Source: Solwaraspora sp. WMMD792
GTDB taxonomy: Bacteria > Actinomycetota > Actinomycetes > Mycobacteriales > Micromonosporaceae
Reading direction: 5' to 3'
Assembly: GCF_029626105.1 (NCBI RefSeq)
Contig: NZ_JARUBH010000009.1
Coordinates: 3,472,001-3,536,000 of the forward strand
Length of the DNA: 64,000 bases
Part shown: one piece after another, positions 1 to 64,000 of the stretch
How the letters are laid out: every line of letters starts with the position of its first letter
Numbering within the stretch: position 1 is the stretch's first letter
Translations under genes and position numbers: made by a program
The notes under the pieces: generated by a model
Seen by the model: the letters and a program-made list of their open reading frames with translations, nothing else
Databases searched by the model: none
Told to the model about the DNA's origin: nothing

Positions 1-1218
1 GGTCAGCGGCCCGAGCCCGGCCGGCGCGTCGTCACCGGCTGCCGGCACGCCAAGGCCATCGCCAGCGGTGGCGGTGGCGGTCGGGGTTCTGTCGTGTTGG
101 CGCAGGTGTCGGCGCAGCGCGTCGAGCATCAGCGGGTCCGGTGGTCTGAGTTCGTGGGCGCTGGCTTTGCCCATCTCGTTGAGCTGGTGCACGATCTGCG
201 AGGCGAGCCACCGGCCGCTGGGTGCGGCTTTCGCAGCCCGTACCGCCGGGTCGGCGTGCCCGGCGCGTTGCTCGCGGATGACCCGCAGCATCGCCCCGAG
301 GGTGACCGGGGTTCGTTTGGCGTGCTGTTCGGCCCAGGTGAGCAGGTCCAGCGGGGAGCCGTCGGCGGCGCGTAGTTCGTGGTAGCGCTGGGCGACGTAG
401 GCGCGGACGGTGAAGCCGCTGCTGCCGTCGCCGCGCATCAACGCGGCGGCCATCACGGCCCGCATCCGGTCGGCGTTCGGCACGACGTACGCCTGCCCGA
501 AGTGATCAGCCTCAGCGTCCACGACCCGCCGCTGCTCAACCGTCAGGCTCAGCTGACCCGCGTCGGCGAGAACCCGCAGCAGATCGTGGTAGCGCCAGCG
601 ACGCAACAACGGCACCACCGGGTCGACCGGCAACCCGGCCGTCGGGTCGTAGACGGCGTGCCGGGGCGCCACGGTCGGCCCGATCCGGATCAACGACCAC
701 GGCAGGCCGGACGTGATCACCGCGTCGAGCGCGCCGAGGACGGTCTGGGTGGAGCCGCTGCCCCAGACGACGTACGCCCGGTCGGTGCCCGGGTCGGCGT
801 GGGTGTCGAGGGTGCGGGTGACGCCGGTGGCGATGTCGGTCTCGTCGAGGCTGTCGCCGTGCATGACGGTGACAGCGGCGATGGTGCCGCCGTACAGGTC
901 GGGCAGGCGACGGACGGCGCGGTCGATCGCGGCGGCGATGGCGGCGACCCGGGCGGTGGTCGCGAGGATCAGGTGTACGGCGGTGCCGGCGGTGTCGGGG
1001 TCGGCGTGCAGGGCGGCGAGGGCGGCGGCCAGCGGCGCGGTGTCGCCGGTGGTCTGCGCCGGGGTGCGTAGCCGCAGGATCCGCCGGGTCTGGTCATCGT
1101 CGTCGGGCCGCTCGTCGAGCAGCCGCAGCAGGTCGGTGGCGCCGGCGCTGTCGGGTGGGGGTACGCCGAGGTCGGCGTGCCCGACGGCGTGCAGCACGAA
1201 GGAGACGCGAGGGGACAC
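1..1218 (-). CDS. CARF-like protein of unknown function, truncated by window edge
   Basis: An open frame runs from a GTG at 1218 to the window edge without a stop, so the C-terminus is missing; at least 406 residues are visible. It was read by translating the minus strand directly. The first ~180 residues alternate hydrophobic strands and helices like a Rossmann fold. One segment (WGSGSTQTVLGAL, about residue 175) resembles the S/T-G-T/S-x-Q-M loop of CARF ligand-binding domains of type III CRISPR ancillary proteins such as Csm6/Csx1. The rest is helical and ends in an Ala/Thr-rich stretch. It is divergent from a SAVED-domain gene 158 bp away and 1.6 kb from a CRISPR array, which fits a cyclic-oligonucleotide role. 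The CARF reading is a by-eye pattern call; it could be an unrelated conserved actinobacterial protein. Confidence 0.45.
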   Translation of the reverse strand, partial: MSPRVSFVLHAVGHADLGVPPPDSAGATDLLRLLDERPDDDDQTRRILRLRTPAQTTGDTAPLAAALAALHADPDTAGTAVHLILATTARVAAIAAAIDRAVRRLPDLYGGTIAAVTVMHGDSLDETDIATGVTRTLDTHADPGTDRAYVVWGSGSTQTVLGALDAVITSGLPWSLIRIGPTVAPRHAVYDPTAGLPVDPVVPLLRRWRYHDLLRVLADAGQLSLTVEQRRVVDAEADHFGQAYVVPNADRMRAVMAAALMRGDGSSGFTVRAYVAQRYHELRAADGSPLDLLTWAEQHAKRTPVTLGAMLRVIREQRAGHADPAVRAAKAAPSGRWLASQIVHQLNEMGKASAHELRPPDPLMLDALRRHLRQHDRTPTATATAGDGLGVPAAGDDAPAGLGPLT

Positions 1219-1376
1219 GGCCCGTCCAATCGAGGGGGTGGTCGCGGGGGATGGTGCCGAGCCGATCAACGTTACTCAGTGGATCTGTCGCGGAGCCGGC
1301 GGTGTCGGGTATCCGATGGCGACCTTGCCCCGGCGGCGGGTTCCACAGTGGCGCGGTCGGCGTCGATGATGGCACG

Positions 1377-2501
1377 GTGACGGACGATCGGTGGGACGGA
1401 CCGGGGCTGACGGTGTTCGGCTCGGCCACCGGTGGCGGCCGGGCTGGCCGGGCCGGCGGCGGGTCGGGCGGTGACCGGGGCGGCTGGGCGGGCGGGCTGC
1501 GGGCGGCGTTGTCGGACGGGACGGCGGCGGTGGCGGTCGGCGGCGCGCTGGCTGGCGGGTTCGGTGTCGAGGCGGCCAAGTCGGTGATGGTCGGTGAGGC
1601 GGCCGGCCGGTGGTGGTTCGTGGTGGGTTGCCTGGCCGGGGTGGCGCTGCTGGTGGCCGGGTTCGGGCTGCGGGAGCGGGCGCACCGGCAGGTGCAGGTG
1701 GGGATCGTGGTGACCGCGCGCGACGTCGGGCGTGGGCTGGCCAGGGCCCGGCAGTACGAGCAGCAGGCCGAGGAGTTCAGCCGGTCGACGTGTGCGGTGA
1801 CGGTGGCGACGGCGGTCACCTTGTCCGGTGATCCGGCGGTGGACAAAACTCGGGTCGAGGAGTTGGCGGATGAGACGTTCAACGCGTTGATGCTGGCGCA
1901 GCGGCTGACGCCGGAGGCGACCCGGGTCAATCTGATCCCGACGATGCCGCTGCATCTGGCGTTCTGGTTCGGGGCCCGGCTGGGTCACACCCATTCGCGT
2001 GAGGTGCGGGTCCACGCCGTCCGCCAGGCCGACGGGTCTCCCCCGTATTTCGCGGCGACGGCGTTGCGGGCCACCGAGTCGGCGGTGGCACCGTTGTCGG
2101 CGAGCCTGGAGGTCGTGGCGGGCGGGGATCCGTCGCGGGCGGCGCTCGCGTTGGATCTGCAAGGCTTCGGGCGCCAGTTCGCCGATCCGGTACGGGAGAC
2201 CTGCCGACAACATGGAATCGGTCACCTGCTGGTGCTGCGCAGCGCGGGTGCGTTGTTGACCGAGGACGCGGCCACCTACACCGGGGTGGTGGAGCAGGCC
2301 CGCCGGGAGTGGCTGGCCGCCGCGTTGCCGAGTGCGGCCCGCACCGGCCGGTACGCGGTGTTCCTCAGCGGCTCGGTGGCGATCTCGCTGGCGTTGGGTG
2401 CCCGCCTGGCGGCACCGGATCCGGGGCGGTGGACGGTCTTTTCGTTCGACCGGGACACCCACTCGTACCAACCGTTTCCCTTGCCGGAGCCGACCCGGTG
2501 A
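1377..2501 (+). CDS. Membrane-anchored SAVED-domain protein
   Basis: The GTG start at 1377 gives 374 residues; an upstream start in the same frame cannot be excluded because no strong ribosome site is visible. After a Gly-rich N-terminus there are two hydrophobic segments (about residues 48-65 and 79-97), then a soluble domain from about 110 to the end. Its C-terminal signature (SGSVAISLALGARL, a strand ending VFSFD, then YQPFPLPEP) is that of SAVED domains. These bind cyclic oligonucleotides in CBASS and in type III CRISPR ancillary effectors. No nuclease or protease domain is fused, so the effector action is probably membrane-linked. It is divergent from the CARF-like gene and lies directly before the leader of CRISPR array 1. 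The SAVED call is by motif; the membrane effector role is inferred. Confidence 0.7.
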   Translation: MTDDRWDGPGLTVFGSATGGGRAGRAGGGSGGDRGGWAGGLRAALSDGTAAVAVGGALAGGFGVEAAKSVMVGEAAGRWWFVVGCLAGVALLVAGFGLRERAHRQVQVGIVVTARDVGRGLARARQYEQQAEEFSRSTCAVTVATAVTLSGDPAVDKTRVEELADETFNALMLAQRLTPEATRVNLIPTMPLHLAFWFGARLGHTHSREVRVHAVRQADGSPPYFAATALRATESAVAPLSASLEVVAGGDPSRAALALDLQGFGRQFADPVRETCRQHGIGHLLVLRSAGALLTEDAATYTGVVEQARREWLAAALPSAARTGRYAVFLSGSVAISLALGARLAAPDPGRWTVFSFDRDTHSYQPFPLPEPTR

Positions 2502-2633
2502 GCGACAATTTCCACATCGGCCTGTCGGCGACTACCGGGCGGGAGGTGAGACAGCCACGCCGGGCACAGCGGCCTCCATCGAGGACGGACAAGCCATCGA
2601 TGTACGCAAGATTAGGTGCCGGAGTTGTGGCGA

Positions 2634-2826
2634 AATGTCGATTGCGACAACCTCCGACACGCCCGGGATCCGGGGGAGGTTGGCGGAAAGATCCCAAAGT
2701 ACGCCTGAGCTGCGAAAACTCACCTTACGGAGATCATCTAAGCCGGCATCAAGATCATGATGATCATGAGGTTGCCCTCGGAGCCACCTGTTTGCGCAGC
2801 TCAGACCGCCCAACATTTCGGACACG
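2634..2826 (+). promoter_or_regulatory. CRISPR leader 1
   Basis: This 193-bp stretch precedes the first repeat and is conserved with the sequences before arrays 2 and 3 at exactly the same length. Shared blocks include CGACACGCCCGGGATCC, GGTTGGCGGAAAGATCCCAA, CAAGATCATGAT and ACATTTCGGACACG next to the repeat. Such conservation is expected for the promoter and Cas1-Cas2 docking site of co-acquiring arrays. Confidence 0.85.
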
Positions 2827-3230
2827 GTCTCCGGACACACGAAAACCGCACCGGATTGAAACCCGATGCAACCTCCGCCCCGCCTGTTGCCTGTCAGGGT
2901 CTCCGGACACACGAAAACCGCACCGGATTGAAACCCGATGCAACCTCCGCCCCGCCTGTTGCCTGTCAGGGTCTCCGGACACACGAAAACCGCACCGGAT
3001 TGAAACGTCAGCAACCCCAGTAGGCTGCGCCGCAGCCATTGGAGTCTCCGGACACACGAAAACCGCACCGGATTGAAACTTGAACCGCCCAACCACCATT
3101 CTGCTGACCTGTGTCTCGGTCTCCGGACACACGAAAACCGCACCGGATTGAAACGCGCATCAGACATCCCTGAGTTTTGCACTCAGCGGATGTAGTCTCC
3201 GGACACACGAAAACCGCACCGGATTGAAAC
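2827..3230 (+). CRISPR. CRISPR array 1: six 36-bp repeats, five spacers
   Basis: Repeats start at 2827, 2899, 2971, 3044, 3119 and 3195. All are identical, beginning GTCTCCGGACACACG and ending CACCGGATTGAAAC. Spacers are 36, 36, 37, 39 and 40 bp. The first two spacers (2863-2898 and 2935-2970) are identical. The ATTGAAAC end matches the 5' handle that Cas6 leaves on type I/III crRNAs. Only a weak 5-bp stem (TCCGG/CCGGA) is possible, as usual for type III repeats. The leader is on the left, so the array is transcribed rightward. Confidence 0.97.
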
Positions 3231-3283
3231 CGGCCCCAAAACGTCAGGGATGGGTAGACCCGAGCCGATTTCGGGGCTGAGTG

Positions 3284-3412
3284 TCAGCGCGGTGGTGGTG
3301 GGGTGGTGGTAAGTTCGCCGCATTTGGGGCACCAGCGGCTCTTGACTCGGAATGAGAACAGGCCGGCGAGGTAGCCGATTAGCGCGGTGCTCGTCAACGC
3401 GCAGATGTCCAT
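3284..3412 (-). CDS. Tiny membrane/zinc-ribbon protein (42 aa)
   Basis: The gene starts with ATG at 3412 behind an AGAGGAT ribosome site and stops at 3284. Residues 4-21 form one hydrophobic segment (ALTSTALIGYLAGLFSF). A CPKCG knuckle follows (WCPKCGELTTT), and the end is Pro-rich. A near-identical 43-residue paralogue is encoded at 43405-43536, which argues strongly that this is a real gene. With one Cys pair it may bind zinc as a dimer. The function is unknown. It lies 53 bp from the end of CRISPR array 1 and points toward it. Confidence 0.75.
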   Translation of the reverse strand: MDICALTSTALIGYLAGLFSFRVKSRWCPKCGELTTTPPPPR

Positions 3413-3445
3413 TATCCTCTGCCTTCTCTACGAATGAGGATGGTT

Positions 3446-3483
3446 GGGGTCGGGCCGGTGGTTGCCGCCACCGGCCCGACCCC
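3446..3483 (-). terminator. Hairpin after the 4440-3689 gene pair
   Basis: A 16-bp perfect stem (arm GGGGTCGGGCCGGTGG) has a 6-nt loop (TTGCCG). It lies downstream of the minus-strand gene ending at 3689. No T-run follows, as is usual for high-GC actinobacterial terminators. Confidence 0.6.
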
Positions 3484-3688
3484 TGAAGCTCCACCGGGTC
3501 ACCCCAGCGGAGTACGAGCCCGGGGCGCTTGTCCTGCCGCTGCGACACCCTGACTGTGTAGGCAGCGATGGACACCGGGCCGAGCGGCCGTCCGCGTGCT
3601 CGGAGGCGGACGTGGGGGCGTCACCGCTCGTCGGGTGCCTGGTGCCCGGCCGCCCACCAGGGCTGCAGCGGGTACGCGCCCCGGGGGT

Positions 3689-3973
3689 CTACGGCCGCTC
3701 GGTGGCGGGGAAGTCGACGCCGTTGGGTGGCTGCCGGCGCTGCACCACACCGGGGCGGGTCAAGGCACTCTTGTAGACGCCGATCGCGGCCATCCGCCCG
3801 TCCCGCCCGGCCGAGGTAATAGTGGCGAGGATGCCCACCACCGGGGAATCGACATCGTCGAGGCCGTACCGGATGTCAGAGACCCGTACCGTCATCGATC
3901 GGTCACCGAACACCCAGTCGGCCTTACCGAGATACAGCGTGTCGCCTACCCGGATCAGATCGCGGTCGGTCAT
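3689..3973 (-). CDS. Conserved hypothetical protein (94 aa)
   Basis: The ATG at 3973 (MTDRDLIRVGDTLYLG) shares its base with the TGA stop of the upstream gene, so translation is probably coupled; that fixes this start over in-frame codons further upstream. The protein is small and strand-rich (VGDTLYLGKADWVFGDRSMTV), with a final part ending in a Pro/Arg-rich tail. No signal peptide, membrane segment or recognised motif is visible. It forms a two-gene unit with 3973-4440, divergent from the XRE-like regulator at 4559, which may control the pair. Function is unknown. Confidence 0.6.
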   Translation of the reverse strand: MTDRDLIRVGDTLYLGKADWVFGDRSMTVRVSDIRYGLDDVDSPVVGILATITSAGRDGRMAAIGVYKSALTRPGVVQRRQPPNGVDFPATERP

Positions 3974-4440
3974 CAGTCGTCCCGCCCGTCGTGGACGTAC
4001 CCGTCCGGCCAGAGCCCGGCGTATCGCAACACCGCCCGCACCCGACGCGCCTTGACCTGATCCCACCGGTCCAACACGGCCAACGCGCTGGTAAACGGCG
4101 GGCAGAACGCCGGCACGTCACACACCCGGCACTCGGCCAACCGACTCGGCATGTGCCCGGCGACCGTCTCCCGCGCCTGGGCCAACACCTCCGCGTCCGG
4201 CCGGTTCCGCATCGCCGCCGCCACCGCATCCAAGGGCGTCCCCTGCGGGTCTTCGCCAGGTGCCGCCGCCCCACGAGCGGCCAGCAACCGGAAACGCGGA
4301 TCACGCCCGATGTCCGTCTGTCCCGGCGCCCGTCGCGGCAACGGCGGCCGGTCCGGCGTCGGACCCGCGCTAACCACTGGCTGTCGGGTCCGTTGATACC
4401 TGTTGTCGGGAACCTGGTTCCTGTACACGGCTCTCTCCAT
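3973..4440 (-). CDS. Conserved hypothetical protein with a small Cys cluster (155 aa)
   Basis: The gene runs from ATG at 4440 to a stop at 3973 that overlaps the next start. The N-terminal ~55 residues are Arg/Pro-rich and probably disordered. A helical part includes RLAECRVCDVPAFCPP, in which three Cys residues sit close together and could bind metal. The C-terminal part is helical (LAVLDRWDQVKARRVRAVLRYAGLW). No family is recognised. It is first in a two-gene unit and divergent from the regulator at 4559. Confidence 0.6.
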   Translation of the reverse strand: MERAVYRNQVPDNRYQRTRQPVVSAGPTPDRPPLPRRAPGQTDIGRDPRFRLLAARGAAAPGEDPQGTPLDAVAAAMRNRPDAEVLAQARETVAGHMPSRLAECRVCDVPAFCPPFTSALAVLDRWDQVKARRVRAVLRYAGLWPDGYVHDGRDD

Positions 4441-4524
4441 CGCGGGTCAAAATGCGTTTGAAGGATCTTTTGTGGACTCTTCCTGTGTGGAGGGGATGCC
4501 GGGACCTCTGCGTCAGGTAGCCTA

Positions 4525-4544
4525 GGGACGTTCACAAACGTCCC
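4525..4544. promoter_or_regulatory. Inverted repeat, putative operator
   Basis: Perfect 8-bp arms GGGACGTT/AACGTCCC are separated by CACA, ending 14 bp before the ATG at 4559 of the helix-turn-helix protein. The position suggests autoregulation of that gene and possibly control of the divergent pair. Confidence 0.5.
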
Positions 4545-4558
4545 GGGAGTGATCAACC

Positions 4559-5281
4559 ATGAACACAGCGCTGCACGTGGCGATGAGCCGAACCGGCATG
4601 ACACCCGCGACCCTGGCCGGCAAGGTGGGCGTCGACCCGAAGACTGTCGCCCGGTGGCTCGGCGGTCGCGTTCCTCACCCCCGCCACCGCTCGCAGGTCG
4701 CCCAGGTGCTGAGAGAAGATGAAGACGTGATCTGGTCCGGCTTGGTCAAACGCGGATACGACCGGGAGATCCGCGCCGCATGGCCGACACGCTCAGCCGT
4801 CCCCCGGGAACTCTGGAACGACCTCCTCCACCGCGCCACGTCCCGCATCTGGTGCGCCGGCTACACCTCATACTTCCTCTGGACCGAGGTCCCCGGCATC
4901 ACACCCACCCTGCGCAACAAGGCCGCATCCGGGCTCGACCTACGCTTCCTCCTCGGACACAAGGACTCACCCGTCACCCGCGACCGCGAACGCGTCGAGG
5001 ACGCCGCCCTGTCGATCTCCACCCGCATCGACATCACCACCGCCGAACTCACCAAAATCGAACCCACCCCACAGGTACGCCACACCGACCGCCACATCAG
5101 CCTGTCCGTCTGGATCTTCGACGACGAAGCCCTCGTCAGCACCCACCTCGCCGACCAACTCGGACACGCCTCCCCCACCCTGCACATCCGCCGACGCGGA
5201 TCCAGCGGACTCTTCGACCAATACGCCAACCACGTCGAACACCTCTGGGATGCAGCCGCCGCACCAGCAACAACCACCTGA
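4559..5281 (+). CDS. XRE-type HTH regulator with C-terminal effector-like domain (240 aa)
   Basis: Residues 1-60 form a lambda-repressor-type helix-turn-helix (MSRTGMTPATLAGKVGVDPK, then TVARWLGGRVPHPRHRSQVA). The remaining ~180 residues hold a mixed alpha/beta domain (LHRATSRIWCAGYTSYFLW, DLRFLLGHKDSP, SLSVWIFDDEALVSTHL). It resembles the phospholipase-D-like domain often fused to actinobacterial XRE proteins, although the HxK motifs of true PLD enzymes are not evident. GGGAG lies ~10 bp before the ATG, and a palindromic operator candidate precedes it. It is probably a local regulator. The HTH is clear; the C-terminal assignment is inferred. Confidence 0.75.
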   Translation: MNTALHVAMSRTGMTPATLAGKVGVDPKTVARWLGGRVPHPRHRSQVAQVLREDEDVIWSGLVKRGYDREIRAAWPTRSAVPRELWNDLLHRATSRIWCAGYTSYFLWTEVPGITPTLRNKAASGLDLRFLLGHKDSPVTRDRERVEDAALSISTRIDITTAELTKIEPTPQVRHTDRHISLSVWIFDDEALVSTHLADQLGHASPTLHIRRRGSSGLFDQYANHVEHLWDAAAAPATTT

Positions 5282-5373
5282 CAGCAGGTTGAGGCGAGCC
5301 AATTAGGCTTTGGTGCTTATGCTCGCCGCGTACGTGATCCGGCACTGCCCCCTGGAGGATCGACCCCGAGCGA

Positions 5374-5493
5374 TTACAGCGTCGCAGACAGCGGCACGAG
5401 CTGCCCCCCGGCACGGGAGCGGGCGATCACCGCAGCGTCCTTGCTGTCCCGGAAAGCTTCGAGCTCTTCCCACTCGTCGATTTGGTGACCCCA
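5374..5493 (-). pseudogene. Possible C-terminal remnant of a Phd/YefM-type antitoxin
   Basis: A 39-codon reading frame without a start codon ends in TAA at 5374. Its translation (IDEWEELEAFRDSKDAAVI) resembles the C-terminus of Phd/YefM antitoxins. A stop (TAG at 5494-5496) precedes it, so only a fragment could remain. The rest of 5282-5511 shows nothing I can support. Confidence 0.2.
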
Positions 5494-5511
5494 CTAGATC
5501 GGCGGCCACGT

Positions 5512-5802
5512 TCAGTGGGCGGTCCAGCCGGGTTGGCGGGTGAGGCGGTGTGGCTGGCGGGCCGGCAGCCACCTGGCCCGGCGGGCGCAGTCGGGGCACG
5601 GGGCGTGGCCGTGGATCCGGTCCGCCGGGCCGGCGACCGCGGCCAGGTCGGCGACGACCCGCGCCGCGGTCAGGTTGACCTCCGGTGGCACCAGCCACCC
5701 GCTGTACTGGAAGCGGTCGGCGATCGGGCCGAGCCGGGCACGTACCTCGGCGCGGCGGCGGTCGTTCACGATGTCGTAGACGACGAGCACCGGCCGGTTC
5801 AC
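5512..5802 (-). CDS. cas2: Cas2-like protein, second copy (96 aa)
   Basis: The GTG start at 5802 overlaps the TGA of the preceding cas2 gene in a GTGA arrangement, so the two are translationally coupled. The protein opens like Cas2 (VLVVYDIVNDRRRAEV, then RARLGPIADRFQYSGWLV), matching the ferredoxin-like beta1-alpha1-beta2 core, including the conserved Asp after beta1. A CPDC motif and a basic tail follow. Its sequence differs considerably from the upstream Cas2. It is the last gene of the operon RT-cas1-cas2-cas2. Two different Cas2 subunits may form a heterodimer or serve alternative complexes; that is inference. Confidence 0.8.
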   Translation of the reverse strand: MNRPVLVVYDIVNDRRRAEVRARLGPIADRFQYSGWLVPPEVNLTAARVVADLAAVAGPADRIHGHAPCPDCARRARWLPARQPHRLTRQPGWTAH

Positions 5803-6077
5803 CAGCCGGCCCAGCCCTGCTCGGGGAGGACTTCCAGCGGTACGCCGTACCCGGCGGTTTCGCAGTCCGGGCAGGACGGCAGGGCCAGCAGGTGCCCGCC
5901 GCCGGTGAACCGTTCGGCGCTGGCGGCGAGCAGCCGGTCCAGGTGCGCGTCACCGATGTGGATGGTGAAGACGCTGTACAGCACCCGTACGCCGTGGCGG
6001 CGCAGCAGCGTCGTCAGCTGCCGGCGGTCGCGGTCGTCGGGCAGGTCGAAGGTGACGGTCCACCAGCTGGGCCTCAT
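5799..6077 (-). CDS. cas2: CRISPR-associated Cas2, first copy (92 aa)
   Basis: The ATG at 6077 lies 5 bp after the stop of cas1. Typical Cas2 features are WTVTFDLPDDRDRRQL for the first strand and its acidic end, then RRHGVRVLYSVFTIHIGD for helix 1 and strand 2. A later CPDC motif (about residues 69-72) is shared in position with the second copy. Length is normal for Cas2, which dimerises between two Cas1 dimers during spacer integration. The start and spacing show it is co-translated with cas1 and the second cas2. Confidence 0.88.
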   Translation of the reverse strand: MRPSWWTVTFDLPDDRDRRQLTTLLRRHGVRVLYSVFTIHIGDAHLDRLLAASAERFTGGGHLLALPSCPDCETAGYGVPLEVLPEQGWAGW

Positions 6078-6082
6078 GACGG

Positions 6083-7075
6083 TCACCTCCAGCGGAACGG
6101 CCGGTACTGCGCCTGCTCGTCGAGCAGCCAGCCGCGCAGCCGCAGCGCCTGGCGGCGTACCAGTTGGTGGTAGGTCGGCTGGTCGGCGGGGGCCGGCCAT
6201 TCGCGGGCCGGCATGGCAAGCCGGGCCTGATACCGCGAGATCAGCGCGGACGTCGCGCCGGGTGTCAGGTGGGTGCCGTCGAAGTCGGCGTCGGTCACGG
6301 TACGCAGACCGAGCATCGCCAGTACGGTGCTCTCCAGCAGCGCCGGCCGCCACTCCTCCATCAGGTCGAAGGCGAGCGTGGGCCGGCCCCGGCTCGGGGT
6401 GTGCAGGAACGACAGGTACGGGTCGAGCCCGGCGGCGAGGATCGCCCCGTGTACGGTTTCCCGCAGCAGCGCCGAGCAGTAGTTGATCAACGCGTTGATC
6501 ACGTCGCGGCGGCTGCGGTCGCGGGCGGCGAAGCCGTACTCGGCCGGTGTCATCACCCGGACGGCGCGGAAGTACGCCCCAGCCGCCGCGCCTTCGATGC
6601 CGATCAGTTGTGCCAGGTCGGTCGCGGCGCTGGCGGCCTGCTCGAACTCGGCGAGCCGGGTGACCGCCGCCCACACCGTCGCCGGGTCGCCACTGCGTTT
6701 GGCGCGGCGGCGCAGCAGCGTCGCCTGGTTGGCGATCTTGGCGGGGATGACGGCGCGGGCCAGGTCGAGCCGGGCGGCCGGGTCGCGGTGCCGGTCGAGT
6801 TGACGCAGCCGGGCGGCGATGTGCCCGGCGGTGGGCGGTTCGAGCCGACCCAGCGGTCGGCCGGTGCGGCTGAGCAGGATCAGCGGGATGTCGTGGGCGA
6901 GCATGCTGTGCATGGCGTGCGGGGTGACGGTCACCCGGCCGGTGGCGACGACCTCGCCGACCATGGTCAGTGGCGCGGAGGCGCGCAGCACACCGTCGCG
7001 GTGCACGACGAGCCGGCCGTCGCGCCGGCCGAGGACGCAGTCCGGGCCGATCACGTGGAACGCCTTGCCGATCAT
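6083..7075 (-). CDS. cas1: CRISPR-associated integrase Cas1 (330 aa)
   Basis: Cas1 inserts new spacers at the leader-repeat junction. The N-terminal beta domain (residues 1-80) is followed by a helical catalytic domain holding the expected metal ligands: E161 (GIEGAAAGAYF), H225 (YLSFLHTPSRG) and E240 (FDLMEEWRP). Length is typical. The ATG at 7075 overlaps the TGA of the reverse-transcriptase gene (ATGA), so the two are coupled. It is not fused to the RT, unlike many RT-Cas1 proteins. All active-site residues appear present, so the adaptation module is probably functional for the three arrays nearby. Confidence 0.95.
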   Translation of the reverse strand: MIGKAFHVIGPDCVLGRRDGRLVVHRDGVLRASAPLTMVGEVVATGRVTVTPHAMHSMLAHDIPLILLSRTGRPLGRLEPPTAGHIAARLRQLDRHRDPAARLDLARAVIPAKIANQATLLRRRAKRSGDPATVWAAVTRLAEFEQAASAATDLAQLIGIEGAAAGAYFRAVRVMTPAEYGFAARDRSRRDVINALINYCSALLRETVHGAILAAGLDPYLSFLHTPSRGRPTLAFDLMEEWRPALLESTVLAMLGLRTVTDADFDGTHLTPGATSALISRYQARLAMPAREWPAPADQPTYHQLVRRQALRLRGWLLDEQAQYRPFRWR

Positions 7076-8013
7076 CGCCGGCTCCCGTTGCTGGCCGGCA
7101 GCTTGCCCCGCTGCGGCGTGTTGAGCAGCGGATGGGTCCAGTCCGCGTTGGGCTGCTCGGGCCGGCCGTGCTCGCCGTCGAACACCCAGCCGAGCATGCT
7201 GAACCCGGCGTCGAACGTGGTGATCTGCGTCTTGTCCGGGTGCAGCCGCAGGTTGAGCGCGGCCAGCTCGGCGCCGATCTGCCGGGCGCCGCTGATCGCC
7301 GCATCGAGGTCGAGGCAGAACAGCGCCAGGTCGTCGGCGTAGCGCACCAGTCGGCCGTGCCGGCCGTCGACCCGGGCGTCGAATTCACGCAGGTAGAGAT
7401 TGGCCAGGGTCGGGCTGATCGGCGCGCCTTCGGGAATACCCCGGACCCGGGTACGCAGACCGGCGGCGGTCAGCATCGGCGCGGCGAACCAGCCGCGTAC
7501 GATCCGGCTGACCGCCGGGTCGGCGAGACTGCCGCTGACCATCTCGTGCAGGAGCTGGTGGTCGACGCTGGCGAAGAAATCCGCGATGTCCGCGCGGACC
7601 ACATAGCGCAACCCCTTGTCCCGGTACGCGAGAGCCATCGTCAACGCGTCCACCCAGGAACGACCCCGCTGGTACGCGAAACTGACCTCGGCGCGGCGGG
7701 TCTCCCACCGGTCGCCGGCGACGTGCAGGAAAGCGCGCTGGGCGACCCGGTCGGCGACGGTCGGAATGCCCCGGTCGCGGCGCTCGCCACCACGGTTGAC
7801 GGTCATCAGTCGAAGGGGTTGTGGGGTGTATTCGCCGCTGCGCAGCAGCGTGGACAGCGACTCCAGTCGTGGGCCGAGGTGATGGGCGAACTCGGCGACG
7901 GTCACACCGTCCGCTCCGGCGAGTGCGGTGCCGGCGGCGACCCGCGACCACGCGGCCCACAACGTCGGCTGGTCAGACATCCGACTCAACAGCCGGGAAG
8001 GAGAGGTATTCAT
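7072..8013 (-). CDS. CRISPR-associated reverse transcriptase (313 aa)
   Basis: Group-II-intron-like RT motifs appear in order: RGIPTVADRVAQRAF (motif 2, residues 81-95), VVRADIADFFASVDH (motif 3 with catalytic Asp), RGIPEGAPISPTLANLYL (motif 4, 191-208) and YADD (225-228). There is no maturase X or HNH domain and no intron RNA context. The gene is first in an operon with cas1 and two cas2 genes, which identifies it as the RT of a CRISPR adaptation module. In characterised RT-Cas1 systems such enzymes allow spacers to be acquired from RNA. It is divergent from CRISPR array 2; its start is 81 bp from that leader. Confidence 0.93.
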   Translation of the reverse strand: MNTSPSRLLSRMSDQPTLWAAWSRVAAGTALAGADGVTVAEFAHHLGPRLESLSTLLRSGEYTPQPLRLMTVNRGGERRDRGIPTVADRVAQRAFLHVAGDRWETRRAEVSFAYQRGRSWVDALTMALAYRDKGLRYVVRADIADFFASVDHQLLHEMVSGSLADPAVSRIVRGWFAAPMLTAAGLRTRVRGIPEGAPISPTLANLYLREFDARVDGRHGRLVRYADDLALFCLDLDAAISGARQIGAELAALNLRLHPDKTQITTFDAGFSMLGWVFDGEHGRPEQPNADWTHPLLNTPQRGKLPASNGSRR

Positions 8014-8093
8014 GCCGAGATCGGACGGACGAACTCCGATAGAATCGGTGGCATCGACGTCACCGCCGAGATCAACAGGAGCTTATGTCCGGA

Positions 8094-8286
8094 AATGCCC
8101 ATTGCGACAACCCCCGACACGCCCGGGATCCCGGGTAGGTTGGCGGAAAGATCCCAAAGTGAACCTGAGCTGCAAAAACATGCCCCATGGAGATCACTTG
8201 AGGCTCCCCCAAGATCATGATCAACAAGAGGTTGCCCCCGGAGCACCATGTTTGCCCAGCTCAGACCGCCCGACATTTCGGACACG
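8094..8286 (+). promoter_or_regulatory. CRISPR leader 2
   Basis: A 193-bp leader with the same conserved blocks and the same length as leaders 1 and 3. It ends ACATTTCGGACACG against the first repeat. The divergent RT-cas operon starts 81 bp to its left, so the intervening segment should carry the adaptation promoter. Confidence 0.85.
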
Positions 8287-8608
8287 GTCCCCGGACACAC
8301 GAAAACCGCACCGGATTGAAACCTGAACCCCGCGGGGCAGGTTGATCTTCTTGATCGTCCCCGGACACACGAAAACCGCACCGGATTGAAACTCATGTCC
8401 ATGGTGGGGTCTGCCCGGGGGGGCTCAGTCCCCGGACACACGAAAACCGCACCGGATTGAAACTGGGGGAGCTCCCTCTCGAGCAGGTGCCGTTCCGCTA
8501 GTCCCCGGACACACGAAAACCGCACCGGATTGAAACGGGTTGGGAGGAGGCCCTTCAGCCTTCTTCCCTCCAGTCCCCGGACACACGAAAAACGCGCCCG
8601 TATTTGGG
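8287..8608 (+). CRISPR. CRISPR array 2: four intact repeats plus a degenerate end repeat
   Basis: Repeats start at 8287, 8357, 8428 and 8501 (GTCCCCGGACACACG...CACCGGATTGAAAC). A fifth at 8573-8608 keeps the first ~19 bases but is degenerate in its 3' half, marking the leader-distal end. Spacers are 34, 35, 37 and 36 bp. The repeat differs from array 1 by one base (position 4, C for T). Confidence 0.96.
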
Positions 8609-8650
8609 CAGGCAAGAATGCCCGTCGGGGTGTCCGCGAGTGGCGTACCA

Positions 8651-8729
8651 CGACGGTGCAGCATTGATCCCCGATGCACCGTCGCGCGTGATCCCGTCAG
8701 GGGAGAAAATCCCGTGGCGGGATCACGCG
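8651..8729. terminator. Two consecutive hairpins between array 2 and the E1 gene
   Basis: Hairpin 1 is CGACGGTGCA (8651-8660) paired with TGCACCGTCG (8675-8684). Hairpin 2 is CGCGTGATCCCG (8685-8696) paired with CGGGATCACGCG (8718-8729). They lie where rightward CRISPR transcription meets the leftward E1 operon, so they may end both. Confidence 0.5.
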
Positions 8730-8774
8730 AAATCGCATCAGGTCTACCGAGAGCCGGCGTCAGCTGGGCTGGGA

Positions 8775-9872
8775 TCAGGTGTCGTGGTGGCGGGACTCGT
8801 TGCGTGGGCCTGGCTCGCCGGGTGACGAATATCGGGATGGCTGGGTGTTCGGGCTCGGTGATGCTCCGGCAGCGTCGTGCGCCGCTGGAGGCGCGGTCGT
8901 CCGGGCCACGGACGGTGGGCCGGCGGCGTCGCTGAGCCCGCGTGGCGAGTCCGGCCCGCAGGCCAGGCACTCCGGGTCGCGGTCGGCGTCCAGCACCGTC
9001 GTTTCGTTCGCCGTCGCGTCCATCAGCAGATACCGCACCGGTGGCCGCCACGGTGAGACATAGTTCAGCAGCTCGCCGACGGCGTACCCGGCGATGATCT
9101 GGTTGAGGAAAACCACGCTGGGCGTCGGCTCGGCCGGATCGTCGACCCGGTAGCCGGCCGCCCGGCGAGCAGCTGCCAACCCCGGGTCAAGCTCGGCGTC
9201 CACCAGCCGCGGGTCGTAGCCGGACAGGCAGAGCAGGCACGGGCCACCGGGGCGGACCACCGCCAGATGCCCGCCGGCTTCCAGCCGTACCCGGGAATTG
9301 GCTTCTTGGTTGTGGTCGTCGGGCGGCTCCGGCCGGGGTGCCGGTCCCAGCTCGACCCCGACGTCGAGATAGCAGCGGGCGTACTGCACGGCCAGCCGGT
9401 TCAACGCCCAGCGTGGCGCGTGCCCGTCGACCGCGCCGAGGATCACCTCGGCCGGGCGCACCTGCTGCCAGACGACCGGGTCGAGGATGCTGCCGGCGAT
9501 GCCGCGTACCCGTACCTGCGGGTTGATGGTCCGGACCGTGCGGGACGCGACAGTGACCTTGGTCGCCGCCCGCGCCACGTCGGCCGGCTTGGCGCCGACC
9601 AGACGGTTCAGGTTGGTGGCGGTGACCGTGTCCGGGTCGACCAGCAGCAGCCCACCCACGCCCAGGTGGGCCAGTGACTGGACGACCTGGCTGCCGACGC
9701 CGCCGAGGCCGACCACGGCGACGGTCAGCTCGGCGAGCCGACGCTGCGTGTGCGGACCGAACGCCCGGACCTGCCGGTCGTAGCGGTCCGCCGGGGTCGG
9801 CCCGTTGGAATCGGCCTGCGGGTCCGGCCCACGGGCCGGTGTGGTCAGGGTCGGCGTGGTCAGAATCGGCAC
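8775..9872 (-). CDS. E1-like ThiF-family adenylyltransferase (365 aa)
   Basis: The GTG start at 9872 overlaps the end of the JAB gene by 13 bp. The ThiF/MoeB/E1 fold is clear: YDRQVRAFG, the nucleotide loop VAVVGLGGVGSQ (residues 51-62), LLLVDPDTVTATNLNR with the conserved Asp, Asn and Arg, then K105 and D149. Two CxxC pairs (PCLLC and ECLAC) likely bind structural zinc as in ThiF and MoeB. Such enzymes adenylate the C-terminus of a ubiquitin-like protein. The operon with a Ubl-E2 fusion and a JAB peptidase makes it the E1 of a bacterial Ub-like conjugation system. The last ~60 residues are Pro/Ser-rich and probably flexible. Confidence 0.9.
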   Translation of the reverse strand: MPILTTPTLTTPARGPDPQADSNGPTPADRYDRQVRAFGPHTQRRLAELTVAVVGLGGVGSQVVQSLAHLGVGGLLLVDPDTVTATNLNRLVGAKPADVARAATKVTVASRTVRTINPQVRVRGIAGSILDPVVWQQVRPAEVILGAVDGHAPRWALNRLAVQYARCYLDVGVELGPAPRPEPPDDHNQEANSRVRLEAGGHLAVVRPGGPCLLCLSGYDPRLVDAELDPGLAAARRAAGYRVDDPAEPTPSVVFLNQIIAGYAVGELLNYVSPWRPPVRYLLMDATANETTVLDADRDPECLACGPDSPRGLSDAAGPPSVARTTAPPAAHDAAGASPSPNTQPSRYSSPGEPGPRNESRHHDT

Positions 9873-10393
9873 AGTTTCACCTCGGTCAGGTCGTCGTCGC
9901 CGAGCAGCACCAACCGGTCGAGCATCCGCAGCGTCCCGTCGTCCGGGTCGGTGTACGCGCCGGCCACCGACGCCTGCCCGAGCACCAGCGACGCCACCCC
10001 GACCGGCGGCGCGGCCGGCATCCGGTCGAGGAACTCGGTGTGCGTCTGGCGCATGTTCTCCACGTCGAGGCCGGAGAATCTGACCGTGTCGTCGGCGAAC
10101 GGGTGGCTGTGCACGTCGACCAGGGACAGACCGGTCTCGAAGCAGGCGATCAGCACCTCCCGGGTCAGCCAGGCGGCGACTTCGATCCGTACGCCGTTCT
10201 GCACCGACAGCGCGTCGTCCGGGATCGGGATGGCCCGGGTGACCAGCAGGTCGGTGACGGCCCCGGTGCCCCACGGGTCGGTCCACCGGCCGGCGCGGGC
10301 CAGCAGGTAGGCGCCGCGTTCGTCGTCGCTGTCGCGCAGATGCCGCCGTACGGTGTCCCAGGTGTCGTGGCTGATCCGCAGCACGCAGGTCAT
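9860..10393 (-). CDS. JAB/JAMM metallopeptidase of a ubiquitin-like system (177 aa)
   Basis: A JAMM zinc-peptidase signature is present: E25 (DDERGAYLLA), H95 and H97 (VDVHSHPF), S107 and D110 (FSGLD). The spacing from HxH to SxxD is slightly longer than the classical motif. The ATG at 10393 shares a base with the E2 stop, and the 3' end overlaps the E1 start, so the three genes are coupled. JAB enzymes cut after ubiquitin-like domains to mature precursors or remove conjugates. In this operon the natural substrate would be the Ubl of the preceding Ubl-E2 protein or its conjugates; that is inference. Confidence 0.88.
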   Translation of the reverse strand: MTCVLRISHDTWDTVRRHLRDSDDERGAYLLARAGRWTDPWGTGAVTDLLVTRAIPIPDDALSVQNGVRIEVAAWLTREVLIACFETGLSLVDVHSHPFADDTVRFSGLDVENMRQTHTEFLDRMPAAPPVGVASLVLGQASVAGAYTDPDDGTLRMLDRLVLLGDDDLTEVKLCRF

Positions 10394-11010
10394 CAGTCGA
10401 CCGTGCCGAGGTAGGTGCGGATCGCCTCGACGTAGCTGACCAGCGAGTCGAAGCGCGGATCCCAGTTGCGTTCGGGGTCTTCCAGGCAGTACCAGCGGTA
10501 GCCCAGCTCGGCGTAACGGTTCTTGTAGGCCGAGAAGTAGTGGGCGGGTTGCACGAGCGTGCGGCCGTCGCGGCGGCGCAGGTGGTCGCCGAGGAAGAAG
10601 CCGTCCGGGGCGGTCTCCGGGTAGGTGGCCGGCGGCACGATCAGCACGGTGGTGCGGTCCGGCTCCCAGTGTGGCGGCAGCCGGAACTCGGGGATGTGCA
10701 GCCAGGACTCGTCGTCGGCGACGGTCAGCCCCGGGTACGCGTACGCGAGCTGGGCGGCTTCGTGGCGGATGCGCAGCCGCCTCGGGTCGAGCGTGTTCAT
10801 CGCCTTGGAGTGCCGGGCGTGGTGGGTGAACTGCTGCTGATCGGCGACGCGGATCCGCTGGTCGTCGGGGACGATGACGTTGCGGTCGTCGTCCTGGCGG
10901 ACCAGGACCCGCTCCTGCGGCAGGCCGGCCGCCCGCTTGATGTCGCGGCCGGACAGCATGTCGTCGATCACCGGTACGTCGACCCCGTTGATCCTGATCG
11001 TCTTGCCCAT
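10393..11010 (-). CDS. Ubiquitin-like domain fused to an E2-like domain (205 aa)
   Basis: Residues 1-67 look like a beta-grasp ubiquitin-like domain of the multi-ubiquitin type (KTIRINGVDVPVIDDML, then RDIKRAAGLPQERVLVRQ). Residues ~75-205 resemble the prokaryotic E2 family E domain: LIVPPATYPETAPDGFFLG, an RWYCLEDPERNW block, then a C-terminal helix (LVSYVEAIRTYLG). Cys175 is the only cysteine and is the candidate thioester site. No di-glycine end follows the Ubl, so it cannot be conjugated through a free C-terminus unless cleaved. It is first in the operon with JAB and E1. Such cassettes are known from comparative genomics and have been tied to antiviral conjugation. Confidence 0.8.
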   Translation of the reverse strand: MGKTIRINGVDVPVIDDMLSGRDIKRAAGLPQERVLVRQDDDRNVIVPDDQRIRVADQQQFTHHARHSKAMNTLDPRRLRIRHEAAQLAYAYPGLTVADDESWLHIPEFRLPPHWEPDRTTVLIVPPATYPETAPDGFFLGDHLRRRDGRTLVQPAHYFSAYKNRYAELGYRWYCLEDPERNWDPRFDSLVSYVEAIRTYLGTVD

Positions 11011-11333
11011 GTCGTCCTCCGGTTGCCGGGGTTGCTCCTACCTGGAGCAGATGGACGAAGTGGCAGCGCAGTCCACCAGGTGGACGTGTGTGGACGGTCA
11101 CCGGCCTCGGATCGGCCTCCAGTTGCTACCATCGAGTAACCACACGTATGGTATTCACATGAACACCAGGAGTTAGTCTCACTGGTTGCCTCGCTCCCCG
11201 TCCACGGTCCTTGGGCCGGCGCCCTGGGCGGTCGCTCCCCACCACATCACGACACCGGTGTCGTCCGGCGGGCACCCAGCCCGCCCGCTCATCCACCCCG
11301 CTGTTCTCCTGCGTCGCAACGGGAGGCACCTCG
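11011..11333. other. Divergent intergenic region with palindromes
   Basis: 323 bp separate the Ubl-E2 start from the rightward unknown gene. It contains GTCCACC-A-GGTGGAC (11071-11085), a perfect 7-bp inverted repeat around one base, and ACCACACGTATGGT (about 11140-11153). A six-codon frame with a start follows (ATG at 11160). These are candidate operator sites for the conjugation operon. No gene is supported here. Confidence 0.45.
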
Positions 11334-11406
11334 ATGGACACTGCACTGCGTTCACCGGAACCCGCAAGACACGTACACCTTCTTCTTCCTCGCCGTCGTC
11401 CGCGCC

Positions 11407-12495
11407 ATGACCCACCACCTGGGGATGGTCATCGCCCGCACCGTGCACGGCACCAGCCACTGCGTCGACAGCCCGCGCGCCGCCAACCGGTGGCTGCACC
11501 TGTGCGCCAACTGCGCCGACGTACGCGACGAGCACATCCGCCGCCAGTTCGACCGGCTCCGGCGCAACGCCACCGACCACGGCACCGCCAGCGGCAACGC
11601 CGGCAGCGGCTCCGGCGGCACCAGCGTCGGCGGCCCGACCCGGATCGAGGAGATCAACCAGGTGGTGTCCTTCCTATACGGGCCACAGGCGTCGACGGTC
11701 GACCCGGACGCTGCCGGTGCGGACCTGCTCCGCTACGCGCACCACCCGGATCGGGCCAACGCTGACATCGCTCCGTGGCTACGCGCCGTCTACTGGCAGT
11801 TCGTGCACCAGGACCAGCGCCAGGCCATCGCCGAACTGCGCCGCCGGTCGGCGACGGCGCGCGGCATGCACGCCCGCCCCGAACGCGACCTCACCACTGC
11901 CCGCTGGGCGGCGCCGCTGGCCGCCGACCCGGTCGGCCTCGACCTGCTGATCAGCTTCGTGATCGGGCTGCGCGACCAGGTCGCCGACCCGTGGCGGATC
12001 CCGCACGCGGCGGCCAAGCACGGACTCACCGACCAGCAGGTACGCCTGCGTCTGACGGCGGCCGTCGACCTGCTCCGGCGGATCAACCCGGCCTTCTACG
12101 AAGCGAACGTCGCCGCCGCGCTGCACCGCCGCGCTGACCGACTCGACCCGTGCGACGACCTGCCAGGTGCCCGGCCGATCCGCGGCACCGCCCCGGGCGA
12201 CCCGGCCGAGCGGTACGCCGACCCCGGCGACACTCCCCAACGGCGTCGTCGCCGCCAGGTGCTGCTGCGGCTGCTGGCCAACCCGGCCGTACGCCGCAGC
12301 GGGCTGCCGAAGCTGCTCGCCGAGATGTGCGATGTCGCGCTCGAACGATCCGCCGTCGATCTGGAAAAGTCCTGCGCACGACGACTGCGGCTGCCGGCCG
12401 GCATCGCCCGTCGGCGACTGGAAATCCTCGCGGTCCTCGTCGCCGGTGCCGGTGTCGAGTGGCTGGACGATCTCCTATCGGAACCACCCGGATAG
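11407..12495 (+). CDS. Unknown protein, likely frameshifted near its start (362 aa)
   Basis: The frame starting at ATG 11407 has no ribosome site and continues a sensible sequence upstream (QDTYTFFFLAVVRAM). A good ribosome site (GGGAGG, 11321-11326) with ATG at 11334 opens another frame (MDTALRSPEP). Joining the two with a one-base shift near 11363 gives a natural protein of about 386 residues. The body is helical, with a Gly/Ser linker around residue 65, a Cys pair (LHLCANCADV) and an HTH-like stretch (HGLTDQQVRLRLTAAVDLL). No family is recognised. It is divergent from the Ubl-E2/JAB/E1 operon and may regulate or assist it. The shift could be a real mutation or a sequence error. Confidence 0.6.
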   Translation: MTHHLGMVIARTVHGTSHCVDSPRAANRWLHLCANCADVRDEHIRRQFDRLRRNATDHGTASGNAGSGSGGTSVGGPTRIEEINQVVSFLYGPQASTVDPDAAGADLLRYAHHPDRANADIAPWLRAVYWQFVHQDQRQAIAELRRRSATARGMHARPERDLTTARWAAPLAADPVGLDLLISFVIGLRDQVADPWRIPHAAAKHGLTDQQVRLRLTAAVDLLRRINPAFYEANVAAALHRRADRLDPCDDLPGARPIRGTAPGDPAERYADPGDTPQRRRRRQVLLRLLANPAVRRSGLPKLLAEMCDVALERSAVDLEKSCARRLRLPAGIARRRLEILAVLVAGAGVEWLDDLLSEPPG

Positions 12496-12506
12496 TCCGG
12501 GTATCC

Positions 12507-12555
12507 GGGGAGTGGGTGGGGCGGCGGAAACCCACCGCCGCCCCACCTACTCCCC
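12507..12555 (+). terminator. Long hairpin after the unknown gene
   Basis: A 21-bp stem (arm beginning GGGGAGTGGGTGGGG) with one G-T type mismatch and a 7-nt loop (AAACCCA) starts 12 bp after the stop at 12495. It is a strong intrinsic-terminator-like structure just before the IS element. Confidence 0.75.
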
Positions 12556-12563
12556 TATTCCAT

Positions 12564-13487
12564 CACTGAGCCTTTTTCATCCTGTGTAGCGGTTGGCTTC
12601 GACGTGCTGCAGAACGAGGATGGCCTGCACGATGGGGGTCGCTCGTCGTGGACAACAGCGCAGCTTGTTCAGGATCTTCCAGGTCTTGACGGTGGCGATC
12701 GCGCGTTCGCCGCGAGCGCGGATTTTCGCGTGGGCACGGTTCACGGCCTTCTGCCGGCGTGACAGCTTCGGGCGGAAGCGGCGTCGCTTGAACGGTGTGC
12801 GCACGCTGCCGTGGGCTCCTTGGTAGCCCTTATCGGCGAAGGTCATCACGTCTTCCCTGGTCAGTGCGTCGATGATGCCGTGGGTTCGGGCTGCGGTCAG
12901 GTCGTGGACCGAACCGGGCAGCGCCCGTGAAGCCCATACGAGCCGGCCAGCGGCATCGGCGATGACCTGCACGTTCACCCCGTGTTGCTTGTGTTTCCCG
13001 GAGTAGTACGGTCGTTGGTCGGCGACCCGGTCGATCGGAATCAGGGCGCCGTCCAGGATTGCGTACGCCAGCAGCCGGATGCGTCGCATCGCGGTGTCCA
13101 GGTCGTCGGCTGCCGAACTGAGCAGGGCTATCGCCTCCTGCACGTACCGCCAGGCGGTGGCGACACCGATCTTGAAGCCGGCGGCGAGGCGGGTGTAGGT
13201 GTCGCCGTTTCGCAGATGAGCCAGAACGAGCAGCGCCTGCCGGGCGGGGTCGAGTCGCCGCCACCGGGAGCGGCGCTGCTTGCGGTGGCCGCGGATACGT
13301 TCGGCGAGGTGGTTCAGGGTGCGGCTGGACAACGGAATCGTGGCGGGGTAGGACAGCACGGCGAGGCTCCCGGTTGGGGCTTCGAGTCTTGGTCGACAGC
13401 TGTCCTACCTGGAGCCTCGCACCCATCGATCACCGGGCCTGCCACACCCCTCCTGAGCTGCAACATCAGCTTGGAAAAGGCTCACTG
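12564..13487 (-). mobile_element. IS5-type insertion sequence, ~0.92 kb
   Basis: Imperfect terminal inverted repeats CACTGAGCCTTTTTCA (12564-12579) and the complement of CAGTGAGCCTTTTCCA (13472-13487) flank a single transposase gene on the minus strand. The transposase stop codon lies inside the left repeat. No clear target-site duplication is visible. It inserted between the unknown gene's terminator and CRISPR leader 3. Confidence 0.8.
12577..13359 (-). CDS. IS5-family DDE transposase (260 aa)
   Basis: A single complete frame contains an N-terminal helix-turn-helix region (ARQALLVLAHLRNGDTYTRL, then AAGFKIGVATAWRYVQEA) and a DDE_Tnp_4-like RNase H core. The acidic residues sit in ILDGALIPIDRV, in LPGSVHDLTAAR and in the C-terminal part with RRQKAVNRAHAKIRARGERA. 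The length is normal and uninterrupted, so the enzyme may be active. It moves its own element by cut-and-paste. Confidence 0.9.
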   Translation of the reverse strand: MLSYPATIPLSSRTLNHLAERIRGHRKQRRSRWRRLDPARQALLVLAHLRNGDTYTRLAAGFKIGVATAWRYVQEAIALLSSAADDLDTAMRRIRLLAYAILDGALIPIDRVADQRPYYSGKHKQHGVNVQVIADAAGRLVWASRALPGSVHDLTAARTHGIIDALTREDVMTFADKGYQGAHGSVRTPFKRRRFRPKLSRRQKAVNRAHAKIRARGERAIATVKTWKILNKLRCCPRRATPIVQAILVLQHVEANRYTG

Positions 13488-13553
13488 TGGACGAGCGAAT
13501 AGACTGGAGCCTGGCAGACCCGCCAGGATCCCCCAGGGAGGTGATTCGTCCGG

Positions 13554-13746
13554 AATGCCCGTTGCGACAACCCCCGACACGCCCGGGATCCGGGGTAGGT
13601 TGGCGGAAAGATCCCAAAGTAGACCTGAGCTGCGAAAACATGCCCGTCAAAGATCGTCTAGCAGCTTCCCAAGATCATGATCAACAGGAGGTTGCCCCCG
13701 AGGGCCCCTGTTTCCGCAGGTCAGACCGCCCGACATTTCGGACACG
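13554..13746 (+). promoter_or_regulatory. CRISPR leader 3
   Basis: A third 193-bp leader with the same blocks as leaders 1 and 2. It begins 66 bp after the IS right end, so the IS did not cut the conserved leader. Confidence 0.85.
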
Positions 13747-13929
13747 GTCCCCGAGCACACGAAAACCGCGCCGGATTGAAACAAGTCGTACCGCGCGCAT
13801 GCTTCGTCGATAGTTGTGAACTCCCCGAGCACACGAAAACCGCACCGGATTGAAACTCGCGCAGCTCGTACACCTCCTTCATAAGATGGTACTGTCCCCG
13901 AGCACACGAAAACCGCACCGGACTGAAAC
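13747..13929 (+). CRISPR. CRISPR array 3: three repeats, two spacers
   Basis: Repeats at 13747-13782, 13821-13856 and 13894-13929 follow GTCCCCGAGCACACG...CCGGATTGAAAC, with single differences: CGCGCC in repeat 1, first base C in repeat 2, GACTGAAAC in repeat 3. Spacers are 38 and 37 bp. GAGC replaces GGAC relative to arrays 1 and 2. The small size and repeat drift suggest an ageing array. Confidence 0.93.
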
Positions 13930-13959
13930 CTGGTCACCAGATGTCAATTGACATGCGCC

Positions 13960-14800
13960 TCTACATGCTGGACACAAGGCGGAGATCGCTTATCTGATTG
14001 TTGCGACGCTGGCCGGCCTTGTCGGTGCCGTATTCGGTTCATGGCTGGGCTGGCAGACGGCAGGGCCGACCACCGACACGGTGGCAGCCCGACAGGCGGT
14101 CGCTGTCGCGTTTCCCGGCGTCGAGGCGGGTGAGCCGACCCGAAACGGTGACCGGCACGGATTTCCGCCGGCTGTCGACGGTGCCTGGAACCTGCTTGTC
14201 GGAGGACGGCTACGTCGCCGGGACCGTCAGGGTCCCGTTGCCGTTCGGTCCGGCGTCAACCTCCGACGGCCGCATGGTCAGCGAGGCGGTCGACCGGCTC
14301 ACGGCTGCCGGTTGGGATGCCAAACGATTCCGCGCCAGAGGCGACTACGACGCTTTCACGGCGACCCGGGACGGTGTCGCCGTGCGCCTGTCCGCGCGGG
14401 ACGCCACGAGCTTCGTGCTCGACGTTGGCCGCGCGCAGCCGTCGTGGGTCTGGCCGCTGGCGGTCACCGGATTCCTCGTCGCCCTGATCACCACGTTGCT
14501 TGCCCTCCGGCAACTCGATGCTCACACCAGAAGACGCGCCCGGGTCCGGGCCGTCACCGTCTCCTTGCTCGGAGCTGCCGCCGTCTTGATCCTGCCCGCT
14601 CTGGCGGTGGGCGGGCTGGCCGCCAACCATGCCGCGATCAGCGGCGGCGACCCGTGGGCGCCGCCGTGGCTCGGCTTCACGATGGTCGGCCTGCCCCATG
14701 GCGTGGCTGGCCGGGCTGCTCACGGTCACCGCGACCCTCATCGCCACCGCACCACCGACGCGAACGCCGGCGACCGGCTGTGAGCGAGGTGCCGCGTACC
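13960..14800 (+). pseudogene. Decayed multi-pass membrane protein gene
   Basis: Meaningful protein is spread over three frames. First comes a membrane helix without an upstream start codon (YLIVATLAGLVGAVFGSWLG, about 13985-14050). A second frame holds DGYVAGTVRVPLPFGP, DRLTAAGWDAKRFRARGDYD and two more helices (VWPLAVTGFLVALITTLLAL and VSLLGAAAVLILPALAVGG). A third frame holds the last helix (MAWLAGLLTVTATLIATA). At least two frameshifts and a missing 5' end are therefore needed to explain it. The 5' end abuts CRISPR array 3, so formation of the array region may have removed the start. The original function is unknown. Confidence 0.65.
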
Positions 14801-14830
14801 CGAGCCAGGAAACCCATGATGCTTCCGTGG

Positions 14831-14872
14831 CTTGATGCCTCAGGTGCATCTTGATGCACCTGAGGCATCAAG
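14831..14872. terminator. Perfect 20-bp inverted repeat, 2-nt loop
   Basis: The arm at 14831-14850 is exactly complementary to 14853-14872, with TT between. It lies between the decayed membrane gene and the leftward MFS gene, so a bidirectional terminator is likely. There is no T-run. Confidence 0.6.
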
Positions 14873-14931
14873 CTCGACCAGTGATCCCGACCCGGTGAGG
14901 TGACACGGCGTCCGCCGGCCAGAGCGCAACG

Positions 14932-16524
14932 TCACCGGCGGGCACGGCGGGCGACGACGGCACCGCTCACCACCAGCACCAGCAGATTGAAGGCGAACGT
15001 GCCGACGTACGCCTGCCGGGCGGCCACGGCGGTCACCGCGCGGGCCTCGGCCTCGACCGCCGTGCGTGTCGTCGGCGGCGCGTCGGGGCAGCTGACGCGG
15101 GTGCCGGCGGTGAAGTCGGTCAAGCCCTCGTCGGCGCAGGCGGCGACGGCCGGCCGCGTGGCACCCTCGCCGTCGCCGTCGGCGGGCAGCGCCTGATCCA
15201 GGCTGGCCTGCGCCAACGCCGCGAAGATGATGGTGACGATCACGACGCTCAGCGACTGGGCGACCAGTTGCACGGTGGTGAACACGGCTGACGCCGTCGA
15301 GGCGATCTCTCGGCGGACGTTGCGCAGCAGCATCTCGTACAGCGGCGTGGTGACCAGAGCCTGGCCGGTGCCGAGCAGCAGCACCGGCAGGATGAGGGCG
15401 GCCAGCGTGATCTGTTCCCCGGTGGTGTGCACGACGGTGGCGAGTCCGGCGAGCGCGACGGCCATCACACCGCAGCCGAGGACGATCGTCCAATCGCCGA
15501 GGCGGCGTTTGATCGGGTTGATGAACTGCGAGGTCAGCACGAAGGTGACGCCGAACGGCAGCAGGCTCAGGCTGGCCTGCAACGCGGTGAATCCTGCGAC
15601 AACCTGCAGATACAGCGTGGTGAGCAGGAAGAATCCGGGCGGGCCGAGGAAGAACACCACGATGACGGTCAGGCCCAGCCGGAAGGTGCGGTCGCGGAAC
15701 AGGTCCGGCGAGAGGACCGGATCGTCGCCGCGGCGCAGGACGCGCCGTTCCACGGCCACGAAGACCACGGTGGCCACCGCGGAGAGGGCGAACCCGGCGA
15801 TGCTCCAGGCCGGCCAGCCGGCCTGACGGCCGAGAATCAGCGGGACGATGAGCAGGCCGAGAAGCACGGCCAGGGTCGCCATGCCGAGCAGGTCCGGCCG
15901 TGGGGCGGCGGGGCGGCGTGACTCGGTGAGCGTCAGCGCGGCGCCGGTGAGGGCGACGGCGGCGAGCGGCACGTTGATCAGGAAGATCGCGCGCCAGCCG
16001 AGCCCGGCGATGTCGGCGCTGAGCAGGAGGCCACCGAGCACGATGCCGCTGACCCAGGCCATTCCCATGGAGACGCCGAAGACGGCGAATGCGCGTTCCC
16101 GGGCCTGGCCGGCGAACATCGCGTGCAGCGAGCCGATCGCCTGTGGCATCAGCAGCGCGGCCGCCGCTCCCTGGACGACCCGGGCGCCGATGAGCACCCA
16201 GGCGTCGGTGGCGGTGCCGCACAGCAGGGACGCGACGGCGAAGCCGGTGACGCCGATCATGAAGATGCGTTTGCGGCCGTACAGGTCGCCGAGCCGGCCG
16301 CCGGTGATGACCGCGACGGCGTAGGCGGCGCCGTAGCTGACCGCGATCAGCTGCACCTGCGACAGGGTCGCGCCGAGGTCGGCCTGCACGCTCGGGATCG
16401 CGACGTTGACGATGAAGAAGTCCACCTGGGCCACGAATGTGCCGGTCAGCAGCACGGCGAGGCCCAGCCAGGCGCGTGTCGATGTCTGCTGCTGGGCGGT
16501 CGACCCGGTCTCTGCGGTGGTCAC
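14932..16524 (-). CDS. MFS drug/metabolite exporter, DHA2 family (530 aa)
   Basis: About 14 membrane helices are visible. Family motifs are QVDFFIVNVAIPSVQADLG near the start, GGRLGDLYGRKR between helices 2 and 3, and LIGARVVQGAAAALLMPQAIG. This is the 14-helix DHA2 proton-antiporter family that exports antibiotics. An extracellular loop near the C-terminus carries two Cys and a cluster of Ala/Asp. Its ATG overlaps the NRPS stop (ATGA), so it belongs to the methyltransferase-NRPS-exporter operon and most likely exports the NRPS product or gives self-resistance. A terminator-like repeat follows downstream. Confidence 0.92.
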   Translation of the reverse strand: MTTAETGSTAQQQTSTRAWLGLAVLLTGTFVAQVDFFIVNVAIPSVQADLGATLSQVQLIAVSYGAAYAVAVITGGRLGDLYGRKRIFMIGVTGFAVASLLCGTATDAWVLIGARVVQGAAAALLMPQAIGSLHAMFAGQARERAFAVFGVSMGMAWVSGIVLGGLLLSADIAGLGWRAIFLINVPLAAVALTGAALTLTESRRPAAPRPDLLGMATLAVLLGLLIVPLILGRQAGWPAWSIAGFALSAVATVVFVAVERRVLRRGDDPVLSPDLFRDRTFRLGLTVIVVFFLGPPGFFLLTTLYLQVVAGFTALQASLSLLPFGVTFVLTSQFINPIKRRLGDWTIVLGCGVMAVALAGLATVVHTTGEQITLAALILPVLLLGTGQALVTTPLYEMLLRNVRREIASTASAVFTTVQLVAQSLSVVIVTIIFAALAQASLDQALPADGDGEGATRPAVAACADEGLTDFTAGTRVSCPDAPPTTRTAVEAEARAVTAVAARQAYVGTFAFNLLVLVVSGAVVARRARR

Positions 16525-19500
16525 GGAGCTGGCTCCTCCTCGATGTTCAGCAGTTGGGCGACGCGGCGCAGCGCAGCGTCGCCGACCATGTCGAAGTGGT
16601 CGCCGGGGATCTCAACCACTTCGACGTCCCGTCCGGTGAGTTGCTGCCATGCCCGGACCTGCGCGCGTCGTACGTCCGGGGCACGGTCGGTGGCGGTGAC
16701 CAGCAGCAGCGGCAGGTCGGCGGGTTCCGGCCGGTACGCCTGGCCGAGCCGGACGTGGGCGCGGAACGTGTCGTAGGTGGCCCGCAGCTCCTGCTCGGCG
16801 ACCTCCGCATCGATCCATCCGAGACGTCGGGCGGCGCTCACCAGCTCGGGCCAGCTGCCCGGCGGTTCACCGGTGTCGACCGCGCCGGCCCGGCGGCGTA
16901 GCTGCAGCGTGAACTCCCGCAGCATGGCCTCCTCGTCGGTGATCACGTCGCCGGTCAGCGGCTCGGCGTCGAGCAGCACGACCCGCCGCACCGGCGTGCC
17001 GGCCGCGACGGACTGTCGCGCCATCTCGTAAGCCAGCAGCCCGCCGAACGACCAGCCCAGCAGGTCGACGGGGCCGAGCACGCCTGCGGTGCGCAGTTCG
17101 TCGAGGTACGCGGCCGCCATCTCGGTCAGCGACCGGTGCCCGCCCGGCGGCACGGGGTCGGCCTGCACGCCCCAGACCGGCTGGTCCGGCCCGCAGAAGC
17201 CGGTCAGCGGCGCGTACGGCAGTACCGTGCCGTCCGAGGTGTGTACGCAGATCAGCGGCGTACGACCGTCGCCGGCCTGCAGCTGGATCAGATGCCGACG
17301 GGTGTCCTGCTCGGCGGTGAGCGCCCGGGCGATGTCGCGGACGGTCGGGGCCTGGAAGAGCAGCGGCAGCCGGATGTGGTGGCCGGTCTCGCGGCGGATC
17401 ACCGACGCCAGACGCATGGCGTTGAGCGAGTGGCCGCCGTGTTCGAAGAACGAGTCGGTGACGCCGATCTGCTCGGTGCCCAGCACCCGTCGCCACAGCG
17501 GCAGCAGCTCAGCTTCCAGTGGCGTGGCCGGCTCGGTGACGGTGTGGGCGGGTCCGTCGTCCGCCTGCGCCCGCAGCCGCCGGCGGTCGACCTTGCCGTT
17601 GTGGGTCAACGGCAGGCTGTCCAGCACGGTGGTCACGCTGGGCACCATGTAGCCGGGCAGGGTGCGGCGCAGGTGCTCGCCGACCGTGCTGGCGGACCCG
17701 ACGGCGCCGGTGACGAAGGCAGTCAGCCGGCGGCCGGTGCCGGTGCCGGTGACGACCACGGCCGCGTCGGCGACTGCGGGGATCTGCCGCAGTGCCGCCT
17801 CGATCTCGCCGAGTTCGATGCGGAATCCACGGATCTTGACCTGGTCGTCGACCCGGCCGACGAAGTCGATCTGCCCGTCGGCGCGCTGGCGTACGCGGTC
17901 ACCGGTCCGGTAGAGCCGCCCGCCGGGTGGGCCGAACGGGTCGGGCAGGAAACGGTCGCGGGTCAGCTCGTCCTGGTTCAGGTAGCCGCGGGCGACCTGT
18001 ACTCCGCCGACGTAGAGCTCGCCCTCGACGCCGGGCGGCACCGGCCGGTGCCGGTCGTCCAATATGTACGCGGTGGTGCCCGGCACCGGTCGCCCGATCG
18101 GCGGCTGCCGGTCGTACGGGTCGTCCGGCTGCACGACGGCGACCGTCGACAGGATCGTGTTCTCCGTCGGGCCGTACCCGTTGATCAGTGTGAAGCCGCA
18201 CCCGCCCAGCGCGGGCTGCCGATGCAGCCGGTCCCCGCCGGTGATGACGGTCCGCAGGGCCAGGCCGTCGGGCACCGGCTCGGCCAGCATCGTCTCGACC
18301 AGCGGGGTGACCAGGAAGCTCACGGTCGCGGCGATGTCCCGCAGCCAGTTCCACATGCCGGCCGGGTCGGTCAGGACAGCGGCGGGGGCGAAGTGCAGCG
18401 TCGCGCCGGCGGCGAGGCACGGCCACAGCTCCATCACGCAGGCGTCGAAGCCGGCGTTGACTGTCTGCGTGCACTGGTCCTGCGGCCCGAGTCCGTACGC
18501 CTCGGTGAACCAGGCCACGAAGTTGTCGAGCGCGGCGTGCTCGACCAGCACGCCCTTCGGCTGCCCGGTCGAGCCGGACGTGTAGATGACGTAGGCCAAG
18601 TCGGCCGGCTCAATGTCCCGCTTTCGGGCCGGCGCCTCCGGTCCCCCGGGTGACTGCGGTCCGTCGATGACCAGGGTGGCGACGTCGTCCGGTACCAGGT
18701 CGGCCGTGGCCGTGGTGACCAGCGCAGCGGCGGCGCCGCTGTCGCGGAGCATGAACCGGATGCGCTCCGCCGGGGTGCCGGCGTCGATCGGCAGGTACGC
18801 CGCGCCGGTCTTTATCACCGCCAGGCAGGCGGCCACGAACATCGGGGTGCGACCGGTCAGCACGGCGACGATCGTCTCCGCGCCGATGCCCTGCTCGATG
18901 AGTTGGCCGGCCCAACGGTCGGACAGCGCGTCGAGGTCGGCGTAGGTGAGCGTCGTGTCGTCGTCGCGGGCGGCGACGGAGTCCGGGCGCTCCTGGGCGT
19001 GCCGGCGTACGGCTGCTTCGACGGGCAGTGGGCGTCGCGGCTGCGCCGGGCCGGCGCCGGCGCGTAGCAGCTCGGCGGTCTGGGCGTCGTCGAGCAGCTG
19101 GTAGTCGCCGAGCGGCCGGCCGGCGTCGCGCACGACCTGGCGCAGCAGCCGTACGAAGTGCCGGGCCATGCCCTGGACCTGGTCCTCGTCCCACAGGTCC
19201 GCGTCGTACTCCCACCAGCCGCCGAGCGCCTCGTCGGCGGTGATCAGGCTGACCGTGAGGTCGTACTTCGCGGTACGCCACTGCACGTCCAGGCGTTCGG
19301 CCTGCACCCCGGCGAGCCGGAGCTGCTGTGCCTCCGGCGGCTCCGAGGTGAACAGCACCTGCACCAGCGGCGAGTATCCGGGATCGCGTGGCACGCCGAG
19401 CTCCCGGACGATGTCCTCGAACGACATCCGGTGGTGCTCGAACGCCTCCAGGCAGGTTTCCCGTACGGTGGCGAGGAAGTCGGCGAACGTGGGGTCACCG

Positions 19501-22500
19501 GCGAGCCGGGTGTAGAGCGGCAGGTTGCCGGTGAACATGCCGACGACCTGGCTGCCTCTGTCCTCGTCCTCGGGGCGTTGCACGAAGGCGGTGCCCACGC
19601 CGATCCCCGGCGAGTCGGCGCTGTTGACGTAGCGCAGCAGCAACGTCTTGAAGACCGCCAGCAGGACGATGAACCGCGTCGCGCCGTGGCGGCGGGCGAA
19701 CTCGCCGACCCGCTGCCACTCCGGGCCGTCGAACGACACCGGCACCCGGCGGCCGCGGTACGCCTTGCGGGCCGGCCGGGGCCGTTCGGTGGGCAGCGGC
19801 AGCAGCGCCGGCGCGCCGTCGAGCGTGTGGCGCCAGTAGGCCACGTCCGCCGGGTCGGGGCCGGGTCCGGCCGGGTCCGGCAGCACGTCGATGAAGTGTG
19901 CCGGCGGTGCCGGGGTGGGCGCGCGGGCGGCCAGGACTCCGGCGTACTCGGCGGAGATGTCGCGCAGCACGGCGGCCAGCGACGACCCGTCGACCATCGC
20001 GTGGTGCACGAGCAGCCCGAACGCCCACTCGCCAGGGCCGAGCCCGATGAGCACCGCGCGCAGCACCAGCCCGGTTTCGAGGTCGAGGGTCTGCGCGGCG
20101 AACTCCTCCAGCGCGGCCCGCAGGCCGTCGGGTCCGGCAGTGGCCGGCAGCCGCCGCTGGGTGAACGACGCCGCCACGTCGGTGCGCACCCGCTGCGTCG
20201 GCGTGCCGTCCACATCGGTCACGGCGGTACGCAGCGCCTCGTGCCGGTCGACGACGCGCTGCACGGCGGCGCGCAGCATGGCCGGGTCGAGGTCACCGGC
20301 GAGTCGCCACGCCTTGCAGATGTTGTAGAGCGTACGCACACCGCTGATCTGTTCGTGGAGGTAGATGCCGCGCTGGTGGGTGCTCAGCGGCGCGGTCCGC
20401 GACTCGGCGGGCCGGTCCTCACGCCGGTACCCCAGGGCACGGGCCAGTGCCGTCGTGGCCGGTGACAGCGTCGCGGGGTCGAACGCGTGCCGCCAGCGCT
20501 CGGCGGCGGTGGCGTCGACGCCGCGGTCCGGGTCGAACGTCGGGTCGCCGTGCATGCGCGACTGCGGGTGCAAACCGCTGGTCATCCGGCCGTCGGCGCC
20601 GACGGCCGGGTCCAGCATGGCCGGTTCGAGGGGTACGCCGAGGAAGCCGGCGAGCCGGGTCAGCACCTCCTGCGGGTCGGCGACGAGGTCCTCGTAGCGG
20701 ATGAGGATGCGGCGGTCGGCCGGCACGTCGGCGAGTGCGGCGGTGACGTTGTCGTTGGCGGTCAGCCAGGTCAGCTCGGCCAGCTCACGCGGGGTGAACG
20801 CGTGTGGGTGGCGGAACACCTGCTCCATCCGGGCCCGCAGGAACGAGTCGATCATGCCGCCCGGATGCCGGACGAGGTGGATGTAGTACGGCTGGTCGAA
20901 GAGCGTCTCGGCGCGGCGGATCGCTGCGGCGTCCACGGCGTAGGTGGAGGTCTTGTCGACCAGCAGCCTGCCCCGCGCGCTGGACTGCAGGTAGTCGTAG
21001 GTGTCCCGGACCGGCCGGTCGGCCAGCTCGGCGAGGCGTTCGGCCGCCTGGGCGGCGGTGCCGCCGTCGAGGTCCATGGCGGCGCGTAGCAGACCCTCCG
21101 TGGCGTACCGGTGGCTGCCGCCGAGCGCGGCCGCGCGCTGGGCCATCGTGTCGAAACCGAGCAGCTCCAGCTCCGGCGGGGCGAAGAGCCGGCTGCTGCC
21201 GGCCAACAGCACGCGCAGCAGGGTGGACCCGGACCGTGGGGCGGACAGGATGAAGGCCGCGCGGGGCAGCTTCGGACCGGCGGCCGGCGCCGGCTCGACG
21301 CCGGTGACGATGGCGCGGAACCGTCGCAGATCGGCACCGGTGATCGCCGTGTCGGGGCGGCGGCTGGCGGTGGTCTGCGGCGCGCCGGTGAGGTGGGTCG
21401 CCAACGCCGGGTACTGCGTGGCCAGGTAGGTGCAGAAGGCGCGCAGGGTCGGAGCGTCGAACAGGGCGCGGACGTAGAGCACGTCGCCGGCGGGGTTCAT
21501 CCGCTGGAGGCGGTTGATCAGCTCGCCCGCGCGCAGGGACGAGCCGCCGATGCCGAAGAAGTCGTCGTCCACGTCGACCGTGTCGACGGCCAGCACGTCG
21601 GCCCAGATCGCGGCCATCGCGGTGCGCAGAGCCTCGCCGTGGGGGCGCGCATCGGATCGCGCGGCGAGGTGCGCCGCCGACCTCTCGGCCTCCGTCGAGG
21701 GCCGCCCTTGCGCCGGGGACGCGGTGACTGGGGGTTCCGCCTGCGCCGGGGACGCGGTGGTCAGCGGCGTACGGCGCAGTGCCGGACGGTCGATCTTGCC
21801 GTTGGGCAGCAGCGGCAGGCTTGCGCTGAGGGTCAGGCGGGACGGCACCAGGTACGGCGGCAGGACCCGCGCCAGCCGAACCCGGATGTCGGCGACCGTG
21901 ACGGTGTCGTCGGCGGGCACGACCCAGGCGGCCAGCTCCTTCGCGCCGTCCGGCCCGGCCACGGCGGCGACCACCGCGCGTTCGACGCCGGACAGCCCGG
22001 CGAGCGCCGCCTCCACCTCCCCGGGCTCCACCCGGAATCCAGCGATCTTGATCTGCTGGTCGTCCCGGCCGAGGATTTCCAGTCGGCCGTCCGGCAGCCG
22101 GCGGGCCAGGTCACCGGTTCGGTAGAGCCGGCGGCCGGCCGCGTCGACGGGAAACCGCTCCGCGGTCAGTTCGGGGCGGTTCCAGTACCCGCGGGCGAGC
22201 CCGGCGCCGCCGATGCACAGCTCGCCGACCCAGCCGACCGGGACCGGCCGGAGGTGGGCGTCGGTGACGTAGACGCTCTGGTTCGGCAGCGGGCGGCCGA
22301 TCGTCGGGCGGTCGGCGTCCTGGATCCCGATACGCGCCGCCGTCGACCAGACCGTCGTTTCTGTCGGTCCGTACATGTTCCACACCGCACGCGACCGTGC
22401 CACCAGCCGACGGGCCAGCGCCGGCGGCATGGGCTCGCCGCCGCAGAGCGCGATCAGCGGCGGCAGGTCGGGGGTCGCGGCCAGCAGCATCTGCCAGGTC

Positions 22501-23738
22501 GTCGGGGTGGCCTGCATGACGCCGGCCCCGCTGCGGCGCAGCAGCTGCCCGAGCCGGGCGCCATCGCGCACGTCGTCCGGTCCGGCGATGACCACCCGTC
22601 CGCCGGTCAGCAGAGGCGCCAGCAGTTCGAGCGTGGCGATGTCGAAGGACAGCGAGGTCACCGACAGCAGCGCGTCGGCCGGGCCGAGGCCGATCAGGTC
22701 CGCGGCCCCGTACAGCAGGTTGAGCAGCGCCGAGTGCGGCACGTCGACGCCCTTCGGCGTGCCCGTCGACCCGGAGGTGTAGATCAGGTACGCGGTGCCG
22801 CCCGGGGCGGCGTCGCACTCGTGGCCCGCCGCCGGGTCGCGGTCCGGTTCGCGGTCCGGTTCGCTGTGCAGCAGATCGTGGTGGAGAGGCAGCAGCACCC
22901 GGCCGGCGTGCAGCCCGGCGGGCGGGGTGGCGGCCTCGGCGTCGGTGAGCACGATCATGGCGCCGCTGTCGGTGAGCATGAACTCCAGGCGCCGGTGGGG
23001 GTAGGCGGGGTCGAGGGGCAGCCAGGCCGCGCCGGCCCTCCAGACCGCCAACATGGCCACCACCTGCAGCATCCCGCGTTGCAGGTGTACGCCGACGATG
23101 TCGCCGGGTCCCGCGCCGGTACGGCGCAGCCGGGCCGCGAGCCGGTGGGCGGCGGCGTCGAGCTGCCGGTAGGTCAGCGTCTCGTCGCCGCAGATCAGCG
23201 CGACGGAGGCCGGTGTGCGCCGCGCCTGCGCCGCGATCAGGTGCGACGCCGTGGTACCGCTCGGGTACGGGCGCGCCGTGTCGTTCCACCTGTCCTCGAT
23301 GAGCGCGCGTTCGTCGTCGTCGAGCAGGCTCAGCGAGTCGATCGGGGCGTCGGGGCTCGTCGCGCAGCCGCGCATCAGCACCGGCAGCCGCCCCAGCCAG
23401 CCCGGCACCGGCCCGCTCGTGCCGGCGGTGGCGTACAGCAGGTCGCCGTCGTCATGCACCTCGACGACGATCGGCACCGCGTCGTCGTCGGCGGCGATGC
23501 GCGTGCCGCGCTGTGCCAGCAGCGCCCGCGGCGAGGGCGCGCCGGTCAACCGGTAGCGGTGCTGATGGGTCAGGCCACCGGTGATGACGGTCGCCTCGAC
23601 CGTGGTCGTCTCGGTGCCCTGCTCGGTGCGGACCGCGATGGCGGCGACGGCGCCGAGCACGCATTCGACGGGGCAGCCGGTGTGGTGGCTGAGGCCGGCC
23701 GTTGCGGCGATGTCGGTGCGTGGGACGGCGACGCTCAT
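16521..23738 (-). CDS. Two-module NRPS with internal sulfotransferase domain (2405 aa)
   Basis: The ATG at 23738 overlaps the methyltransferase stop (ATGA). Approximate order by residue: degenerate condensation-like N-terminus 1-150; A1 160-650 ([19 protein letters not shown]); T1 with GIGGSSL near 729-735; sulfotransferase 825-1100 ([17 protein letters not shown] phosphosulfate loop; [12 protein letters not shown]); C 1116-1560 with HHAMVDG at 1245-1251; A2 ~1590-2080 ([11 protein letters not shown]); T2 with EHGGHSL; thioesterase with GWSFGG, DAEP and GDHFDMV. By eye the A1 pocket reads D-I-L-Q-L-G-M-V-W-K, close to the known glycine code. A2 reads D-A-M-L-I-G-G-I-L-K, which I cannot assign. 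A PAPS-dependent sulfotransferase between T1 and C should act on the first tethered building block. The product is probably a small modified dipeptide-like molecule. All core motifs are intact. Confidence 0.93.
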
Positions 23739-24700
23739 CCGCGCTCGACCTGGGCCGGCACGGTGTTGGTGGCTCGCCACTGCTCACCGGTACGCGCCAC
23801 GATGGTGTCGCCGGTCGAGACCGCCAGCGGCGCCGCCAGGGGGCTGTACGTCTCGGTGGTCCAGACCGGCTGTCCGTCGTAGAGCAGCTCCTGCGTCCAC
23901 AGCAGGCCCGACACCCGCCCTGGTACCGCTGCCCGCAGTCGCGTCTCGCCGGGGAAGCCGATGAACGACGGTGCCGAGTAGTCGATCATGTGGAAGGTGT
24001 CGGTCTCGCTGAGCAGCCGCACGTGACGTCGGTCGAAGCGGACCGATGCCATCGAGGTGGGTGGCCGCCAGGCCGTCGCGGCCGGGTCGGTGGGCCGGCT
24101 CCGCTTGATCGGCAGCTCCTGCTTGGTGCGGTCGATCAACGGCTGGTAGTCCAACCCGTACACGCTGCGGAGCACGTCAGCGGAGGCGTCCAGGTCGGCC
24201 CGCTCGGTGAACAGGTCCCAGTCCAGCCGCTCGCACGCGGCGACGCTGTAGCGCACCGCTCCCGGCACGATGCGGCACTCGGGCACGCAGAAGCGGTCCC
24301 GCAGCTCGAACACCATGCGGGAGCGGGCCTCGTCGATCAACGGATGGTTGGTGTAGATGAAGGCCAGCAGCAGGTCGAACCGAGCCTCGAGGACGGCCGG
24401 CGGCAGGTCCAGGTCCATCAGGTCTGCCTGCAGGAAGGTCATCCGATCGGCCAGGCCGTTCTTCTCCGCCACCGCCTGGGCCAACTCCAGGTGCTGGCGG
24501 TCGACGCCCACCGCGCTGACCGCCCCGGCCCGCAGGGCGACGAACGACAGCAGGCCACTGCCGGTTCCGGCATCGAGGACACGGTCGCCGGGGCGGGTGG
24601 CCGCCCGCACCGCGCGCTGCACGTTGTGACCACGGTCGAGACTCAGCAGCAGGCGCAGGTGCAGATCGGTGGTGAACGGTACGTCGACAAGGCGGCTCAT
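23735..24700 (-). CDS. SAM-dependent methyltransferase, PRMT-like (321 aa)
   Basis: Motif I of class I methyltransferases is clear (RVLDAGTGSGLLSFVALRAG), followed by the acidic SAM ligand (AVGVDRQHLELA) and post-motif regions (MTFLQADLMDLDLPP). The two-part layout, a Rossmann domain then a ~150-residue beta-rich domain (RFDRRHVRLLSETDTFHMID and later), resembles protein-arginine methyltransferases and their small-molecule relatives in natural-product clusters. It is first in the operon and overlaps the NRPS start, so it probably methylates the NRPS product or a precursor. The divergent SARP gene starts 195 bp away. The substrate is unknown. Confidence 0.85.
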   Translation of the reverse strand: MSRLVDVPFTTDLHLRLLLSLDRGHNVQRAVRAATRPGDRVLDAGTGSGLLSFVALRAGAVSAVGVDRQHLELAQAVAEKNGLADRMTFLQADLMDLDLPPAVLEARFDLLLAFIYTNHPLIDEARSRMVFELRDRFCVPECRIVPGAVRYSVAACERLDWDLFTERADLDASADVLRSVYGLDYQPLIDRTKQELPIKRSRPTDPAATAWRPPTSMASVRFDRRHVRLLSETDTFHMIDYSAPSFIGFPGETRLRAAVPGRVSGLLWTQELLYDGQPVWTTETYSPLAAPLAVSTGDTIVARTGEQWRATNTVPAQVERG

Positions 24701-24894
24701 TGGCCCTCCGTGGGCTCGGATCTGAACACGGAGACGCGAAGCCGCACCGCAGCCGCCGGTCCTCCGTGCAGGACCGTTTCAGCATCGACGGCGGTAACAT
24801 CGACGCTACACTGTTATGTCACAGGCCTGAGCATTGACTCGTTCACAGAGGACGGATACCGTGTCGCCGCTTTGGCGCTTCGGGGGGATGCCAA
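24701..24894. promoter_or_regulatory. Bidirectional promoter region of the NRPS cluster
   Basis: 194 bp lie between the methyltransferase operon and the SARP gene. It includes a locally AT-richer segment (CACTGTTATGTCACAGG, about 24809-24825) and a G-run (GGGGGG, about 24882) that serves as ribosome site for the SARP GTG. SARP proteins bind direct repeats in such intergenic regions, but I could not define the repeats with confidence. Confidence 0.45.
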
Positions 24895-27801
24895 GTGGAG
24901 TACCGGATCCTTGGCGCGCTTCAGGTATGCGCCGATCAGGGAGACGTACCGGTGGGTGGGCCGCGGTCGCAGCGACTACTGGCCGCGATGCTGCTCAACG
25001 CCAACCGCCCGGTATCGGTTGACGCGCTGATCGCGGCCGCCTGGGACGGCGATCCACCGAGGACGGCCCGCCGGCAGGTCCTCAACCGTATCGCCGGCCT
25101 CCGGGCCACGCTCACCCGCGCCGGGGGCGCCGTCGACACCCGCACCGCTGGCTACCTGCTGCGGGTCGCGCCGGAGCAGGTCGACGCCCTCGCGTTCGAC
25201 AGCCTCGTCCGGCAGGCCGCCACGGCACCCGACGACGCGAGGTCCGTCTCGATGTACCGGCAGGCGCTCGCACTGTGGCGAGGTCCCGCGCTCGCCGGTC
25301 TACGGGGCGGGTTCCTCGAAGCGGAGGCGGCCGGACTCGACGAGCGGCGCCTTTGCGTACACGCCGACTGCATCGAGCGCGAACTGGCCCGTGGCGAGGC
25401 CGACCGGCTCGTCCCGGAGCTGCGCCGGCTGGTCGCCGAGCACCCGTTCCGGGAGCGGTTCGCCGGGCTGCTGATCACCACCCTGACTCACGCCGGCCGG
25501 CGGGCCGAGGCCCTGGATGCCTACCGGGAGCTTCGCGAACGCCTCGTCTCCGAGCTCGGCTTCGAGCCGAGCGCGGCCCTGCAGGCGCTGCACCAGGCCG
25601 CCCTGCGGGACGCGCCGGCGTCGACCGCCGCCGCGTCACAGCCAGCACCACGACAGCAGCCGCGCGACGTGCCCACCTTCACCGGCCGCCACCAGGAGCT
25701 CGCCACGATACGGCGGCTGTTCGGCACCGGCACCACCGGACCCGTGGCGGTGGTCGCGGTGCAAGGAGTGGGCGGCATCGGCAAGTCGGCTCTGGCCGTA
25801 CACGCCGCCCACCGGTTCGCCGACCGGTTCCCCGACGGTGTCCTCTACGCCGATCTACGCGGCGCTACCGCCGGTCTCGCCCCGGTGAGCCCACTCGACG
25901 CCCTGCACCGGTTCCTGCGGGCGCTCGACGCCGCACCGGTCCGCCTGCCGATGGACGTCGACGAGGCTGCGGCGATGTTCCGCTCGGCAGTCGCCGACCT
26001 GTGCCTGCTTGTCGTGCTCGACAACGCACGCGACGCCGCCCAGGTCGCGCCCCTGCTACCCGGCGGCGGCGGATGCGGCGTGATCGTGACCAGCCGCCGG
26101 ATGCTGAGCACTCTCGACGGTGCACACCACATCCAGCTGGAACCCCTCACCGAGCAGGAGGGCCTAGCCCAGCTGACCGGGACCGTCGGGAACGAGCGCA
26201 TCGCCGCCGATCCGCAGGCCGCGCGTGAGCTGGTCCGTTGGTGTGGCCGGTTCCCGCTGGCGCTGCGGATCGCGGGCGCGCGACTGGCGGCCCACTCCGG
26301 GTGGACGGTGCGGGACTTCGCCGCGCGGCTCGCCGACGAGCAGCGCCGCCTCGACGAACTTGAGGTGGCCGACCTCAGCGTCCGCGCGAGCATCGCCCTG
26401 TCCCACCGGAAGCTGCGCGGCAGTGCCGACCCCATCGACCGGGACGCCGCGACCGCGATCGCGACCCTCAGCATCTGGGACGGGCCGGACGTCAGCGACC
26501 TGTTCGCCGCCCGGCTGATGGACCGGCCCCCGACCGCGGCCGCCCGGGCGTTGGAACGGCTCGTCGCCGCGAGCCTGCTCGACAGCGAGGTGCCCGGCCG
26601 CTACCACCACCACGACCTCATCCGCCTGTACGGCCGTGAGCAGGCCACCATCTCCTTGCGTGGCGCGGAGCGGGCCGCCGCACTCACCCGGGCCATCGGT
26701 TGGTACGTCGGTACGGTCTGGGGGACGTACCCCCTGCTGCGCCCCGGCGACCGCCGCCCGCAGACCGTGGGAGACCAGTGGACAGGCGACGCCACCGCGT
26801 TCCCGGACCCCGACTCGGCGCTGCGCTGGCTCGACGACGAGCGCAGCAACCACCTGGTGGCGCTGCACCAGGCCGCGGCGAATCCGGCTGTACCGGCCAG
26901 CCTGGTCGTCCAGCTCGGTCAGGGCCTGTATGCCTTCCACCGGGTTCGCAACTCCTGGGGCGACGTGTCGGCCATCAACAGCCTGGTGCTCGAGGTGGCC
27001 GCCCGCAGCGACGACAATTCCGCACTGGCCGTCGCCCACACCGACATGGGCGCGGCACTGTGCCAGCTGGAACGGTTCGACGAGGCCGCCGAACACCTGC
27101 GTACCGCGATCGCCCGGCACCGCGCCATCGGCGACCGGCACGGCCATGCCCAGGCGCTGGCGCTGATGGGCAACGTCCACCAGGCCGAGGGACGCAGCCA
27201 GGAGGCGCTGATGTGCTACCAGGCGTGTCTGGCCGTCAACGAGGAGCTGGGTGACCTGCGCGGCCAGGCCATGAACCTGGGCAACCTGGGCCTGGTGTGG
27301 CGTCTGCTCGGCCGTTACGACGAGGCTCAGCGCGCCCACGAGCGGGGCATGGCACTCTTCCGGGAGCTCGGCGACCGTTACGGGCAGGCCATCGGGCTCA
27401 CCAACCTGGCCAGCCTCTACCGGGACACCGAGCGCTACGACGCGGCGGTCACCGTCCTGCAGGAATGTCTGGAGACGTACCGCAGCGTCGGCGATCGCTT
27501 CGGCCAGGCCAAGGTCCACCTGGAGCGGGGCATGGTGCGCCGGCTCCAGCAGCGCTACCAGGAGGCGCTGGCCGACCAACGCACCGCAGCCGCTGCCCTG
27601 CGTGAACTGGGCCGGCGGCAGAGCCTGGCTGAAAGCCTCCGCGAATCCGGCCTGATCCTGCACCTGCTCGGCCAGTTCTCGGCTGCCCGGCACGACTGGC
27701 AGGAGGCGCTGGGCCTGTTCCTGAGCCTCGGGATACGGTCCGAGGCCGCCCAGGTTCGGCGGCTGCTCGCACCACTTGACGCGACGACCCGCCCAGCTTG
27801 A
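24895..27801 (+). CDS. SARP-family pathway regulator with NB-ARC and TPR domains (968 aa)
   Basis: The GTG start (GTGGAGTACCGG) gives the expected SARP opening MEYRILGALQV. An OmpR-type DNA-binding domain (1-95, with QRLLAAMLLNANRPVSVDAL) precedes a bacterial transcriptional activator domain (about 96-245, ending RELRERLVSELGFEPSAAL). An NB-ARC ATPase follows with P-loop GVGGIGKSALA (about residue 290) and a Walker B-like LCLLVVLDNARD. The C-terminal third holds TPR repeats (ALALMGNVHQAEGRSQEAL and similar, about 700-960). This is the AfsR-type large SARP. Its position opposite the methyltransferase-NRPS-MFS operon identifies it as the likely cluster activator. Confidence 0.93.
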   Translation: MEYRILGALQVCADQGDVPVGGPRSQRLLAAMLLNANRPVSVDALIAAAWDGDPPRTARRQVLNRIAGLRATLTRAGGAVDTRTAGYLLRVAPEQVDALAFDSLVRQAATAPDDARSVSMYRQALALWRGPALAGLRGGFLEAEAAGLDERRLCVHADCIERELARGEADRLVPELRRLVAEHPFRERFAGLLITTLTHAGRRAEALDAYRELRERLVSELGFEPSAALQALHQAALRDAPASTAAASQPAPRQQPRDVPTFTGRHQELATIRRLFGTGTTGPVAVVAVQGVGGIGKSALAVHAAHRFADRFPDGVLYADLRGATAGLAPVSPLDALHRFLRALDAAPVRLPMDVDEAAAMFRSAVADLCLLVVLDNARDAAQVAPLLPGGGGCGVIVTSRRMLSTLDGAHHIQLEPLTEQEGLAQLTGTVGNERIAADPQAARELVRWCGRFPLALRIAGARLAAHSGWTVRDFAARLADEQRRLDELEVADLSVRASIALSHRKLRGSADPIDRDAATAIATLSIWDGPDVSDLFAARLMDRPPTAAARALERLVAASLLDSEVPGRYHHHDLIRLYGREQATISLRGAERAAALTRAIGWYVGTVWGTYPLLRPGDRRPQTVGDQWTGDATAFPDPDSALRWLDDERSNHLVALHQAAANPAVPASLVVQLGQGLYAFHRVRNSWGDVSAINSLVLEVAARSDDNSALAVAHTDMGAALCQLERFDEAAEHLRTAIARHRAIGDRHGHAQALALMGNVHQAEGRSQEALMCYQACLAVNEELGDLRGQAMNLGNLGLVWRLLGRYDEAQRAHERGMALFRELGDRYGQAIGLTNLASLYRDTERYDAAVTVLQECLETYRSVGDRFGQAKVHLERGMVRRLQQRYQEALADQRTAAAALRELGRRQSLAESLRESGLILHLLGQFSAARHDWQEALGLFLSLGIRSEAAQVRRLLAPLDATTRPA

Positions 27802-27825
27802 CCGGTCGGTCGGCCGACCGACCGG
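27802..27825. terminator. 24-bp perfect palindrome between convergent genes
   Basis: CCGGTCGGTCGG is directly followed by its complement. It starts right after the SARP stop and ends 7 bp before the ABC permease stop, so it can end both transcripts. Confidence 0.65.
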
Positions 27826-27832
27826 CCAGGGG

Positions 27833-28696
27833 TCAGGGCTCGCGGTCGAACAGTCGTTTCGACCAGAGGTATCCGCCGAGCGCGATGGCCGCGCACCAGG
27901 CGAGCGCGATCCACCCGTTGTCGCCGACCGGCTCGTCCATCAGCAGGCCGCGCAGGGTTTCGATGATCGGGGTGAACGGCTGGTACTCGGCGAACCAGCG
28001 CAGCCCGGCCGGCATCGAGTCGGTGGGGACGAACCCGCTGCCGAGCAACGGCAGCAGGATCAGCGGCATCGGCAGGTTGCTGGCCGTCTCGACGCTGCGG
28101 CTCACCTGGCCGAGCGCGACGGACAGCCAGACGAGCGCGAAGGTCACCACCAGCAGGAATCCGGCGGCGGCCAGCCACTCGACCGGCCCGGCCGTGGGCC
28201 GGAAGCCGACCAGCAGCGCCACGCCGATGACGACCGCCAGGCTGACCACCGCCTGGATCATGCTGCCCAGGACGTGTCCGGTCAGCACCGAGCCGCGGGC
28301 GATGTGCATCGTACGGAATCGGCTGATGATGCCTTCGGTCATGTCCATGGCGATCGAGATCGCCGTCCCCTGGACGGTGGCCGTCACGGTCATCAGGATG
28401 ATCGCCGGTGCCACGTAGTTGACGTACGCGGCGCGCCCACCGGCCCCGCCGCCGGGAAGCGTCCCGCCGGACATCGTCGCGCCGAGTTCGCCGAGCCCGG
28501 CGCCGAGGGTGCCGCCGAACACGTAGACGAACAGCAGCAGGAAGACGACGGGCATCCCGACGAGGGTCACGGTCATCGACGGGTAGCGCAGCATGCGTCT
28601 GAGGTTGCGGCGCAGCATCGTCACCGAGTCGCGCAGCGGGTGGTTACGCAGGCCGGCGACGGCGGCGGCCGGGCCGGCCAGGGCGTGGGCGCTCAT
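27833..28696 (-). CDS. ABC-2 type transporter permease, DrrB-like (287 aa)
   Basis: The start at 28696 overlaps the ATPase stop (ATGA). After a soluble N-terminus there are about six membrane helices (VTLVGMPVVFLLLFVYVFGG, YVNYVAPAIILMTVTATV, VVSLAVVIGVALLVGF, WLAAAGFLLVVTFALVWLSV, LPMPLILLPLLGSGFVPT, WIALAWCAAIALGGYLW). The segment IAMDMTEGIISRFRTM is the typical ABC-2 family cytoplasmic loop. It works with the adjacent DrrA-like ATPase in export of a small molecule or drug. It faces the NRPS cluster but belongs to a different, RHH-headed operon. Confidence 0.88.
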   Translation of the reverse strand: MSAHALAGPAAAVAGLRNHPLRDSVTMLRRNLRRMLRYPSMTVTLVGMPVVFLLLFVYVFGGTLGAGLGELGATMSGGTLPGGGAGGRAAYVNYVAPAIILMTVTATVQGTAISIAMDMTEGIISRFRTMHIARGSVLTGHVLGSMIQAVVSLAVVIGVALLVGFRPTAGPVEWLAAAGFLLVVTFALVWLSVALGQVSRSVETASNLPMPLILLPLLGSGFVPTDSMPAGLRWFAEYQPFTPIIETLRGLLMDEPVGDNGWIALAWCAAIALGGYLWSKRLFDREP

Positions 28697-29694
28697 CGGG
28701 TGGTCACCTTGTCGTCGGAGGGGTCGCCGGTCAGGGCGAGGAAGACGTCGTCGAGGTCGGGTGTGTGTACGGACAATTCGTCGACTTCGACGGCCTGGGC
28801 GTCGAGCCGGCCGATCAGGGTCTTCAGCGCCTGCAGGCTGCCGTCGCTGGGCACCCGCAGGGCGAGCGGGTCGTGGTCGCGGGTGGCCTGGCCGAGTGAG
28901 TGGGCTGCCTGGCCGAGCGCTGCTGGTGTCTGGTCGAGTACGCGGGTGGCCGCGTCGAGGCGTCGCTGGTCGGCGAAGCGCAGCCGGATGTGCCCGCCGG
29001 GGATGCGGCGTTTGAGCTCCTCGGCGGTCCCTTCGGCGACCACCCGCCCGTGGTCGAGCAGCGCGATCCGGTCGGCCAGTTCGTCGGCTTCGGCCAGGTA
29101 CTGGGTGGTCAGGAAGATGGTGACGCCGTCGGCGACCAGGCCCCGGACGATCTGCCACATGGTGCGTCGGCTGCGCGGGTCGAGCCCGGTGGTCGGCTCG
29201 TCGAGGAAGATCACCCGGGGGTCGCCGACCAGGGTCATCGCCAGGTCGAGTCGCCGCCGCATGCCGCCGGAGTAGGTCGACGCCGGTTTGCCGGCCGCCT
29301 CGGTCAGGTCGAACTGGTCGAGCAGTCCGGCGACGCGCCGCTGCCGGTCGGCCCGGCCGAGGTGGTGCAGGTCGGCCATCAGTCGCAGGTTCTCCGCGCC
29401 GGTGAGCAGGTTGTCCACCGCCGAGAACTGGCCGGTGACGCCGATCGCGGCGCGTACCGCGTCGGGGTCGCGGGTGAGGTCGTGCCCGGCGACCCGGGCG
29501 TCCCCGGCGTCCGGTCGGATCAGCGTGGACAGGATCTTGACCGTGGTGGTCTTCCCGGCGCCGTTCGCGCCGAGCAGCGAGAAGACCGTTCCCGCCGGTA
29601 CGTGCAGGTCGATGCCGTCGAGCACGACGTGATCGCCGTACGCCTTGCGGAGCCCGGTGGCGGCGATCGCCGGCTGGGGCTGCGTGGAGGTCAT
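28693..29694 (-). CDS. ABC transporter ATPase, DrrA-like (333 aa)
   Basis: The ATG at 29694 follows a GAGAGGGAC ribosome site. Walker A (LLGANGAGKTTTVKILS), Q-loop (GVTGQFSAVDNLLTG), signature (STYSGGMRRRLDLAMTLVG), Walker B (RVIFLDEPTTGLDP) and H-loop region (TIFLTTQYLAEADELADRIA) are all intact. The C-terminal extension (about 220-333) is typical of DrrA daunorubicin-resistance ATPases. It is coupled to the permease gene and preceded by the DUF4097 gene. Likely role: energising export, perhaps of a toxic compound. Confidence 0.92.
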   Translation of the reverse strand: MTSTQPQPAIAATGLRKAYGDHVVLDGIDLHVPAGTVFSLLGANGAGKTTTVKILSTLIRPDAGDARVAGHDLTRDPDAVRAAIGVTGQFSAVDNLLTGAENLRLMADLHHLGRADRQRRVAGLLDQFDLTEAAGKPASTYSGGMRRRLDLAMTLVGDPRVIFLDEPTTGLDPRSRRTMWQIVRGLVADGVTIFLTTQYLAEADELADRIALLDHGRVVAEGTAEELKRRIPGGHIRLRFADQRRLDAATRVLDQTPAALGQAAHSLGQATRDHDPLALRVPSDGSLQALKTLIGRLDAQAVEVDELSVHTPDLDDVFLALTGDPSDDKVTTR

Positions 29695-29723
29695 GGTGTC
29701 CCTCTCTTCGAGCAAGGAGTGGG

Positions 29724-30569
29724 TCAGGAGCGGTGGATGGTGATGTCGCCGTAGGAGACGCGGGCGCGTACCTCGACGGTCTCGTCGGCGTCGTCGGGCC
29801 GGGTGGCGGTCTCCAGCAGGTTGTGGACCTGCCCGAAGTCGGTCTTCACTTCCAGCCAGGCGGCGGTGCCCTCGGCGATGCCGACGTCCAGGTTGCCCAT
29901 GGCGGTGCCGAGCACGACCGAGCCGCGCACCACCTCGCCGAGGCGGATGCTGCCGTTGGACGTCTTCGCGTCGACGCCGGCGCCGGCCCGTTCGACGCGG
30001 ATGTCGCCGTTGGCCGCCCGCACCCGTACGTCGCCGGTGACCGCGTCGATCGTGGTCTCGCCGTTGGAGTTCTTGACCACGGCGGTGCCGTCGATCTCGC
30101 CGAGCTGGACCTTGCCGGAGCCGGTGGCGATCCGGGCGTCGCCGGTGACGCCGTCGACGGTGACGTGGCCGGCTGCGGTGTCCACCCGCAGCGGGCCGGT
30201 CAGCTCCAGCCAGGCGTTTCCGGCGGCGGTCTTGACCCGGCACTGCCCGAGCCGTCCGGTGCAGCGGACGTCGCCCAGCTGCAGTTCGGCGGAGACCTGG
30301 GAGCCGCTGGGCAGTTCGATGGACACCTCGGCCGATCGGGTCCGGCGGGAGAAGTCGAAGGCGGGTGACTTCGGGCCGGTGATCCGCAGGGTGCCGTTGG
30401 CGTAGTCGACGCGTACCCGGGCGGCGGCGGCCACGTCGGAGTCGTCGGCTGCGTCGCTGGGGCGGACCTCGACGACGGTGTCGGTGCGGTCGCTCGCGGC
30501 GATCCGTACGTCGCCGCTGCCGAGTTCGAGGGTGACGGAGATCGGTTCGGGTGTGTCGAAAGTAGGCAT
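29724..30569 (-). CDS. DUF4097 beta-strand repeat protein (281 aa)
   Basis: The protein is made of short repeated beta units (DARIATGSGKVQLGEIDG, VVKNSNGETTIDAVTGDV, RVRAANGDIRVERAGAG, DAKTSNGSIRLGEV), the hallmark of DUF4097, a predicted right-handed beta-helix family. There is no signal peptide or membrane segment. The order RHH regulator, DUF4097, ABC ATPase, ABC permease recurs in actinobacterial genomes to my knowledge, suggesting one unit. Its role is unknown, possibly a scaffold or sensor for the transporter. The ATPase begins 30 bp downstream. Confidence 0.88.
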   Translation of the reverse strand: MPTFDTPEPISVTLELGSGDVRIAASDRTDTVVEVRPSDAADDSDVAAAARVRVDYANGTLRITGPKSPAFDFSRRTRSAEVSIELPSGSQVSAELQLGDVRCTGRLGQCRVKTAAGNAWLELTGPLRVDTAAGHVTVDGVTGDARIATGSGKVQLGEIDGTAVVKNSNGETTIDAVTGDVRVRAANGDIRVERAGAGVDAKTSNGSIRLGEVVRGSVVLGTAMGNLDVGIAEGTAAWLEVKTDFGQVHNLLETATRPDDADETVEVRARVSYGDITIHRS

Positions 30570-30599
30570 GGTTGTCCCCGCATCTTGGGTTGGTGGGCC

Positions 30600-30618
30600 G
30601 TCCCCGCAGGTCGGGGAC
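30600..30618 (-). terminator. Short hairpin between the RHH and DUF4097 genes
   Basis: GTCCCCG (30600-30606) pairs with CGGGGAC (30612-30618) around CAGGT. It lies upstream of the DUF4097 start within the operon, so partial termination or mRNA processing is possible. Confidence 0.3.
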
Positions 30619-30662
30619 GTGAGGTGTGGAAGGTGGACGGTGGACCGCGGGGGGCGGTGTGG

Positions 30663-31205
30663 CTAGCGCACCCAGCCGGTGAAGGTCTGCGTGCTCCGTT
30701 TCCCGGTGCCGCGTTCGTCGCGACGCCGGTCCCGGCCGCCCTGCTGGACGGTGGTGGCCGCAGCTCGGACCAGCCAGGCGTTGACCGAGCGCCCCTCCTT
30801 GGCGGCGGCCTCCTCGATGGCGGCCTTGAGCTGCTCGGGCAGGCGTACGTTGATCCGCGCGACCGGGCCGTCCTCGGCGGTCAGCAGGTCGCTGTCCGGT
30901 GTGCCGTCGTCCGTCGCTGGGGCGTCCCCGCCGGCGGGTCCGGTCGGACCGGTCGGATCGGCGGGTGGCGCGGTGACGACGAACTGCGGGTCGCGTCCTC
31001 GCAGCCGCAGTTCCACCGAGCCGGGTGCCAGGTCGCGGGTGATCTCGTCGGCGGCGGCCGACAGCGCGTCCAGCAGGGTCATCCGGATGGCTGACTCGAG
31101 CGACCCGGTCAGGCGCTCGACCAGTGCCCGTGCCTCGTCTCCGCCGGTTTCGGCGAGGGTGGCGAACTCCCGCCCGAGGTTGCTCACGTACGACGTCAGG
31201 TCCAT
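30663..31205 (-). CDS. Ribbon-helix-helix regulator, HicB-like C-terminus (180 aa)
   Basis: The ATG at 31205 opens MDLTSYVSNLGREFATLAE. The N-terminal ~110 residues are helical and then Pro/Gly/Thr-rich. The C-terminal domain (VARINVRLPEQLKAAIEEAA, then AKEGRSVNAWLVRAA) is a ribbon-helix-helix DNA-binding unit as in HicB/Arc proteins. A basic tail follows. It is first gene of the DUF4097-ABC operon, and palindromes just upstream fit autorepression. No HicA toxin gene is adjacent, so it is better read as an operon regulator than as an antitoxin. Confidence 0.8.
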   Translation of the reverse strand: MDLTSYVSNLGREFATLAETGGDEARALVERLTGSLESAIRMTLLDALSAAADEITRDLAPGSVELRLRGRDPQFVVTAPPADPTGPTGPAGGDAPATDDGTPDSDLLTAEDGPVARINVRLPEQLKAAIEEAAAKEGRSVNAWLVRAAATTVQQGGRDRRRDERGTGKRSTQTFTGWVR

Positions 31206-31290
31206 GACGCCATCATGGCACACGATGGCACCACTAGCAAGCCGCAATGGCATCACAGTGATGCCCTTCTGGCACCTCGTGGCACCCTGA
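31206..31290. promoter_or_regulatory. Operator cluster upstream of the RHH operon
   Basis: TGGCAC-type elements recur (about 31216, 31226, 31270 and 31281), and a perfect palindrome GGCATCAC-A-GTGATGCC lies at 31249-31265. Repeated short half-sites are typical of RHH-protein binding. The region is 0-85 bp before the RHH start. Confidence 0.55.
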
Positions 31291-31322
31291 TCCGAAGGAG
31301 TGACGCTGCGGCCGAAAGACAG

Positions 31323-31362
31323 AACTGCGCGGCACCCACCAGCCGATGGGTGCCGCGCAGTT
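31323..31362 (-). terminator. 16-bp hairpin after the ThuA/dehydrogenase gene
   Basis: AACTGCGCGGCACCCA pairs perfectly with its complement across an 8-nt loop (CCAGCCGA). It lies 10 bp beyond the stop at 31372. Confidence 0.75.
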
Positions 31363-31371
31363 CCTCGTTGA

Positions 31372-34300
31372 TCAGCTTGCGGTGCAGCTCAGCGAAGACA
31401 CGTTGGCTCCGCTGTTGCCCGAGCCGATGAAGCCGAACGTCGTACTGGCTCCGGCGCCGAGCGACCCGTTGTAGGAAACGTTGCGGGCGGTCACGTTGGC
31501 ACCGCTCGACGTGACAGTGGCGCTCCAGGACTGGCTGACGGTCTGCCCGCCGTTGAACGTCCAGGTGACCGTCCAGCCGCTGATCGACGTTGATCCGGCG
31601 GTGACCCGCACCTCACCTTGGAAGCCACCCTGCCACTGCCCGATCACCGAGTACGTCGCCGAACACGACGGCCCGGTGGGCGGCGGCGTGGTCGGTGGTG
31701 CGGTCGTCGGCGGGGCCGTGGTCGGTGGTGCGGTGGTCGGTGGAGCGGTCGTTGGCGGGGCCGTGGTGGGCGGCGCCGTGGTCGGTGGCGCCGTCGTCGG
31801 CGGTGGGGTCGTGCCGCCGCCACGGAAGGTGAACTCGTCGACGTCGAACAGGTAGCTGGAGCCGCCGGTGAAGACGAGGAACAGGTTCTGCGTACCGCTG
31901 GGTGGGGTGAGCGTGCCGGTGACGGTGGTCCAGGTCTCCCAGTCGCCGGTCGGACTCACGGTGGCCGTACCGATGACGGGTCCCGACGCCGAGCCGGTCC
32001 GCAGCGAGATGGTGCCGCCGGAGCCGGCGGAGGCGACCCGGGCGGTGAACGACGTGGCCCCGGCCAGGTTGTACGGGGTGAACGAGATCCAGTCGCCGTT
32101 CTCGATGTAGCCGACCGCGCTCCCGCCGTGTGCGGAGGCCTTCTCCACCAGCGTGGTGCCCTGCTGGTCGCCGTAGTGCTCGGCCTGGCGGGTCCGGGGC
32201 TGCAGCACCGTCTGCGCCGAGGTCACCGGGATGGTCTCGCCCGCCGGGGTGTACTCGGCGATCATGACTCCGAAGATGTTCGCGTTCGGGTCGTGTTCGC
32301 CGTCCTCGGTGGTCTGCAGGGTGCCCGAGCAGCCGGTGGCGCTGGAGATGCCGTGGGCGTGGCTGTCGTGCCCGAGCAGATAGTTGACCTTCACCCGGCT
32401 GCAGTCGATCGTCGACGCGTCCGGGTCGGTGACCGTCACCTCGAACGGGATGGCGTCACCGAACTCGAACAGCCGGCCGTTGCGCGGTAGGTCGAGGGTG
32501 ACCGTCGGCCGGCCCACCCCGATCACCACGCTCGCGGTGGCGCTGCGGCCGGTGCTGTCGCGCACTGTGAGCGTCGCCGTGAACTCGCCGTTGCTGGTGT
32601 ACGTGTACGACGGGTTCGGCTGCGTCGAGTCGGTGCTGCCGTCCGTGGTGAAGTCCCACGCGTACGTGATGGCGTCACCGTCCGGGTCGCTGGTCCCGGC
32701 CGAACTGAACTGCACGGTCAGCGGCGCGTTACCGGTGGTCGGGTCGGCGGACGCGGCGGCGATCGGCGATCGGCCACCGCCGGAGCTGTACTCGATGCGG
32801 TACACCGCCGAGCTGGCGTCACCGCTGCCCCAGCCGGTGCCGTAGTCGAGCACGTAGAGGGCGCCGTCCGGGCCGAACTCCAGGTCCATCACCTGGGTGC
32901 CGGTGTAGTCCGGGAACGGGTCGATCGAGCCCACCCCGCCGGAGCCGGTGACCGTGACCGTCTTGATCCACCGTCGGCCGAACTCGCCGATGAACACCTT
33001 GCCGTTCATCGACGCCGGGAACTTCACGTCGGAGGCGAGCGAGGGGTCGTAGTTGTAGACCACGGCGTCCATCGGTGACAGGCCGCCGCAGCACAGCTCC
33101 GGCGGGTTCTGCTCGCCACCGTACGGCAGCCAGGCCCGCTGCGACGGGGGCAGCTGGGTGATGCCGGAGTTGTTCGGGGAGTTGTTCACCGGCCCGCCGG
33201 AGCAGTTGAACGGGGCACCGGAGGGGCCGGACGGGAACGTGAAGTCGATGTACGGCGTGTTGTAGTTCGAGCAGTACGGCCAGCCGTAGAAGCCGGGCTG
33301 GGCGATGCGTTCGAACGCGACGTGGTTTGCCGGCCCGCGGTTGGGGTTGGCGGTGCTGGCGTCCGGCCCGTACTCGCCGAGGTAGACGATGCCGGTCGCC
33401 TTGTCCACGGACATCCGGAACGGGTTGCGGAAGCCCATCGCGTAGATCTCCGGCTTGGTGTTCGCCGTGCCGGCCGGGAACATGTTGCCGGCCGGGATGG
33501 TGTAGCCGCCGTTTGCGCTCGGCCGGATCCGCAGCACCTTGCCCCGCAGGTCGTTGCTGTTGCCGGCGGTACGCTGCGCGTCGTACGCCGGGTTGCGGTT
33601 GGACCGTTCGTCGATCGGCGTGTAGCCGCTGGAGTCGAACGGGTTCGTGTCGTCTCCGGTCGACAGGTAGAGGTTGCCGTCCGCGTCGAAGTCGATGTCA
33701 CCGCCGACGTGGCAGCACATGCCCCGGCTGGTCGGGACCTGCAGGACCGTCACCTCCGACGACCGGTCCAGGGTGTGGTCGGCGTTGACCGTGAAGCGGG
33801 ACAGCCGGTTGTAGCCGTTGAACGGTGCGAACTGCGACGCCGAGCCGGTCGACGGCGCGTCGCCGCCCGGGGTGTTCAGTGGCGGCGAGTAGTACACGTA
33901 CACCCAGCGGTTGGTGGCGAAGTTCGGGTCCGCCTCGATGCTCTGCAGCCCTTCCTCGTCGTGGGTGTACACCGGGATGGTCAGCGCCACCTTGGTGTTG
34001 CCGGCCGCGTCGGTGTAGCGGATGGTGCCTTCGCGGGAGGTGTGCAGCACGCCCCGGTTCGGCAGCACCGTCATGCCCATCGGCTCGCCGACCTCGGCCA
34101 CGCCCTTGGCCAGGGTGACCTCGCTGTAGCCGGGGGGTGTCTGGCTGGTCGAGCAGTTGCCGGCGCCCTGTGCGGCGTACTGGATGCCGCCCAGCACGTG
34201 GCTGCGGAAGTTCGCGTCGCTGAAGCTCTCGTTGGTGTGGCCCATGCCGGTGTACCAGGAGCGGCCACCGTCGTAGCCTCGGCACCACGCGATCGGGTGG

Positions 34301-34896
34301 TCGCTGCCCATCGTGCCGCCGGTGTACGTGCTCTCGTCCACGGTGGCCAGGATGTGGTTGTCCGAGCGTGGGTTGGTCCGGTAGTTGTACCACTCGTCGT
34401 AGCGGTTCCACGCGGTCGGCAGCCCGGCCGTCGACGGGTGCGAGCTGTCCTCGATCCGTACGGTGGCGTTCTGGTTCGCCGGGTGGCTGGCGAAGTACGC
34501 GCCGACCAGGTTGCCGTACCACTGCCAGTTGTATTCGGTGTCGGCCGCCGCGTGGATGCCGGCGTAGCCACCGCCGCCTCGGATGAAGCTCTCGAACGCC
34601 GACTGCTGGCTGGCGTTGAGGACGTCTCCGGTGGTCGACAGCCAGATGACCGCCTGGAACCGGGACAGGTTGGCGGTGGTGAACTGGCCGGCGTCCTCGG
34701 TGGTCTCGACGGTGAAGTTGTGCTGCGCGCCGAGCTGCTCGATGGCGGCGATGCCGGCCGGGATCGAGTCGTGCCGGAACCCGGCGGTCTTGCTGAAGAC
34801 CAGGACGGTGAAGTCCGCCTGGGCCTGGGCCGGCACGGCGCTGAAGCTGATCGTGACCAGCACCATGACCAGGCAGAGGGCCAATCTTCGGAACAT
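31372..34896 (-). CDS. Secreted ThuA-PQQ glucose dehydrogenase-like-CBM protein (1174 aa)
   Basis: The ATG at 34896 starts a signal peptide (LALCLVMVLVTISFSAVPAQ); longer in-frame starts upstream lack one. Domain order by residue: ThuA-like 27-250 (VLVFSKTAGFRHDSI, GIHAAADTEYNWQWYGN); soluble glucose/sorbosone dehydrogenase beta-propeller ~265-700 (CCHVGGDIDFDADGNLYLS, YAMGFRNPFRMSVD); PKD-like domain ~720-800 (YAWDFTTDGSTDSTQPNPSY); CBM6-like domain ~890-1020 (HGGSAVGYIENGDWI); Pro/Thr linker with repeated TTAPP; CBM2 ~1078-1174. It should be an extracellular PQQ-dependent sugar-oxidising enzyme anchored to polysaccharide. It is divergent from a GH5 cellulase, which supports a role in plant-polymer breakdown. 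Confidence 0.9.
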   Translation of the reverse strand: MFRRLALCLVMVLVTISFSAVPAQAQADFTVLVFSKTAGFRHDSIPAGIAAIEQLGAQHNFTVETTEDAGQFTTANLSRFQAVIWLSTTGDVLNASQQSAFESFIRGGGGYAGIHAAADTEYNWQWYGNLVGAYFASHPANQNATVRIEDSSHPSTAGLPTAWNRYDEWYNYRTNPRSDNHILATVDESTYTGGTMGSDHPIAWCRGYDGGRSWYTGMGHTNESFSDANFRSHVLGGIQYAAQGAGNCSTSQTPPGYSEVTLAKGVAEVGEPMGMTVLPNRGVLHTSREGTIRYTDAAGNTKVALTIPVYTHDEEGLQSIEADPNFATNRWVYVYYSPPLNTPGGDAPSTGSASQFAPFNGYNRLSRFTVNADHTLDRSSEVTVLQVPTSRGMCCHVGGDIDFDADGNLYLSTGDDTNPFDSSGYTPIDERSNRNPAYDAQRTAGNSNDLRGKVLRIRPSANGGYTIPAGNMFPAGTANTKPEIYAMGFRNPFRMSVDKATGIVYLGEYGPDASTANPNRGPANHVAFERIAQPGFYGWPYCSNYNTPYIDFTFPSGPSGAPFNCSGGPVNNSPNNSGITQLPPSQRAWLPYGGEQNPPELCCGGLSPMDAVVYNYDPSLASDVKFPASMNGKVFIGEFGRRWIKTVTVTGSGGVGSIDPFPDYTGTQVMDLEFGPDGALYVLDYGTGWGSGDASSAVYRIEYSSGGGRSPIAAASADPTTGNAPLTVQFSSAGTSDPDGDAITYAWDFTTDGSTDSTQPNPSYTYTSNGEFTATLTVRDSTGRSATASVVIGVGRPTVTLDLPRNGRLFEFGDAIPFEVTVTDPDASTIDCSRVKVNYLLGHDSHAHGISSATGCSGTLQTTEDGEHDPNANIFGVMIAEYTPAGETIPVTSAQTVLQPRTRQAEHYGDQQGTTLVEKASAHGGSAVGYIENGDWISFTPYNLAGATSFTARVASAGSGGTISLRTGSASGPVIGTATVSPTGDWETWTTVTGTLTPPSGTQNLFLVFTGGSSYLFDVDEFTFRGGGTTPPPTTAPPTTAPPTTAPPTTAPPTTAPPTTAPPTTAPPTTPPPTGPSCSATYSVIGQWQGGFQGEVRVTAGSTSISGWTVTWTFNGGQTVSQSWSATVTSSGANVTARNVSYNGSLGAGASTTFGFIGSGNSGANVSSLSCTAS

Positions 34897-35281
34897 GATT
34901 CGGGAGCTCGCTTTCTGTCGTGACAGGTGCGGACAGGCGTGCGCCGAATCACGCCGCAGGGGGATCGACTGGAGCGGGGACGCTGGCCGGCGAGGCTCGA
35001 GCCACGCGCGCACAACGGGCGGGCCCGCCAGGGCGGCCCTGCTCACCTTCGCCCGGAGCGACACACGATGCCGGCTCCAGGTCACCGCATCGCTATCGAA
35101 GGCCGTCGTTGCGACCCTACGGGAGCCACAAAATGGAAGTCAATGGATCTGTCGCAGCCAGACACGCCCCGGCGGTACGCCCGCCGGGACCACGTCCTTC
35201 CATTACGACCTTGGTACGTCGTAACCTCTGTCGATGGAAGCGCTCCCACGACTGCCCAACCCACGACAGGAGAACCGCTAA
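34897..35281. other. Divergent promoter region of the polysaccharide genes
   Basis: 385 bp separate the secreted dehydrogenase and the cellulase. Besides the CebR-like site at 35235 it holds no supported gene; reading frames here lack coding character. Confidence 0.6.
35235..35248. promoter_or_regulatory. CebR-like operator
   Basis: TGGAAGCGCTCCCA differs by one base from the 14-bp CebR palindrome TGGGAGCGCTCCCA that represses cellulase genes until cello-oligosaccharides appear. It lies 34 bp before the GH5 start. Confidence 0.8.
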
Positions 35282-37336
35282 ATGCCGTCGATACGGACAC
35301 GGTGGGTCGCCACAGCGGCGGCCGGCCTGCTACTCGGGGCGGTCGCCGCCGTCCCGACCGCCCCCGCCACGGCAGCCGCCGCCCCACCGGCTGCCCGCAC
35401 CGGCACGTCGGCCACCGCATCAGCGCCAGCCACCGCATCAGCCGCGGCCGCGGCCGCAGCCGCGCAGGCCGTGCCGGCGAACGACTGGCTGCACACCGAC
35501 GGCAACACGATCGTCGACGAGGCCGGCAACCAGGTGTGGCTCACCGGGGCCAACTGGTTCGGCTACAACGCCACCGAGCGGGTCTTCCACGGCCTGTGGT
35601 CGGCCAACATCGAGGCGGTCACCCGCGCGATGGCACAGCGCGGCATCAACATCGTCCGGGTGCCGATCTCGACCCAGCTGCTGCTGGAGTGGAAGGCCGG
35701 CCAGCCGCTGGCCCGGCCCAACATCAACGCGTACGTCAACCCGGAGCTGGACGGGCTGAACAACCTGCAGATCTTCGACTACTGGCTCGACCTGTGCGAA
35801 AAGTACGGCCTGAAGGTCATGCTGGATGTGCACAGCGCCGAAGCCGACAACTCCGGCCACCTCTACCCGATGTGGTTCAAAGGCTCGATCACCCCGGAGG
35901 ACTTCTACCAGGGCTGGGAGTGGGTGGCCGAGCGCTACCGCGACAACGACACGATCGTCGCGATGGACATCGAGAACGAGCCGCACGGCACCCCGAACGA
36001 CCCGCAGCGGGCCAAGTGGGACTCGTCGACCGACCAGGACAACTTCAAGCACGCCTGCGAAACCGCCGGTCGGCGGATCCTGGCGATCAACCCCGACCTG
36101 CTGATCCTCTGCGAAGGCATCGAGGTCTACCCGCGCCCGCACGCCGACTGGGACTCCCCCAACACCAACCCGGACCTCAGCCCGAACTACTTCTACAACT
36201 GGTGGGGCGGCAACCTGCGGGGCGTCGCCGAGCACCCGGTCGACCTGGGCACCAACCAGGACCAGCTGGTCTACTCCCCGCACGACTACGGCCCGCTGGT
36301 CTACGAGCAGCCGTGGTTCCAGGGCGAGTTCGACAAGGCGTCGCTGACCGAGGACGTGTGGCGGCCCAACTGGCTCTACATCCACGAGGACGACACCGCG
36401 CCGCTGCTGATCGGCGAGTGGGGCGGCCGGTACGGCCAGGACGCCCGGCAGGACAAGTGGCTGCACGCCCTGCGCGACCTGATGATCGACTACGGCATCC
36501 ACCACACGTTCTGGTCGTTGAACCCCAACTCCGGTGACACCGGCGGCCTGCTGCTCGACGACTGGACCAGTTGGGACGAGGTCAAGTACAACCAGGTGCT
36601 CAAGCCGGCGCTGTGGCAGCACGACGGCAAGTTCGTCAGCCTCGACCACCAGGTGCCGCTCGGCGGGGCCGGCTCCACCACCGGGATCAGCCTCGCGCAG
36701 CGCTACAGCGACGGCGGCGGGGACGACGACGTGACCGCGCCGACCGCCCCCGGCCAGCCGACCGCCAGCGACGTCACCGCCGACTCGGTGACGTTGACCT
36801 GGGCGGCGTCGACCGACAACGTCGGCGTCACCTCGTACCAGGTGCTGCGGTCGACCGGCGGTGCGCCGGCCACCCTGGTCGCCACGGTCTCCGGCACCAC
36901 GTACACCGTCTCCGGCCTGACCGCCGAGACCAGCTACACGTTCACGGTGCGGGCCCGCGACGCCGCCGGCAACGTCTCGCCGGCCTCACCGGCGCGGACG
37001 GTCACCACCGCGGCCGACGACGGTGGCCCCGGCGACGACGGCTGCACCGCGACGTACACGGTGACCAGCAGCTGGCAGGGCGGCTTCCAGGGCGGCATCG
37101 AGGTGCGCAACACCGGCACCTCGGCGATCTCCGGCTGGACGCTCACCTGGACCAACCCGAGCGGTACGTCGATCGGGTCGCTGTGGAACGGCCGGTTGAC
37201 CACGTCCGGCGGAGTCAACACGGTACGCAACGAGCCGTACAACGGGGCCCTCGCGCCGGACGCCGCCACCACGGTCGGCTTCGTCGGCTCCGGGCCCAGC
37301 ACCACACCGACCGACCTGAGCTGCACCGCGTCCTGA
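35282..37336 (+). CDS. Secreted GH5 endoglucanase with FN3 and CBM2 (684 aa)
   Basis: An AGGAG site precedes the ATG. A signal peptide (VATAAAGLLLGAVAAVPTAP) and an Ala/Thr-rich linker lead to the GH5 barrel (~62-455). It has LTGANWFGYNATERVFHGLW, the acid/base Glu in MDIENEPHG and the nucleophile Glu in LIGEWGGRYGQ. A fibronectin type III domain follows (~485-575; VTLTWAASTDNVGVTSYQVL), then CBM2 (~588-684; SSWQGGFQGGIEVRNTGTSA). The protein hydrolyses beta-1,4-glucan outside the cell and binds cellulose. The CebR-like operator indicates induction by cello-oligosaccharides. Confidence 0.96.
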   Translation: MPSIRTRWVATAAAGLLLGAVAAVPTAPATAAAAPPAARTGTSATASAPATASAAAAAAAAQAVPANDWLHTDGNTIVDEAGNQVWLTGANWFGYNATERVFHGLWSANIEAVTRAMAQRGINIVRVPISTQLLLEWKAGQPLARPNINAYVNPELDGLNNLQIFDYWLDLCEKYGLKVMLDVHSAEADNSGHLYPMWFKGSITPEDFYQGWEWVAERYRDNDTIVAMDIENEPHGTPNDPQRAKWDSSTDQDNFKHACETAGRRILAINPDLLILCEGIEVYPRPHADWDSPNTNPDLSPNYFYNWWGGNLRGVAEHPVDLGTNQDQLVYSPHDYGPLVYEQPWFQGEFDKASLTEDVWRPNWLYIHEDDTAPLLIGEWGGRYGQDARQDKWLHALRDLMIDYGIHHTFWSLNPNSGDTGGLLLDDWTSWDEVKYNQVLKPALWQHDGKFVSLDHQVPLGGAGSTTGISLAQRYSDGGGDDDVTAPTAPGQPTASDVTADSVTLTWAASTDNVGVTSYQVLRSTGGAPATLVATVSGTTYTVSGLTAETSYTFTVRARDAAGNVSPASPARTVTTAADDGGPGDDGCTATYTVTSSWQGGFQGGIEVRNTGTSAISGWTLTWTNPSGTSIGSLWNGRLTTSGGVNTVRNEPYNGALAPDAATTVGFVGSGPSTTPTDLSCTAS

Positions 37337-37379
37337 TCCTGCACCGGTACCGCCTACGGAGCGGACCGAATCCGGATCC

Positions 37380-37418
37380 GATCCGCTGCCCGACTCCGAC
37401 CGGGTCGGGCAGCGGATC
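37380..37418 (+). terminator. 15-bp hairpin after the cellulase gene
   Basis: GATCCGCTGCCCGAC and its complement enclose a 9-nt loop. It lies 43 bp after the GH5 stop and before cas6. Confidence 0.75.
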
Positions 37419-37496
37419 CCCCGGCCCGCTGGCGCCGGTCTGCTTGAGTGGGGGGCACTCACCGACCACACCAGACCGAGAGGGTACGCCGGCCCG

Positions 37497-38324
37497 ATGC
37501 CCACCCAGATCGTCGTCTCCCTGGTGCCGACCGCCGCCACGGCGGTCCCGCCACCGCACACCGGCCCGGCCGTCTACGCCGCGTTCCTCAAAGCGGTCCG
37601 CGCCGTCGACCCGGAGCTGTCCACGATGCTGCACGACAGTGCCCGGTACAAGCCGTTCACCCTCAGCCCGGTCCTCGACGAGCAGGGCCGGCCACCGTCG
37701 ACACCGGGGCAGCCGGCCCGGATCGTGGTCGGCCTGCTGATCGACGCGTACGCCGCCCCGGTGCTCGCCGCGCTGCACCACGCCGCCGGGCATCAGATCG
37801 CGCAGACCCGTTACCGCACCGTCGACGTCGCCGTGCACGCCGTGTCGTACGCCGAGCTGGCCACCGGCGCCGACCCGGCCGCCACCACCTGGGCGTACGA
37901 CCTGCTGACCCCGGTCGGGTTCGCCACCGGACGCGGGGACGGTGCCCGCCGCCAGCGCCCCTGGCCGGACGCGGAGCGGGTGTTCACCAACCTGACCCGG
38001 CGCTGGGACGCGTTCGCCGGGGAGGTGGCGTTGCCGACGTCGGCGGAGCCGGCGGTCGTCGACCATCTGGAGGTGGTCGACGCTCAACTGCGGATGGCCA
38101 CGCACCTGGTGGAGCCGGGGCAGCGTAACCCGGAGCACCGGTTCCGTCGGGGCACGGTCGGCTCGGTGACCTTCCAGTTGGCGGAGGCATCGGGGGTGCC
38201 CGGCGACGCGCGACGCGCGGTCGACGCCCTGGCGGCGTTCGCCAGCTACGCCGGTTTCGGGGACCGGACCGCGATGGGCATGGGTCACGTCCGGCGCAGG
38301 CTCAGCCCGCCACCGCAGCAGTGA
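37497..38324 (+). CDS. cas6: CRISPR pre-crRNA endoribonuclease Cas6 (275 aa)
   Basis: The start at 37497 gives a two-ferredoxin-fold RAMP protein. Its C-terminal part has the Cas6 pattern: EHRFRRGTVGSVTFQLAEA, then AFASYAGFGDRTAMGMGHVR, the latter being the Gly-rich loop that contacts repeat RNA. The N-terminal part (IVVSLVPTAATAVPPPHTGP, AVYAAFLKAVRAVDPELSTM) matches the first RAMP fold with its HDS(x)nKPFTLSP region. Length is typical. Cas6 cuts repeats to leave an 8-nt handle; the arrays' ATTGAAAC end fits. It is a single-gene transcript 23.6 kb from the nearest array and shares no operon with other cas genes. Its link to these arrays is inferred. Confidence 0.9.
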   Translation: MPTQIVVSLVPTAATAVPPPHTGPAVYAAFLKAVRAVDPELSTMLHDSARYKPFTLSPVLDEQGRPPSTPGQPARIVVGLLIDAYAAPVLAALHHAAGHQIAQTRYRTVDVAVHAVSYAELATGADPAATTWAYDLLTPVGFATGRGDGARRQRPWPDAERVFTNLTRRWDAFAGEVALPTSAEPAVVDHLEVVDAQLRMATHLVEPGQRNPEHRFRRGTVGSVTFQLAEASGVPGDARRAVDALAAFASYAGFGDRTAMGMGHVRRRLSPPPQQ

Positions 38325-38404
38325 TCCACTTCGGCTCATCGGACTGCCGACCGGCGTGTCGGGTCGATGAACCGCAGCGGATCAAGGCCAGCCGGTGACG
38401 ACCG

Positions 38405-38442
38405 TTGGCCGGGTCTGCCGGGTACCCGGCAGACCCGGCCAA
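38405..38442. terminator. 38-bp perfect palindrome between convergent genes
   Basis: The sequence from TTGGCCGGGTCTGCCGGGT onward is fully self-complementary with no loop. It separates cas6 (rightward) from the leftward C39-like gene and likely ends both. Confidence 0.7.
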
Positions 38443-38466
38443 CATGGTCAGGGCGAGGTCAGGACG

Positions 38467-39135
38467 TCAGTGCGAGTAGCCGCGGGTGGCGATCCAGTGC
38501 GCAAGGGTCTCGGTGCTCACCCAGTAGTGTTCGGCGCCCAGGAAGGCCGGGTCGGCGATCTTGACGGCGTCGCCGCCCTCGCCGTAGCCGACCACGGTCA
38601 CGTAGTGCCCGCCCGGGTACGAGTGGGTCCGGCCGTCGACGTCGCTCACCGTACCGATGATGTTGGCCACCACGGCCCGGCCGTCGTCCACGGTCGCCCG
38701 CACGTCGTCGCGCAGCTGGTCGATCTGCGCCTGGCTCGCCTTGGACGCCTCGATCGCGGTGGTCCGGTACTTGTCGTCGCCGGTGAGCTCGTTGAGCACC
38801 CGGGTGGTGTCCTCGGCCGAGTCGGTGCCGGCGACCGTGGTGCCCAGCCTGCTGGCCACCTCGTCCTGCGACAGTTCGCGGCCCTGCGCGGTCAGCGCGA
38901 TCCGGGTCGCCGCCGGCCCGCAGTAGTAGAAGTTCGGCTGCCGCTCGTAGCGGGTGTTCAGCAGCCGGCCCTCGCTGGACCACTCGCCGCTGCCGGAACT
39001 GGCGGAGGCAGTGGTGGACCTGGCGGTGTCCGAGGCCGGGGCGGCCTGGGCTGCGGCAGCCGGACCGGCCACCACACCGCCGGCTACCAGCAGACCGGCG
39101 ACGGACAGTGCGGATCTGTGAAGAACGGTGGTCAT
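38467..39135 (-). CDS. Secreted C39-like papain-fold protein (222 aa)
   Basis: The ATG at 39135 has a GGAG ribosome site and opens a signal peptide (ALSVAGLLVAGGVVAGPAAA). The mature part shows a C39-like catalytic pattern: Cys in RQPNFYYCGPAATRIAL, His in SYPGGHYVTVVGYGEGG, and an Asp in KIADPAF. Such secreted actinobacterial proteins cut after double-Gly or act as general cysteine peptidases. No ABC transporter or leader peptide gene is adjacent. The substrate is unknown. Confidence 0.85.
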   Translation of the reverse strand: MTTVLHRSALSVAGLLVAGGVVAGPAAAAQAAPASDTARSTTASASSGSGEWSSEGRLLNTRYERQPNFYYCGPAATRIALTAQGRELSQDEVASRLGTTVAGTDSAEDTTRVLNELTGDDKYRTTAIEASKASQAQIDQLRDDVRATVDDGRAVVANIIGTVSDVDGRTHSYPGGHYVTVVGYGEGGDAVKIADPAFLGAEHYWVSTETLAHWIATRGYSH

Positions 39136-39386
39136 CTGCGGATCTCCGTTCCGGGAGGGTGCGGAAGATCCGGGCACTGATCGTCTGGCAGAGGCCCGGA
39201 CCCCGCGAACGGGACATACGGTCAGTCGGTGCCCAGCACGGCGGTCAGGGCTGATGCGACGCCCATTCCCGACCGCGCGGAACGCCCCGCGTGCGGAAAT
39301 CACAACGACGCGTACGCACGGGACGCACCGGGTAACAACCGCAGCAGGGCGGCCGACATTCCGTCGTCCCGCCAATCAACCGGAGA

Positions 39387-39767
39387 TCAACCGCCGATTG
39401 CCGGTCGCTCGGCGACGTCGTTGAAGATCTGGTCCTCGAACGCGAGCAGCGTCGAGCCGACGGCCTTGATGAATGCGAAGTTCAGCCCTCCGCCGACCAC
39501 CGCTCCGACGATCGGCACCGCCTTGCCCAGAGTGCGCGCCGTGAGCCGTTTGAGCAGTTCCTGCGCGACCCGTAGGGCGAGGAACTCGACACCCTTGATG
39601 CCCAGTGCCAGCGTCACTCCGCCGCCGAGCCCGGCAGCGGCGCCGGTGCCGGCGGCCAGACCGGCGCAGTAGTTGATGTAACCGTTCATCCATCGGATGC
39701 CAACGAATTGTTTGGCAACGCGACGGTATTCGACGACGAAGCCCAACCGCGAGAGTGGTACGTACAA
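39387..39767 (-). pseudogene. EcsC-like protein, C-terminal remnant (126 aa frame)
   Basis: Residues ~28-126 resemble the C-terminal half of EcsC-family proteins (GGGVTLALGIKGVEFLALRV, then LGKAVPIVGAVVGGGLNFAF). Full-length members are roughly twice as long, and the first ~27 residues here do not look like the family. No convincing ribosome site precedes the start. It is probably a truncated gene copy. Upstream, 39136-39386 shows no gene. Confidence 0.55.
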
Positions 39768-39811
39768 GCACGACAGTCAGCCACACCGTCGGCACCGCCG
39801 GGCCGGGCGGG

Positions 39812-40600
39812 TCAGCCCGGCGAAGGACCATTGTCGACGAGCCGGAAGTATGTCGTGAGCGTCGCGTCGCCCAGCTCTTCGAGGATCAGGCCCCGGGTGG
39901 CGGAGTGCTGCAGGTACGCCGAGGCGCTGCTGATCGCGTACGACGGTTCCCCGCCGGCCCGTTCCACGACGCTGATCGCGAAGTGCTGCCGCGGCTCAGA
40001 TGCCACGCAGTCCGCCGCGACGACGGTCAACGGGTCCGAGCCCGACGACCTGACCTGCCAGCACGCGTCGGAGCCGTCCGGGTTCGGTTCGGCGGCGCGG
40101 ATCCGGAAGGTGTCCGCCCCGGCCGGTTCGATGACGAACAGCCGTCGGCCCTCGGTCCCGTCGACCTCGCCCAGCGGGCCGTCGTCGAGCAGCGACACCG
40201 CCGACTCGAACGCGTCGGTACGCACGATCGCGACCTGGCGGTCCCCGGACAGCAGCGGATCGTCCCCGACGGAGGCCGGCGCCCCGGTCGGGACCCCAGT
40301 CGGGGTGCCAGTCGGTGATCCGGTCGGCGATCCGGACGGCGATCCGGACGGCACGCTCACCGTCGGGCCGGCCGGTCCGACCGGCAGCTGCGGTGCGGCG
40401 GTCACCAGCTGGATCGCAGCGACGCCCGCGCCGACGGCTCCGACCAGCGTCACCGCCAGCGCGGCGGTGGTGGCCCGTCGGCGTCGGCGCAGCGTCTCGC
40501 CGCGCCGCCGGATGTCCGCCGCCGGGGCGAGCCGGCCGGTCTGCCCGGCCCGCCGGGCCACGTCGCGTAGCGTCTCGTCGAATCGGTCGTCAGACGGCAC
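39812..40600 (-). CDS. Membrane protein, probable anti-sigma/partner of the ECF sigma factor (262 aa)
   Basis: The ATG at 40600 overlaps the end of the sigma-factor gene by 11 bp. A cytoplasmic N-terminus (1-42) leads to one membrane helix (TTAALAVTLVGAVGAGVAAI), a linker of repeated GSPTG/GTPTG units, and an external domain (RQVAIVRTDAFESAVSLLDD, SAYLQHSATRGLILEEL). The single-pass layout and coupling to the sigma gene suggest an anti-sigma or surface sensor. The external domain is related to the lipoprotein at 41156-41815, on the other side of the sigma gene. Confidence 0.75.
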   Translation of the reverse strand: MPSDDRFDETLRDVARRAGQTGRLAPAADIRRRGETLRRRRRATTAALAVTLVGAVGAGVAAIQLVTAAPQLPVGPAGPTVSVPSGSPSGSPTGSPTGTPTGVPTGAPASVGDDPLLSGDRQVAIVRTDAFESAVSLLDDGPLGEVDGTEGRRLFVIEPAGADTFRIRAAEPNPDGSDACWQVRSSGSDPLTVVAADCVASEPRQHFAISVVERAGGEPSYAISSASAYLQHSATRGLILEELGDATLTTYFRLVDNGPSPG

Positions 40601-41093
40601 GGCTCCGCCCTTCGTCGCCGCTGGTGGTCAGGTGTACAGCCAACGCCTTGCGGCCCCGGGCCAGCCAGGTCTTGATCGTGTTCGGGCTGGTGCCGGTCTC
40701 CGCGGCGATCTCAGCGACGCTCAGGCCGACCAGGTGGTGCAGCACGACGGCCCGGCGCTGGTCGACACCGAGCCGCCGCAACGCGGCGACGATCGCGACG
40801 TGGTCGGCCGACACCTCGTCGACCTGTTGGCCGTTGGCGTCGCGGCGGTGGGCGCGCAGCCGGTTCACCGCCTTACGCCAGGAGCTCACCGCGATCCGGT
40901 ACGCGACCGTGCGTACCCAGGCTTCCGGGCTGTCACAGTCGCGCACGGACCGCCACCGGTCCCACGCGCGGGCGTACGCCTCCGCGACCGCGTCCTCGGC
41001 GTCGGCCCGGTTGCCGAGCACCACGGACAGGTGTCCGAGCACCCGTTGGGCGGACGCGGCGTAAAAGGCGTCGAACTCGTCGGCGTCACGCAT
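40590..41093 (-). CDS. ECF RNA polymerase sigma factor, SigE-like (167 aa)
   Basis: The chosen ATG at 41093 opens MRDADEFDAFYAASAQRVLG, typical for region 2; an earlier in-frame ATG at 41129 adds 12 atypical residues. Region 2 (VVLGNRADAEDAVAEAYARA) and region 4 (HHLVGLSVAEIAAETGTSPN, then TIKTWLARGRKAL) are both present. The length fits small SigE-type actinobacterial ECF factors. It overlaps the single-pass membrane gene downstream and follows a related lipoprotein gene, suggesting a cell-surface signalling unit. Confidence 0.92.
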   Translation of the reverse strand: MRDADEFDAFYAASAQRVLGHLSVVLGNRADAEDAVAEAYARAWDRWRSVRDCDSPEAWVRTVAYRIAVSSWRKAVNRLRAHRRDANGQQVDEVSADHVAIVAALRRLGVDQRRAVVLHHLVGLSVAEIAAETGTSPNTIKTWLARGRKALAVHLTTSGDEGRSRAV

Positions 41094-41155
41094 CCGTCGT
41101 GCTCCACCCGTCACCTGGTCGTGCCTCACCCGTCACCTGATCGTTCCTCCGCCGG

Positions 41156-41815
41156 TCACCGGGTCGGCGCCGGCCCATTGTCGGTGAACCGGAACCCGTC
41201 CGGGGTCGGCGAACCGTCGCCCTGCTCCTCCAGGATCAGCCCGGAGCGGGCCGAGGTGCGCAGGTACGCCGACCTGTTGCTGATCATGAAGGTGTCGTCG
41301 GCGCCGGTGTCGGCCGCGACGATCGCGAACCGCTGCCGGGGGTCACCGGCGTCGCAGGCCGCACCCTCGACCGACAACGATCCCCCGTCTCCAGGGTTGT
41401 GCACCCGCCAGCAGACCGGGTCACCGGCGCCGGGGCCGCCGCCGCCGGTCCCCTGGTACGACTCGATCAGAAACAGCCGCCCCTGCAACGGGACCGCGAC
41501 GAACAACTGCCGGCCCTCGTCTCCGTCGACCTCGGCCAACCGTCCGTCGTCGGTGACCGACAGCCCGGACTCGAACGCCTCGGCCCGCACGATGGTGACC
41601 TGCCGGGTGCCGGACAGCACCTGCGGCAGACCGCCCGTCGGTGCCGTCGGCTCCGGCGGCGGCGCCAGGCTGCCGGTCGGGGTCCCGGTCACCGTCGTCG
41701 GGTCCGGGTCGGACGTCGGCGTCGCGTCACCGGCCGGTGCGGTCGTGCCGCACGCCGCCACCGCGCCGGCCAGCACGGCGATTCCCAGACCCGTGATCCA
41801 TCGGCTCGTCACCAC
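41156..41815 (-). CDS. Lipoprotein paralogous to the neighbouring membrane protein (219 aa)
   Basis: A lipobox (LAGAVAAC) after a short hydrophobic stretch marks a lipoprotein anchored at Cys21. A Thr/Pro-rich linker follows, then a domain that closely parallels the membrane protein at 39812. Shared features include RQVTIVRAEAFESGLSVTDD with DGRLAEVDGDEGRQLFV, CWRV, and SAYLRTSARSGLILEEQ. Both end in (R/Y)FxDNGP. The repeated short units suggest a beta-trefoil-like fold, which is uncertain. Function unknown; the arrangement around one sigma gene suggests duplication. Confidence 0.75.
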   Translation of the reverse strand: MVTSRWITGLGIAVLAGAVAACGTTAPAGDATPTSDPDPTTVTGTPTGSLAPPPEPTAPTGGLPQVLSGTRQVTIVRAEAFESGLSVTDDGRLAEVDGDEGRQLFVAVPLQGRLFLIESYQGTGGGGPGAGDPVCWRVHNPGDGGSLSVEGAACDAGDPRQRFAIVAADTGADDTFMISNRSAYLRTSARSGLILEEQGDGSPTPDGFRFTDNGPAPTR

Positions 41816-41937
41816 GTTTCACCCTCATCCGACTGTCGGTGACCCGGCGGCGACGGCTACCCGCCCACCGCCGGGGTCCCGGTCGATGTTCCCAATTCGA
41901 CCGACATCCCCCAGACGTGTGGCGGAGGCGCGCGGTT

Positions 41938-42615
41938 TCAGCCGTGCCGGGAAACTTCCCGGCAGGCGTGGTCGGCCAGGCGGGTCGTCTCCGGCAGCCG
42001 GTAGTGAGGCGTCAGGCGCAGGGTGACCTCGGTCGCCTGGGCGATGTCGATGAGATGCCCGGCCGACACGTACACCGGTTTGACGCCGGTGCGGGTGCGC
42101 AGCGCCCGGCCGACCACCTCACCGCCGTCGACCAGGTCGGCCCAGCCGCCGCGCTCGGGCGGCACCTCGCCGTGGGTGCTGACGAACGCCGTCTTGGCCA
42201 CGCCGAACGCCGGGATGCCGGTGACCACGCCCAGGTGGCTGGCCAGGCCGCAGCGGCGCGGATGCGCGACGCCGTACCCGTCGCAGACCAGCAGGTCCGG
42301 GCGGACGGTGAGCTGGTCGAGGACGGTGAGCAGGACCGGAACCTCGCGGAACGCGAGCAGGCCGGGAACGTACGGGAAGTCGCAGACGCCGGTCGCGGTC
42401 GCGCTGGCCACGACGGACAGGTCGTCGGCCAGGTCGAGCACGACGACGGCACCGGCGAGTCGGCCCGCCGCCGACGAGTCCGATTCGTACGCGACGTCGA
42501 CGCCGGCGACGAACCTCGGCGGGTCGGCCATCGGCTGGTCGACCCGTACCCGGCGGGCCAGCTCGCGCTGGATCTCGACGGCCTCCCGCTCGGTACGCGG
42601 TGTCGCCGCCGTCAT
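41938..42615 (-). CDS. nfi: Endonuclease V (225 aa)
   Basis: Family motifs are all present: VAGVDVAYE with the catalytic Asp, FPYVPGLLAFREVPVLL (damage-recognition wedge PYIPG variant), LLVCDGYGVAHPRRCGLASH, and FGVAKTAFVSTHG. The enzyme nicks DNA or RNA next to deoxyinosine or inosine. The length is normal. Its start overlaps the stop of a small upstream frame (ATGA at 42612-42615). Confidence 0.95.
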   Translation of the reverse strand: MTAATPRTEREAVEIQRELARRVRVDQPMADPPRFVAGVDVAYESDSSAAGRLAGAVVVLDLADDLSVVASATATGVCDFPYVPGLLAFREVPVLLTVLDQLTVRPDLLVCDGYGVAHPRRCGLASHLGVVTGIPAFGVAKTAFVSTHGEVPPERGGWADLVDGGEVVGRALRTRTGVKPVYVSAGHLIDIAQATEVTLRLTPHYRLPETTRLADHACREVSRHG

Positions 42616-42797
42616 CGCGGCCCCGTCCCGTGCGTGGCCGGCGGAGACGGCAGCGTCGCACCGAGCGCCCCGGTCGTGTCGACGTCGTCAGACGGCCGCA
42701 GCCCGCTGCCGTCCTGGTGGGTGCCGCGTCCCCACTCGTCGCGGGCGTCGAGCCATGACGCGTACAGCTCGATGGTGGGTGCGATCAGCTCAGGCAC
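42612..42797 (-). pseudogene. N-terminal remnant of a GNAT acetyltransferase (61 aa)
   Basis: The opening MPELIAPTIELYASWLDARD followed by EWGRGTHQDGSGLR resembles, from memory, the N-terminus of a common actinobacterial GNAT family. Normal members are ~170 residues; here the frame ends after 61 residues in Pro/Thr-rich sequence. It overlaps nfi by 4 bp and begins only 18 bp from the divergent GNAT gene. It is probably a deletion remnant, although it could still be translated ahead of nfi. Confidence 0.5.
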
Positions 42798-42815
42798 GTC
42801 GGCAGACTACGCGGC

Positions 42816-43280
42816 ATGGCAATCCGTATCCGCCCCGTCGATCGGCACGACACGGCCCGGCTCGGCGTCCTGCTGGATCAGCTCGGCTACCCCACCGATG
42901 ACGCCGATGTCCACGAACGTCTGACCTACTGGCTGCACGACCAGGCCAGCGTGCTGCTCGGCGCCGATGACGCCGGCGAGCTGATCGGAGTCGCCGCCCT
43001 GCATGTGTGTCCGATATTGGAGAGGACCGGCAGGTTCGGCCGGGTCGTCGCCTTGGTCGTCGACGACCGATACCGGGGGCAGGGCGTCGGGCATTCGTTG
43101 CTGACCGAGATCGAGCGCCGGGCCTGGGCCGCCGGTTGCATCATGATGGAGGTGACCAGCAGCGTTCACCGGGACGCGGCGCACCGGTTCTACGCGGGTC
43201 TTGGGTACGAGGACACGGTGGACAGGTCTCGACGATTTATCAAGCCCTTACCACCTGACGGGGAGAGCCCGCGCAGGTAG
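42816..43280 (+). CDS. GNAT family N-acetyltransferase (154 aa)
   Basis: The acetyl-CoA loop is evident (VVALVVDDRYRGQGVGHSLL, with RxxGxG/A form), as are the N-terminal beta1-alpha1 (IRIRPVDRHDTARL) and the terminal HRFYAGLGYEDT motif of GNAT enzymes. The length is standard. The substrate is unknown. Its start is only 18 bp from the divergent GNAT remnant, so the promoter must overlap that frame. Confidence 0.9.
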   Translation: MAIRIRPVDRHDTARLGVLLDQLGYPTDDADVHERLTYWLHDQASVLLGADDAGELIGVAALHVCPILERTGRFGRVVALVVDDRYRGQGVGHSLLTEIERRAWAAGCIMMEVTSSVHRDAAHRFYAGLGYEDTVDRSRRFIKPLPPDGESPRR

Positions 43281-43354
43281 CCCGTCCGGCGCCCCGGAAA
43301 CAGTGCCAGGCCGAGGGCACCGAGCAGCAGGTACGCGGTCGTCGGCTCGCCCAC
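43190..43354 (-). CDS. Possible small hydrophobic peptide (54 aa)
   Basis: A GTG at 43354 behind AGGAGAGG opens MGEPTTAYLLLGALGLALFP, then a basic tail. It overlaps the 3' end of the GNAT gene on the opposite strand by 91 bp, which weakens the case. It lies 50 bp after the small zinc-ribbon gene at 43405. Offered only as a candidate. Confidence 0.25.
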   Translation of the reverse strand: MGEPTTAYLLLGALGLALFPGRRTGYLRGLSPSGGKGLINRRDLSTVSSYPRPA

Positions 43355-43404
43355 CGCCTCTCCTGCCTTGTCGTTGTGCCACCCGACCAGCTTGACCGCA
43401 GGGC

Positions 43405-43536
43405 TCAGACGCTCGGCGGTGGCGGGGTGGTGGTGAGTTCGCCGCACTTGGGGCACCAGCGGCTCTTGACCCGGAACGAGAACAGCCCGGCCAGGTAGCC
43501 GAGCACCGCAGCGCTGGTCAACGCGCAGACGTCCAT
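43405..43536 (-). CDS. Tiny membrane/zinc-ribbon protein, paralogue (43 aa)
   Basis: The ATG at 43536 follows AAGGAACAGG. The product (hydrophobic ALTSAAVLGYLAGLFSF, then RWCPKCGELTTTPPPP) is nearly identical to the 42-residue protein at 3284-3412. Conservation between two distant loci supports translation of both. One membrane-spanning or amphipathic segment and a single CPKCG knuckle suggest a dimeric metal site at the membrane. It lies just downstream of the frameshifted zinc-ribbon gene and GPP34. Function unknown. Confidence 0.75.
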   Translation of the reverse strand: MDVCALTSAAVLGYLAGLFSFRVKSRWCPKCGELTTTPPPPSV

Positions 43537-43598
43537 AACCTGTTCCTTCTCTCCAGGGCGGGCAAGACATGACTTCGTCTCGGCGGCGACGGCTCGGC

Positions 43599-43959
43599 TC
43601 ACCCGGCCGGAGGCGGCGTCGGGCCGGCAGCCCGTCGCCGACGGTCGATCCAGGAGGCACGCAGCGACAGCCAGCTCGACGGGCCTCGGGCGTACACCTC
43701 GGTCAGCAGGGATGCGAAGACCTCGCTCCGCCGGTCGGCCGGCAGGTGCGGTCGGGCCAGTCTGTGGTTGTCGGGCGGCGGCCCGGTCCCACATCAGGGT
43801 TTCGGCGTGCAGGGCGTCGATCTCGTTGCGGCACGCACCGGTGCACCGGTAGACGCGGGTGGCGGCACGGACGGCCGGGGTCATCGGGGTCCGGCAGTCC
43901 GCGCAGTGGATCAGTGCGGCCAGTGGGTATCCGGCCGGGTCGGGGTAGTCGACCATCAT
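43599..43959 (-). pseudogene. Zinc-ribbon protein with probable frameshift
   Basis: From ATG 43959 the first ~48 residues contain two Cys pairs (ALIHCADCRTPMTP and VYRCTGACRNEIDALHAETL), a recombinase-type zinc ribbon. Coding sense then moves to another frame (PHLPADRRSEVFASLLTEVY, then ARGPSSWLSLRASWIDRRRR) that ends in TGA at 43599. Without the shift the first frame runs on into the small gene at 43536. A one-base indel near 43760-43780 explains this. The gene lies 13 bp after GPP34. Function unknown. Confidence 0.5.
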
Positions 43960-43972
43960 CAGCCGCCGCCGG

Positions 43973-44611
43973 TCAGCCACGGTGGGCGGCGACGGTACGG
44001 CCGAGTGCCGCGCGGGTCTGCCGGGCCAGGTCGACGATCGGCGGCCAGCCGTGGTCGACGAGGGTGCGCAGGTCGTCGTAGGCGTGCGGCGGCGCACCGT
44101 TGAGGATGTGCCGGTCGAGGCCACAGGCCCAGGTCAACGCCGCCAGACCCTGATCGGTGACGTGGAGGCGGCGGCGGGCGCGCAGCGCGGTGGCCAGCCG
44201 GACGGCGGGCCAGCCGGCGGTGTTCATGTCGGTGGGCACCCACCGTTCGCCGCGACCGACGAGGCGACGGCGGGTCACTTCCCGGCGTACGTGGCCGGCG
44301 CGGGCCAGTCGGGTGGCGACCTGCCGGACCGCGGTCTCGCTGAGCAGACCGACCCAGGTCTTCACCGGTTGCGGGGTCGGCGCGGCGCTGATCTGGGCGA
44401 GGATGCCGTGCACCAGGTCGTCGGGCGGGGCGACGGTCGCGCCGACGACGACCAGGCCGCGGCGCACGGCGATCCGCTGCGGGTAGAGCAGTTCGGCCAG
44501 CAACGCGGCGGCCAGTCCGTGGCTGAGCGCGCGGGGGTGCAGCAACGGTCGGCCGTGCAACCGGTGGTGGGCCATCCGGAACAGGTCGTCGGCCAGCGGG
44601 TACGTGGACAT
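43973..44611 (-). CDS. GPP34 family phosphoprotein (212 aa)
   Basis: The ATG at 44611 gives MSTYPLADDLFRMAHH; the longer in-frame extension upstream is Arg-rich and not family-like. The pattern LADDLFRMAHHRLHGRPLLH, then LSHGLAAALLAELLYPQRIA and a VKTWVGLLSE segment, is that of GPP34 (Golgi phosphoprotein 3-like) proteins, abundant in actinobacteria. The eukaryotic homologue binds phosphatidylinositol phosphate; the bacterial role is unclear. It heads a group of small zinc-ribbon genes. Confidence 0.85.
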   Translation of the reverse strand: MSTYPLADDLFRMAHHRLHGRPLLHPRALSHGLAAALLAELLYPQRIAVRRGLVVVGATVAPPDDLVHGILAQISAAPTPQPVKTWVGLLSETAVRQVATRLARAGHVRREVTRRRLVGRGERWVPTDMNTAGWPAVRLATALRARRRLHVTDQGLAALTWACGLDRHILNGAPPHAYDDLRTLVDHGWPPIVDLARQTRAALGRTVAAHRG

Positions 44612-44700
44612 TCGGCAGACTCCTCGGCAGAGTGCGCAGACAAGGGCGTGGAACGCCGCCCGCCGCCACGCCCACCTCGGCAGCGACGACGGGCGGCGGC

Positions 44701-45063
44701 TCAGGTGCGCCAGACGATCAGCAGGTCGTCGGCGTCGGCACCGACGTACACCTGATCGATGGCCTCGCCGATCACGTCGGCGTCGGTGCGCGGCGGCGAC
44801 ACAGCGGCCAGGTCGGGGCGGCGGCGGGCGATGGACAGGCCGACGAGCCGCTCGATCCGGCCCGCGTCGGCCGGGCCCAGCCGGCAACCACACGGTCCCC
44901 GGTACGCCCGCCCACCGTCAGTGGTCCGCAACGGCTGCAGCCGCCGCCCACACGCCGCGCACATCAGGACCCCACGTAGCGGCCACTGGTCGGACGTGTC
45001 GCCGCGCTCGGGTTCCCCGACCGGTGGGCCGTCTTTGGGCAGGTCAGAGCGCAGCGAAGGCAT
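44701..45063 (-). CDS. Small zinc-ribbon protein (120 aa)
   Basis: The ATG at 45063 opens MPSLRSDLPKDGPP. A zinc-ribbon core (LMCAACGRRLQPL ... RGPCGCRLGPAD) with two Cys pairs is followed by a helical domain ending DADDLLIVWRT. The ribbon resembles that of serine recombinases and the protein at 43599-43959. No catalytic domain is present. It is 89 bp from the GPP34 start on the same strand and probably co-transcribed. Function unknown. Confidence 0.65.
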   Translation of the reverse strand: MPSLRSDLPKDGPPVGEPERGDTSDQWPLRGVLMCAACGRRLQPLRTTDGGRAYRGPCGCRLGPADAGRIERLVGLSIARRRPDLAAVSPPRTDADVIGEAIDQVYVGADADDLLIVWRT

Positions 45064-45302
45064 CGAAGGACTCCTACGGGTGCACGAGGTTGGCCGGCGA
45101 CGGAACGGGTGCCACCGGCACAGAGGACTGAAGATCACAGATCGTCGCGATCCAGTAACTCGCTTGGATCGACAGTGGCACGCCGAATCTGGTCCGTCAA
45201 TTCTTCCATGGAAAAATCTTGAGACCATCTCGATCGGTCGGCCTTAATGATCAAGATGGATCACGCTAGCCTGGTTGCGCTGACAGGCATGGATGGTCCA
45301 AG

Positions 45303-46196
45303 ATGGCGGAATCCACCTCACCCACTGTGGAGGCAGACGTGCCCAAGGTCGTCGGTCCAACCATCCCGCGCTGGCAGCTCGGCGAGGAGCTCACCCGCCT
45401 ACGCCGCGCCGCCAACCTCACCGAGGCAGTCGTCGCCGACAAACTCGGCTGCTCCGAGTCGAAGATCAAGAAGGTCGAGGCGGGCTACGTCGGCACCAAC
45501 CGCGCCGAGCTCATGGTCATGCTCGACATGTACGGCGTCACCGACGAGACCGCCCGCAACGACATGATCGAGCTGCAGAAGCGCGGCAAGGAACGCGGCT
45601 GGTGGTCCAAGTTCGGCATGGTGCCCCAGCAGTTCGCGACCTTCCTCAGCCTGGAGTCCTCGGCCACCAACATCCGCGTCTTCGAACCGCTGATGGTCCA
45701 CGGACTCCTGCAGACCGAGGACTACACCCGCGCGATCGTCTCGACGCACCTGCCGAACGCGCCCGCCGAGGAAGTCGAACGGCAGGTGCAGATCCGCCGC
45801 GCCCGTCAGGAACGGCTCTTCGCGGACCCGCCGCAGACCTGGATCATCCTCGACGAGGCGGTCCTGCACCGCCGGGTTGGCGGCACCGACGTGATGCGCG
45901 CCCAGCTCACCCACATCCTCGACACCGTCAAGGCTGCTCCGTGGCTCACTCTCCAGGTCGTCCCGTACAGCCACGGCAGCTACCCCGGCGAGCTCGGCGC
46001 GTTCACGATCTTCGACTTCGAGGAGGACATCCACTCACCCGTCGTCTACGTCGAAGGCCAGGCCGGCGGCCTCTATCTCGAACGCGAGGCAGACCTGCGT
46101 CGGTGTAACCTGGCGTACAACCACATCACCGCCGCCGCGCTCAGCCCACCCGAGAGCGCCAAGCTGATCACCGCCCTGACCCGCGCCACGGGTTGA
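45303..46196 (+). CDS. XRE-type regulator with DUF5753 domain (297 aa)
   Basis: A helix-turn-helix (EELTRLRRAANLTEAVVADK, then LGCSESKIKKVEAGYVGT, residues ~28-65) precedes a DUF5753 domain (RVFEPLMVHGLLQTEDYTRA, LTLQVVPYSHGSYPGELGAF, VVYVEGQAGGLYLERE). This architecture is very common in actinobacteria and always pairs with a DUF397 gene, which follows here with a 4-bp overlap (46193-46196). Such pairs act as regulator and partner, with toxin-antitoxin-like behaviour proposed for some. Confidence 0.93.
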   Translation: MAESTSPTVEADVPKVVGPTIPRWQLGEELTRLRRAANLTEAVVADKLGCSESKIKKVEAGYVGTNRAELMVMLDMYGVTDETARNDMIELQKRGKERGWWSKFGMVPQQFATFLSLESSATNIRVFEPLMVHGLLQTEDYTRAIVSTHLPNAPAEEVERQVQIRRARQERLFADPPQTWIILDEAVLHRRVGGTDVMRAQLTHILDTVKAAPWLTLQVVPYSHGSYPGELGAFTIFDFEEDIHSPVVYVEGQAGGLYLEREADLRRCNLAYNHITAAALSPPESAKLITALTRATG

Positions 46197-46423
46197 CCGA
46201 CGAGGAGCAGCACGTGACCCCCGACCTCGACCTCAGCACTGCCGTCTGGCGCAAGAGCAGGAAGTCATCCGCGAACGGTGGCTGCGTCGAGGTCGCCAAC
46301 CTGGGTCAGGCGTACGCGCTCCGCGACTCCAAGAACCCGGACGGTCCGGTCCTGATCTTCACCCCCGAGGAGTGGGACTGCTTCCTCGACGGCGCAGAAA
46401 AGGGCGAGTTCCGCCAACTCTGA
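46193..46423 (+). CDS. DUF397 protein (76 aa)
   Basis: The sequence AVWRKSRKSSANGGCVEVAN, then ALRDSKNPDGPVLIFTPEEW is the DUF397 signature. The start overlaps the DUF5753 regulator stop, so they are coupled. DUF397 partners are thought to counteract the XRE protein. It ends the plus-strand pair; the next genes are convergent. Between 46424 and 46527 I see no gene. Confidence 0.92.
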   Translation: MTDEEQHVTPDLDLSTAVWRKSRKSSANGGCVEVANLGQAYALRDSKNPDGPVLIFTPEEWDCFLDGAEKGEFRQL

Positions 46424-46527
46424 CCGGACCTGCGACCCGCAGGCTCCGACAGCAACCAGCCACTGACCTCCGGTGACCCGTGTCCACTGCGGATCTCCGA
46501 GAATTCATCATCGCAACCGTTTGGACT

Positions 46528-47064
46528 TCAGCGATCAGTCGGAAAATCCACCGATCCACTGAGATCGTCAAGTTCGATTGCGACGGCATCCGCCTCATCT
46601 CGACCAGTCACCCCGATCATGGTCAACAGATACGCAGCCCGGCCATAGCAGTACTCATCCAGCCTGCCAAACATGGACAGGAAGTCAATACACTGCATCC
46701 TTTCCGGACGCGATCCGCACTCCGCTATTTCGGCGACCGCCGGCAGGCAGTTGATGACCTCACGGCGCACAATCCCCGCCTCGGGATGTCGCACCACCCC
46801 TCCTGCGAGCTGAAAGGCCAGGTAAAGCAGCTCAATTCGACCAGCTCCAGCAGCTCGGACAAGACCTTGGGCAACACAGGCAGCAACGGCAGCCGCCATC
46901 GCTTGACGCATCGGCCCGTTGGCAGGAACGGCTTCGGCCTCAACGAGTGCCATCAGCTCACTCGCCCGATCCCCATCTTCCGTGGCCACAAGCTCTTCGA
47001 TCCACATACCGACACGAGCGTTGCCCAAGCCCAACCAGTCATGTCTGGAGATTTCCCACCGCAT
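46528..47064 (-). CDS. Candidate immunity or helical-repeat protein (178 aa)
   Basis: The frame encodes an all-helical protein (ASELMALVEAEAVPANGPMR, MAAAVAACVAQGLVRAAGAG, INCLPAVAEIAECGSRPERM). No known motif, signal peptide or membrane segment is present. Its length and position at the end of a run of minus-strand genes downstream of the RHS toxin fit an immunity-like or orphan immunity gene. Codon use and GC are lower than in flanking regions. The assignment is by context only. Confidence 0.55.
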   Translation of the reverse strand: MRWEISRHDWLGLGNARVGMWIEELVATEDGDRASELMALVEAEAVPANGPMRQAMAAAVAACVAQGLVRAAGAGRIELLYLAFQLAGGVVRHPEAGIVRREVINCLPAVAEIAECGSRPERMQCIDFLSMFGRLDEYCYGRAAYLLTMIGVTGRDEADAVAIELDDLSGSVDFPTDR

Positions 47065-47136
47065 TCAGCCAACCCCAACACAACAAGCATCAGGCGCTAC
47101 CGCTGCCATAGTACGACGATCTCGGCGGAGTCACAG

Positions 47137-47718
47137 CTAGACTATTGACGGCCTGCCCGGATCCAACAGATCAGGATCCGCCGACACCAACAGGCGCTCG
47201 AATGCATCCCAACCCTCGCTCGACACGAACTCAGCCTCGGCGACGCTAATGGGGACCATCCACACTATAGCGACACCGCAGCCATCCTCGAGCTCAACTG
47301 AATCAAATCCTTCGTCGAAATAGCCCGGAGCTGCAGCGTACAACACTGCCATTTTACTGCCCTCCGCCACCGACCACGGCAGCGCGAACGTTTGACCACG
47401 CAGGATCGGAACGTGGCGCGCAAGTAGTTCACCTGCGACCAGTTGAAGGGCCTGAGGGAATCGAGAAGGAGCCAAAGCGGAGTGCGTCGTCATCACGAGC
47501 TCCAGCGAGATGCCCTGCTGGCCAGCCGGAGACGGAAGAGAATGTCTACTGACTCCGATGGTCGCGTATGAGGTGGATCCCACGAGCTGCCCGCCACCGC
47601 CGAACTCAGCAACTTGAAAAGGGAGTTCGACCCCACTCGGATCACGCGTCCAACCGGACCTAAGGGGCCCAAGCCGAGTTTCCAGGTGATCGACAATCAC
47701 CGGCGTCAGCTTATCCAC
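47137..47718 (-). CDS. Suppressor-of-fused-like (SUFU) immunity-type protein (193 aa)
   Basis: The GTG at 47718 shares a base with the stop of the upstream gene and has GGGGG 9 bp before it. The fold signature matches bacterial SUFU-domain immunity proteins: ELPFQVAEFGGGGQLVGSTS, YATIGVSRHSLPS, ISLELVMTTHS, and VWMVPISVAEAEFVSSEGWD, then AFERLLVSADPDLLDPGRPS. SUFU-domain proteins are frequent immunity proteins of polymorphic toxins. It lies in the low-GC cassette downstream of the RHS toxin. The toxin it neutralises is not known and may have been lost by tip exchange. Confidence 0.75.
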   Translation of the reverse strand: MDKLTPVIVDHLETRLGPLRSGWTRDPSGVELPFQVAEFGGGGQLVGSTSYATIGVSRHSLPSPAGQQGISLELVMTTHSALAPSRFPQALQLVAGELLARHVPILRGQTFALPWSVAEGSKMAVLYAAAPGYFDEGFDSVELEDGCGVAIVWMVPISVAEAEFVSSEGWDAFERLLVSADPDLLDPGRPSIV

Positions 47719-48026
47719 TAAGTCACCCCCTCGTCGATCTTCACGCACTCCCATACCAACTCCTGCAGCTCATAGGAAACAGCAAGGACTTTAGCGCCCA
47801 ACTCCCCGGAATACAATTGGGAGTTTGATTCGGTGGCCGGAACTATATCGACCAAAATACCGACACCGAGCCGGGGAATAGTATCACAATTCACCCATGC
47901 AAGAGCACACTTTTGGAGCGCATCTTTGAGCGCAATCAGCGCCGGCTCATTTATCCCACGATTCTCCCGAAGCGCCAGGTCGAATTCTTTCCAGGACCCA
48001 GCCAGAAGCGAAAGCTCCGGTGACAT
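47718..48026 (-). CDS. Small hypothetical protein, candidate immunity gene (102 aa)
   Basis: I prefer the ATG at 48026 (MSPELSLLAGSWKEFDLALR) over the in-frame ATG at 48059, because a run of nine G (48032-48040, on the minus strand) lies just before it as a ribosome site. The protein is mainly helical with a short hydrophobic stretch (VGILVDIVPA). It overlaps the SUFU gene by one base. The G9 run sits between two possible starts, so slippage could change the N-terminus. Function unknown; context suggests an immunity cassette. Confidence 0.55.
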   Translation of the reverse strand: MSPELSLLAGSWKEFDLALRENRGINEPALIALKDALQKCALAWVNCDTIPRLGVGILVDIVPATESNSQLYSGELGAKVLAVSYELQELVWECVKIDEGVT

Positions 48027-48186
48027 TACCGCCCCCCCCCACGGCACGTAGATCGGCACGAATTTCGGGCAGAGAAGACGATCAGTGATCGATCCGACCC
48101 CCAGCTCGTAGTAGCCACAACCGGATTCCCGATATTTCTTAACGTCGGCATCGTTGATGTAAACGATACTCTATTCCAAATTGTCG

Positions 48187-48705
48187 TCAATCAACTTGCC
48201 ACCTATCCCGGAATGCCGCGACGCGCGCACGGTCAAGATCGACTACATCCAGGACGTCTAACATGAAATCAGCGTTGATCTTCGATAGCTTAGAGTACAT
48301 CACCCAGATGCCCTCCCTTGCTCGCTCCACACAGCGCTCGACGAGGTCGTAGTTACCCATTTCCAACTCGGACGCATGTGGCTCTCCCGTAATGATATTG
48401 TGCAGCACATTCATCAGCTCCATCTCGGCCGCAACCGGAAGATTCTCTGCATATGCCGCCACAATGACCCCAACAGCCGGCAATGCTACCTCGTACACCA
48501 TCGACTGAACCTCGAGGCGGTATTCAAGGGTGCAACCAAGTAGGTCCGAATCCGAATCAGCTTCGAGTATCCGCATGAAGATATCGGGAATGCCGAACCC
48601 ATTGCCAGTGGGCGCTCGATACGTCGACCAGTCATATCGGGCGAGTTCCACTTTCGCAGCCGTCACCTGCACGGACTCACGCCCTGCACCTATCCAGTCG
48701 TGCAC
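48187..48705 (-). CDS. Candidate immunity protein (172 aa)
   Basis: The frame opens MHDWIGAGRESVQVTAAKVE and continues as a helical protein (AVGVIVAAYAENLPVAAEME, LMNVLHNIITGEPHASELEM, LDVLDVVDLDRARVAAFRDR). It shows no motif I recognise. It lies 13 bp after the 83-residue gene that follows the RHS toxin, on the same strand, so it is probably co-transcribed with the toxin. Between 48060 and 48186 I see no gene. A role as cognate or duplicated immunity protein is inferred from position. Confidence 0.55.
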   Translation of the reverse strand: MHDWIGAGRESVQVTAAKVELARYDWSTYRAPTGNGFGIPDIFMRILEADSDSDLLGCTLEYRLEVQSMVYEVALPAVGVIVAAYAENLPVAAEMELMNVLHNIITGEPHASELEMGNYDLVERCVERAREGIWVMYSKLSKINADFMLDVLDVVDLDRARVAAFRDRWQVD

Positions 48706-48718
48706 GTTCAGCCCGCCA

Positions 48719-48970
48719 TCATTCCACTAATCCGATCATTTGAGGAATGTTGCGAATGAACCGCGCCTCATGCTCGTCGAGCGAATCACTGGCGACCACT
48801 TCGACGAGCTCAATAAACTTGAAGCGATCAACTTCCGCGAATTTTAGAAGTTCGTGCGCGATGCTCTCCATTCCACGCACGGCAGCATCGGGATCAACCT
48901 CGTCAGAACTCGATTCTTCCAGGAAGATCATCGCAGCCACGATAGCCCTAACCAACGGCTTCTTGTTCAT
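48719..48970 (-). CDS. Probable cognate immunity protein of the RHS toxin (83 aa)
   Basis: The ATG at 48970 begins directly after the toxin's TAG stop (TAGATG), the tightest coupling possible. The product is small, acidic and helical (AIVAAMIFLEESSSDEVDPD, FIELVEVVASDSLDEHEARF). It has no signal peptide, so it would act in the cytoplasm, as expected for protection against a nuclease toxin. Together with 48187-48705 it could form one split immunity unit. The role is inferred from the arrangement. Confidence 0.6.
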   Translation of the reverse strand: MNKKPLVRAIVAAMIFLEESSSDEVDPDAAVRGMESIAHELLKFAEVDRFKFIELVEVVASDSLDEHEARFIRNIPQMIGLVE

Positions 48971-51900
48971 CTACGGAGCCAATCTTACGGTAATTGTGGA
49001 CACTCCGGCGAAGTCCATGAATCTATTTGCGGCTGCGACAGCCCCCGGTGTTGGCATTTCCCACACAGCCTGAAATCCATTATACGCGGCGGTTGCTGCC
49101 TGGCGTCGCGCCTGATCGACCGCCTTATCAGTAAACATCGGGTTCAGCTTGCGATCGATAACCTCGTTTCCATCGATGCCGTCAAACTTCGCCGTAATAG
49201 TCGTTCCATCTACAGCTGGCATTTCCAATTGCGGCGCCATTCCACGCCTTGTCGCAAGGTTTGAACGGGCACCAATAACTCCAGATTGGTAATCGTATGC
49301 ACCAGAAGGCATACCGCGTCGACCAGTGGCTAGATCACCACCTTCATCAACCCAGCAAACGGCACCGTTGTTGTTGTGGACGAGGACGGGGTGGTCGTCT
49401 GCGAGTACATGGTACGTGTGGGTGTGGGCGACTGTCAGGTCGCGCATCTCCCGCTCGTCCCGGCGTGTCTCGACCGACACCACCGTGACCTCGCCGCGAC
49501 CGGCCACCCGCAGCCGGGTGCCCGGTGTGAGGTCGCCGGCGTTGACCCATGCCTGCCGGTCCTCGTCCCAGAAGGGGTGGTTCGGAGTGGTCTCGACGAC
49601 GACCGTCGCACCGCCACCGCCGCGGTTGTGGTTGTCTCTGGTGCGGACCTGGACGTCGGTGAGTTCGTGGTCGGTGTTGCGGTGTAGTTGGGTGACGGGT
49701 TTCGGCGACGATGTGCCGGACACCGGGTCGGTGGCTATGACCTGGTCGCCGATGTTGATGTCGGTGATGGGGCGGGTGGTGCCGTCGGCCATCAGGACGC
49801 GGGTGTCGGGGGCGAAGCTGTGCGTACGGCATCCCGGTCCTGACCCGCCACGACCACTTGAGGCGGATGGGCTGGCGGTGCTGCCGCCGCGTCCGGGTGG
49901 GGCGCGGGCGGGGCCTGCTCCGCCCCCTTTGCGGCCGATGAGGTTGAGTCCCGGCACCGTCCCGAGTGCGGCGGCTTTGAGGTCGACGCGTCCGGTGGTG
50001 GCGGCCTGGGAGATGACGTCGGAGATGCCGTTCTCGACGGCGTCGCTGGCCAACCGGGCGGTCACCCCGGAGCCGGCCTTGGCGGCGATCGCCGTGCCGA
50101 CCTTCGCCGCGATCGCCCCACCGGCCCCGCCGGCCAGGCCCATGATCGCCCCCGTACCGAGGGAGCCGAGGGCGTCACCGACGGAGTGGATGTCGCCCTG
50201 CGCCACGTCCTTCGCCAGGTTGATCAACGCACCCGCGCCGACCATGCAGGCGACCGCGCCCGCGCCGGCGGTGACCGCCGTGCACGCCAGCCCGGCGACG
50301 ACGGCGCCGGCGATCGCGGCGACCTCCAGGATGGTGTCCTTGTGCTCCACCACCCACTTCTTGGTGGCGTTCGCCGCGTCCTTCACCACGGTGACGGTCT
50401 TCTTCACCACCCGGGTCGCTTTCGCGGCGACCTTCTTCGCCGCCTGCTTCACCTGGGCGACTTTCTGTTTCACCTTCTGTTTCGCCTTGGCGACCTTCTT
50501 CGCCACGTACTTCTTGGCCTGGTTGACTTTCTTCTTGACCGCCTTCTTCGCCTTGGCGTACGTCTTCTTGACCTTGTTCTTGACCTTCGCGGCCTTGGCC
50601 TTGACCTGGTCGACCTTCTTCTTCGCGGCGGTGGTGACCTTCCTCGCCGCGGTCTTCGTGACCTTCTTCGCCTTCTGGTAGGCGGCGCTGCCGTAACTCG
50701 ACACGCTGGACACCGCCCGGCGGGTGACGCTGGACACCTTCGACGTCGCTTTCGACGCCAGCTTCGCCGCCGCCTTCAACGGGTTGCCCCAGTGCCCGGT
50801 CGGGTCGATCGTCGTCAACGGGGTGCCGTCGCCGTACTGGTAGCGGTTCGCCGCGATCGAGTCCGGCACCGGGCTGTTCGCCGCCGTGTCGCGGGTGTCG
50901 AACTGCCCGGTGTCGGTGTTGTACCAGCGGGCGTGCATGTTCACCCGCGACGTGGCCGCGTCGGTCCACTCCGACTGGTAACCCAGACTCCCCACGATTC
51001 CGGTGCTCGCAACCACCTTGCCCAGCGGGTCGTACGTCGTCGCCCCGGCGAGGGTGGTGCCGGTCGTCGTGAACTGGCCGACCACGTCGGTGTGCAGATC
51101 CGTCCACACCAGCCGCTGCGTGCCACCCGCCGTCCCGGCCACGACCTCACCCGACGGCCCCCGCACGTACGTCGCCGTGTCGTCGGCCGCCAGGTCGTTA
51201 CCGACCCCGGTGTACGCGAACCCCGGCCGCACCGCCCGACCCAACCCGTCGTAGTCGTAGGTACGGGCCGGCCCACCACCGCCGGTCTGCTGGCTGTGCA
51301 CCTGACCGAACGCGTCGGCGGTCGTGGCGACGGTGCCGGCGGCGGCGAGGGTGCCACGGGCGGTGTACGTGTACGCCGTCCCGTCGGCGGTCAGCAGCCG
51401 GTTCCGCTGGTCGTAGGTGAACAGCTTGGCGCCGTTCTGCACCCGGTTACCGGCCTTGTCGTACGCGTACACCACGGTCGCCGAACCGTTGTTCCACGAC
51501 GTCAACCGGTCGGCCAGGTCGTAGCTGTAGGTGTTGGTGACGGCGGCACCACCGAACCCGGTGGCCGTCTTCGAGACCAGGTTGTCGTTTTCGTCCCAGC
51601 CGTAGCCGATCGCCGCGATCTGCGTACCACCGGAGGTCTTCAACGTGTCGCCGGTGAGCCGGTGCAGGTCGTCGAAGGTGAACTCCCGGCGGTTGCCGGT
51701 GCCGCCGTAGGTGATCTGCGAGACCTGGGACAGGTTGTTGTACGCGTAGCCCATCGTCACGCCGGCCGTCGGGTTGGTCAGGCTGGCCAGCCGCCCGGCG
51801 GTGTCGTAGCCGTAGCTGGTGGTGCCGGCCGCGTCCTGCCGGCTGGCCAGCTGCCCGCTGCCGTTGTACGTGAACGTCGAGTTGCCGACCGGGCCGCTGA

Positions 51901-54900
51901 TCGACAGCGGCAGGTCCCGGTCGTCGTAGCTGATCGTGTTGGTGCCACCGCCGCCGGAGAACTCGGTCATCCGGCCGCCGAGGTCGTAGTCGAAGACCCG
52001 GTCGACGGTGGTCGCCTCCGCGCCAGAGCCTTCCTGACGCAGCAGCTGGCCCATCTCGTCGTACTCACTGCTGATGGTGACCCCGCCGGGCAGGAACTGG
52101 GTCACCGGTCGGCCGGCGGCGTCGTAGGCGACGCTGAACGTCCGGTCGGCCGCCGCCGGGTGCGCGGTGGTCGACGGCTCGATCTGCTTCTCCGGCAGAT
52201 GCCACGGGTTGTACCCGGTCCAGAAGGCGTTGCCGCGCCCGTCGGTGAACCGGGTCCGGTTGCCGGACAGGTCGTAGCCGAACGTGGTGACGATGTCGTC
52301 GGAGCCGGAGATCGGCTGGGTGTGCTTGGTGAGCGCACCGGTGGCGTCGTACTCGAAGGTGGTGGTAGTGCCGCGCCCGTCGGTCGCGGCGGTCACGTTG
52401 CCGGCCCGGTCGTAGCTGGTGGTCTCCCGCACCAGCTGCACGCCGGCCGCGTCGTACATGGCGGTCGCCAGGACCCGGCCGGTCAGATCGTGCTCGACGT
52501 TGGTGTAGCTGTCGTCGGGCAGCGTGGTCCGGGTCATCCGGCCGGCACCGTCGTAGGTGTACTCGGTGGTGTTGCCGGCCCCGTCGGTGACGGTCAGCGG
52601 CTGCCCGACCGCGTTGTACGTCGCGGCGGTGGTCACCCCGGTCGGGTCGGTCACCTGGGCGAGCCGGCCCCCCGGGCCGTAGCTGTACGTGGTGGTGTGG
52701 TTGGTGCCGGTCTGCCGGACCACGTCGGTGCTGGTTTCCTGCCGGCCCAGGTAGTCGTAGGTGGATCTGGCCACCGCGCCGGTCGGGTCGGTGGTGGTCA
52801 GCAGGTCCCCGGCCAGGTTGTACGCGTACCGGGTGGTGCCGTCGTTCGGGGTGACCACCTTGGTCAGCCGGCCCAGCTGGTCGTAGGTGTACTCGGTGGT
52901 CTCGTCGAACGGGTCGGTGACCGAGGCCACCTGCCCCGACGCGTCGTAGCTGTAGGTGATCTCCGGGGTGATCGGGGTGGCCGACCCCGGCGGGGTGTAC
53001 GCCGGCAACTGCTCACCGGCCACCCGGCCGTCGGCGTCGTAGCTGGTCACCGACCAGTTGCCGGACGGGTCGAGGGTGTCGGTGACCTCGTCGAACGTGT
53101 TGTAGCCGACCCAGGAGGCGGCGTTGGCCAGCACCGGCGACGGGCTGTCGACCGACTGGGCGTACGCCGCCGGGGCGGTGGTCTTGACCGCGTTGCCGCC
53201 CTCGTCGTACGTGATGTAGGTGGTGTCGCCGTTGGCGTCGGTGGCCGCGACGACCTCGCCGTTGGCGTCGACCTGGTAGCTCTCCCGCACCACGTGGGCG
53301 TCGGCCGCCGGTGCGGTGCCGCCGTGCACGGCGGCGACCTCGGTCGGGCTGAGCGCCTTCTGGTACGCCTGCACGTCGCTGATCTCACCGGGCCAGAAGT
53401 TGCCCCGGGATCCGTTCCACATGCCGGCGCCGACGACGAACGTGCCGCGGGCGGTGAACGGCTTCGCGCCGCTCTGGCTGCCTTCCAGTGCACCGTTGAC
53501 GTAGATGCTGATGGTGCCGGTGGCCGCGTCGTACGTCCCGGCCAGGTGGGTCCAGGTGTTCAGCGCCGGGGTGCTGGTGGACACGACGGTGACCGGTTGC
53601 GTCACGTCCGGCGCGTCGAGGGTGCTGGTCCGCAGCCGCCAACGGTCGGCGGCCTTGTCGTAGGCCAGGTCGAACGGGGTCTGCTGCTCACCGTTGGCGG
53701 CGACCGCCTTGCGCAGGTCACCCTTGTCGGTCAGGTACACCCAGGCGGCCACGGTGAAGCTGCGTCCGGTGTCGATGACCGGGCCGTCGCTTTCGATGAC
53801 CGAGCTGATGCCGTTGAATCCGGCGGCTCCGCCGTTGCCGGTGGTCCACCACATGCCGGGGACGGCCGTGCCGGGGCTGTTGCCGGCGGAGTCGGCGGCG
53901 GCGACCCCGGCGGTCTCGTCGAGCCGCCAGCGCAGCACCGGGGTGGGGTCGGCGATCGACGGGTATTCGGTTTCGGCGAGCACCTCGCCGGCCGGGTCGT
54001 ACAGGGTTTCGCTGAAGCCGACCGTGGCGCCGCCGGCGTCGGTCTGTCGTTCGGTGACCACGTTGTCGTCGGCGTCGTAGCCGTAGTGGGTGGTGCGCTT
54101 CAGCCCGTCCGGGTCGACGGTGGTCGACGTCTGCCGGCCGGCGGCGTCGTAGGCGTACGTGACGACGGTCGCGCCGTCGTCGGTGACCTCGCGGACCAGG
54201 TTGCCGGCCGCGTCGTACTCGTTCGACTCGACGACGAACGACGAGCTGCCGTTGGTGCGGGTGACGTCGGCGATCAGCCCGTTGTCGGTGTACGTGTACT
54301 CGGTGATCCAGCCCATCGGGTCGGTCTCGGCGGCCAGCCGCCCGGCCGGGTCGTACGACTTCGCCGAGATCAGCACGTCGGTGGCGGGCTGCGGGTCGTC
54401 CGGGTCGCCGGTGAAGCCGAGCACCTTCGTGGTCAGCAGGTTGCCTTCGTCGTCGTACTCATTGGTGGTGACGCCGCCGTCGTGGTCGGTCTCGGTGACC
54501 ACCCGGCCGTACGCGTCGTAGCCGAGGGTGGTGACCGTGCCGCCGGGGGTGGTCGAGGTCTCCTGCTGGCCGTACTGGTTGTAGGTGTGCTGTTCGGTGC
54601 GCGACGCGTCGCCGCCGGTCAGGTCGGCGACGGTTTCGGTGAGCACGTTGCCGTCGTCGTCGTAGGTGTAGGTGGTGCGGGCGGTGTGCACCGCGCCGGT
54701 GACCCGGTTGGTCACCGGAGGCCCGGTCTCGGTCGCCACCCGCCCGGCCGCGTCGTACGTGTAGGTGGTGGTCAGCCCGGCCGGGAAGGTGTCGCTGAGC
54801 TCCGTCTCGGTCAGGGTGCGACCCAACCCGTCGTACGTGAACCGGTCGATCTTGCCGCTCGGGTCGGTGACCTGGGCTACGTCGCCGTTGGCGTAGTACT

Positions 54901-57900
54901 CGACGGTCTGCACCGCGCCGCCCGGGGTGGTGACCCGGGTCGGCAGGCCGGCCGGGGCGATCCCACCGCCGTACGCGGCGGTGCTGGTGCCGTCGGTGTA
55001 GCCGGTGGTGGTGACCCGGCCCAGCGGGTCGGTGATGGTGGTCTGGTTGCCGCTGGTGTCGTAGCCGTACGACGTACGGTAGGTGTCGTCGGTCTCCGAC
55101 GCCGACCGTCCGTCGCGGACGGTGAGCAGCAGGTCGTTGCGGGCGTCCGGAGTCAGCGTCGTGGTCGTCGCGTCCGGGTAGTAGGTGTAGTAGACCGACG
55201 AGCACTTGTCGGCGGACTGGTCCTGGCAGCTGACGCTCTGCTTGGTGTTGCCGCGCACGTCCTGGAACGTCTGCGTCCACACCCCGCGCGGGTCGTAGAC
55301 GAGGCTGCTGTAGCCGCCGACGTCGTAGCCGAACTTGGTGACGTTGCCGAGCGCGTCGGTCTGCGCCACCGGCCGCCCGCCGTTGACCAGGTCGTAGCTG
55401 TAGGAGAGGGTCTCGCCGGTGGGGCCGGTGACGGCGACCTGGGACACCGGCATCGGGATCGCGGTGGCCACCCCGGAGATCATCGTGACGGCGACCGGGG
55501 CGGTCTGCTGCGACGCGGCGTAGTGGGCGGTGACCTGCGTCTGGCTGAGTTCGCTGGTGAAGAACGCCGCCTCGGCGATCTGCCCCGGGAAGTAGCTGAT
55601 GTCCCCGGAGGTCGACGGCCAGGTGCTCGGGGTGAAACCGGTACCGAGGTACGCGTAGGCGGCCGGGGTGGTCTGGCCGCCGTAGTTGAGCGTGCCGACG
55701 AGGTTCCCGTCGAGGTAGAGCCGCTGGGTGTTGGCGGACAGGGTCATCGCGACGTGGTGCCAGTTACCGTCACGGACACTGCCGGTGGTGGTGATCGGCG
55801 GATGGGTGTTGCCGCACCAGCACCACTTGCCGCGCAGTTTGCCGTCGGCACCGACGTACAGCGCGGGAATCCGCTCGTTGGCGACGAGACCGCTGGTGAT
55901 CGAGTTGGTCTGGAAGCTGTAGAGAACACCGCTGGAGGTGCCGCCGGTGGGCATCCTGAACCACATCGACACCGACGCCGGATCGGTGCCGCCGATGCGC
56001 TCCGGTGGCAACTCGACGTACGAGCTGGTGCCGTTGAAGGAGGCGGCGGTGGCACCGGCGAACGGGCCGTCCGCGCCGAGAGTCACCTGGTTGTAGGTGG
56101 CGACACCACCGTCGACCTGGTTGACCGCCTCGGTCACCGCCACCTCGCCGAGACGCCAGTAGTCGGCCGGCTTCGCGCCGAGCACCGACGCGGCGTACAC
56201 GTCGGCGCTGCCGGCGACGGTCGGGGTGCCCATCGTCCAGACGCCGCCGTTCTCGTCGGTGACGGTGGCGACCCGGCCGGTGGTGCCCTGGTAGGTGACC
56301 TGCGCGGTGACGCCGCCGGTCGGCCGGGTCACCGTCGACAGCACCGGATGGGTACGGGTGCCGGCGGCGTGCAGGGCGGCGACGGTGGCCGCCGGCAACG
56401 CCTGGTTGTGGAACGCCACGTCGGAGATCGAGCCGGAGAAGTAGCTCGCCGCCGCCGGGCTGACCCCGCTGTTCTGGTGGCCGGGCCAGTTGCCGCCGAT
56501 GAAGCCGGCGCCGACGTGGATGTTGTCGGCGTTGTCGGGCAGCTGCATGATGATGCCGCCGAGGCTGCCCTGGGCGACGCCGTCGAGGTAGAGGGTCTGC
56601 GTGCTGCCGGCCCCGGCGAGCGCCACGTGGTGCCAGTCGCCGTCGTTGACCGGCGCGGCGGTGGTGATCGCGGCGGCGGCGTTGCCCTGCCAGAACTGGC
56701 CGCGCAGTTTGCCGTCACTGCCGACGTACAGGGCCGGGACGTAGGTGGTGGGTGTGGTGCCGGCGGTGACCGGCGCGGCGCTGTAGCCGAACAGCACGCC
56801 GTTGACGGCAGTGGTGCGGAACCACATGCTGACCGTCTGGTACTGGCCGTCGGCGACCAGGTCGCCCGGCAGCTGCAGGTACGACGAGGCGCCGTCGAAG
56901 GCGGCGACGGTGGCGGTCGAGCCGGGGCGGGCCGCCGGCTGGCCGAGGGTCACTGCGGCGTACCGGGCGTTGTCGATGCCGGCGTTGGTGAGCACCGCGC
57001 TGCGGGCCACCGTCTCACCGGACGACTCCGACAGCGGCCAGTACGAGTACGGCCCGGTGTCCAGCACCGTGTTGGCGTACGGGGAGATGGTGGTGTGGCT
57101 GTAGCCGTGGCAGGCGCTCGGGCCGGTCGGCGGGCAGACCTGCGTCAGGGTGTCGTCCGGGCCGTACGCGTACTGCCAGGTCTCGGCGCTGGCCGGGGTG
57201 CCCGGATCGGCCGGGTCGGTGGCGACGGTGGTGACGTGCGGGTGGGCCGACCCGGTCGGGGTGTCCCAGGTCAGCCACAGCGACCGGCCGGCGGCGCTGG
57301 TGATCCGGCTGGCCAGCCCGCCCGTGTAGTCGACGGTCAGGGTGCGGCCGTTGGCGTCGGTGACCGCGGTCAGCCGGAACACGCCGCCGCCGGCGGACTG
57401 CCCGAACGTGTAGACGGAGGCGTCCTTGTCGGTCAGCGTGTAGCCGGTCAGGGTGGTGCCGCTGCGGGTCTCGGTGAAGGTGGCGAACCGGCCGGACGGT
57501 GCGGTGAAGGTGCCGTCGGCGTTGCGGCCGAACGCGATGTCCTGCCCGGTCGGATAGGTGACCAGCACCGACTGGACGCTGCCGGTGGCGTCCGGCACGG
57601 CGGTGGCCCGCACGTCGAGCAGGCTCGACCAGCCGGTGCCGAACGCCGACGTACGCCGGGTGTCCAGGCTGTTGTAGCTGCGGGTGATGGTCAGTGACGG
57701 GCCGACGGTGGCGACCGTCGCGTCGGTCGCCGAGGTGGTGTAGTTGCCGATACCCGGGTCGTAGCCCTTGCCGGCGTTCTGGCTGAGGTTGCCGGCCAGG
57801 GTCGGTTGCGGCACGCCGGTGGTGAACGCGTACGCCGGGTATACGGCGCTGTAGCTCACCTGGTCGTGCACCCGGACCGTGTAGAGGTAGGTCTTGTTCC

Positions 57901-59743
57901 AGGCCAGCGTGCCGGTCGGTACCCGCCACGACGGGCTGGTCACCCAGCCGGAGTTGGCCACCACGGTGGTGCCGGTGCTGTCGTAGACGACGTACTGGTG
58001 GCGCAGCCCTTGGTTGGGCCAGGCGTCCGGGTCCTTGGACCGGACCAGCAGTTCCGGGGTCAGCGTCGGAGTCACCGCGTTGTTCGCCGGGTAGCGGACG
58101 TTGACCTGCGGCGCGACGTTGTCGGTGTAGGTCAGCTCGACGTACGGCTTGTAGGCGCCGCCGCCGTAGTTGGCCGAGGTGAACCGCTTCCAGCCGTTGG
58201 AGTCGGTCTCCGAGGCGGTCAGCGCCAGGCCGTGGTTGGTCCCGCCGGTGGACCAGTCGTTGAAGGTGGCGACGTTCAGCGGCACGGTCACCCATTTGCC
58301 GACACTGCGGTCGCCGGAGGTGTTCTGGCAGGACGGATAGTTGTCGGTGACGGTCAGCGAACCGATCGAGCTGGAGATCGCCGGGCCGGGGTGGCTGGCG
58401 GTGGACAGATTCGCCACCGTCCACGCCTGGTTGACCCGGTGCACGGCGAAGGCCCGATGCTCGGAGCAGCTGTAGGCCCAGGTCAGGTAGAGCTTCAGTT
58501 TGGCGGCGGTGATCCGCTTGCCGATGAACCCGTCGTCGTCGAACTCGTCGAAGTGGATGAACGAGCGGGCCTTGACGCCGCCGCCGTCGTAGGTGCCGAC
58601 CGGCAGGTTGTCACCGTTGTGGTTGGTGGTCTGGTTGTCGCTGTCGACGTACACGTCGCCGGTGGTGCCGGTGGTGGCGGTCGGGTCCACCCGGACGGGG
58701 TAGACCCGGGCCGGGTCGTCCAGCCAGGCCCGGTCGGCGGTGACCTTCAGCGCCTGGCCGCCGCCGGGCTGGTCGACCAGCTCGAAGTCGACGTCGGGCG
58801 ACTGGGCCGGCGCGCCGGAGTGCGGGTCGACGTTGCTGTCCTCCATGAACCCGCGCGGGAACCAGACCCTGGCGTCGCCGTCGGCGTCGACCAGCTCCAC
58901 CCAGCCTTCGGCGGTGAGCCGGGGCGTCAGCCCGGTCAGGTCGAGCGGGAACATCCAGGTCGACGGGGCCTGCGGTGAGTGCAGGATCAACGTCTCCTTG
59001 AGCCCGGCGTCGAAAGTGATCAGCTCCAGGTCGGTGTGCGGAAGGATGTCCCGGTAGGTCGCGGTGTTGCCGTCGGTCTCGGCGGCGACGTCGGCGGCAC
59101 CGTCCAGCTCGTAGGCGACCCGTTTGCCGTCGGGCAGTGCCAGCACCCCGAGGTCGGTGTCGCCGGTGCTGCCGGCGACGCTCACCTGCAGGCTGTTCGC
59201 CCGCATGTGCAGCCGCCCGTCGCGGCGCTCGACCAGGTCGGTGTCGATCGGGCGCCAACTGCCGTCGGCGGCCCGGTAGTTGACCGGCCGGCTGTAGGTG
59301 CGCACCGTCGTCGAACCGTCGGCGTTGTCGTAGACGTCGGTCCGGGCGGTGGCCTCGTCGGCGTCCCGGCGGCTGGTCGCCGCGTCGAATCCGGGCTCGG
59401 CGACACCGGTCGGGGTGGTCGGCACCGTCGGGTCGTGCGGCTGGTACGGCGGCAGCGTGTCGGCTACCTGGCTGGCCCGGCGGCCCGCGCCGCCGGCCGC
59501 AGTGGTCTCCCCGGCCGGCACGTGGTGCTCGCCGGTGAACGGTGCCGGGCCGGCCATCACCGGCGCGCCGAGGGCGGCTGCCGCTGCCGACCACAACGGA
59601 CGGTTGACCGCCCACGACCACAGCCACGACGTCGGCCAGGAGTCGGCCGGTACGGCACCGGCCGGCACCACCACGGTCAGTCCGAAGATCAGCAGCGTCA
59701 GGGTCGCGATCCGGCGGGACGCACGACTGATGGCACGGCGCAT
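48971..59743 (-). CDS. Secreted RHS/YD-repeat polymorphic toxin with Hint and nuclease-like tip (3590 aa)
   Basis: The ATG at 59743 opens a signal peptide (IATLTLLIFGLTVVVPAGAV). Approximate order by residue: N-terminal beta domains; two LamG-like domains ~920-1130 and ~1180-1400; YD repeats from ~1450; a third LamG-like domain ~1930-2150 (LNTWTHLAGTYDAATGTISI); YD repeats to ~2880; RHS core ~2880-2980 (TYDPLGKVVASTGIV, VNMHARWYNTDTGQFDTRDT). A Lys-rich segment ~2990-3130 and a hydrophobic segment ~3130-3190 follow. A Hint domain lies at ~3300-3460 (APDTRVLMADGTTRPITDI, HTYHVLADDHPVLVHNN), and the tip at ~3474-3590 has TAKFDGIDGNEVIDRKL, a PD-(D/E)XK-like nuclease motif. The RHS shell should encapsulate the toxin and the Hint release it. 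Immunity genes follow immediately. Confidence 0.93.
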   Translation of the reverse strand: MRRAISRASRRIATLTLLIFGLTVVVPAGAVPADSWPTSWLWSWAVNRPLWSAAAAALGAPVMAGPAPFTGEHHVPAGETTAAGGAGRRASQVADTLPPYQPHDPTVPTTPTGVAEPGFDAATSRRDADEATARTDVYDNADGSTTVRTYSRPVNYRAADGSWRPIDTDLVERRDGRLHMRANSLQVSVAGSTGDTDLGVLALPDGKRVAYELDGAADVAAETDGNTATYRDILPHTDLELITFDAGLKETLILHSPQAPSTWMFPLDLTGLTPRLTAEGWVELVDADGDARVWFPRGFMEDSNVDPHSGAPAQSPDVDFELVDQPGGGQALKVTADRAWLDDPARVYPVRVDPTATTGTTGDVYVDSDNQTTNHNGDNLPVGTYDGGGVKARSFIHFDEFDDDGFIGKRITAAKLKLYLTWAYSCSEHRAFAVHRVNQAWTVANLSTASHPGPAISSSIGSLTVTDNYPSCQNTSGDRSVGKWVTVPLNVATFNDWSTGGTNHGLALTASETDSNGWKRFTSANYGGGAYKPYVELTYTDNVAPQVNVRYPANNAVTPTLTPELLVRSKDPDAWPNQGLRHQYVVYDSTGTTVVANSGWVTSPSWRVPTGTLAWNKTYLYTVRVHDQVSYSAVYPAYAFTTGVPQPTLAGNLSQNAGKGYDPGIGNYTTSATDATVATVGPSLTITRSYNSLDTRRTSAFGTGWSSLLDVRATAVPDATGSVQSVLVTYPTGQDIAFGRNADGTFTAPSGRFATFTETRSGTTLTGYTLTDKDASVYTFGQSAGGGVFRLTAVTDANGRTLTVDYTGGLASRITSAAGRSLWLTWDTPTGSAHPHVTTVATDPADPGTPASAETWQYAYGPDDTLTQVCPPTGPSACHGYSHTTISPYANTVLDTGPYSYWPLSESSGETVARSAVLTNAGIDNARYAAVTLGQPAARPGSTATVAAFDGASSYLQLPGDLVADGQYQTVSMWFRTTAVNGVLFGYSAAPVTAGTTPTTYVPALYVGSDGKLRGQFWQGNAAAAITTAAPVNDGDWHHVALAGAGSTQTLYLDGVAQGSLGGIIMQLPDNADNIHVGAGFIGGNWPGHQNSGVSPAAASYFSGSISDVAFHNQALPAATVAALHAAGTRTHPVLSTVTRPTGGVTAQVTYQGTTGRVATVTDENGGVWTMGTPTVAGSADVYAASVLGAKPADYWRLGEVAVTEAVNQVDGGVATYNQVTLGADGPFAGATAASFNGTSSYVELPPERIGGTDPASVSMWFRMPTGGTSSGVLYSFQTNSITSGLVANERIPALYVGADGKLRGKWCWCGNTHPPITTTGSVRDGNWHHVAMTLSANTQRLYLDGNLVGTLNYGGQTTPAAYAYLGTGFTPSTWPSTSGDISYFPGQIAEAAFFTSELSQTQVTAHYAASQQTAPVAVTMISGVATAIPMPVSQVAVTGPTGETLSYSYDLVNGGRPVAQTDALGNVTKFGYDVGGYSSLVYDPRGVWTQTFQDVRGNTKQSVSCQDQSADKCSSVYYTYYPDATTTTLTPDARNDLLLTVRDGRSASETDDTYRTSYGYDTSGNQTTITDPLGRVTTTGYTDGTSTAAYGGGIAPAGLPTRVTTPGGAVQTVEYYANGDVAQVTDPSGKIDRFTYDGLGRTLTETELSDTFPAGLTTTYTYDAAGRVATETGPPVTNRVTGAVHTARTTYTYDDDGNVLTETVADLTGGDASRTEQHTYNQYGQQETSTTPGGTVTTLGYDAYGRVVTETDHDGGVTTNEYDDEGNLLTTKVLGFTGDPDDPQPATDVLISAKSYDPAGRLAAETDPMGWITEYTYTDNGLIADVTRTNGSSSFVVESNEYDAAGNLVREVTDDGATVVTYAYDAAGRQTSTTVDPDGLKRTTHYGYDADDNVVTERQTDAGGATVGFSETLYDPAGEVLAETEYPSIADPTPVLRWRLDETAGVAAADSAGNSPGTAVPGMWWTTGNGGAAGFNGISSVIESDGPVIDTGRSFTVAAWVYLTDKGDLRKAVAANGEQQTPFDLAYDKAADRWRLRTSTLDAPDVTQPVTVVSTSTPALNTWTHLAGTYDAATGTISIYVNGALEGSQSGAKPFTARGTFVVGAGMWNGSRGNFWPGEISDVQAYQKALSPTEVAAVHGGTAPAADAHVVRESYQVDANGEVVAATDANGDTTYITYDEGGNAVKTTAPAAYAQSVDSPSPVLANAASWVGYNTFDEVTDTLDPSGNWSVTSYDADGRVAGEQLPAYTPPGSATPITPEITYSYDASGQVASVTDPFDETTEYTYDQLGRLTKVVTPNDGTTRYAYNLAGDLLTTTDPTGAVARSTYDYLGRQETSTDVVRQTGTNHTTTYSYGPGGRLAQVTDPTGVTTAATYNAVGQPLTVTDGAGNTTEYTYDGAGRMTRTTLPDDSYTNVEHDLTGRVLATAMYDAAGVQLVRETTSYDRAGNVTAATDGRGTTTTFEYDATGALTKHTQPISGSDDIVTTFGYDLSGNRTRFTDGRGNAFWTGYNPWHLPEKQIEPSTTAHPAAADRTFSVAYDAAGRPVTQFLPGGVTISSEYDEMGQLLRQEGSGAEATTVDRVFDYDLGGRMTEFSGGGGTNTISYDDRDLPLSISGPVGNSTFTYNGSGQLASRQDAAGTTSYGYDTAGRLASLTNPTAGVTMGYAYNNLSQVSQITYGGTGNRREFTFDDLHRLTGDTLKTSGGTQIAAIGYGWDENDNLVSKTATGFGGAAVTNTYSYDLADRLTSWNNGSATVVYAYDKAGNRVQNGAKLFTYDQRNRLLTADGTAYTYTARGTLAAAGTVATTADAFGQVHSQQTGGGGPARTYDYDGLGRAVRPGFAYTGVGNDLAADDTATYVRGPSGEVVAGTAGGTQRLVWTDLHTDVVGQFTTTGTTLAGATTYDPLGKVVASTGIVGSLGYQSEWTDAATSRVNMHARWYNTDTGQFDTRDTAANSPVPDSIAANRYQYGDGTPLTTIDPTGHWGNPLKAAAKLASKATSKVSSVTRRAVSSVSSYGSAAYQKAKKVTKTAARKVTTAAKKKVDQVKAKAAKVKNKVKKTYAKAKKAVKKKVNQAKKYVAKKVAKAKQKVKQKVAQVKQAAKKVAAKATRVVKKTVTVVKDAANATKKWVVEHKDTILEVAAIAGAVVAGLACTAVTAGAGAVACMVGAGALINLAKDVAQGDIHSVGDALGSLGTGAIMGLAGGAGGAIAAKVGTAIAAKAGSGVTARLASDAVENGISDVISQAATTGRVDLKAAALGTVPGLNLIGRKGGGAGPARAPPGRGGSTASPSASSGRGGSGPGCRTHSFAPDTRVLMADGTTRPITDINIGDQVIATDPVSGTSSPKPVTQLHRNTDHELTDVQVRTRDNHNRGGGGATVVVETTPNHPFWDEDRQAWVNAGDLTPGTRLRVAGRGEVTVVSVETRRDEREMRDLTVAHTHTYHVLADDHPVLVHNNNGAVCWVDEGGDLATGRRGMPSGAYDYQSGVIGARSNLATRRGMAPQLEMPAVDGTTITAKFDGIDGNEVIDRKLNPMFTDKAVDQARRQAATAAYNGFQAVWEMPTPGAVAAANRFMDFAGVSTITVRLAP

Positions 59744-59840
59744 GGCCGCCCTCCCCCGTGTACAAAGACTGTCCGACGTTGATCACGCCGACATCGGACA
59801 GTCTCCGACCGCACTAGCGGAGCGCACAAGCGTCCGTACG

Positions 59841-59864
59841 GAGGGTTGACTTAGATCAACCCTC
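59841..59864 (-). terminator. Hairpin between the 59883 gene and the RHS gene
   Basis: GAGGGTTGA and TCAACCCTC pair across a 6-nt loop. It ends transcription of the gene at 59883-60461, so the RHS gene should use a promoter in 59744-59840. Confidence 0.6.
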
Positions 59865-59882
59865 GGCGATTTAATCCCGGGC

Positions 59883-60461
59883 TCAGTCGTCGGCCGGGTC
59901 ACCGACCGCTGCGGCGACCAGGTCGCGTACCCGCTGCTGGACAGCGGCCGGATCGGCGTCTGACACCACGGTCACGTTGCCGGCGTCGCCCGCCGGCTGG
60001 CCCTCGGCGATGAGTACGAAGTCGACCTGCGGGTAACGGCTGGCGTCCCCGGCCGTCGCGGCGGTCGGCGCCTCGCCGACGGCCAGGACCAGTTGACACT
60101 GGCTGCCGGCCAGACTGGCGAGGTATCCGGCGGCGTTGTCGGCGGTCTGCGGCCCGTTGACTTCGAGGAACTGCACCCTGGCCCGGGTCTGCAACGAGGC
60201 GTCCTGCATCCCGGCCCAGACCGGCGCGGCGGCCGGGTCGGTCACCCCGCCGGATCCGGTGAGCAGGCACGCGGTGACGTCACGGTACTCGCGGGCGCGG
60301 GGCTCCTCGGGATCGTCCGGCCACAGCACCACCGTCAGCAGCACCGCCACGACGACGACCAGCCCGGCACCGCCGGCCAGCAGGGCGATCCGCTTGCGCC
60401 GCTGTCCATCCTGGTGGTCCTGCGTCCGCTGCCCGTCCCGACCGCCCTTGCGCTTCGTCAC
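59883..60461 (-). CDS. Single-pass membrane protein with BMP-like sensor domain (192 aa)
   Basis: A basic N-terminus (1-23) precedes one membrane helix (IALLAGGAGLVVVVAVLLTV). The external part resembles the first lobe of BMP-type substrate-binding proteins (DVTACLLTGSGGVTDPAAAP, LAGSQCQLVLAVGEAPTAAT, YPQVDFVLIAEGQPAGDAGN), but it is shorter than a complete binding protein. No transporter genes are adjacent. It may sense a nucleoside-like ligand or be a structural relic. The gene is separate from the RHS gene by a hairpin. Confidence 0.75.
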   Translation of the reverse strand: MTKRKGGRDGQRTQDHQDGQRRKRIALLAGGAGLVVVVAVLLTVVLWPDDPEEPRAREYRDVTACLLTGSGGVTDPAAAPVWAGMQDASLQTRARVQFLEVNGPQTADNAAGYLASLAGSQCQLVLAVGEAPTAATAGDASRYPQVDFVLIAEGQPAGDAGNVTVVSDADPAAVQQRVRDLVAAAVGDPADD

Positions 60462-60475
60462 GCTCGCACCCTACC

Positions 60476-60593
60476 CGCCGGCACGGTCGCCACGACCGCC
60501 GACGCGTTCGGCCAGGTGCACAGCCAGCAGGTCAGCGGTGGTGGGCCGGCGCGTACCTACGACTACGACGGGTTGGGTCGGGCGGTGCGGCCG
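60476..60593 (+). repeat. Inverted 118-bp copy of RHS coding sequence
   Basis: This stretch is ~95% identical to the complement of 51224-51341 in the RHS gene. It would encode GTVATTADAFGQVHSQQ, then GGGPARTYDYDGLGRAVRP. Here it lies outside any gene, in opposite orientation. About six mismatches are visible by eye. It is an orphan RHS fragment, the usual by-product of recombination between RHS loci. Confidence 0.9.
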
Positions 60594-60632
60594 AGCCGGA
60601 ACGGCTCGACCGAATGCGCGCAGACCCCATGT

Positions 60633-63632
60633 TCAGTACATGTCGTACTCGGCCCGCGACAGCCGGAACCCATGACCACTGTGCTCGCTGTAGCATTCGA
60701 CACCGGACGGCTCGCTGATACAGACGACCGGGCCGGTCCGCAGCCCGTGGCCGTACTCCAGTACGAAGTCGTACTGACCGCCGGGGCCGTCGCCAGCGCA
60801 GAGGAAGTAGGAGTCACCGTCGGATTCGACCTGGACGGCGTGGCCATAGTCGAGTTCGCAGTCCGGCGGGGTCTGCACCGCCCATTCCTTGTCGACGATG
60901 TCACAGCGGGCTGCTTCGCCGTCGTACGCGGTGGCGGGGTCGAGCCGACAGATGATGTTGTGTGACGGGGCGGCGAAGATGACCGGATCGGTGATGACGG
61001 CGACGACCGGACCGGGGGGCGACGGCGACGGAAGCAGGGACGGCGGTTGCGACCCGACCGCTGGCGGCGGTGTCGGGCCGTACGCCCCCGGTTGGAACGC
61101 GGTCGGCGGAAGCGCGGTGCAGTAGCGTGCCATCGTCACCAGCGCGGTACTGGCGCGGGTCATGTCGCCGGCGCGCAGCCCGGCTTCGGCTTCGCGTGAC
61201 ATGCTCCCCAGCACCAGATCGGGGGTTGCCCGCGCGGCCATCGTCACGTCGGCTTCCCGGACGCCGTAGCTGCCGTCCATCACCTCGCTGAGACTTCGGG
61301 TGCGGGTCGCGTCGACCAGCGCGAGGCATGCCTCGGTCATCGCCACCGGCTCGGTGCCGGGGTCCGCCAGCCGGTCCAGTACGGCCTGTGGGACGGGCGT
61401 CGCCGCCGACGTGAACATGGCGGTGAACCAGACCGGAGTCCCGGCATACGCAAAGAACCCCATCGCGGTCAGGACGGGCAGGAACATCGCGAGGACCGCT
61501 GCTCGACGACGGGCCGGTGGTTCCTGACGCCGTTTGTTGGACATCCGATCGGTGACCGCCCGCAGCGACGATCCGGCCAGGACCGCCGTGCCGGTGCCGA
61601 GCGCCAGCACGGCGAACGCGAGCATCGACATGCCGCCGTTGGTCACCTCCGGCAGGTCTGATGACAAGATGCAATCGACCCCGGACGAGTCGACTCCGCA
61701 CAGCGCCAGACCCACGTGCAGGTAGACGAGCGGGACCGCTGCCAACGCCGGAATGACCATCCCCAGCAGACTCGCTGCCAGGACGACACCGGTGCGGCGG
61801 CGGCCACCAGCCGTCCAGCCGACGGTCGCGCCGGCGACGACAGCGACGGCACCGGCAACGGCGCTCAGCAGCAACAGCGCACCGATCAGGGCCGACTGCT
61901 CGCCGGTGACGTACGACTCGATCAGACTCCGTCTCAGCATCGGATAGACCGGCCATCCGGCGACGGCGAATCCGGCGGTGACCACGCCGCTCAGCACGAG
62001 CGCCGACAACAGCGGGGTACGGGGACCACGCCACACCACGACAAGGTAGGCACACGCCCACAGAATCGTCAGCTGCAGCGCCGGGTTCAACGCAATGGTG
62101 AACATGACCAGGGTCAGCGACCGCAGGCTCGGCACGCCGACGACGACCATCTCATTGACGAGGAACCAGAACGCCAGCCACAGCGCGACGAGGATCGCCG
62201 ACTGGAGCACCCCGATCCAGTAGGCACGGCGGCCGGCGTCGTGCCGCATCCGGGTCCACGCACCGAGCACCGTCCAGCGCAGGTAGACCAGGGTCATCAG
62301 CAACAGCAGCAGGGCGGTGGCCACACCGATCAGCGGCGCGGACCCGACGATCGGGCGCCAGCTGCCGACGAGCGGGAACGGCGGGGCAAGATACTGTGCG
62401 GCCAGGACACCACCGGTGAAGGCGACCGCGAACCGGCCGGTACGCGGCGGCGGTTCGCCGAGCACGACGCTGCCCTGCACCGCCCGCCACACCGCGCCGG
62501 TCACCACGGCGGCCACCAGACCACCGAACAGCAGGGCGACCAGCCAGCCCCGCACATGCACACTGCTGCTCGCGTCCACCAGCGTGAGGACGTAGTAGGC
62601 GGGTGGGTAGCCGAAGCCAAGGAGCAGGCCGACGGCTGCCCCCAACGCCGGGCTCAGCCGGTACACCCTGGGTGCTCCGTGCAGTACGGCGATCCGGTTA
62701 CGGATGCGCGGGTGGTGCACCGACCGCAGTTGCCAGCGCAGCCAGCCGAGTGGTGTGCGGCTGACGGGACGGTCGGGGATGGTCCGCAGCACCGCCACCA
62801 GGTCGTCGGGCGGGGCCGACCGGGCGACGTGCAGATCGGCGTAGTACTCACGGGTCCTCAGCACCGCGACACGGATCAGCCACATCATCACGATCAGCAC
62901 GGTCATCGGCCAGACCAGGCCGATCAGATCGGCTGGTCGTAGGGCGACGGCGACAGCCGACGGGACGCCGACCACGGCCAGGAAGGCCCACCAGACCGCG
63001 ATGGTCATCGACGTCAGGTCGACGTCCCGGTTCGCCAGGTGGCCCAGTTCGTGATCGAGCACCGCCCGCAGCGTGCGTTGCGTCTGGGGGGTGGCGCGCA
63101 GCAGACGTGCGTCGAGCAGGATTCGGTAGTGCCGGAGCCGCCCGAAGGTCCGGGCGAGACCGACCAGTGGTGCGACGCTCACATGGACCCGTACCCGATG
63201 TCCTGATGCGGCGACGGCCTCGCGGACCAGTGCCGCAGCAGACGTGGCGGCCATCGTGTCGAGTGGCAGGACTCCCCGGCGGAGCACCCACCAGGGGGTG
63301 GCCAGGTAGATGATGGCGGTGACGACCGCCAGGAGCACCCCGGGCACCACCAGGTACGCGGCGATACGCAGGTTCACGCCGTACTGGCAGCGGTCGAACG
63401 CGGCGACCAACGCCGCCGGCTCCACCGCTTCCACCGTCTCGTAGGCGCGGGCGCCGCACTGGAAGAGACTCGCCCCGAGGTCGGGCTGGTAGGCGACGCC
63501 GATCCAGTAGTAGGCATAGCCGGAGCTGACCAGTGCGGTCAGGATCAGCAGCAGGAACCGGCCGGCGGTGGCAGGTGGCAGCCGGAACGCGTCGGCGGCG
63601 GTGAGCGCCCGGCCGGGCTGGTTCCCGGTCAT
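60633..63632 (-). CDS. Large multi-pass membrane M48-type metallopeptidase (999 aa)
   Basis: The zinc motif HELGH is in LRAVLDHELGHLANRDVD (about residue 195), with a candidate third ligand in REYYADLHVA. Around it lie at least a dozen membrane helices, including two before the motif and ten or more in residues ~330-690. An external C-terminal domain (~700-999) holds a Pro-rich linker and a Cys-containing beta domain (HNIICRLDPATAYDGEAARC, then DSYFLCAGDGPGG). The M48 core resembles HtpX/Ste24-type peptidases, but the large extra membrane part is unusual. The ATG overlaps the stop of the upstream gene (63629-63632). Confidence 0.85.
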   Translation of the reverse strand: MTGNQPGRALTAADAFRLPPATAGRFLLLILTALVSSGYAYYWIGVAYQPDLGASLFQCGARAYETVEAVEPAALVAAFDRCQYGVNLRIAAYLVVPGVLLAVVTAIIYLATPWWVLRRGVLPLDTMAATSAAALVREAVAASGHRVRVHVSVAPLVGLARTFGRLRHYRILLDARLLRATPQTQRTLRAVLDHELGHLANRDVDLTSMTIAVWWAFLAVVGVPSAVAVALRPADLIGLVWPMTVLIVMMWLIRVAVLRTREYYADLHVARSAPPDDLVAVLRTIPDRPVSRTPLGWLRWQLRSVHHPRIRNRIAVLHGAPRVYRLSPALGAAVGLLLGFGYPPAYYVLTLVDASSSVHVRGWLVALLFGGLVAAVVTGAVWRAVQGSVVLGEPPPRTGRFAVAFTGGVLAAQYLAPPFPLVGSWRPIVGSAPLIGVATALLLLLMTLVYLRWTVLGAWTRMRHDAGRRAYWIGVLQSAILVALWLAFWFLVNEMVVVGVPSLRSLTLVMFTIALNPALQLTILWACAYLVVVWRGPRTPLLSALVLSGVVTAGFAVAGWPVYPMLRRSLIESYVTGEQSALIGALLLLSAVAGAVAVVAGATVGWTAGGRRRTGVVLAASLLGMVIPALAAVPLVYLHVGLALCGVDSSGVDCILSSDLPEVTNGGMSMLAFAVLALGTGTAVLAGSSLRAVTDRMSNKRRQEPPARRRAAVLAMFLPVLTAMGFFAYAGTPVWFTAMFTSAATPVPQAVLDRLADPGTEPVAMTEACLALVDATRTRSLSEVMDGSYGVREADVTMAARATPDLVLGSMSREAEAGLRAGDMTRASTALVTMARYCTALPPTAFQPGAYGPTPPPAVGSQPPSLLPSPSPPGPVVAVITDPVIFAAPSHNIICRLDPATAYDGEAARCDIVDKEWAVQTPPDCELDYGHAVQVESDGDSYFLCAGDGPGGQYDFVLEYGHGLRTGPVVCISEPSGVECYSEHSGHGFRLSRAEYDMY

Positions 63633-64000
63633 TTCCCGGTTGGATCTTCCATCAGTTTGGCTGCCAGGGTGATGGACAGCCGGGTGCCGGTGTCGGTGGA
63701 CAGACCGCAGCTGTGGGCCAGCTGCCTGGCAAGTTCGCCGACCGCCGCCGCCTCACCTGGGGTGAGCTTCGGCAACGGCGTGGCCTCGGCGGCCGGGGCC
63801 GCTGAGGTCAGCTGACGGGCGAGCCGACGGCTGGCCAGCCAGCGGCCCAGGTCGTTGATCTGGTGTTCGGCGTAGCCACTGAGGACATTAGTCGCTACCC
63901 CGTTGAGGATGATGAGGGCAAGGGACGCCACGAGCTGGCCTGCTTCGACGGCGCCGAACCCGAGGGCGGCGTCGCGGCCCTTGCCGAGCAGGATGCCGCG
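63629..64000 (-). CDS. Hypothetical protein upstream of the M48 gene, 5' end beyond the window
   Basis: The frame is open to the window edge and has a possible internal GTG start at 63931 (MASLALIILNGVATNVLSGY). Sequence upstream of that codon (ILLGKGRDAALGFGAVEAGQ) looks like real protein, so the true start probably lies outside. It contains a helix with alternating hydrophobic residues, then a helical region (LTPGEAAAVGELARQLAHSC). The stop overlaps the M48 start, so the two are coupled. No family is recognised. Confidence 0.6.
   Translation of the reverse strand, partial: RGILLGKGRDAALGFGAVEAGQLVASLALIILNGVATNVLSGYAEHQINDLGRWLASRRLARQLTSAAPAAEATPLPKLTPGEAAAVGELARQLAHSCGLSTDTGTRLSITLAAKLMEDPTGK

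Follow-up and report, generated by a model that had tools for sequence, protein, structure and literature searches.

Planktothrix cyanopeptolin synthetases contain a sulfotransferase (ST) and a glycerate-loading domain (PMC2533009), the ST of DysB serves the sulfated glyceric acid of dysinosin (PMC6520454), and in varlaxin biosynthesis the ST of AerB is part of the loading module, as far as the accessible portions of these sources go. From such cyanobacterial glycerate-loading modules, an ST located between the first carrier (T) and the first condensation (C) domain was already known. Four cyanobacterial loci in our collection (L078-L081) show the order T-ST-C followed by an adenylation (A) domain, and FkbH was found before the carrier in both loci tested with NCBIfam (L079 and L080). 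In sulfazecin biosynthesis, SulN acts in trans and carries out PAPS-dependent N-sulfonation of a carrier-bound amine (PMC11298585, accessible sections); within the literature searched, as far as its text was accessible, sulfazecin is the only documented case of assembly-line N-sulfonation. For mined beta-lactam clusters, a figure legend in the accessible part of the same paper includes the entry 'S: sulfotransferase domain'; should that domain be fused to a non-ribosomal peptide synthetase (NRPS), the figure may already depict an N-sulfotransferase of the in-line type. An NRPS with an amino-acid-loading T-ST was not found in our literature search, which had most subscription journals outside its coverage.

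The stretch of DNA analyzed here (the window, 64,000 nt) contains a single minus-strand open frame that begins at 23780 and ends at 16521. The ATG at 23738 overlaps the stop codon of the upstream methyltransferase gene in ATGA, which argues that 16521..23738 are the right coordinates of the NRPS gene; residue numbers below are counted from the GTG at 23780 and are 14 higher than counts from this ATG. Pfam detected two AMP-binding, two PP-binding, one Sulfotransfer_3 (E 2.9e-25), one Condensation and one Thioesterase domain on this frame. The order A-T-ST-C-A-T-TE, which the initial annotation had proposed for 16521..23738, is borne out by the Pfam order, the motifs and the ATG at 23738, and the ST domain lies where it had been placed, at residues 825-1100 if counted from that ATG. 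The architecture is thus confirmed as real, with the checked core motifs intact, and it is not a product of chance, since two solved in-line STs are homologues of the ST and the seven domains recur in identical order at a Spongiactinospora locus. The features of the locus are given below in the order of transcription of the NRPS strand; L015 and L028 are related loci in Spongiactinospora sp. TRM90649 and Glycomyces artemisiae, respectively.

24895..27801, plus strand: SARP/BTAD-TPR regulator, divergent
23735..24700, minus strand: PRMT/PrmA-like SAM methyltransferase (MT), stop overlaps the NRPS start; family match, homologues in L015 and L028
16521..23738, minus strand: NRPS gene, A-T-ST-C-A-T-TE; Pfam, domain order, motifs, start codon overlap
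23235..23738, minus strand: N-terminal stretch (168 residues before A1), by eye resembling the end of a condensation domain, without HHxxxDG
21774..23234, minus strand: A1, code DILQLGMVW, read as glycine; Pfam, code mapping, published glycine signatures
21381..21590, minus strand: T1 carrier, GGSS site; Pfam, motif
20451..21266, minus strand: ST, predicted CurM/OLS-type PAPS sulfotransferase domain; Pfam, PDB homology, alignment of 60 STs
21222..21239, minus strand: PRSGST motif, which we take to be the PAPS 5'-phosphosulfate loop
19056..20405, minus strand: C domain, HHAMVDG intact; Pfam, motif
17571..19010, minus strand: A2, code DAMFIGGIL, presumably aliphatic and Val-like at low confidence; code mapping
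17301..17525, minus strand: T2 carrier, GGHS site; Pfam, motif
16545..17270, minus strand: TE, GWSFGG, serine type; Pfam, motif
14932..16524, minus strand: MFS exporter (DHA2/EmrB-like, below the cut-off of that model), start overlaps the NRPS stop

Both A domains keep YTSGSTG, YRTGD and NGK, and the sites of the two carriers, the C domain motif, GWSFGG and GDHF of the TE and PRSGST of the ST are all intact, the latter within APRSGSTLL at residues 847-855. The 168 N-terminal residues matched no Pfam or NCBIfam family and, by BLAST, were not significantly similar to the C domain of the same protein; their sole BLAST link is to the same stretch of the L015 protein (38% identity, E 2e-25). Elsewhere in the window, two CRISPR-like arrays (2823-3262 and 8283-8611) with a nearly identical 36-base repeat flank a group of Cas1, reverse transcriptase and Cas2 genes, and Cas6 is encoded at 37497-38324 on the plus strand, about 29 kb from that group. 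A ThiF-type E1 adjoins a prokaryotic E2 family E protein at 8775-11010 (minus strand), and an RHS-repeat protein of 3590 residues with laminin-G and pretoxin HINT domains is encoded at 48971-59743 (minus strand).

Database comparison aligned the ST over most of the domain length with two solved structures, PDB 4gox, the polyketide synthase ST of the Synechococcus olefin synthase (E 3.6e-64), and PDB 4gbm, the CurM ST (E 1.1e-58). By homology, the domain is assigned as a carrier-linked PAPS sulfotransferase of the curacin/olefin-synthase type. Across 60 aligned ST domains (that of the window and 59 others), R849, G851, E870, K943, R971, S979, E1030 and D1079 are invariant, and S850 is kept in 57. 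R971 and S979 are presumably the Arg/Ser pair that binds the 3'-phosphate, as PRSGST would be the 5'-phosphosulfate loop. The initial annotation had named loss of the PAPS-binding residues and a non-sulfotransferase fold as findings that would speak against its reading; the motif residues, whose roles are those known for the family, are kept throughout the alignment, and at the sequence level the fold question is answered by the homology to 4gox and 4gbm. Homology and the position directly after T1 likewise support its placement of a PAPS-type ST in line for a carrier-bound first unit. We infer that the ST is active. That it is a relic, or serves as a linker only, has no direct support and is scarcely credible: the residues common to the 60 STs are kept at an identity of 36-54% to 34 relatives, and L015 preserves the whole arrangement, L028 the A-T-ST part.

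The substrate of A1 was read by alignment-based code mapping, which gave DILQLGMVW. For an A domain coded DILQLGVI, glycine was the predicted substrate, which fits the structure of nocamycin (PMC5466765), and DILQLGMIWK is given for glycine (PMC12283262), both according to the accessible parts of these papers. By comparison with these signatures, the A1 code reads as a glycine code. As a control, EntF, which is annotated as serine-activating, was mapped by the same method to DVWHFSLVD, which we take to be the serine code. The A2 code is DAMFIGGIL, in which position 278 is ambiguous (the alignment gives F, inspection by eye L); we assume an aliphatic, Val-like substrate at low confidence. Within the literature and loci searched, the pairing of glycine with T-ST is the new element of this locus. 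For 32 of the STs, an A domain lies close upstream within the same frame; the codes are Ser/Thr in eight, DAEH/DAEN in seven, glycine in five and Tyr/Phe-like in four, and the eight others were left unread; the label Ser rests on the EntF control and Gly on the published signatures, while Thr, Tyr/Phe and aliphatic are labels that we assume. The DAEH/DAEN code resembles a published Arg pattern, as far as the accessible source shows.

The genes around the NRPS add to this picture. The MT shares 60% identity with the neighboring MT in L015 and 51% with that in L028, and adjoins the NRPS in all three actinobacterial loci; an MFS homologue also adjoins the NRPS of L015. HTH-ATPase/TPR regulators beside L015 and L028 match the regulator of the window in part, without a BTAD match. 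No oxygenase or other hydroxyl-making enzyme was detected among the scanned neighbors (those of the window and L028, and six L015 frames), several of which are frames without a family match. In L028, a polysaccharide monooxygenase is encoded beyond the regulator, next to a cellulose-binding protein, and is not seen as an operon member. The host genome has an APS kinase gene, so that PAPS is presumably made in the host; a further sulfotransferase match, at G000:C9:6719957-6721101, lies close to the APS kinase and away from the NRPS operon. When the MT was used as a marker, one of 396 genomes of the phylum was positive, which was the host itself. A second MT copy in the host, at G000:C9:5339386-5340327, is located beside a FAD-binding protein, and no NRPS domain was found within the 33 kb examined around it.

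These neighbors bear on O-sulfation, in which a hydroxyl would be sulfated like those of the cyanopeptolin or varlaxin loading modules, either because A1 loads a hydroxyl-bearing unit or because glycine is first converted in trans. The relatives with known chemistry act on hydroxyls according to the accessible sources, and twelve of the 32 upstream codes quoted above are of the Ser/Thr or Tyr/Phe-like kind. However, the codes in the window, L015, L028 and L022 are all those for glycine, and neither FkbH nor an oxygenase was found in the operon, and we regard O-sulfation as fairly unlikely.

What can be read from the sequence is the domain order, the intact motifs, the homology of the ST, a glycine code in A1 and the overlapping MT, NRPS and MFS genes. 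On this basis we propose, at somewhat less than an even chance, that the glycine loaded by A1 is N-sulfonated by the ST on T1, leading to an N-sulfo-glycyl dipeptide. A1 would load glycine onto T1, and the ST would use PAPS to sulfonate the T1-bound unit. Sulfonation would take place at the glycine amine, yielding N-sulfoglycyl-S-T1, a sulfamate; the amine is favored as the acceptor because glycine lacks a hydroxyl and the scan of the neighbors revealed no oxygenase. The C domain would then take N-sulfoglycyl as the donor and couple it to the T2-bound second amino acid, which is probably aliphatic, and the TE would release the N-sulfo-glycyl dipeptide. The MT may add a methyl group somewhere on the product, and the MFS pump may export it. 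N-sulfonation is backed by sulfazecin, in which a carrier-bound amine is sulfonated in trans by the PAPS enzyme SulN (accessible sections). Against it stands that the relatives of known chemistry that we found all act on hydroxyls, according to the accessible sources, that L022, a member of the same clade, has an internal glycine module, and that the MT also exists as the second host copy described above, around which no NRPS domain was found in 33 kb. The ST itself carries no residue that would mark an amine acceptor, since the invariant residues are unchanged and the clade-specific positions number only five, all weak. Of the outcomes that the initial annotation had listed, a sulfamate peptide fits best, while sulfation of a hydroxyl and activation for elimination are weakened by the glycine code of A1.

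Phylogenetic analysis placed the STs of the window, L015, L028 and L022 in one clade with a support of 99/98 in a carefully built tree, which covered the 32 STs preceded by an A domain and omitted the 28 of the 60 without a linked upstream A. A quick tree of all 60 STs gave this clade a support of 94. All four members have the glycine code; the placement of a fifth glycine-coded ST, L023, is unsure and not securely within the clade. The match between clade and code is no proof of ST specificity, since A and ST share descent when they are part of one protein. L015 has the seven domains in the order of the window, with 42-56% identity per domain, and shares with it the MT and MFS neighbors and the glycine code of A1; its A2 code is DVMFVAGVL, compared with DAMFIGGIL in the window. 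The A-T-ST gene of L028 stops after its ST; the MT precedes it, and a DNA glycosylase gene follows on the opposite strand. Because of this early end, MT and A(Gly)-T-ST form the core common to the three actinobacteria.

In the fourth member, L022, A(Gly)-T-ST is preceded by a C domain, and another A-T module lies upstream. Since the C domain and this module should leave the glycine amine acylated, the acceptor in L022 must be elsewhere in the chain. An ST whose acceptor is the second residue or the dipeptide, instead of the T1-bound unit, would be compatible with such an internal glycine, and the ST of the window, being beside the C domain, might reach T2. This reading is nevertheless quite unlikely, as a carrier immediately precedes the ST in 58 of the 60 collected STs (the exceptions are L039 and L062), the Glycomyces A-T-ST protein ends with the ST, and A2, judged by its code, appears to load an aliphatic residue that has no hydroxyl.

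The distribution of T-ST was investigated by a scan of species genomes with two short peptide patterns, in which 31 of 225 candidates were confirmed; as it relies on these two patterns, the scan is not a census. In 27 of the 31 loci, the frame that encodes T-ST also encodes A or C domains, and a C domain directly follows the ST in 19. Within the collection of 60, the ST is followed by C in 29 cases, by an alkene-type TE in 12, by another TE in six, by A in one and by no domain in 12, some of which perhaps reflect the end of the stretch. The supposition of the initial annotation that an internal ST would set this line apart from known ones is therefore not supported: AerB, DysB and the Planktothrix cyanopeptolin synthetases have theirs in loading modules, and the order ST-C is frequent in our set. 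The taxa on the records include Actinobacteria, Acidobacteria, Cyanobacteria, Proteobacteria, Bacteroidetes, Planctomycetes, Verrucomicrobia, Chloroflexi, Calditrichota and Cloacimonetes, among others; many of the records come from metagenome bins.

In genomes near the window the ST is rare. A T-ST-C query (E 1e-25) was positive in two of 354 genomes of the family (the host and G163), and the ST query (E 1e-30) in one of 394 genomes of the class (the host), in two of 345 in the order of Spongiactinospora and in 16 of 292 cyanobacteria. A laxer search of 61 relatives (E 1e-12) gave seven positive genomes, with matches besides the host NRPS of 36-38% identity in frames of 290-547 residues. A plasmid search with the T-ST-C query returned 77 records, none covering 80% of the query. 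On an Agrobacterium vitis plasmid (L011, 10309-13956), A-T-ST-TE is encoded beside ectB, with a methyltransferase, cysN and cysD near; the proximity of cysN and cysD makes the use of PAPS plausible there, and these genes are perhaps a separate sulfated small-molecule cluster.

The alkene-type STs allow a further reading to be weighed, a curacin-like activation for elimination or ring closure, in which sulfate would serve as a leaving group and be lost from the product. Such chemistry is carried out on beta-hydroxyacyl carriers by the closest solved relatives, according to the accessible sources, and lines of the type Thr-ST-C-A(Gly)-T-TE exist. However, glycine has no beta carbon, the TE of the window is a plain serine TE, and in the tree of 60 STs all 12 alkene-type STs fall into one clade of 13, that is, with one other row, apart from the window. 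Since the downstream domain differs and a beta carbon is missing, we consider elimination very unlikely. Lines with A(Thr)-T-ST-C-A(Gly-type)-T-TE were observed in L020, L021, L024, L025 and L026, with a Ser-coded counterpart in L045, all in unrelated bacteria. A PKS gene (KS-AT-KR-carrier) lies just upstream in L024, and the upstream frames of L021 and L045 look alike by eye. A curacin/OLS-like KS-AT-KR-T-ST-TE was also seen in G1397, in the order of Spongiactinospora (L073, 8033-14890).

Returning to N-sulfonation of the glycyl carrier, the broader proposal is that a fused in-line N-sulfotransferase makes N-sulfo (sulfamate) peptides and that T-ST is a tailoring cassette which, judging by record titles, occurs in at least ten phyla, with clades that track a glycine, Ser/Thr or Arg-like code; we regard this as possible, if rather doubtful. 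If true, a fused N-sulfonating domain would be a portable tool for sulfamate peptides, and the occurrence of T-ST in NRPSs across many phyla would point to clusters with products that may be heavier by +79.957 Da. Taken together, the interpretation given in the initial annotation is partly supported.

Compared with OciA of cyanopeptolin, DysB of dysinosin and AerB of varlaxin and suomilide, the locus shares the ST family and the placement of this domain behind the first carrier and ahead of the first C domain. A methyltransferase accompanies the loading unit in DysB and AerB, according to the accessible sources, as an MT adjoins the NRPS of the window. In OciA, DysB and AerB, however, glycerate is loaded via FkbH and the product is an O-sulfate, whereas the window has a glycine-coded A domain and no FkbH. 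FkbH was not found in the window NRPS, where an A domain takes its place and the N-terminal stretch is without an NCBIfam match, and for the whole protein it was absent from the NCBIfam matches listed (25 of 107).

CurM of curacin and the Synechococcus olefin synthase have carrier-linked, PAPS-dependent STs that are homologous to that of the window. Their STs act on a beta-hydroxyacyl-ACP and are followed by a TE leading to decarboxylation, according to the accessible sources, whereas the ST of the window is followed by a C domain. The window ST thus belongs to the CurM/OLS family, yet the line is not a curacin-type alkene line, since the next domain is C instead of TEab and A1 is glycine-coded. 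A monobactam-type line was considered as well; the accessible sections of PMC11298585 give a Gln-Cys-Asn motif in the TE as the mark of the sulfazecin type, and this candidate was rejected, as the TE of the window has GWSFGG and lacks that motif. A last A domain coded for diaminopropionate (Dap) is a further trait of the sulfazecin type; the last A domain here, A2, bears DAMFIGGIL, which looks aliphatic at low confidence. The likeness to SulN and SulM of sulfazecin is the PAPS-dependent sulfonation of a carrier-bound substrate, the acceptor in sulfazecin being an amine according to the accessible text. There, the substrate of the trans-acting SulN is diaminopropionate and the beta-lactam ring is closed by a cysteine TE, whereas the window combines an ST in cis with a glycine-coded A1 and a serine TE.
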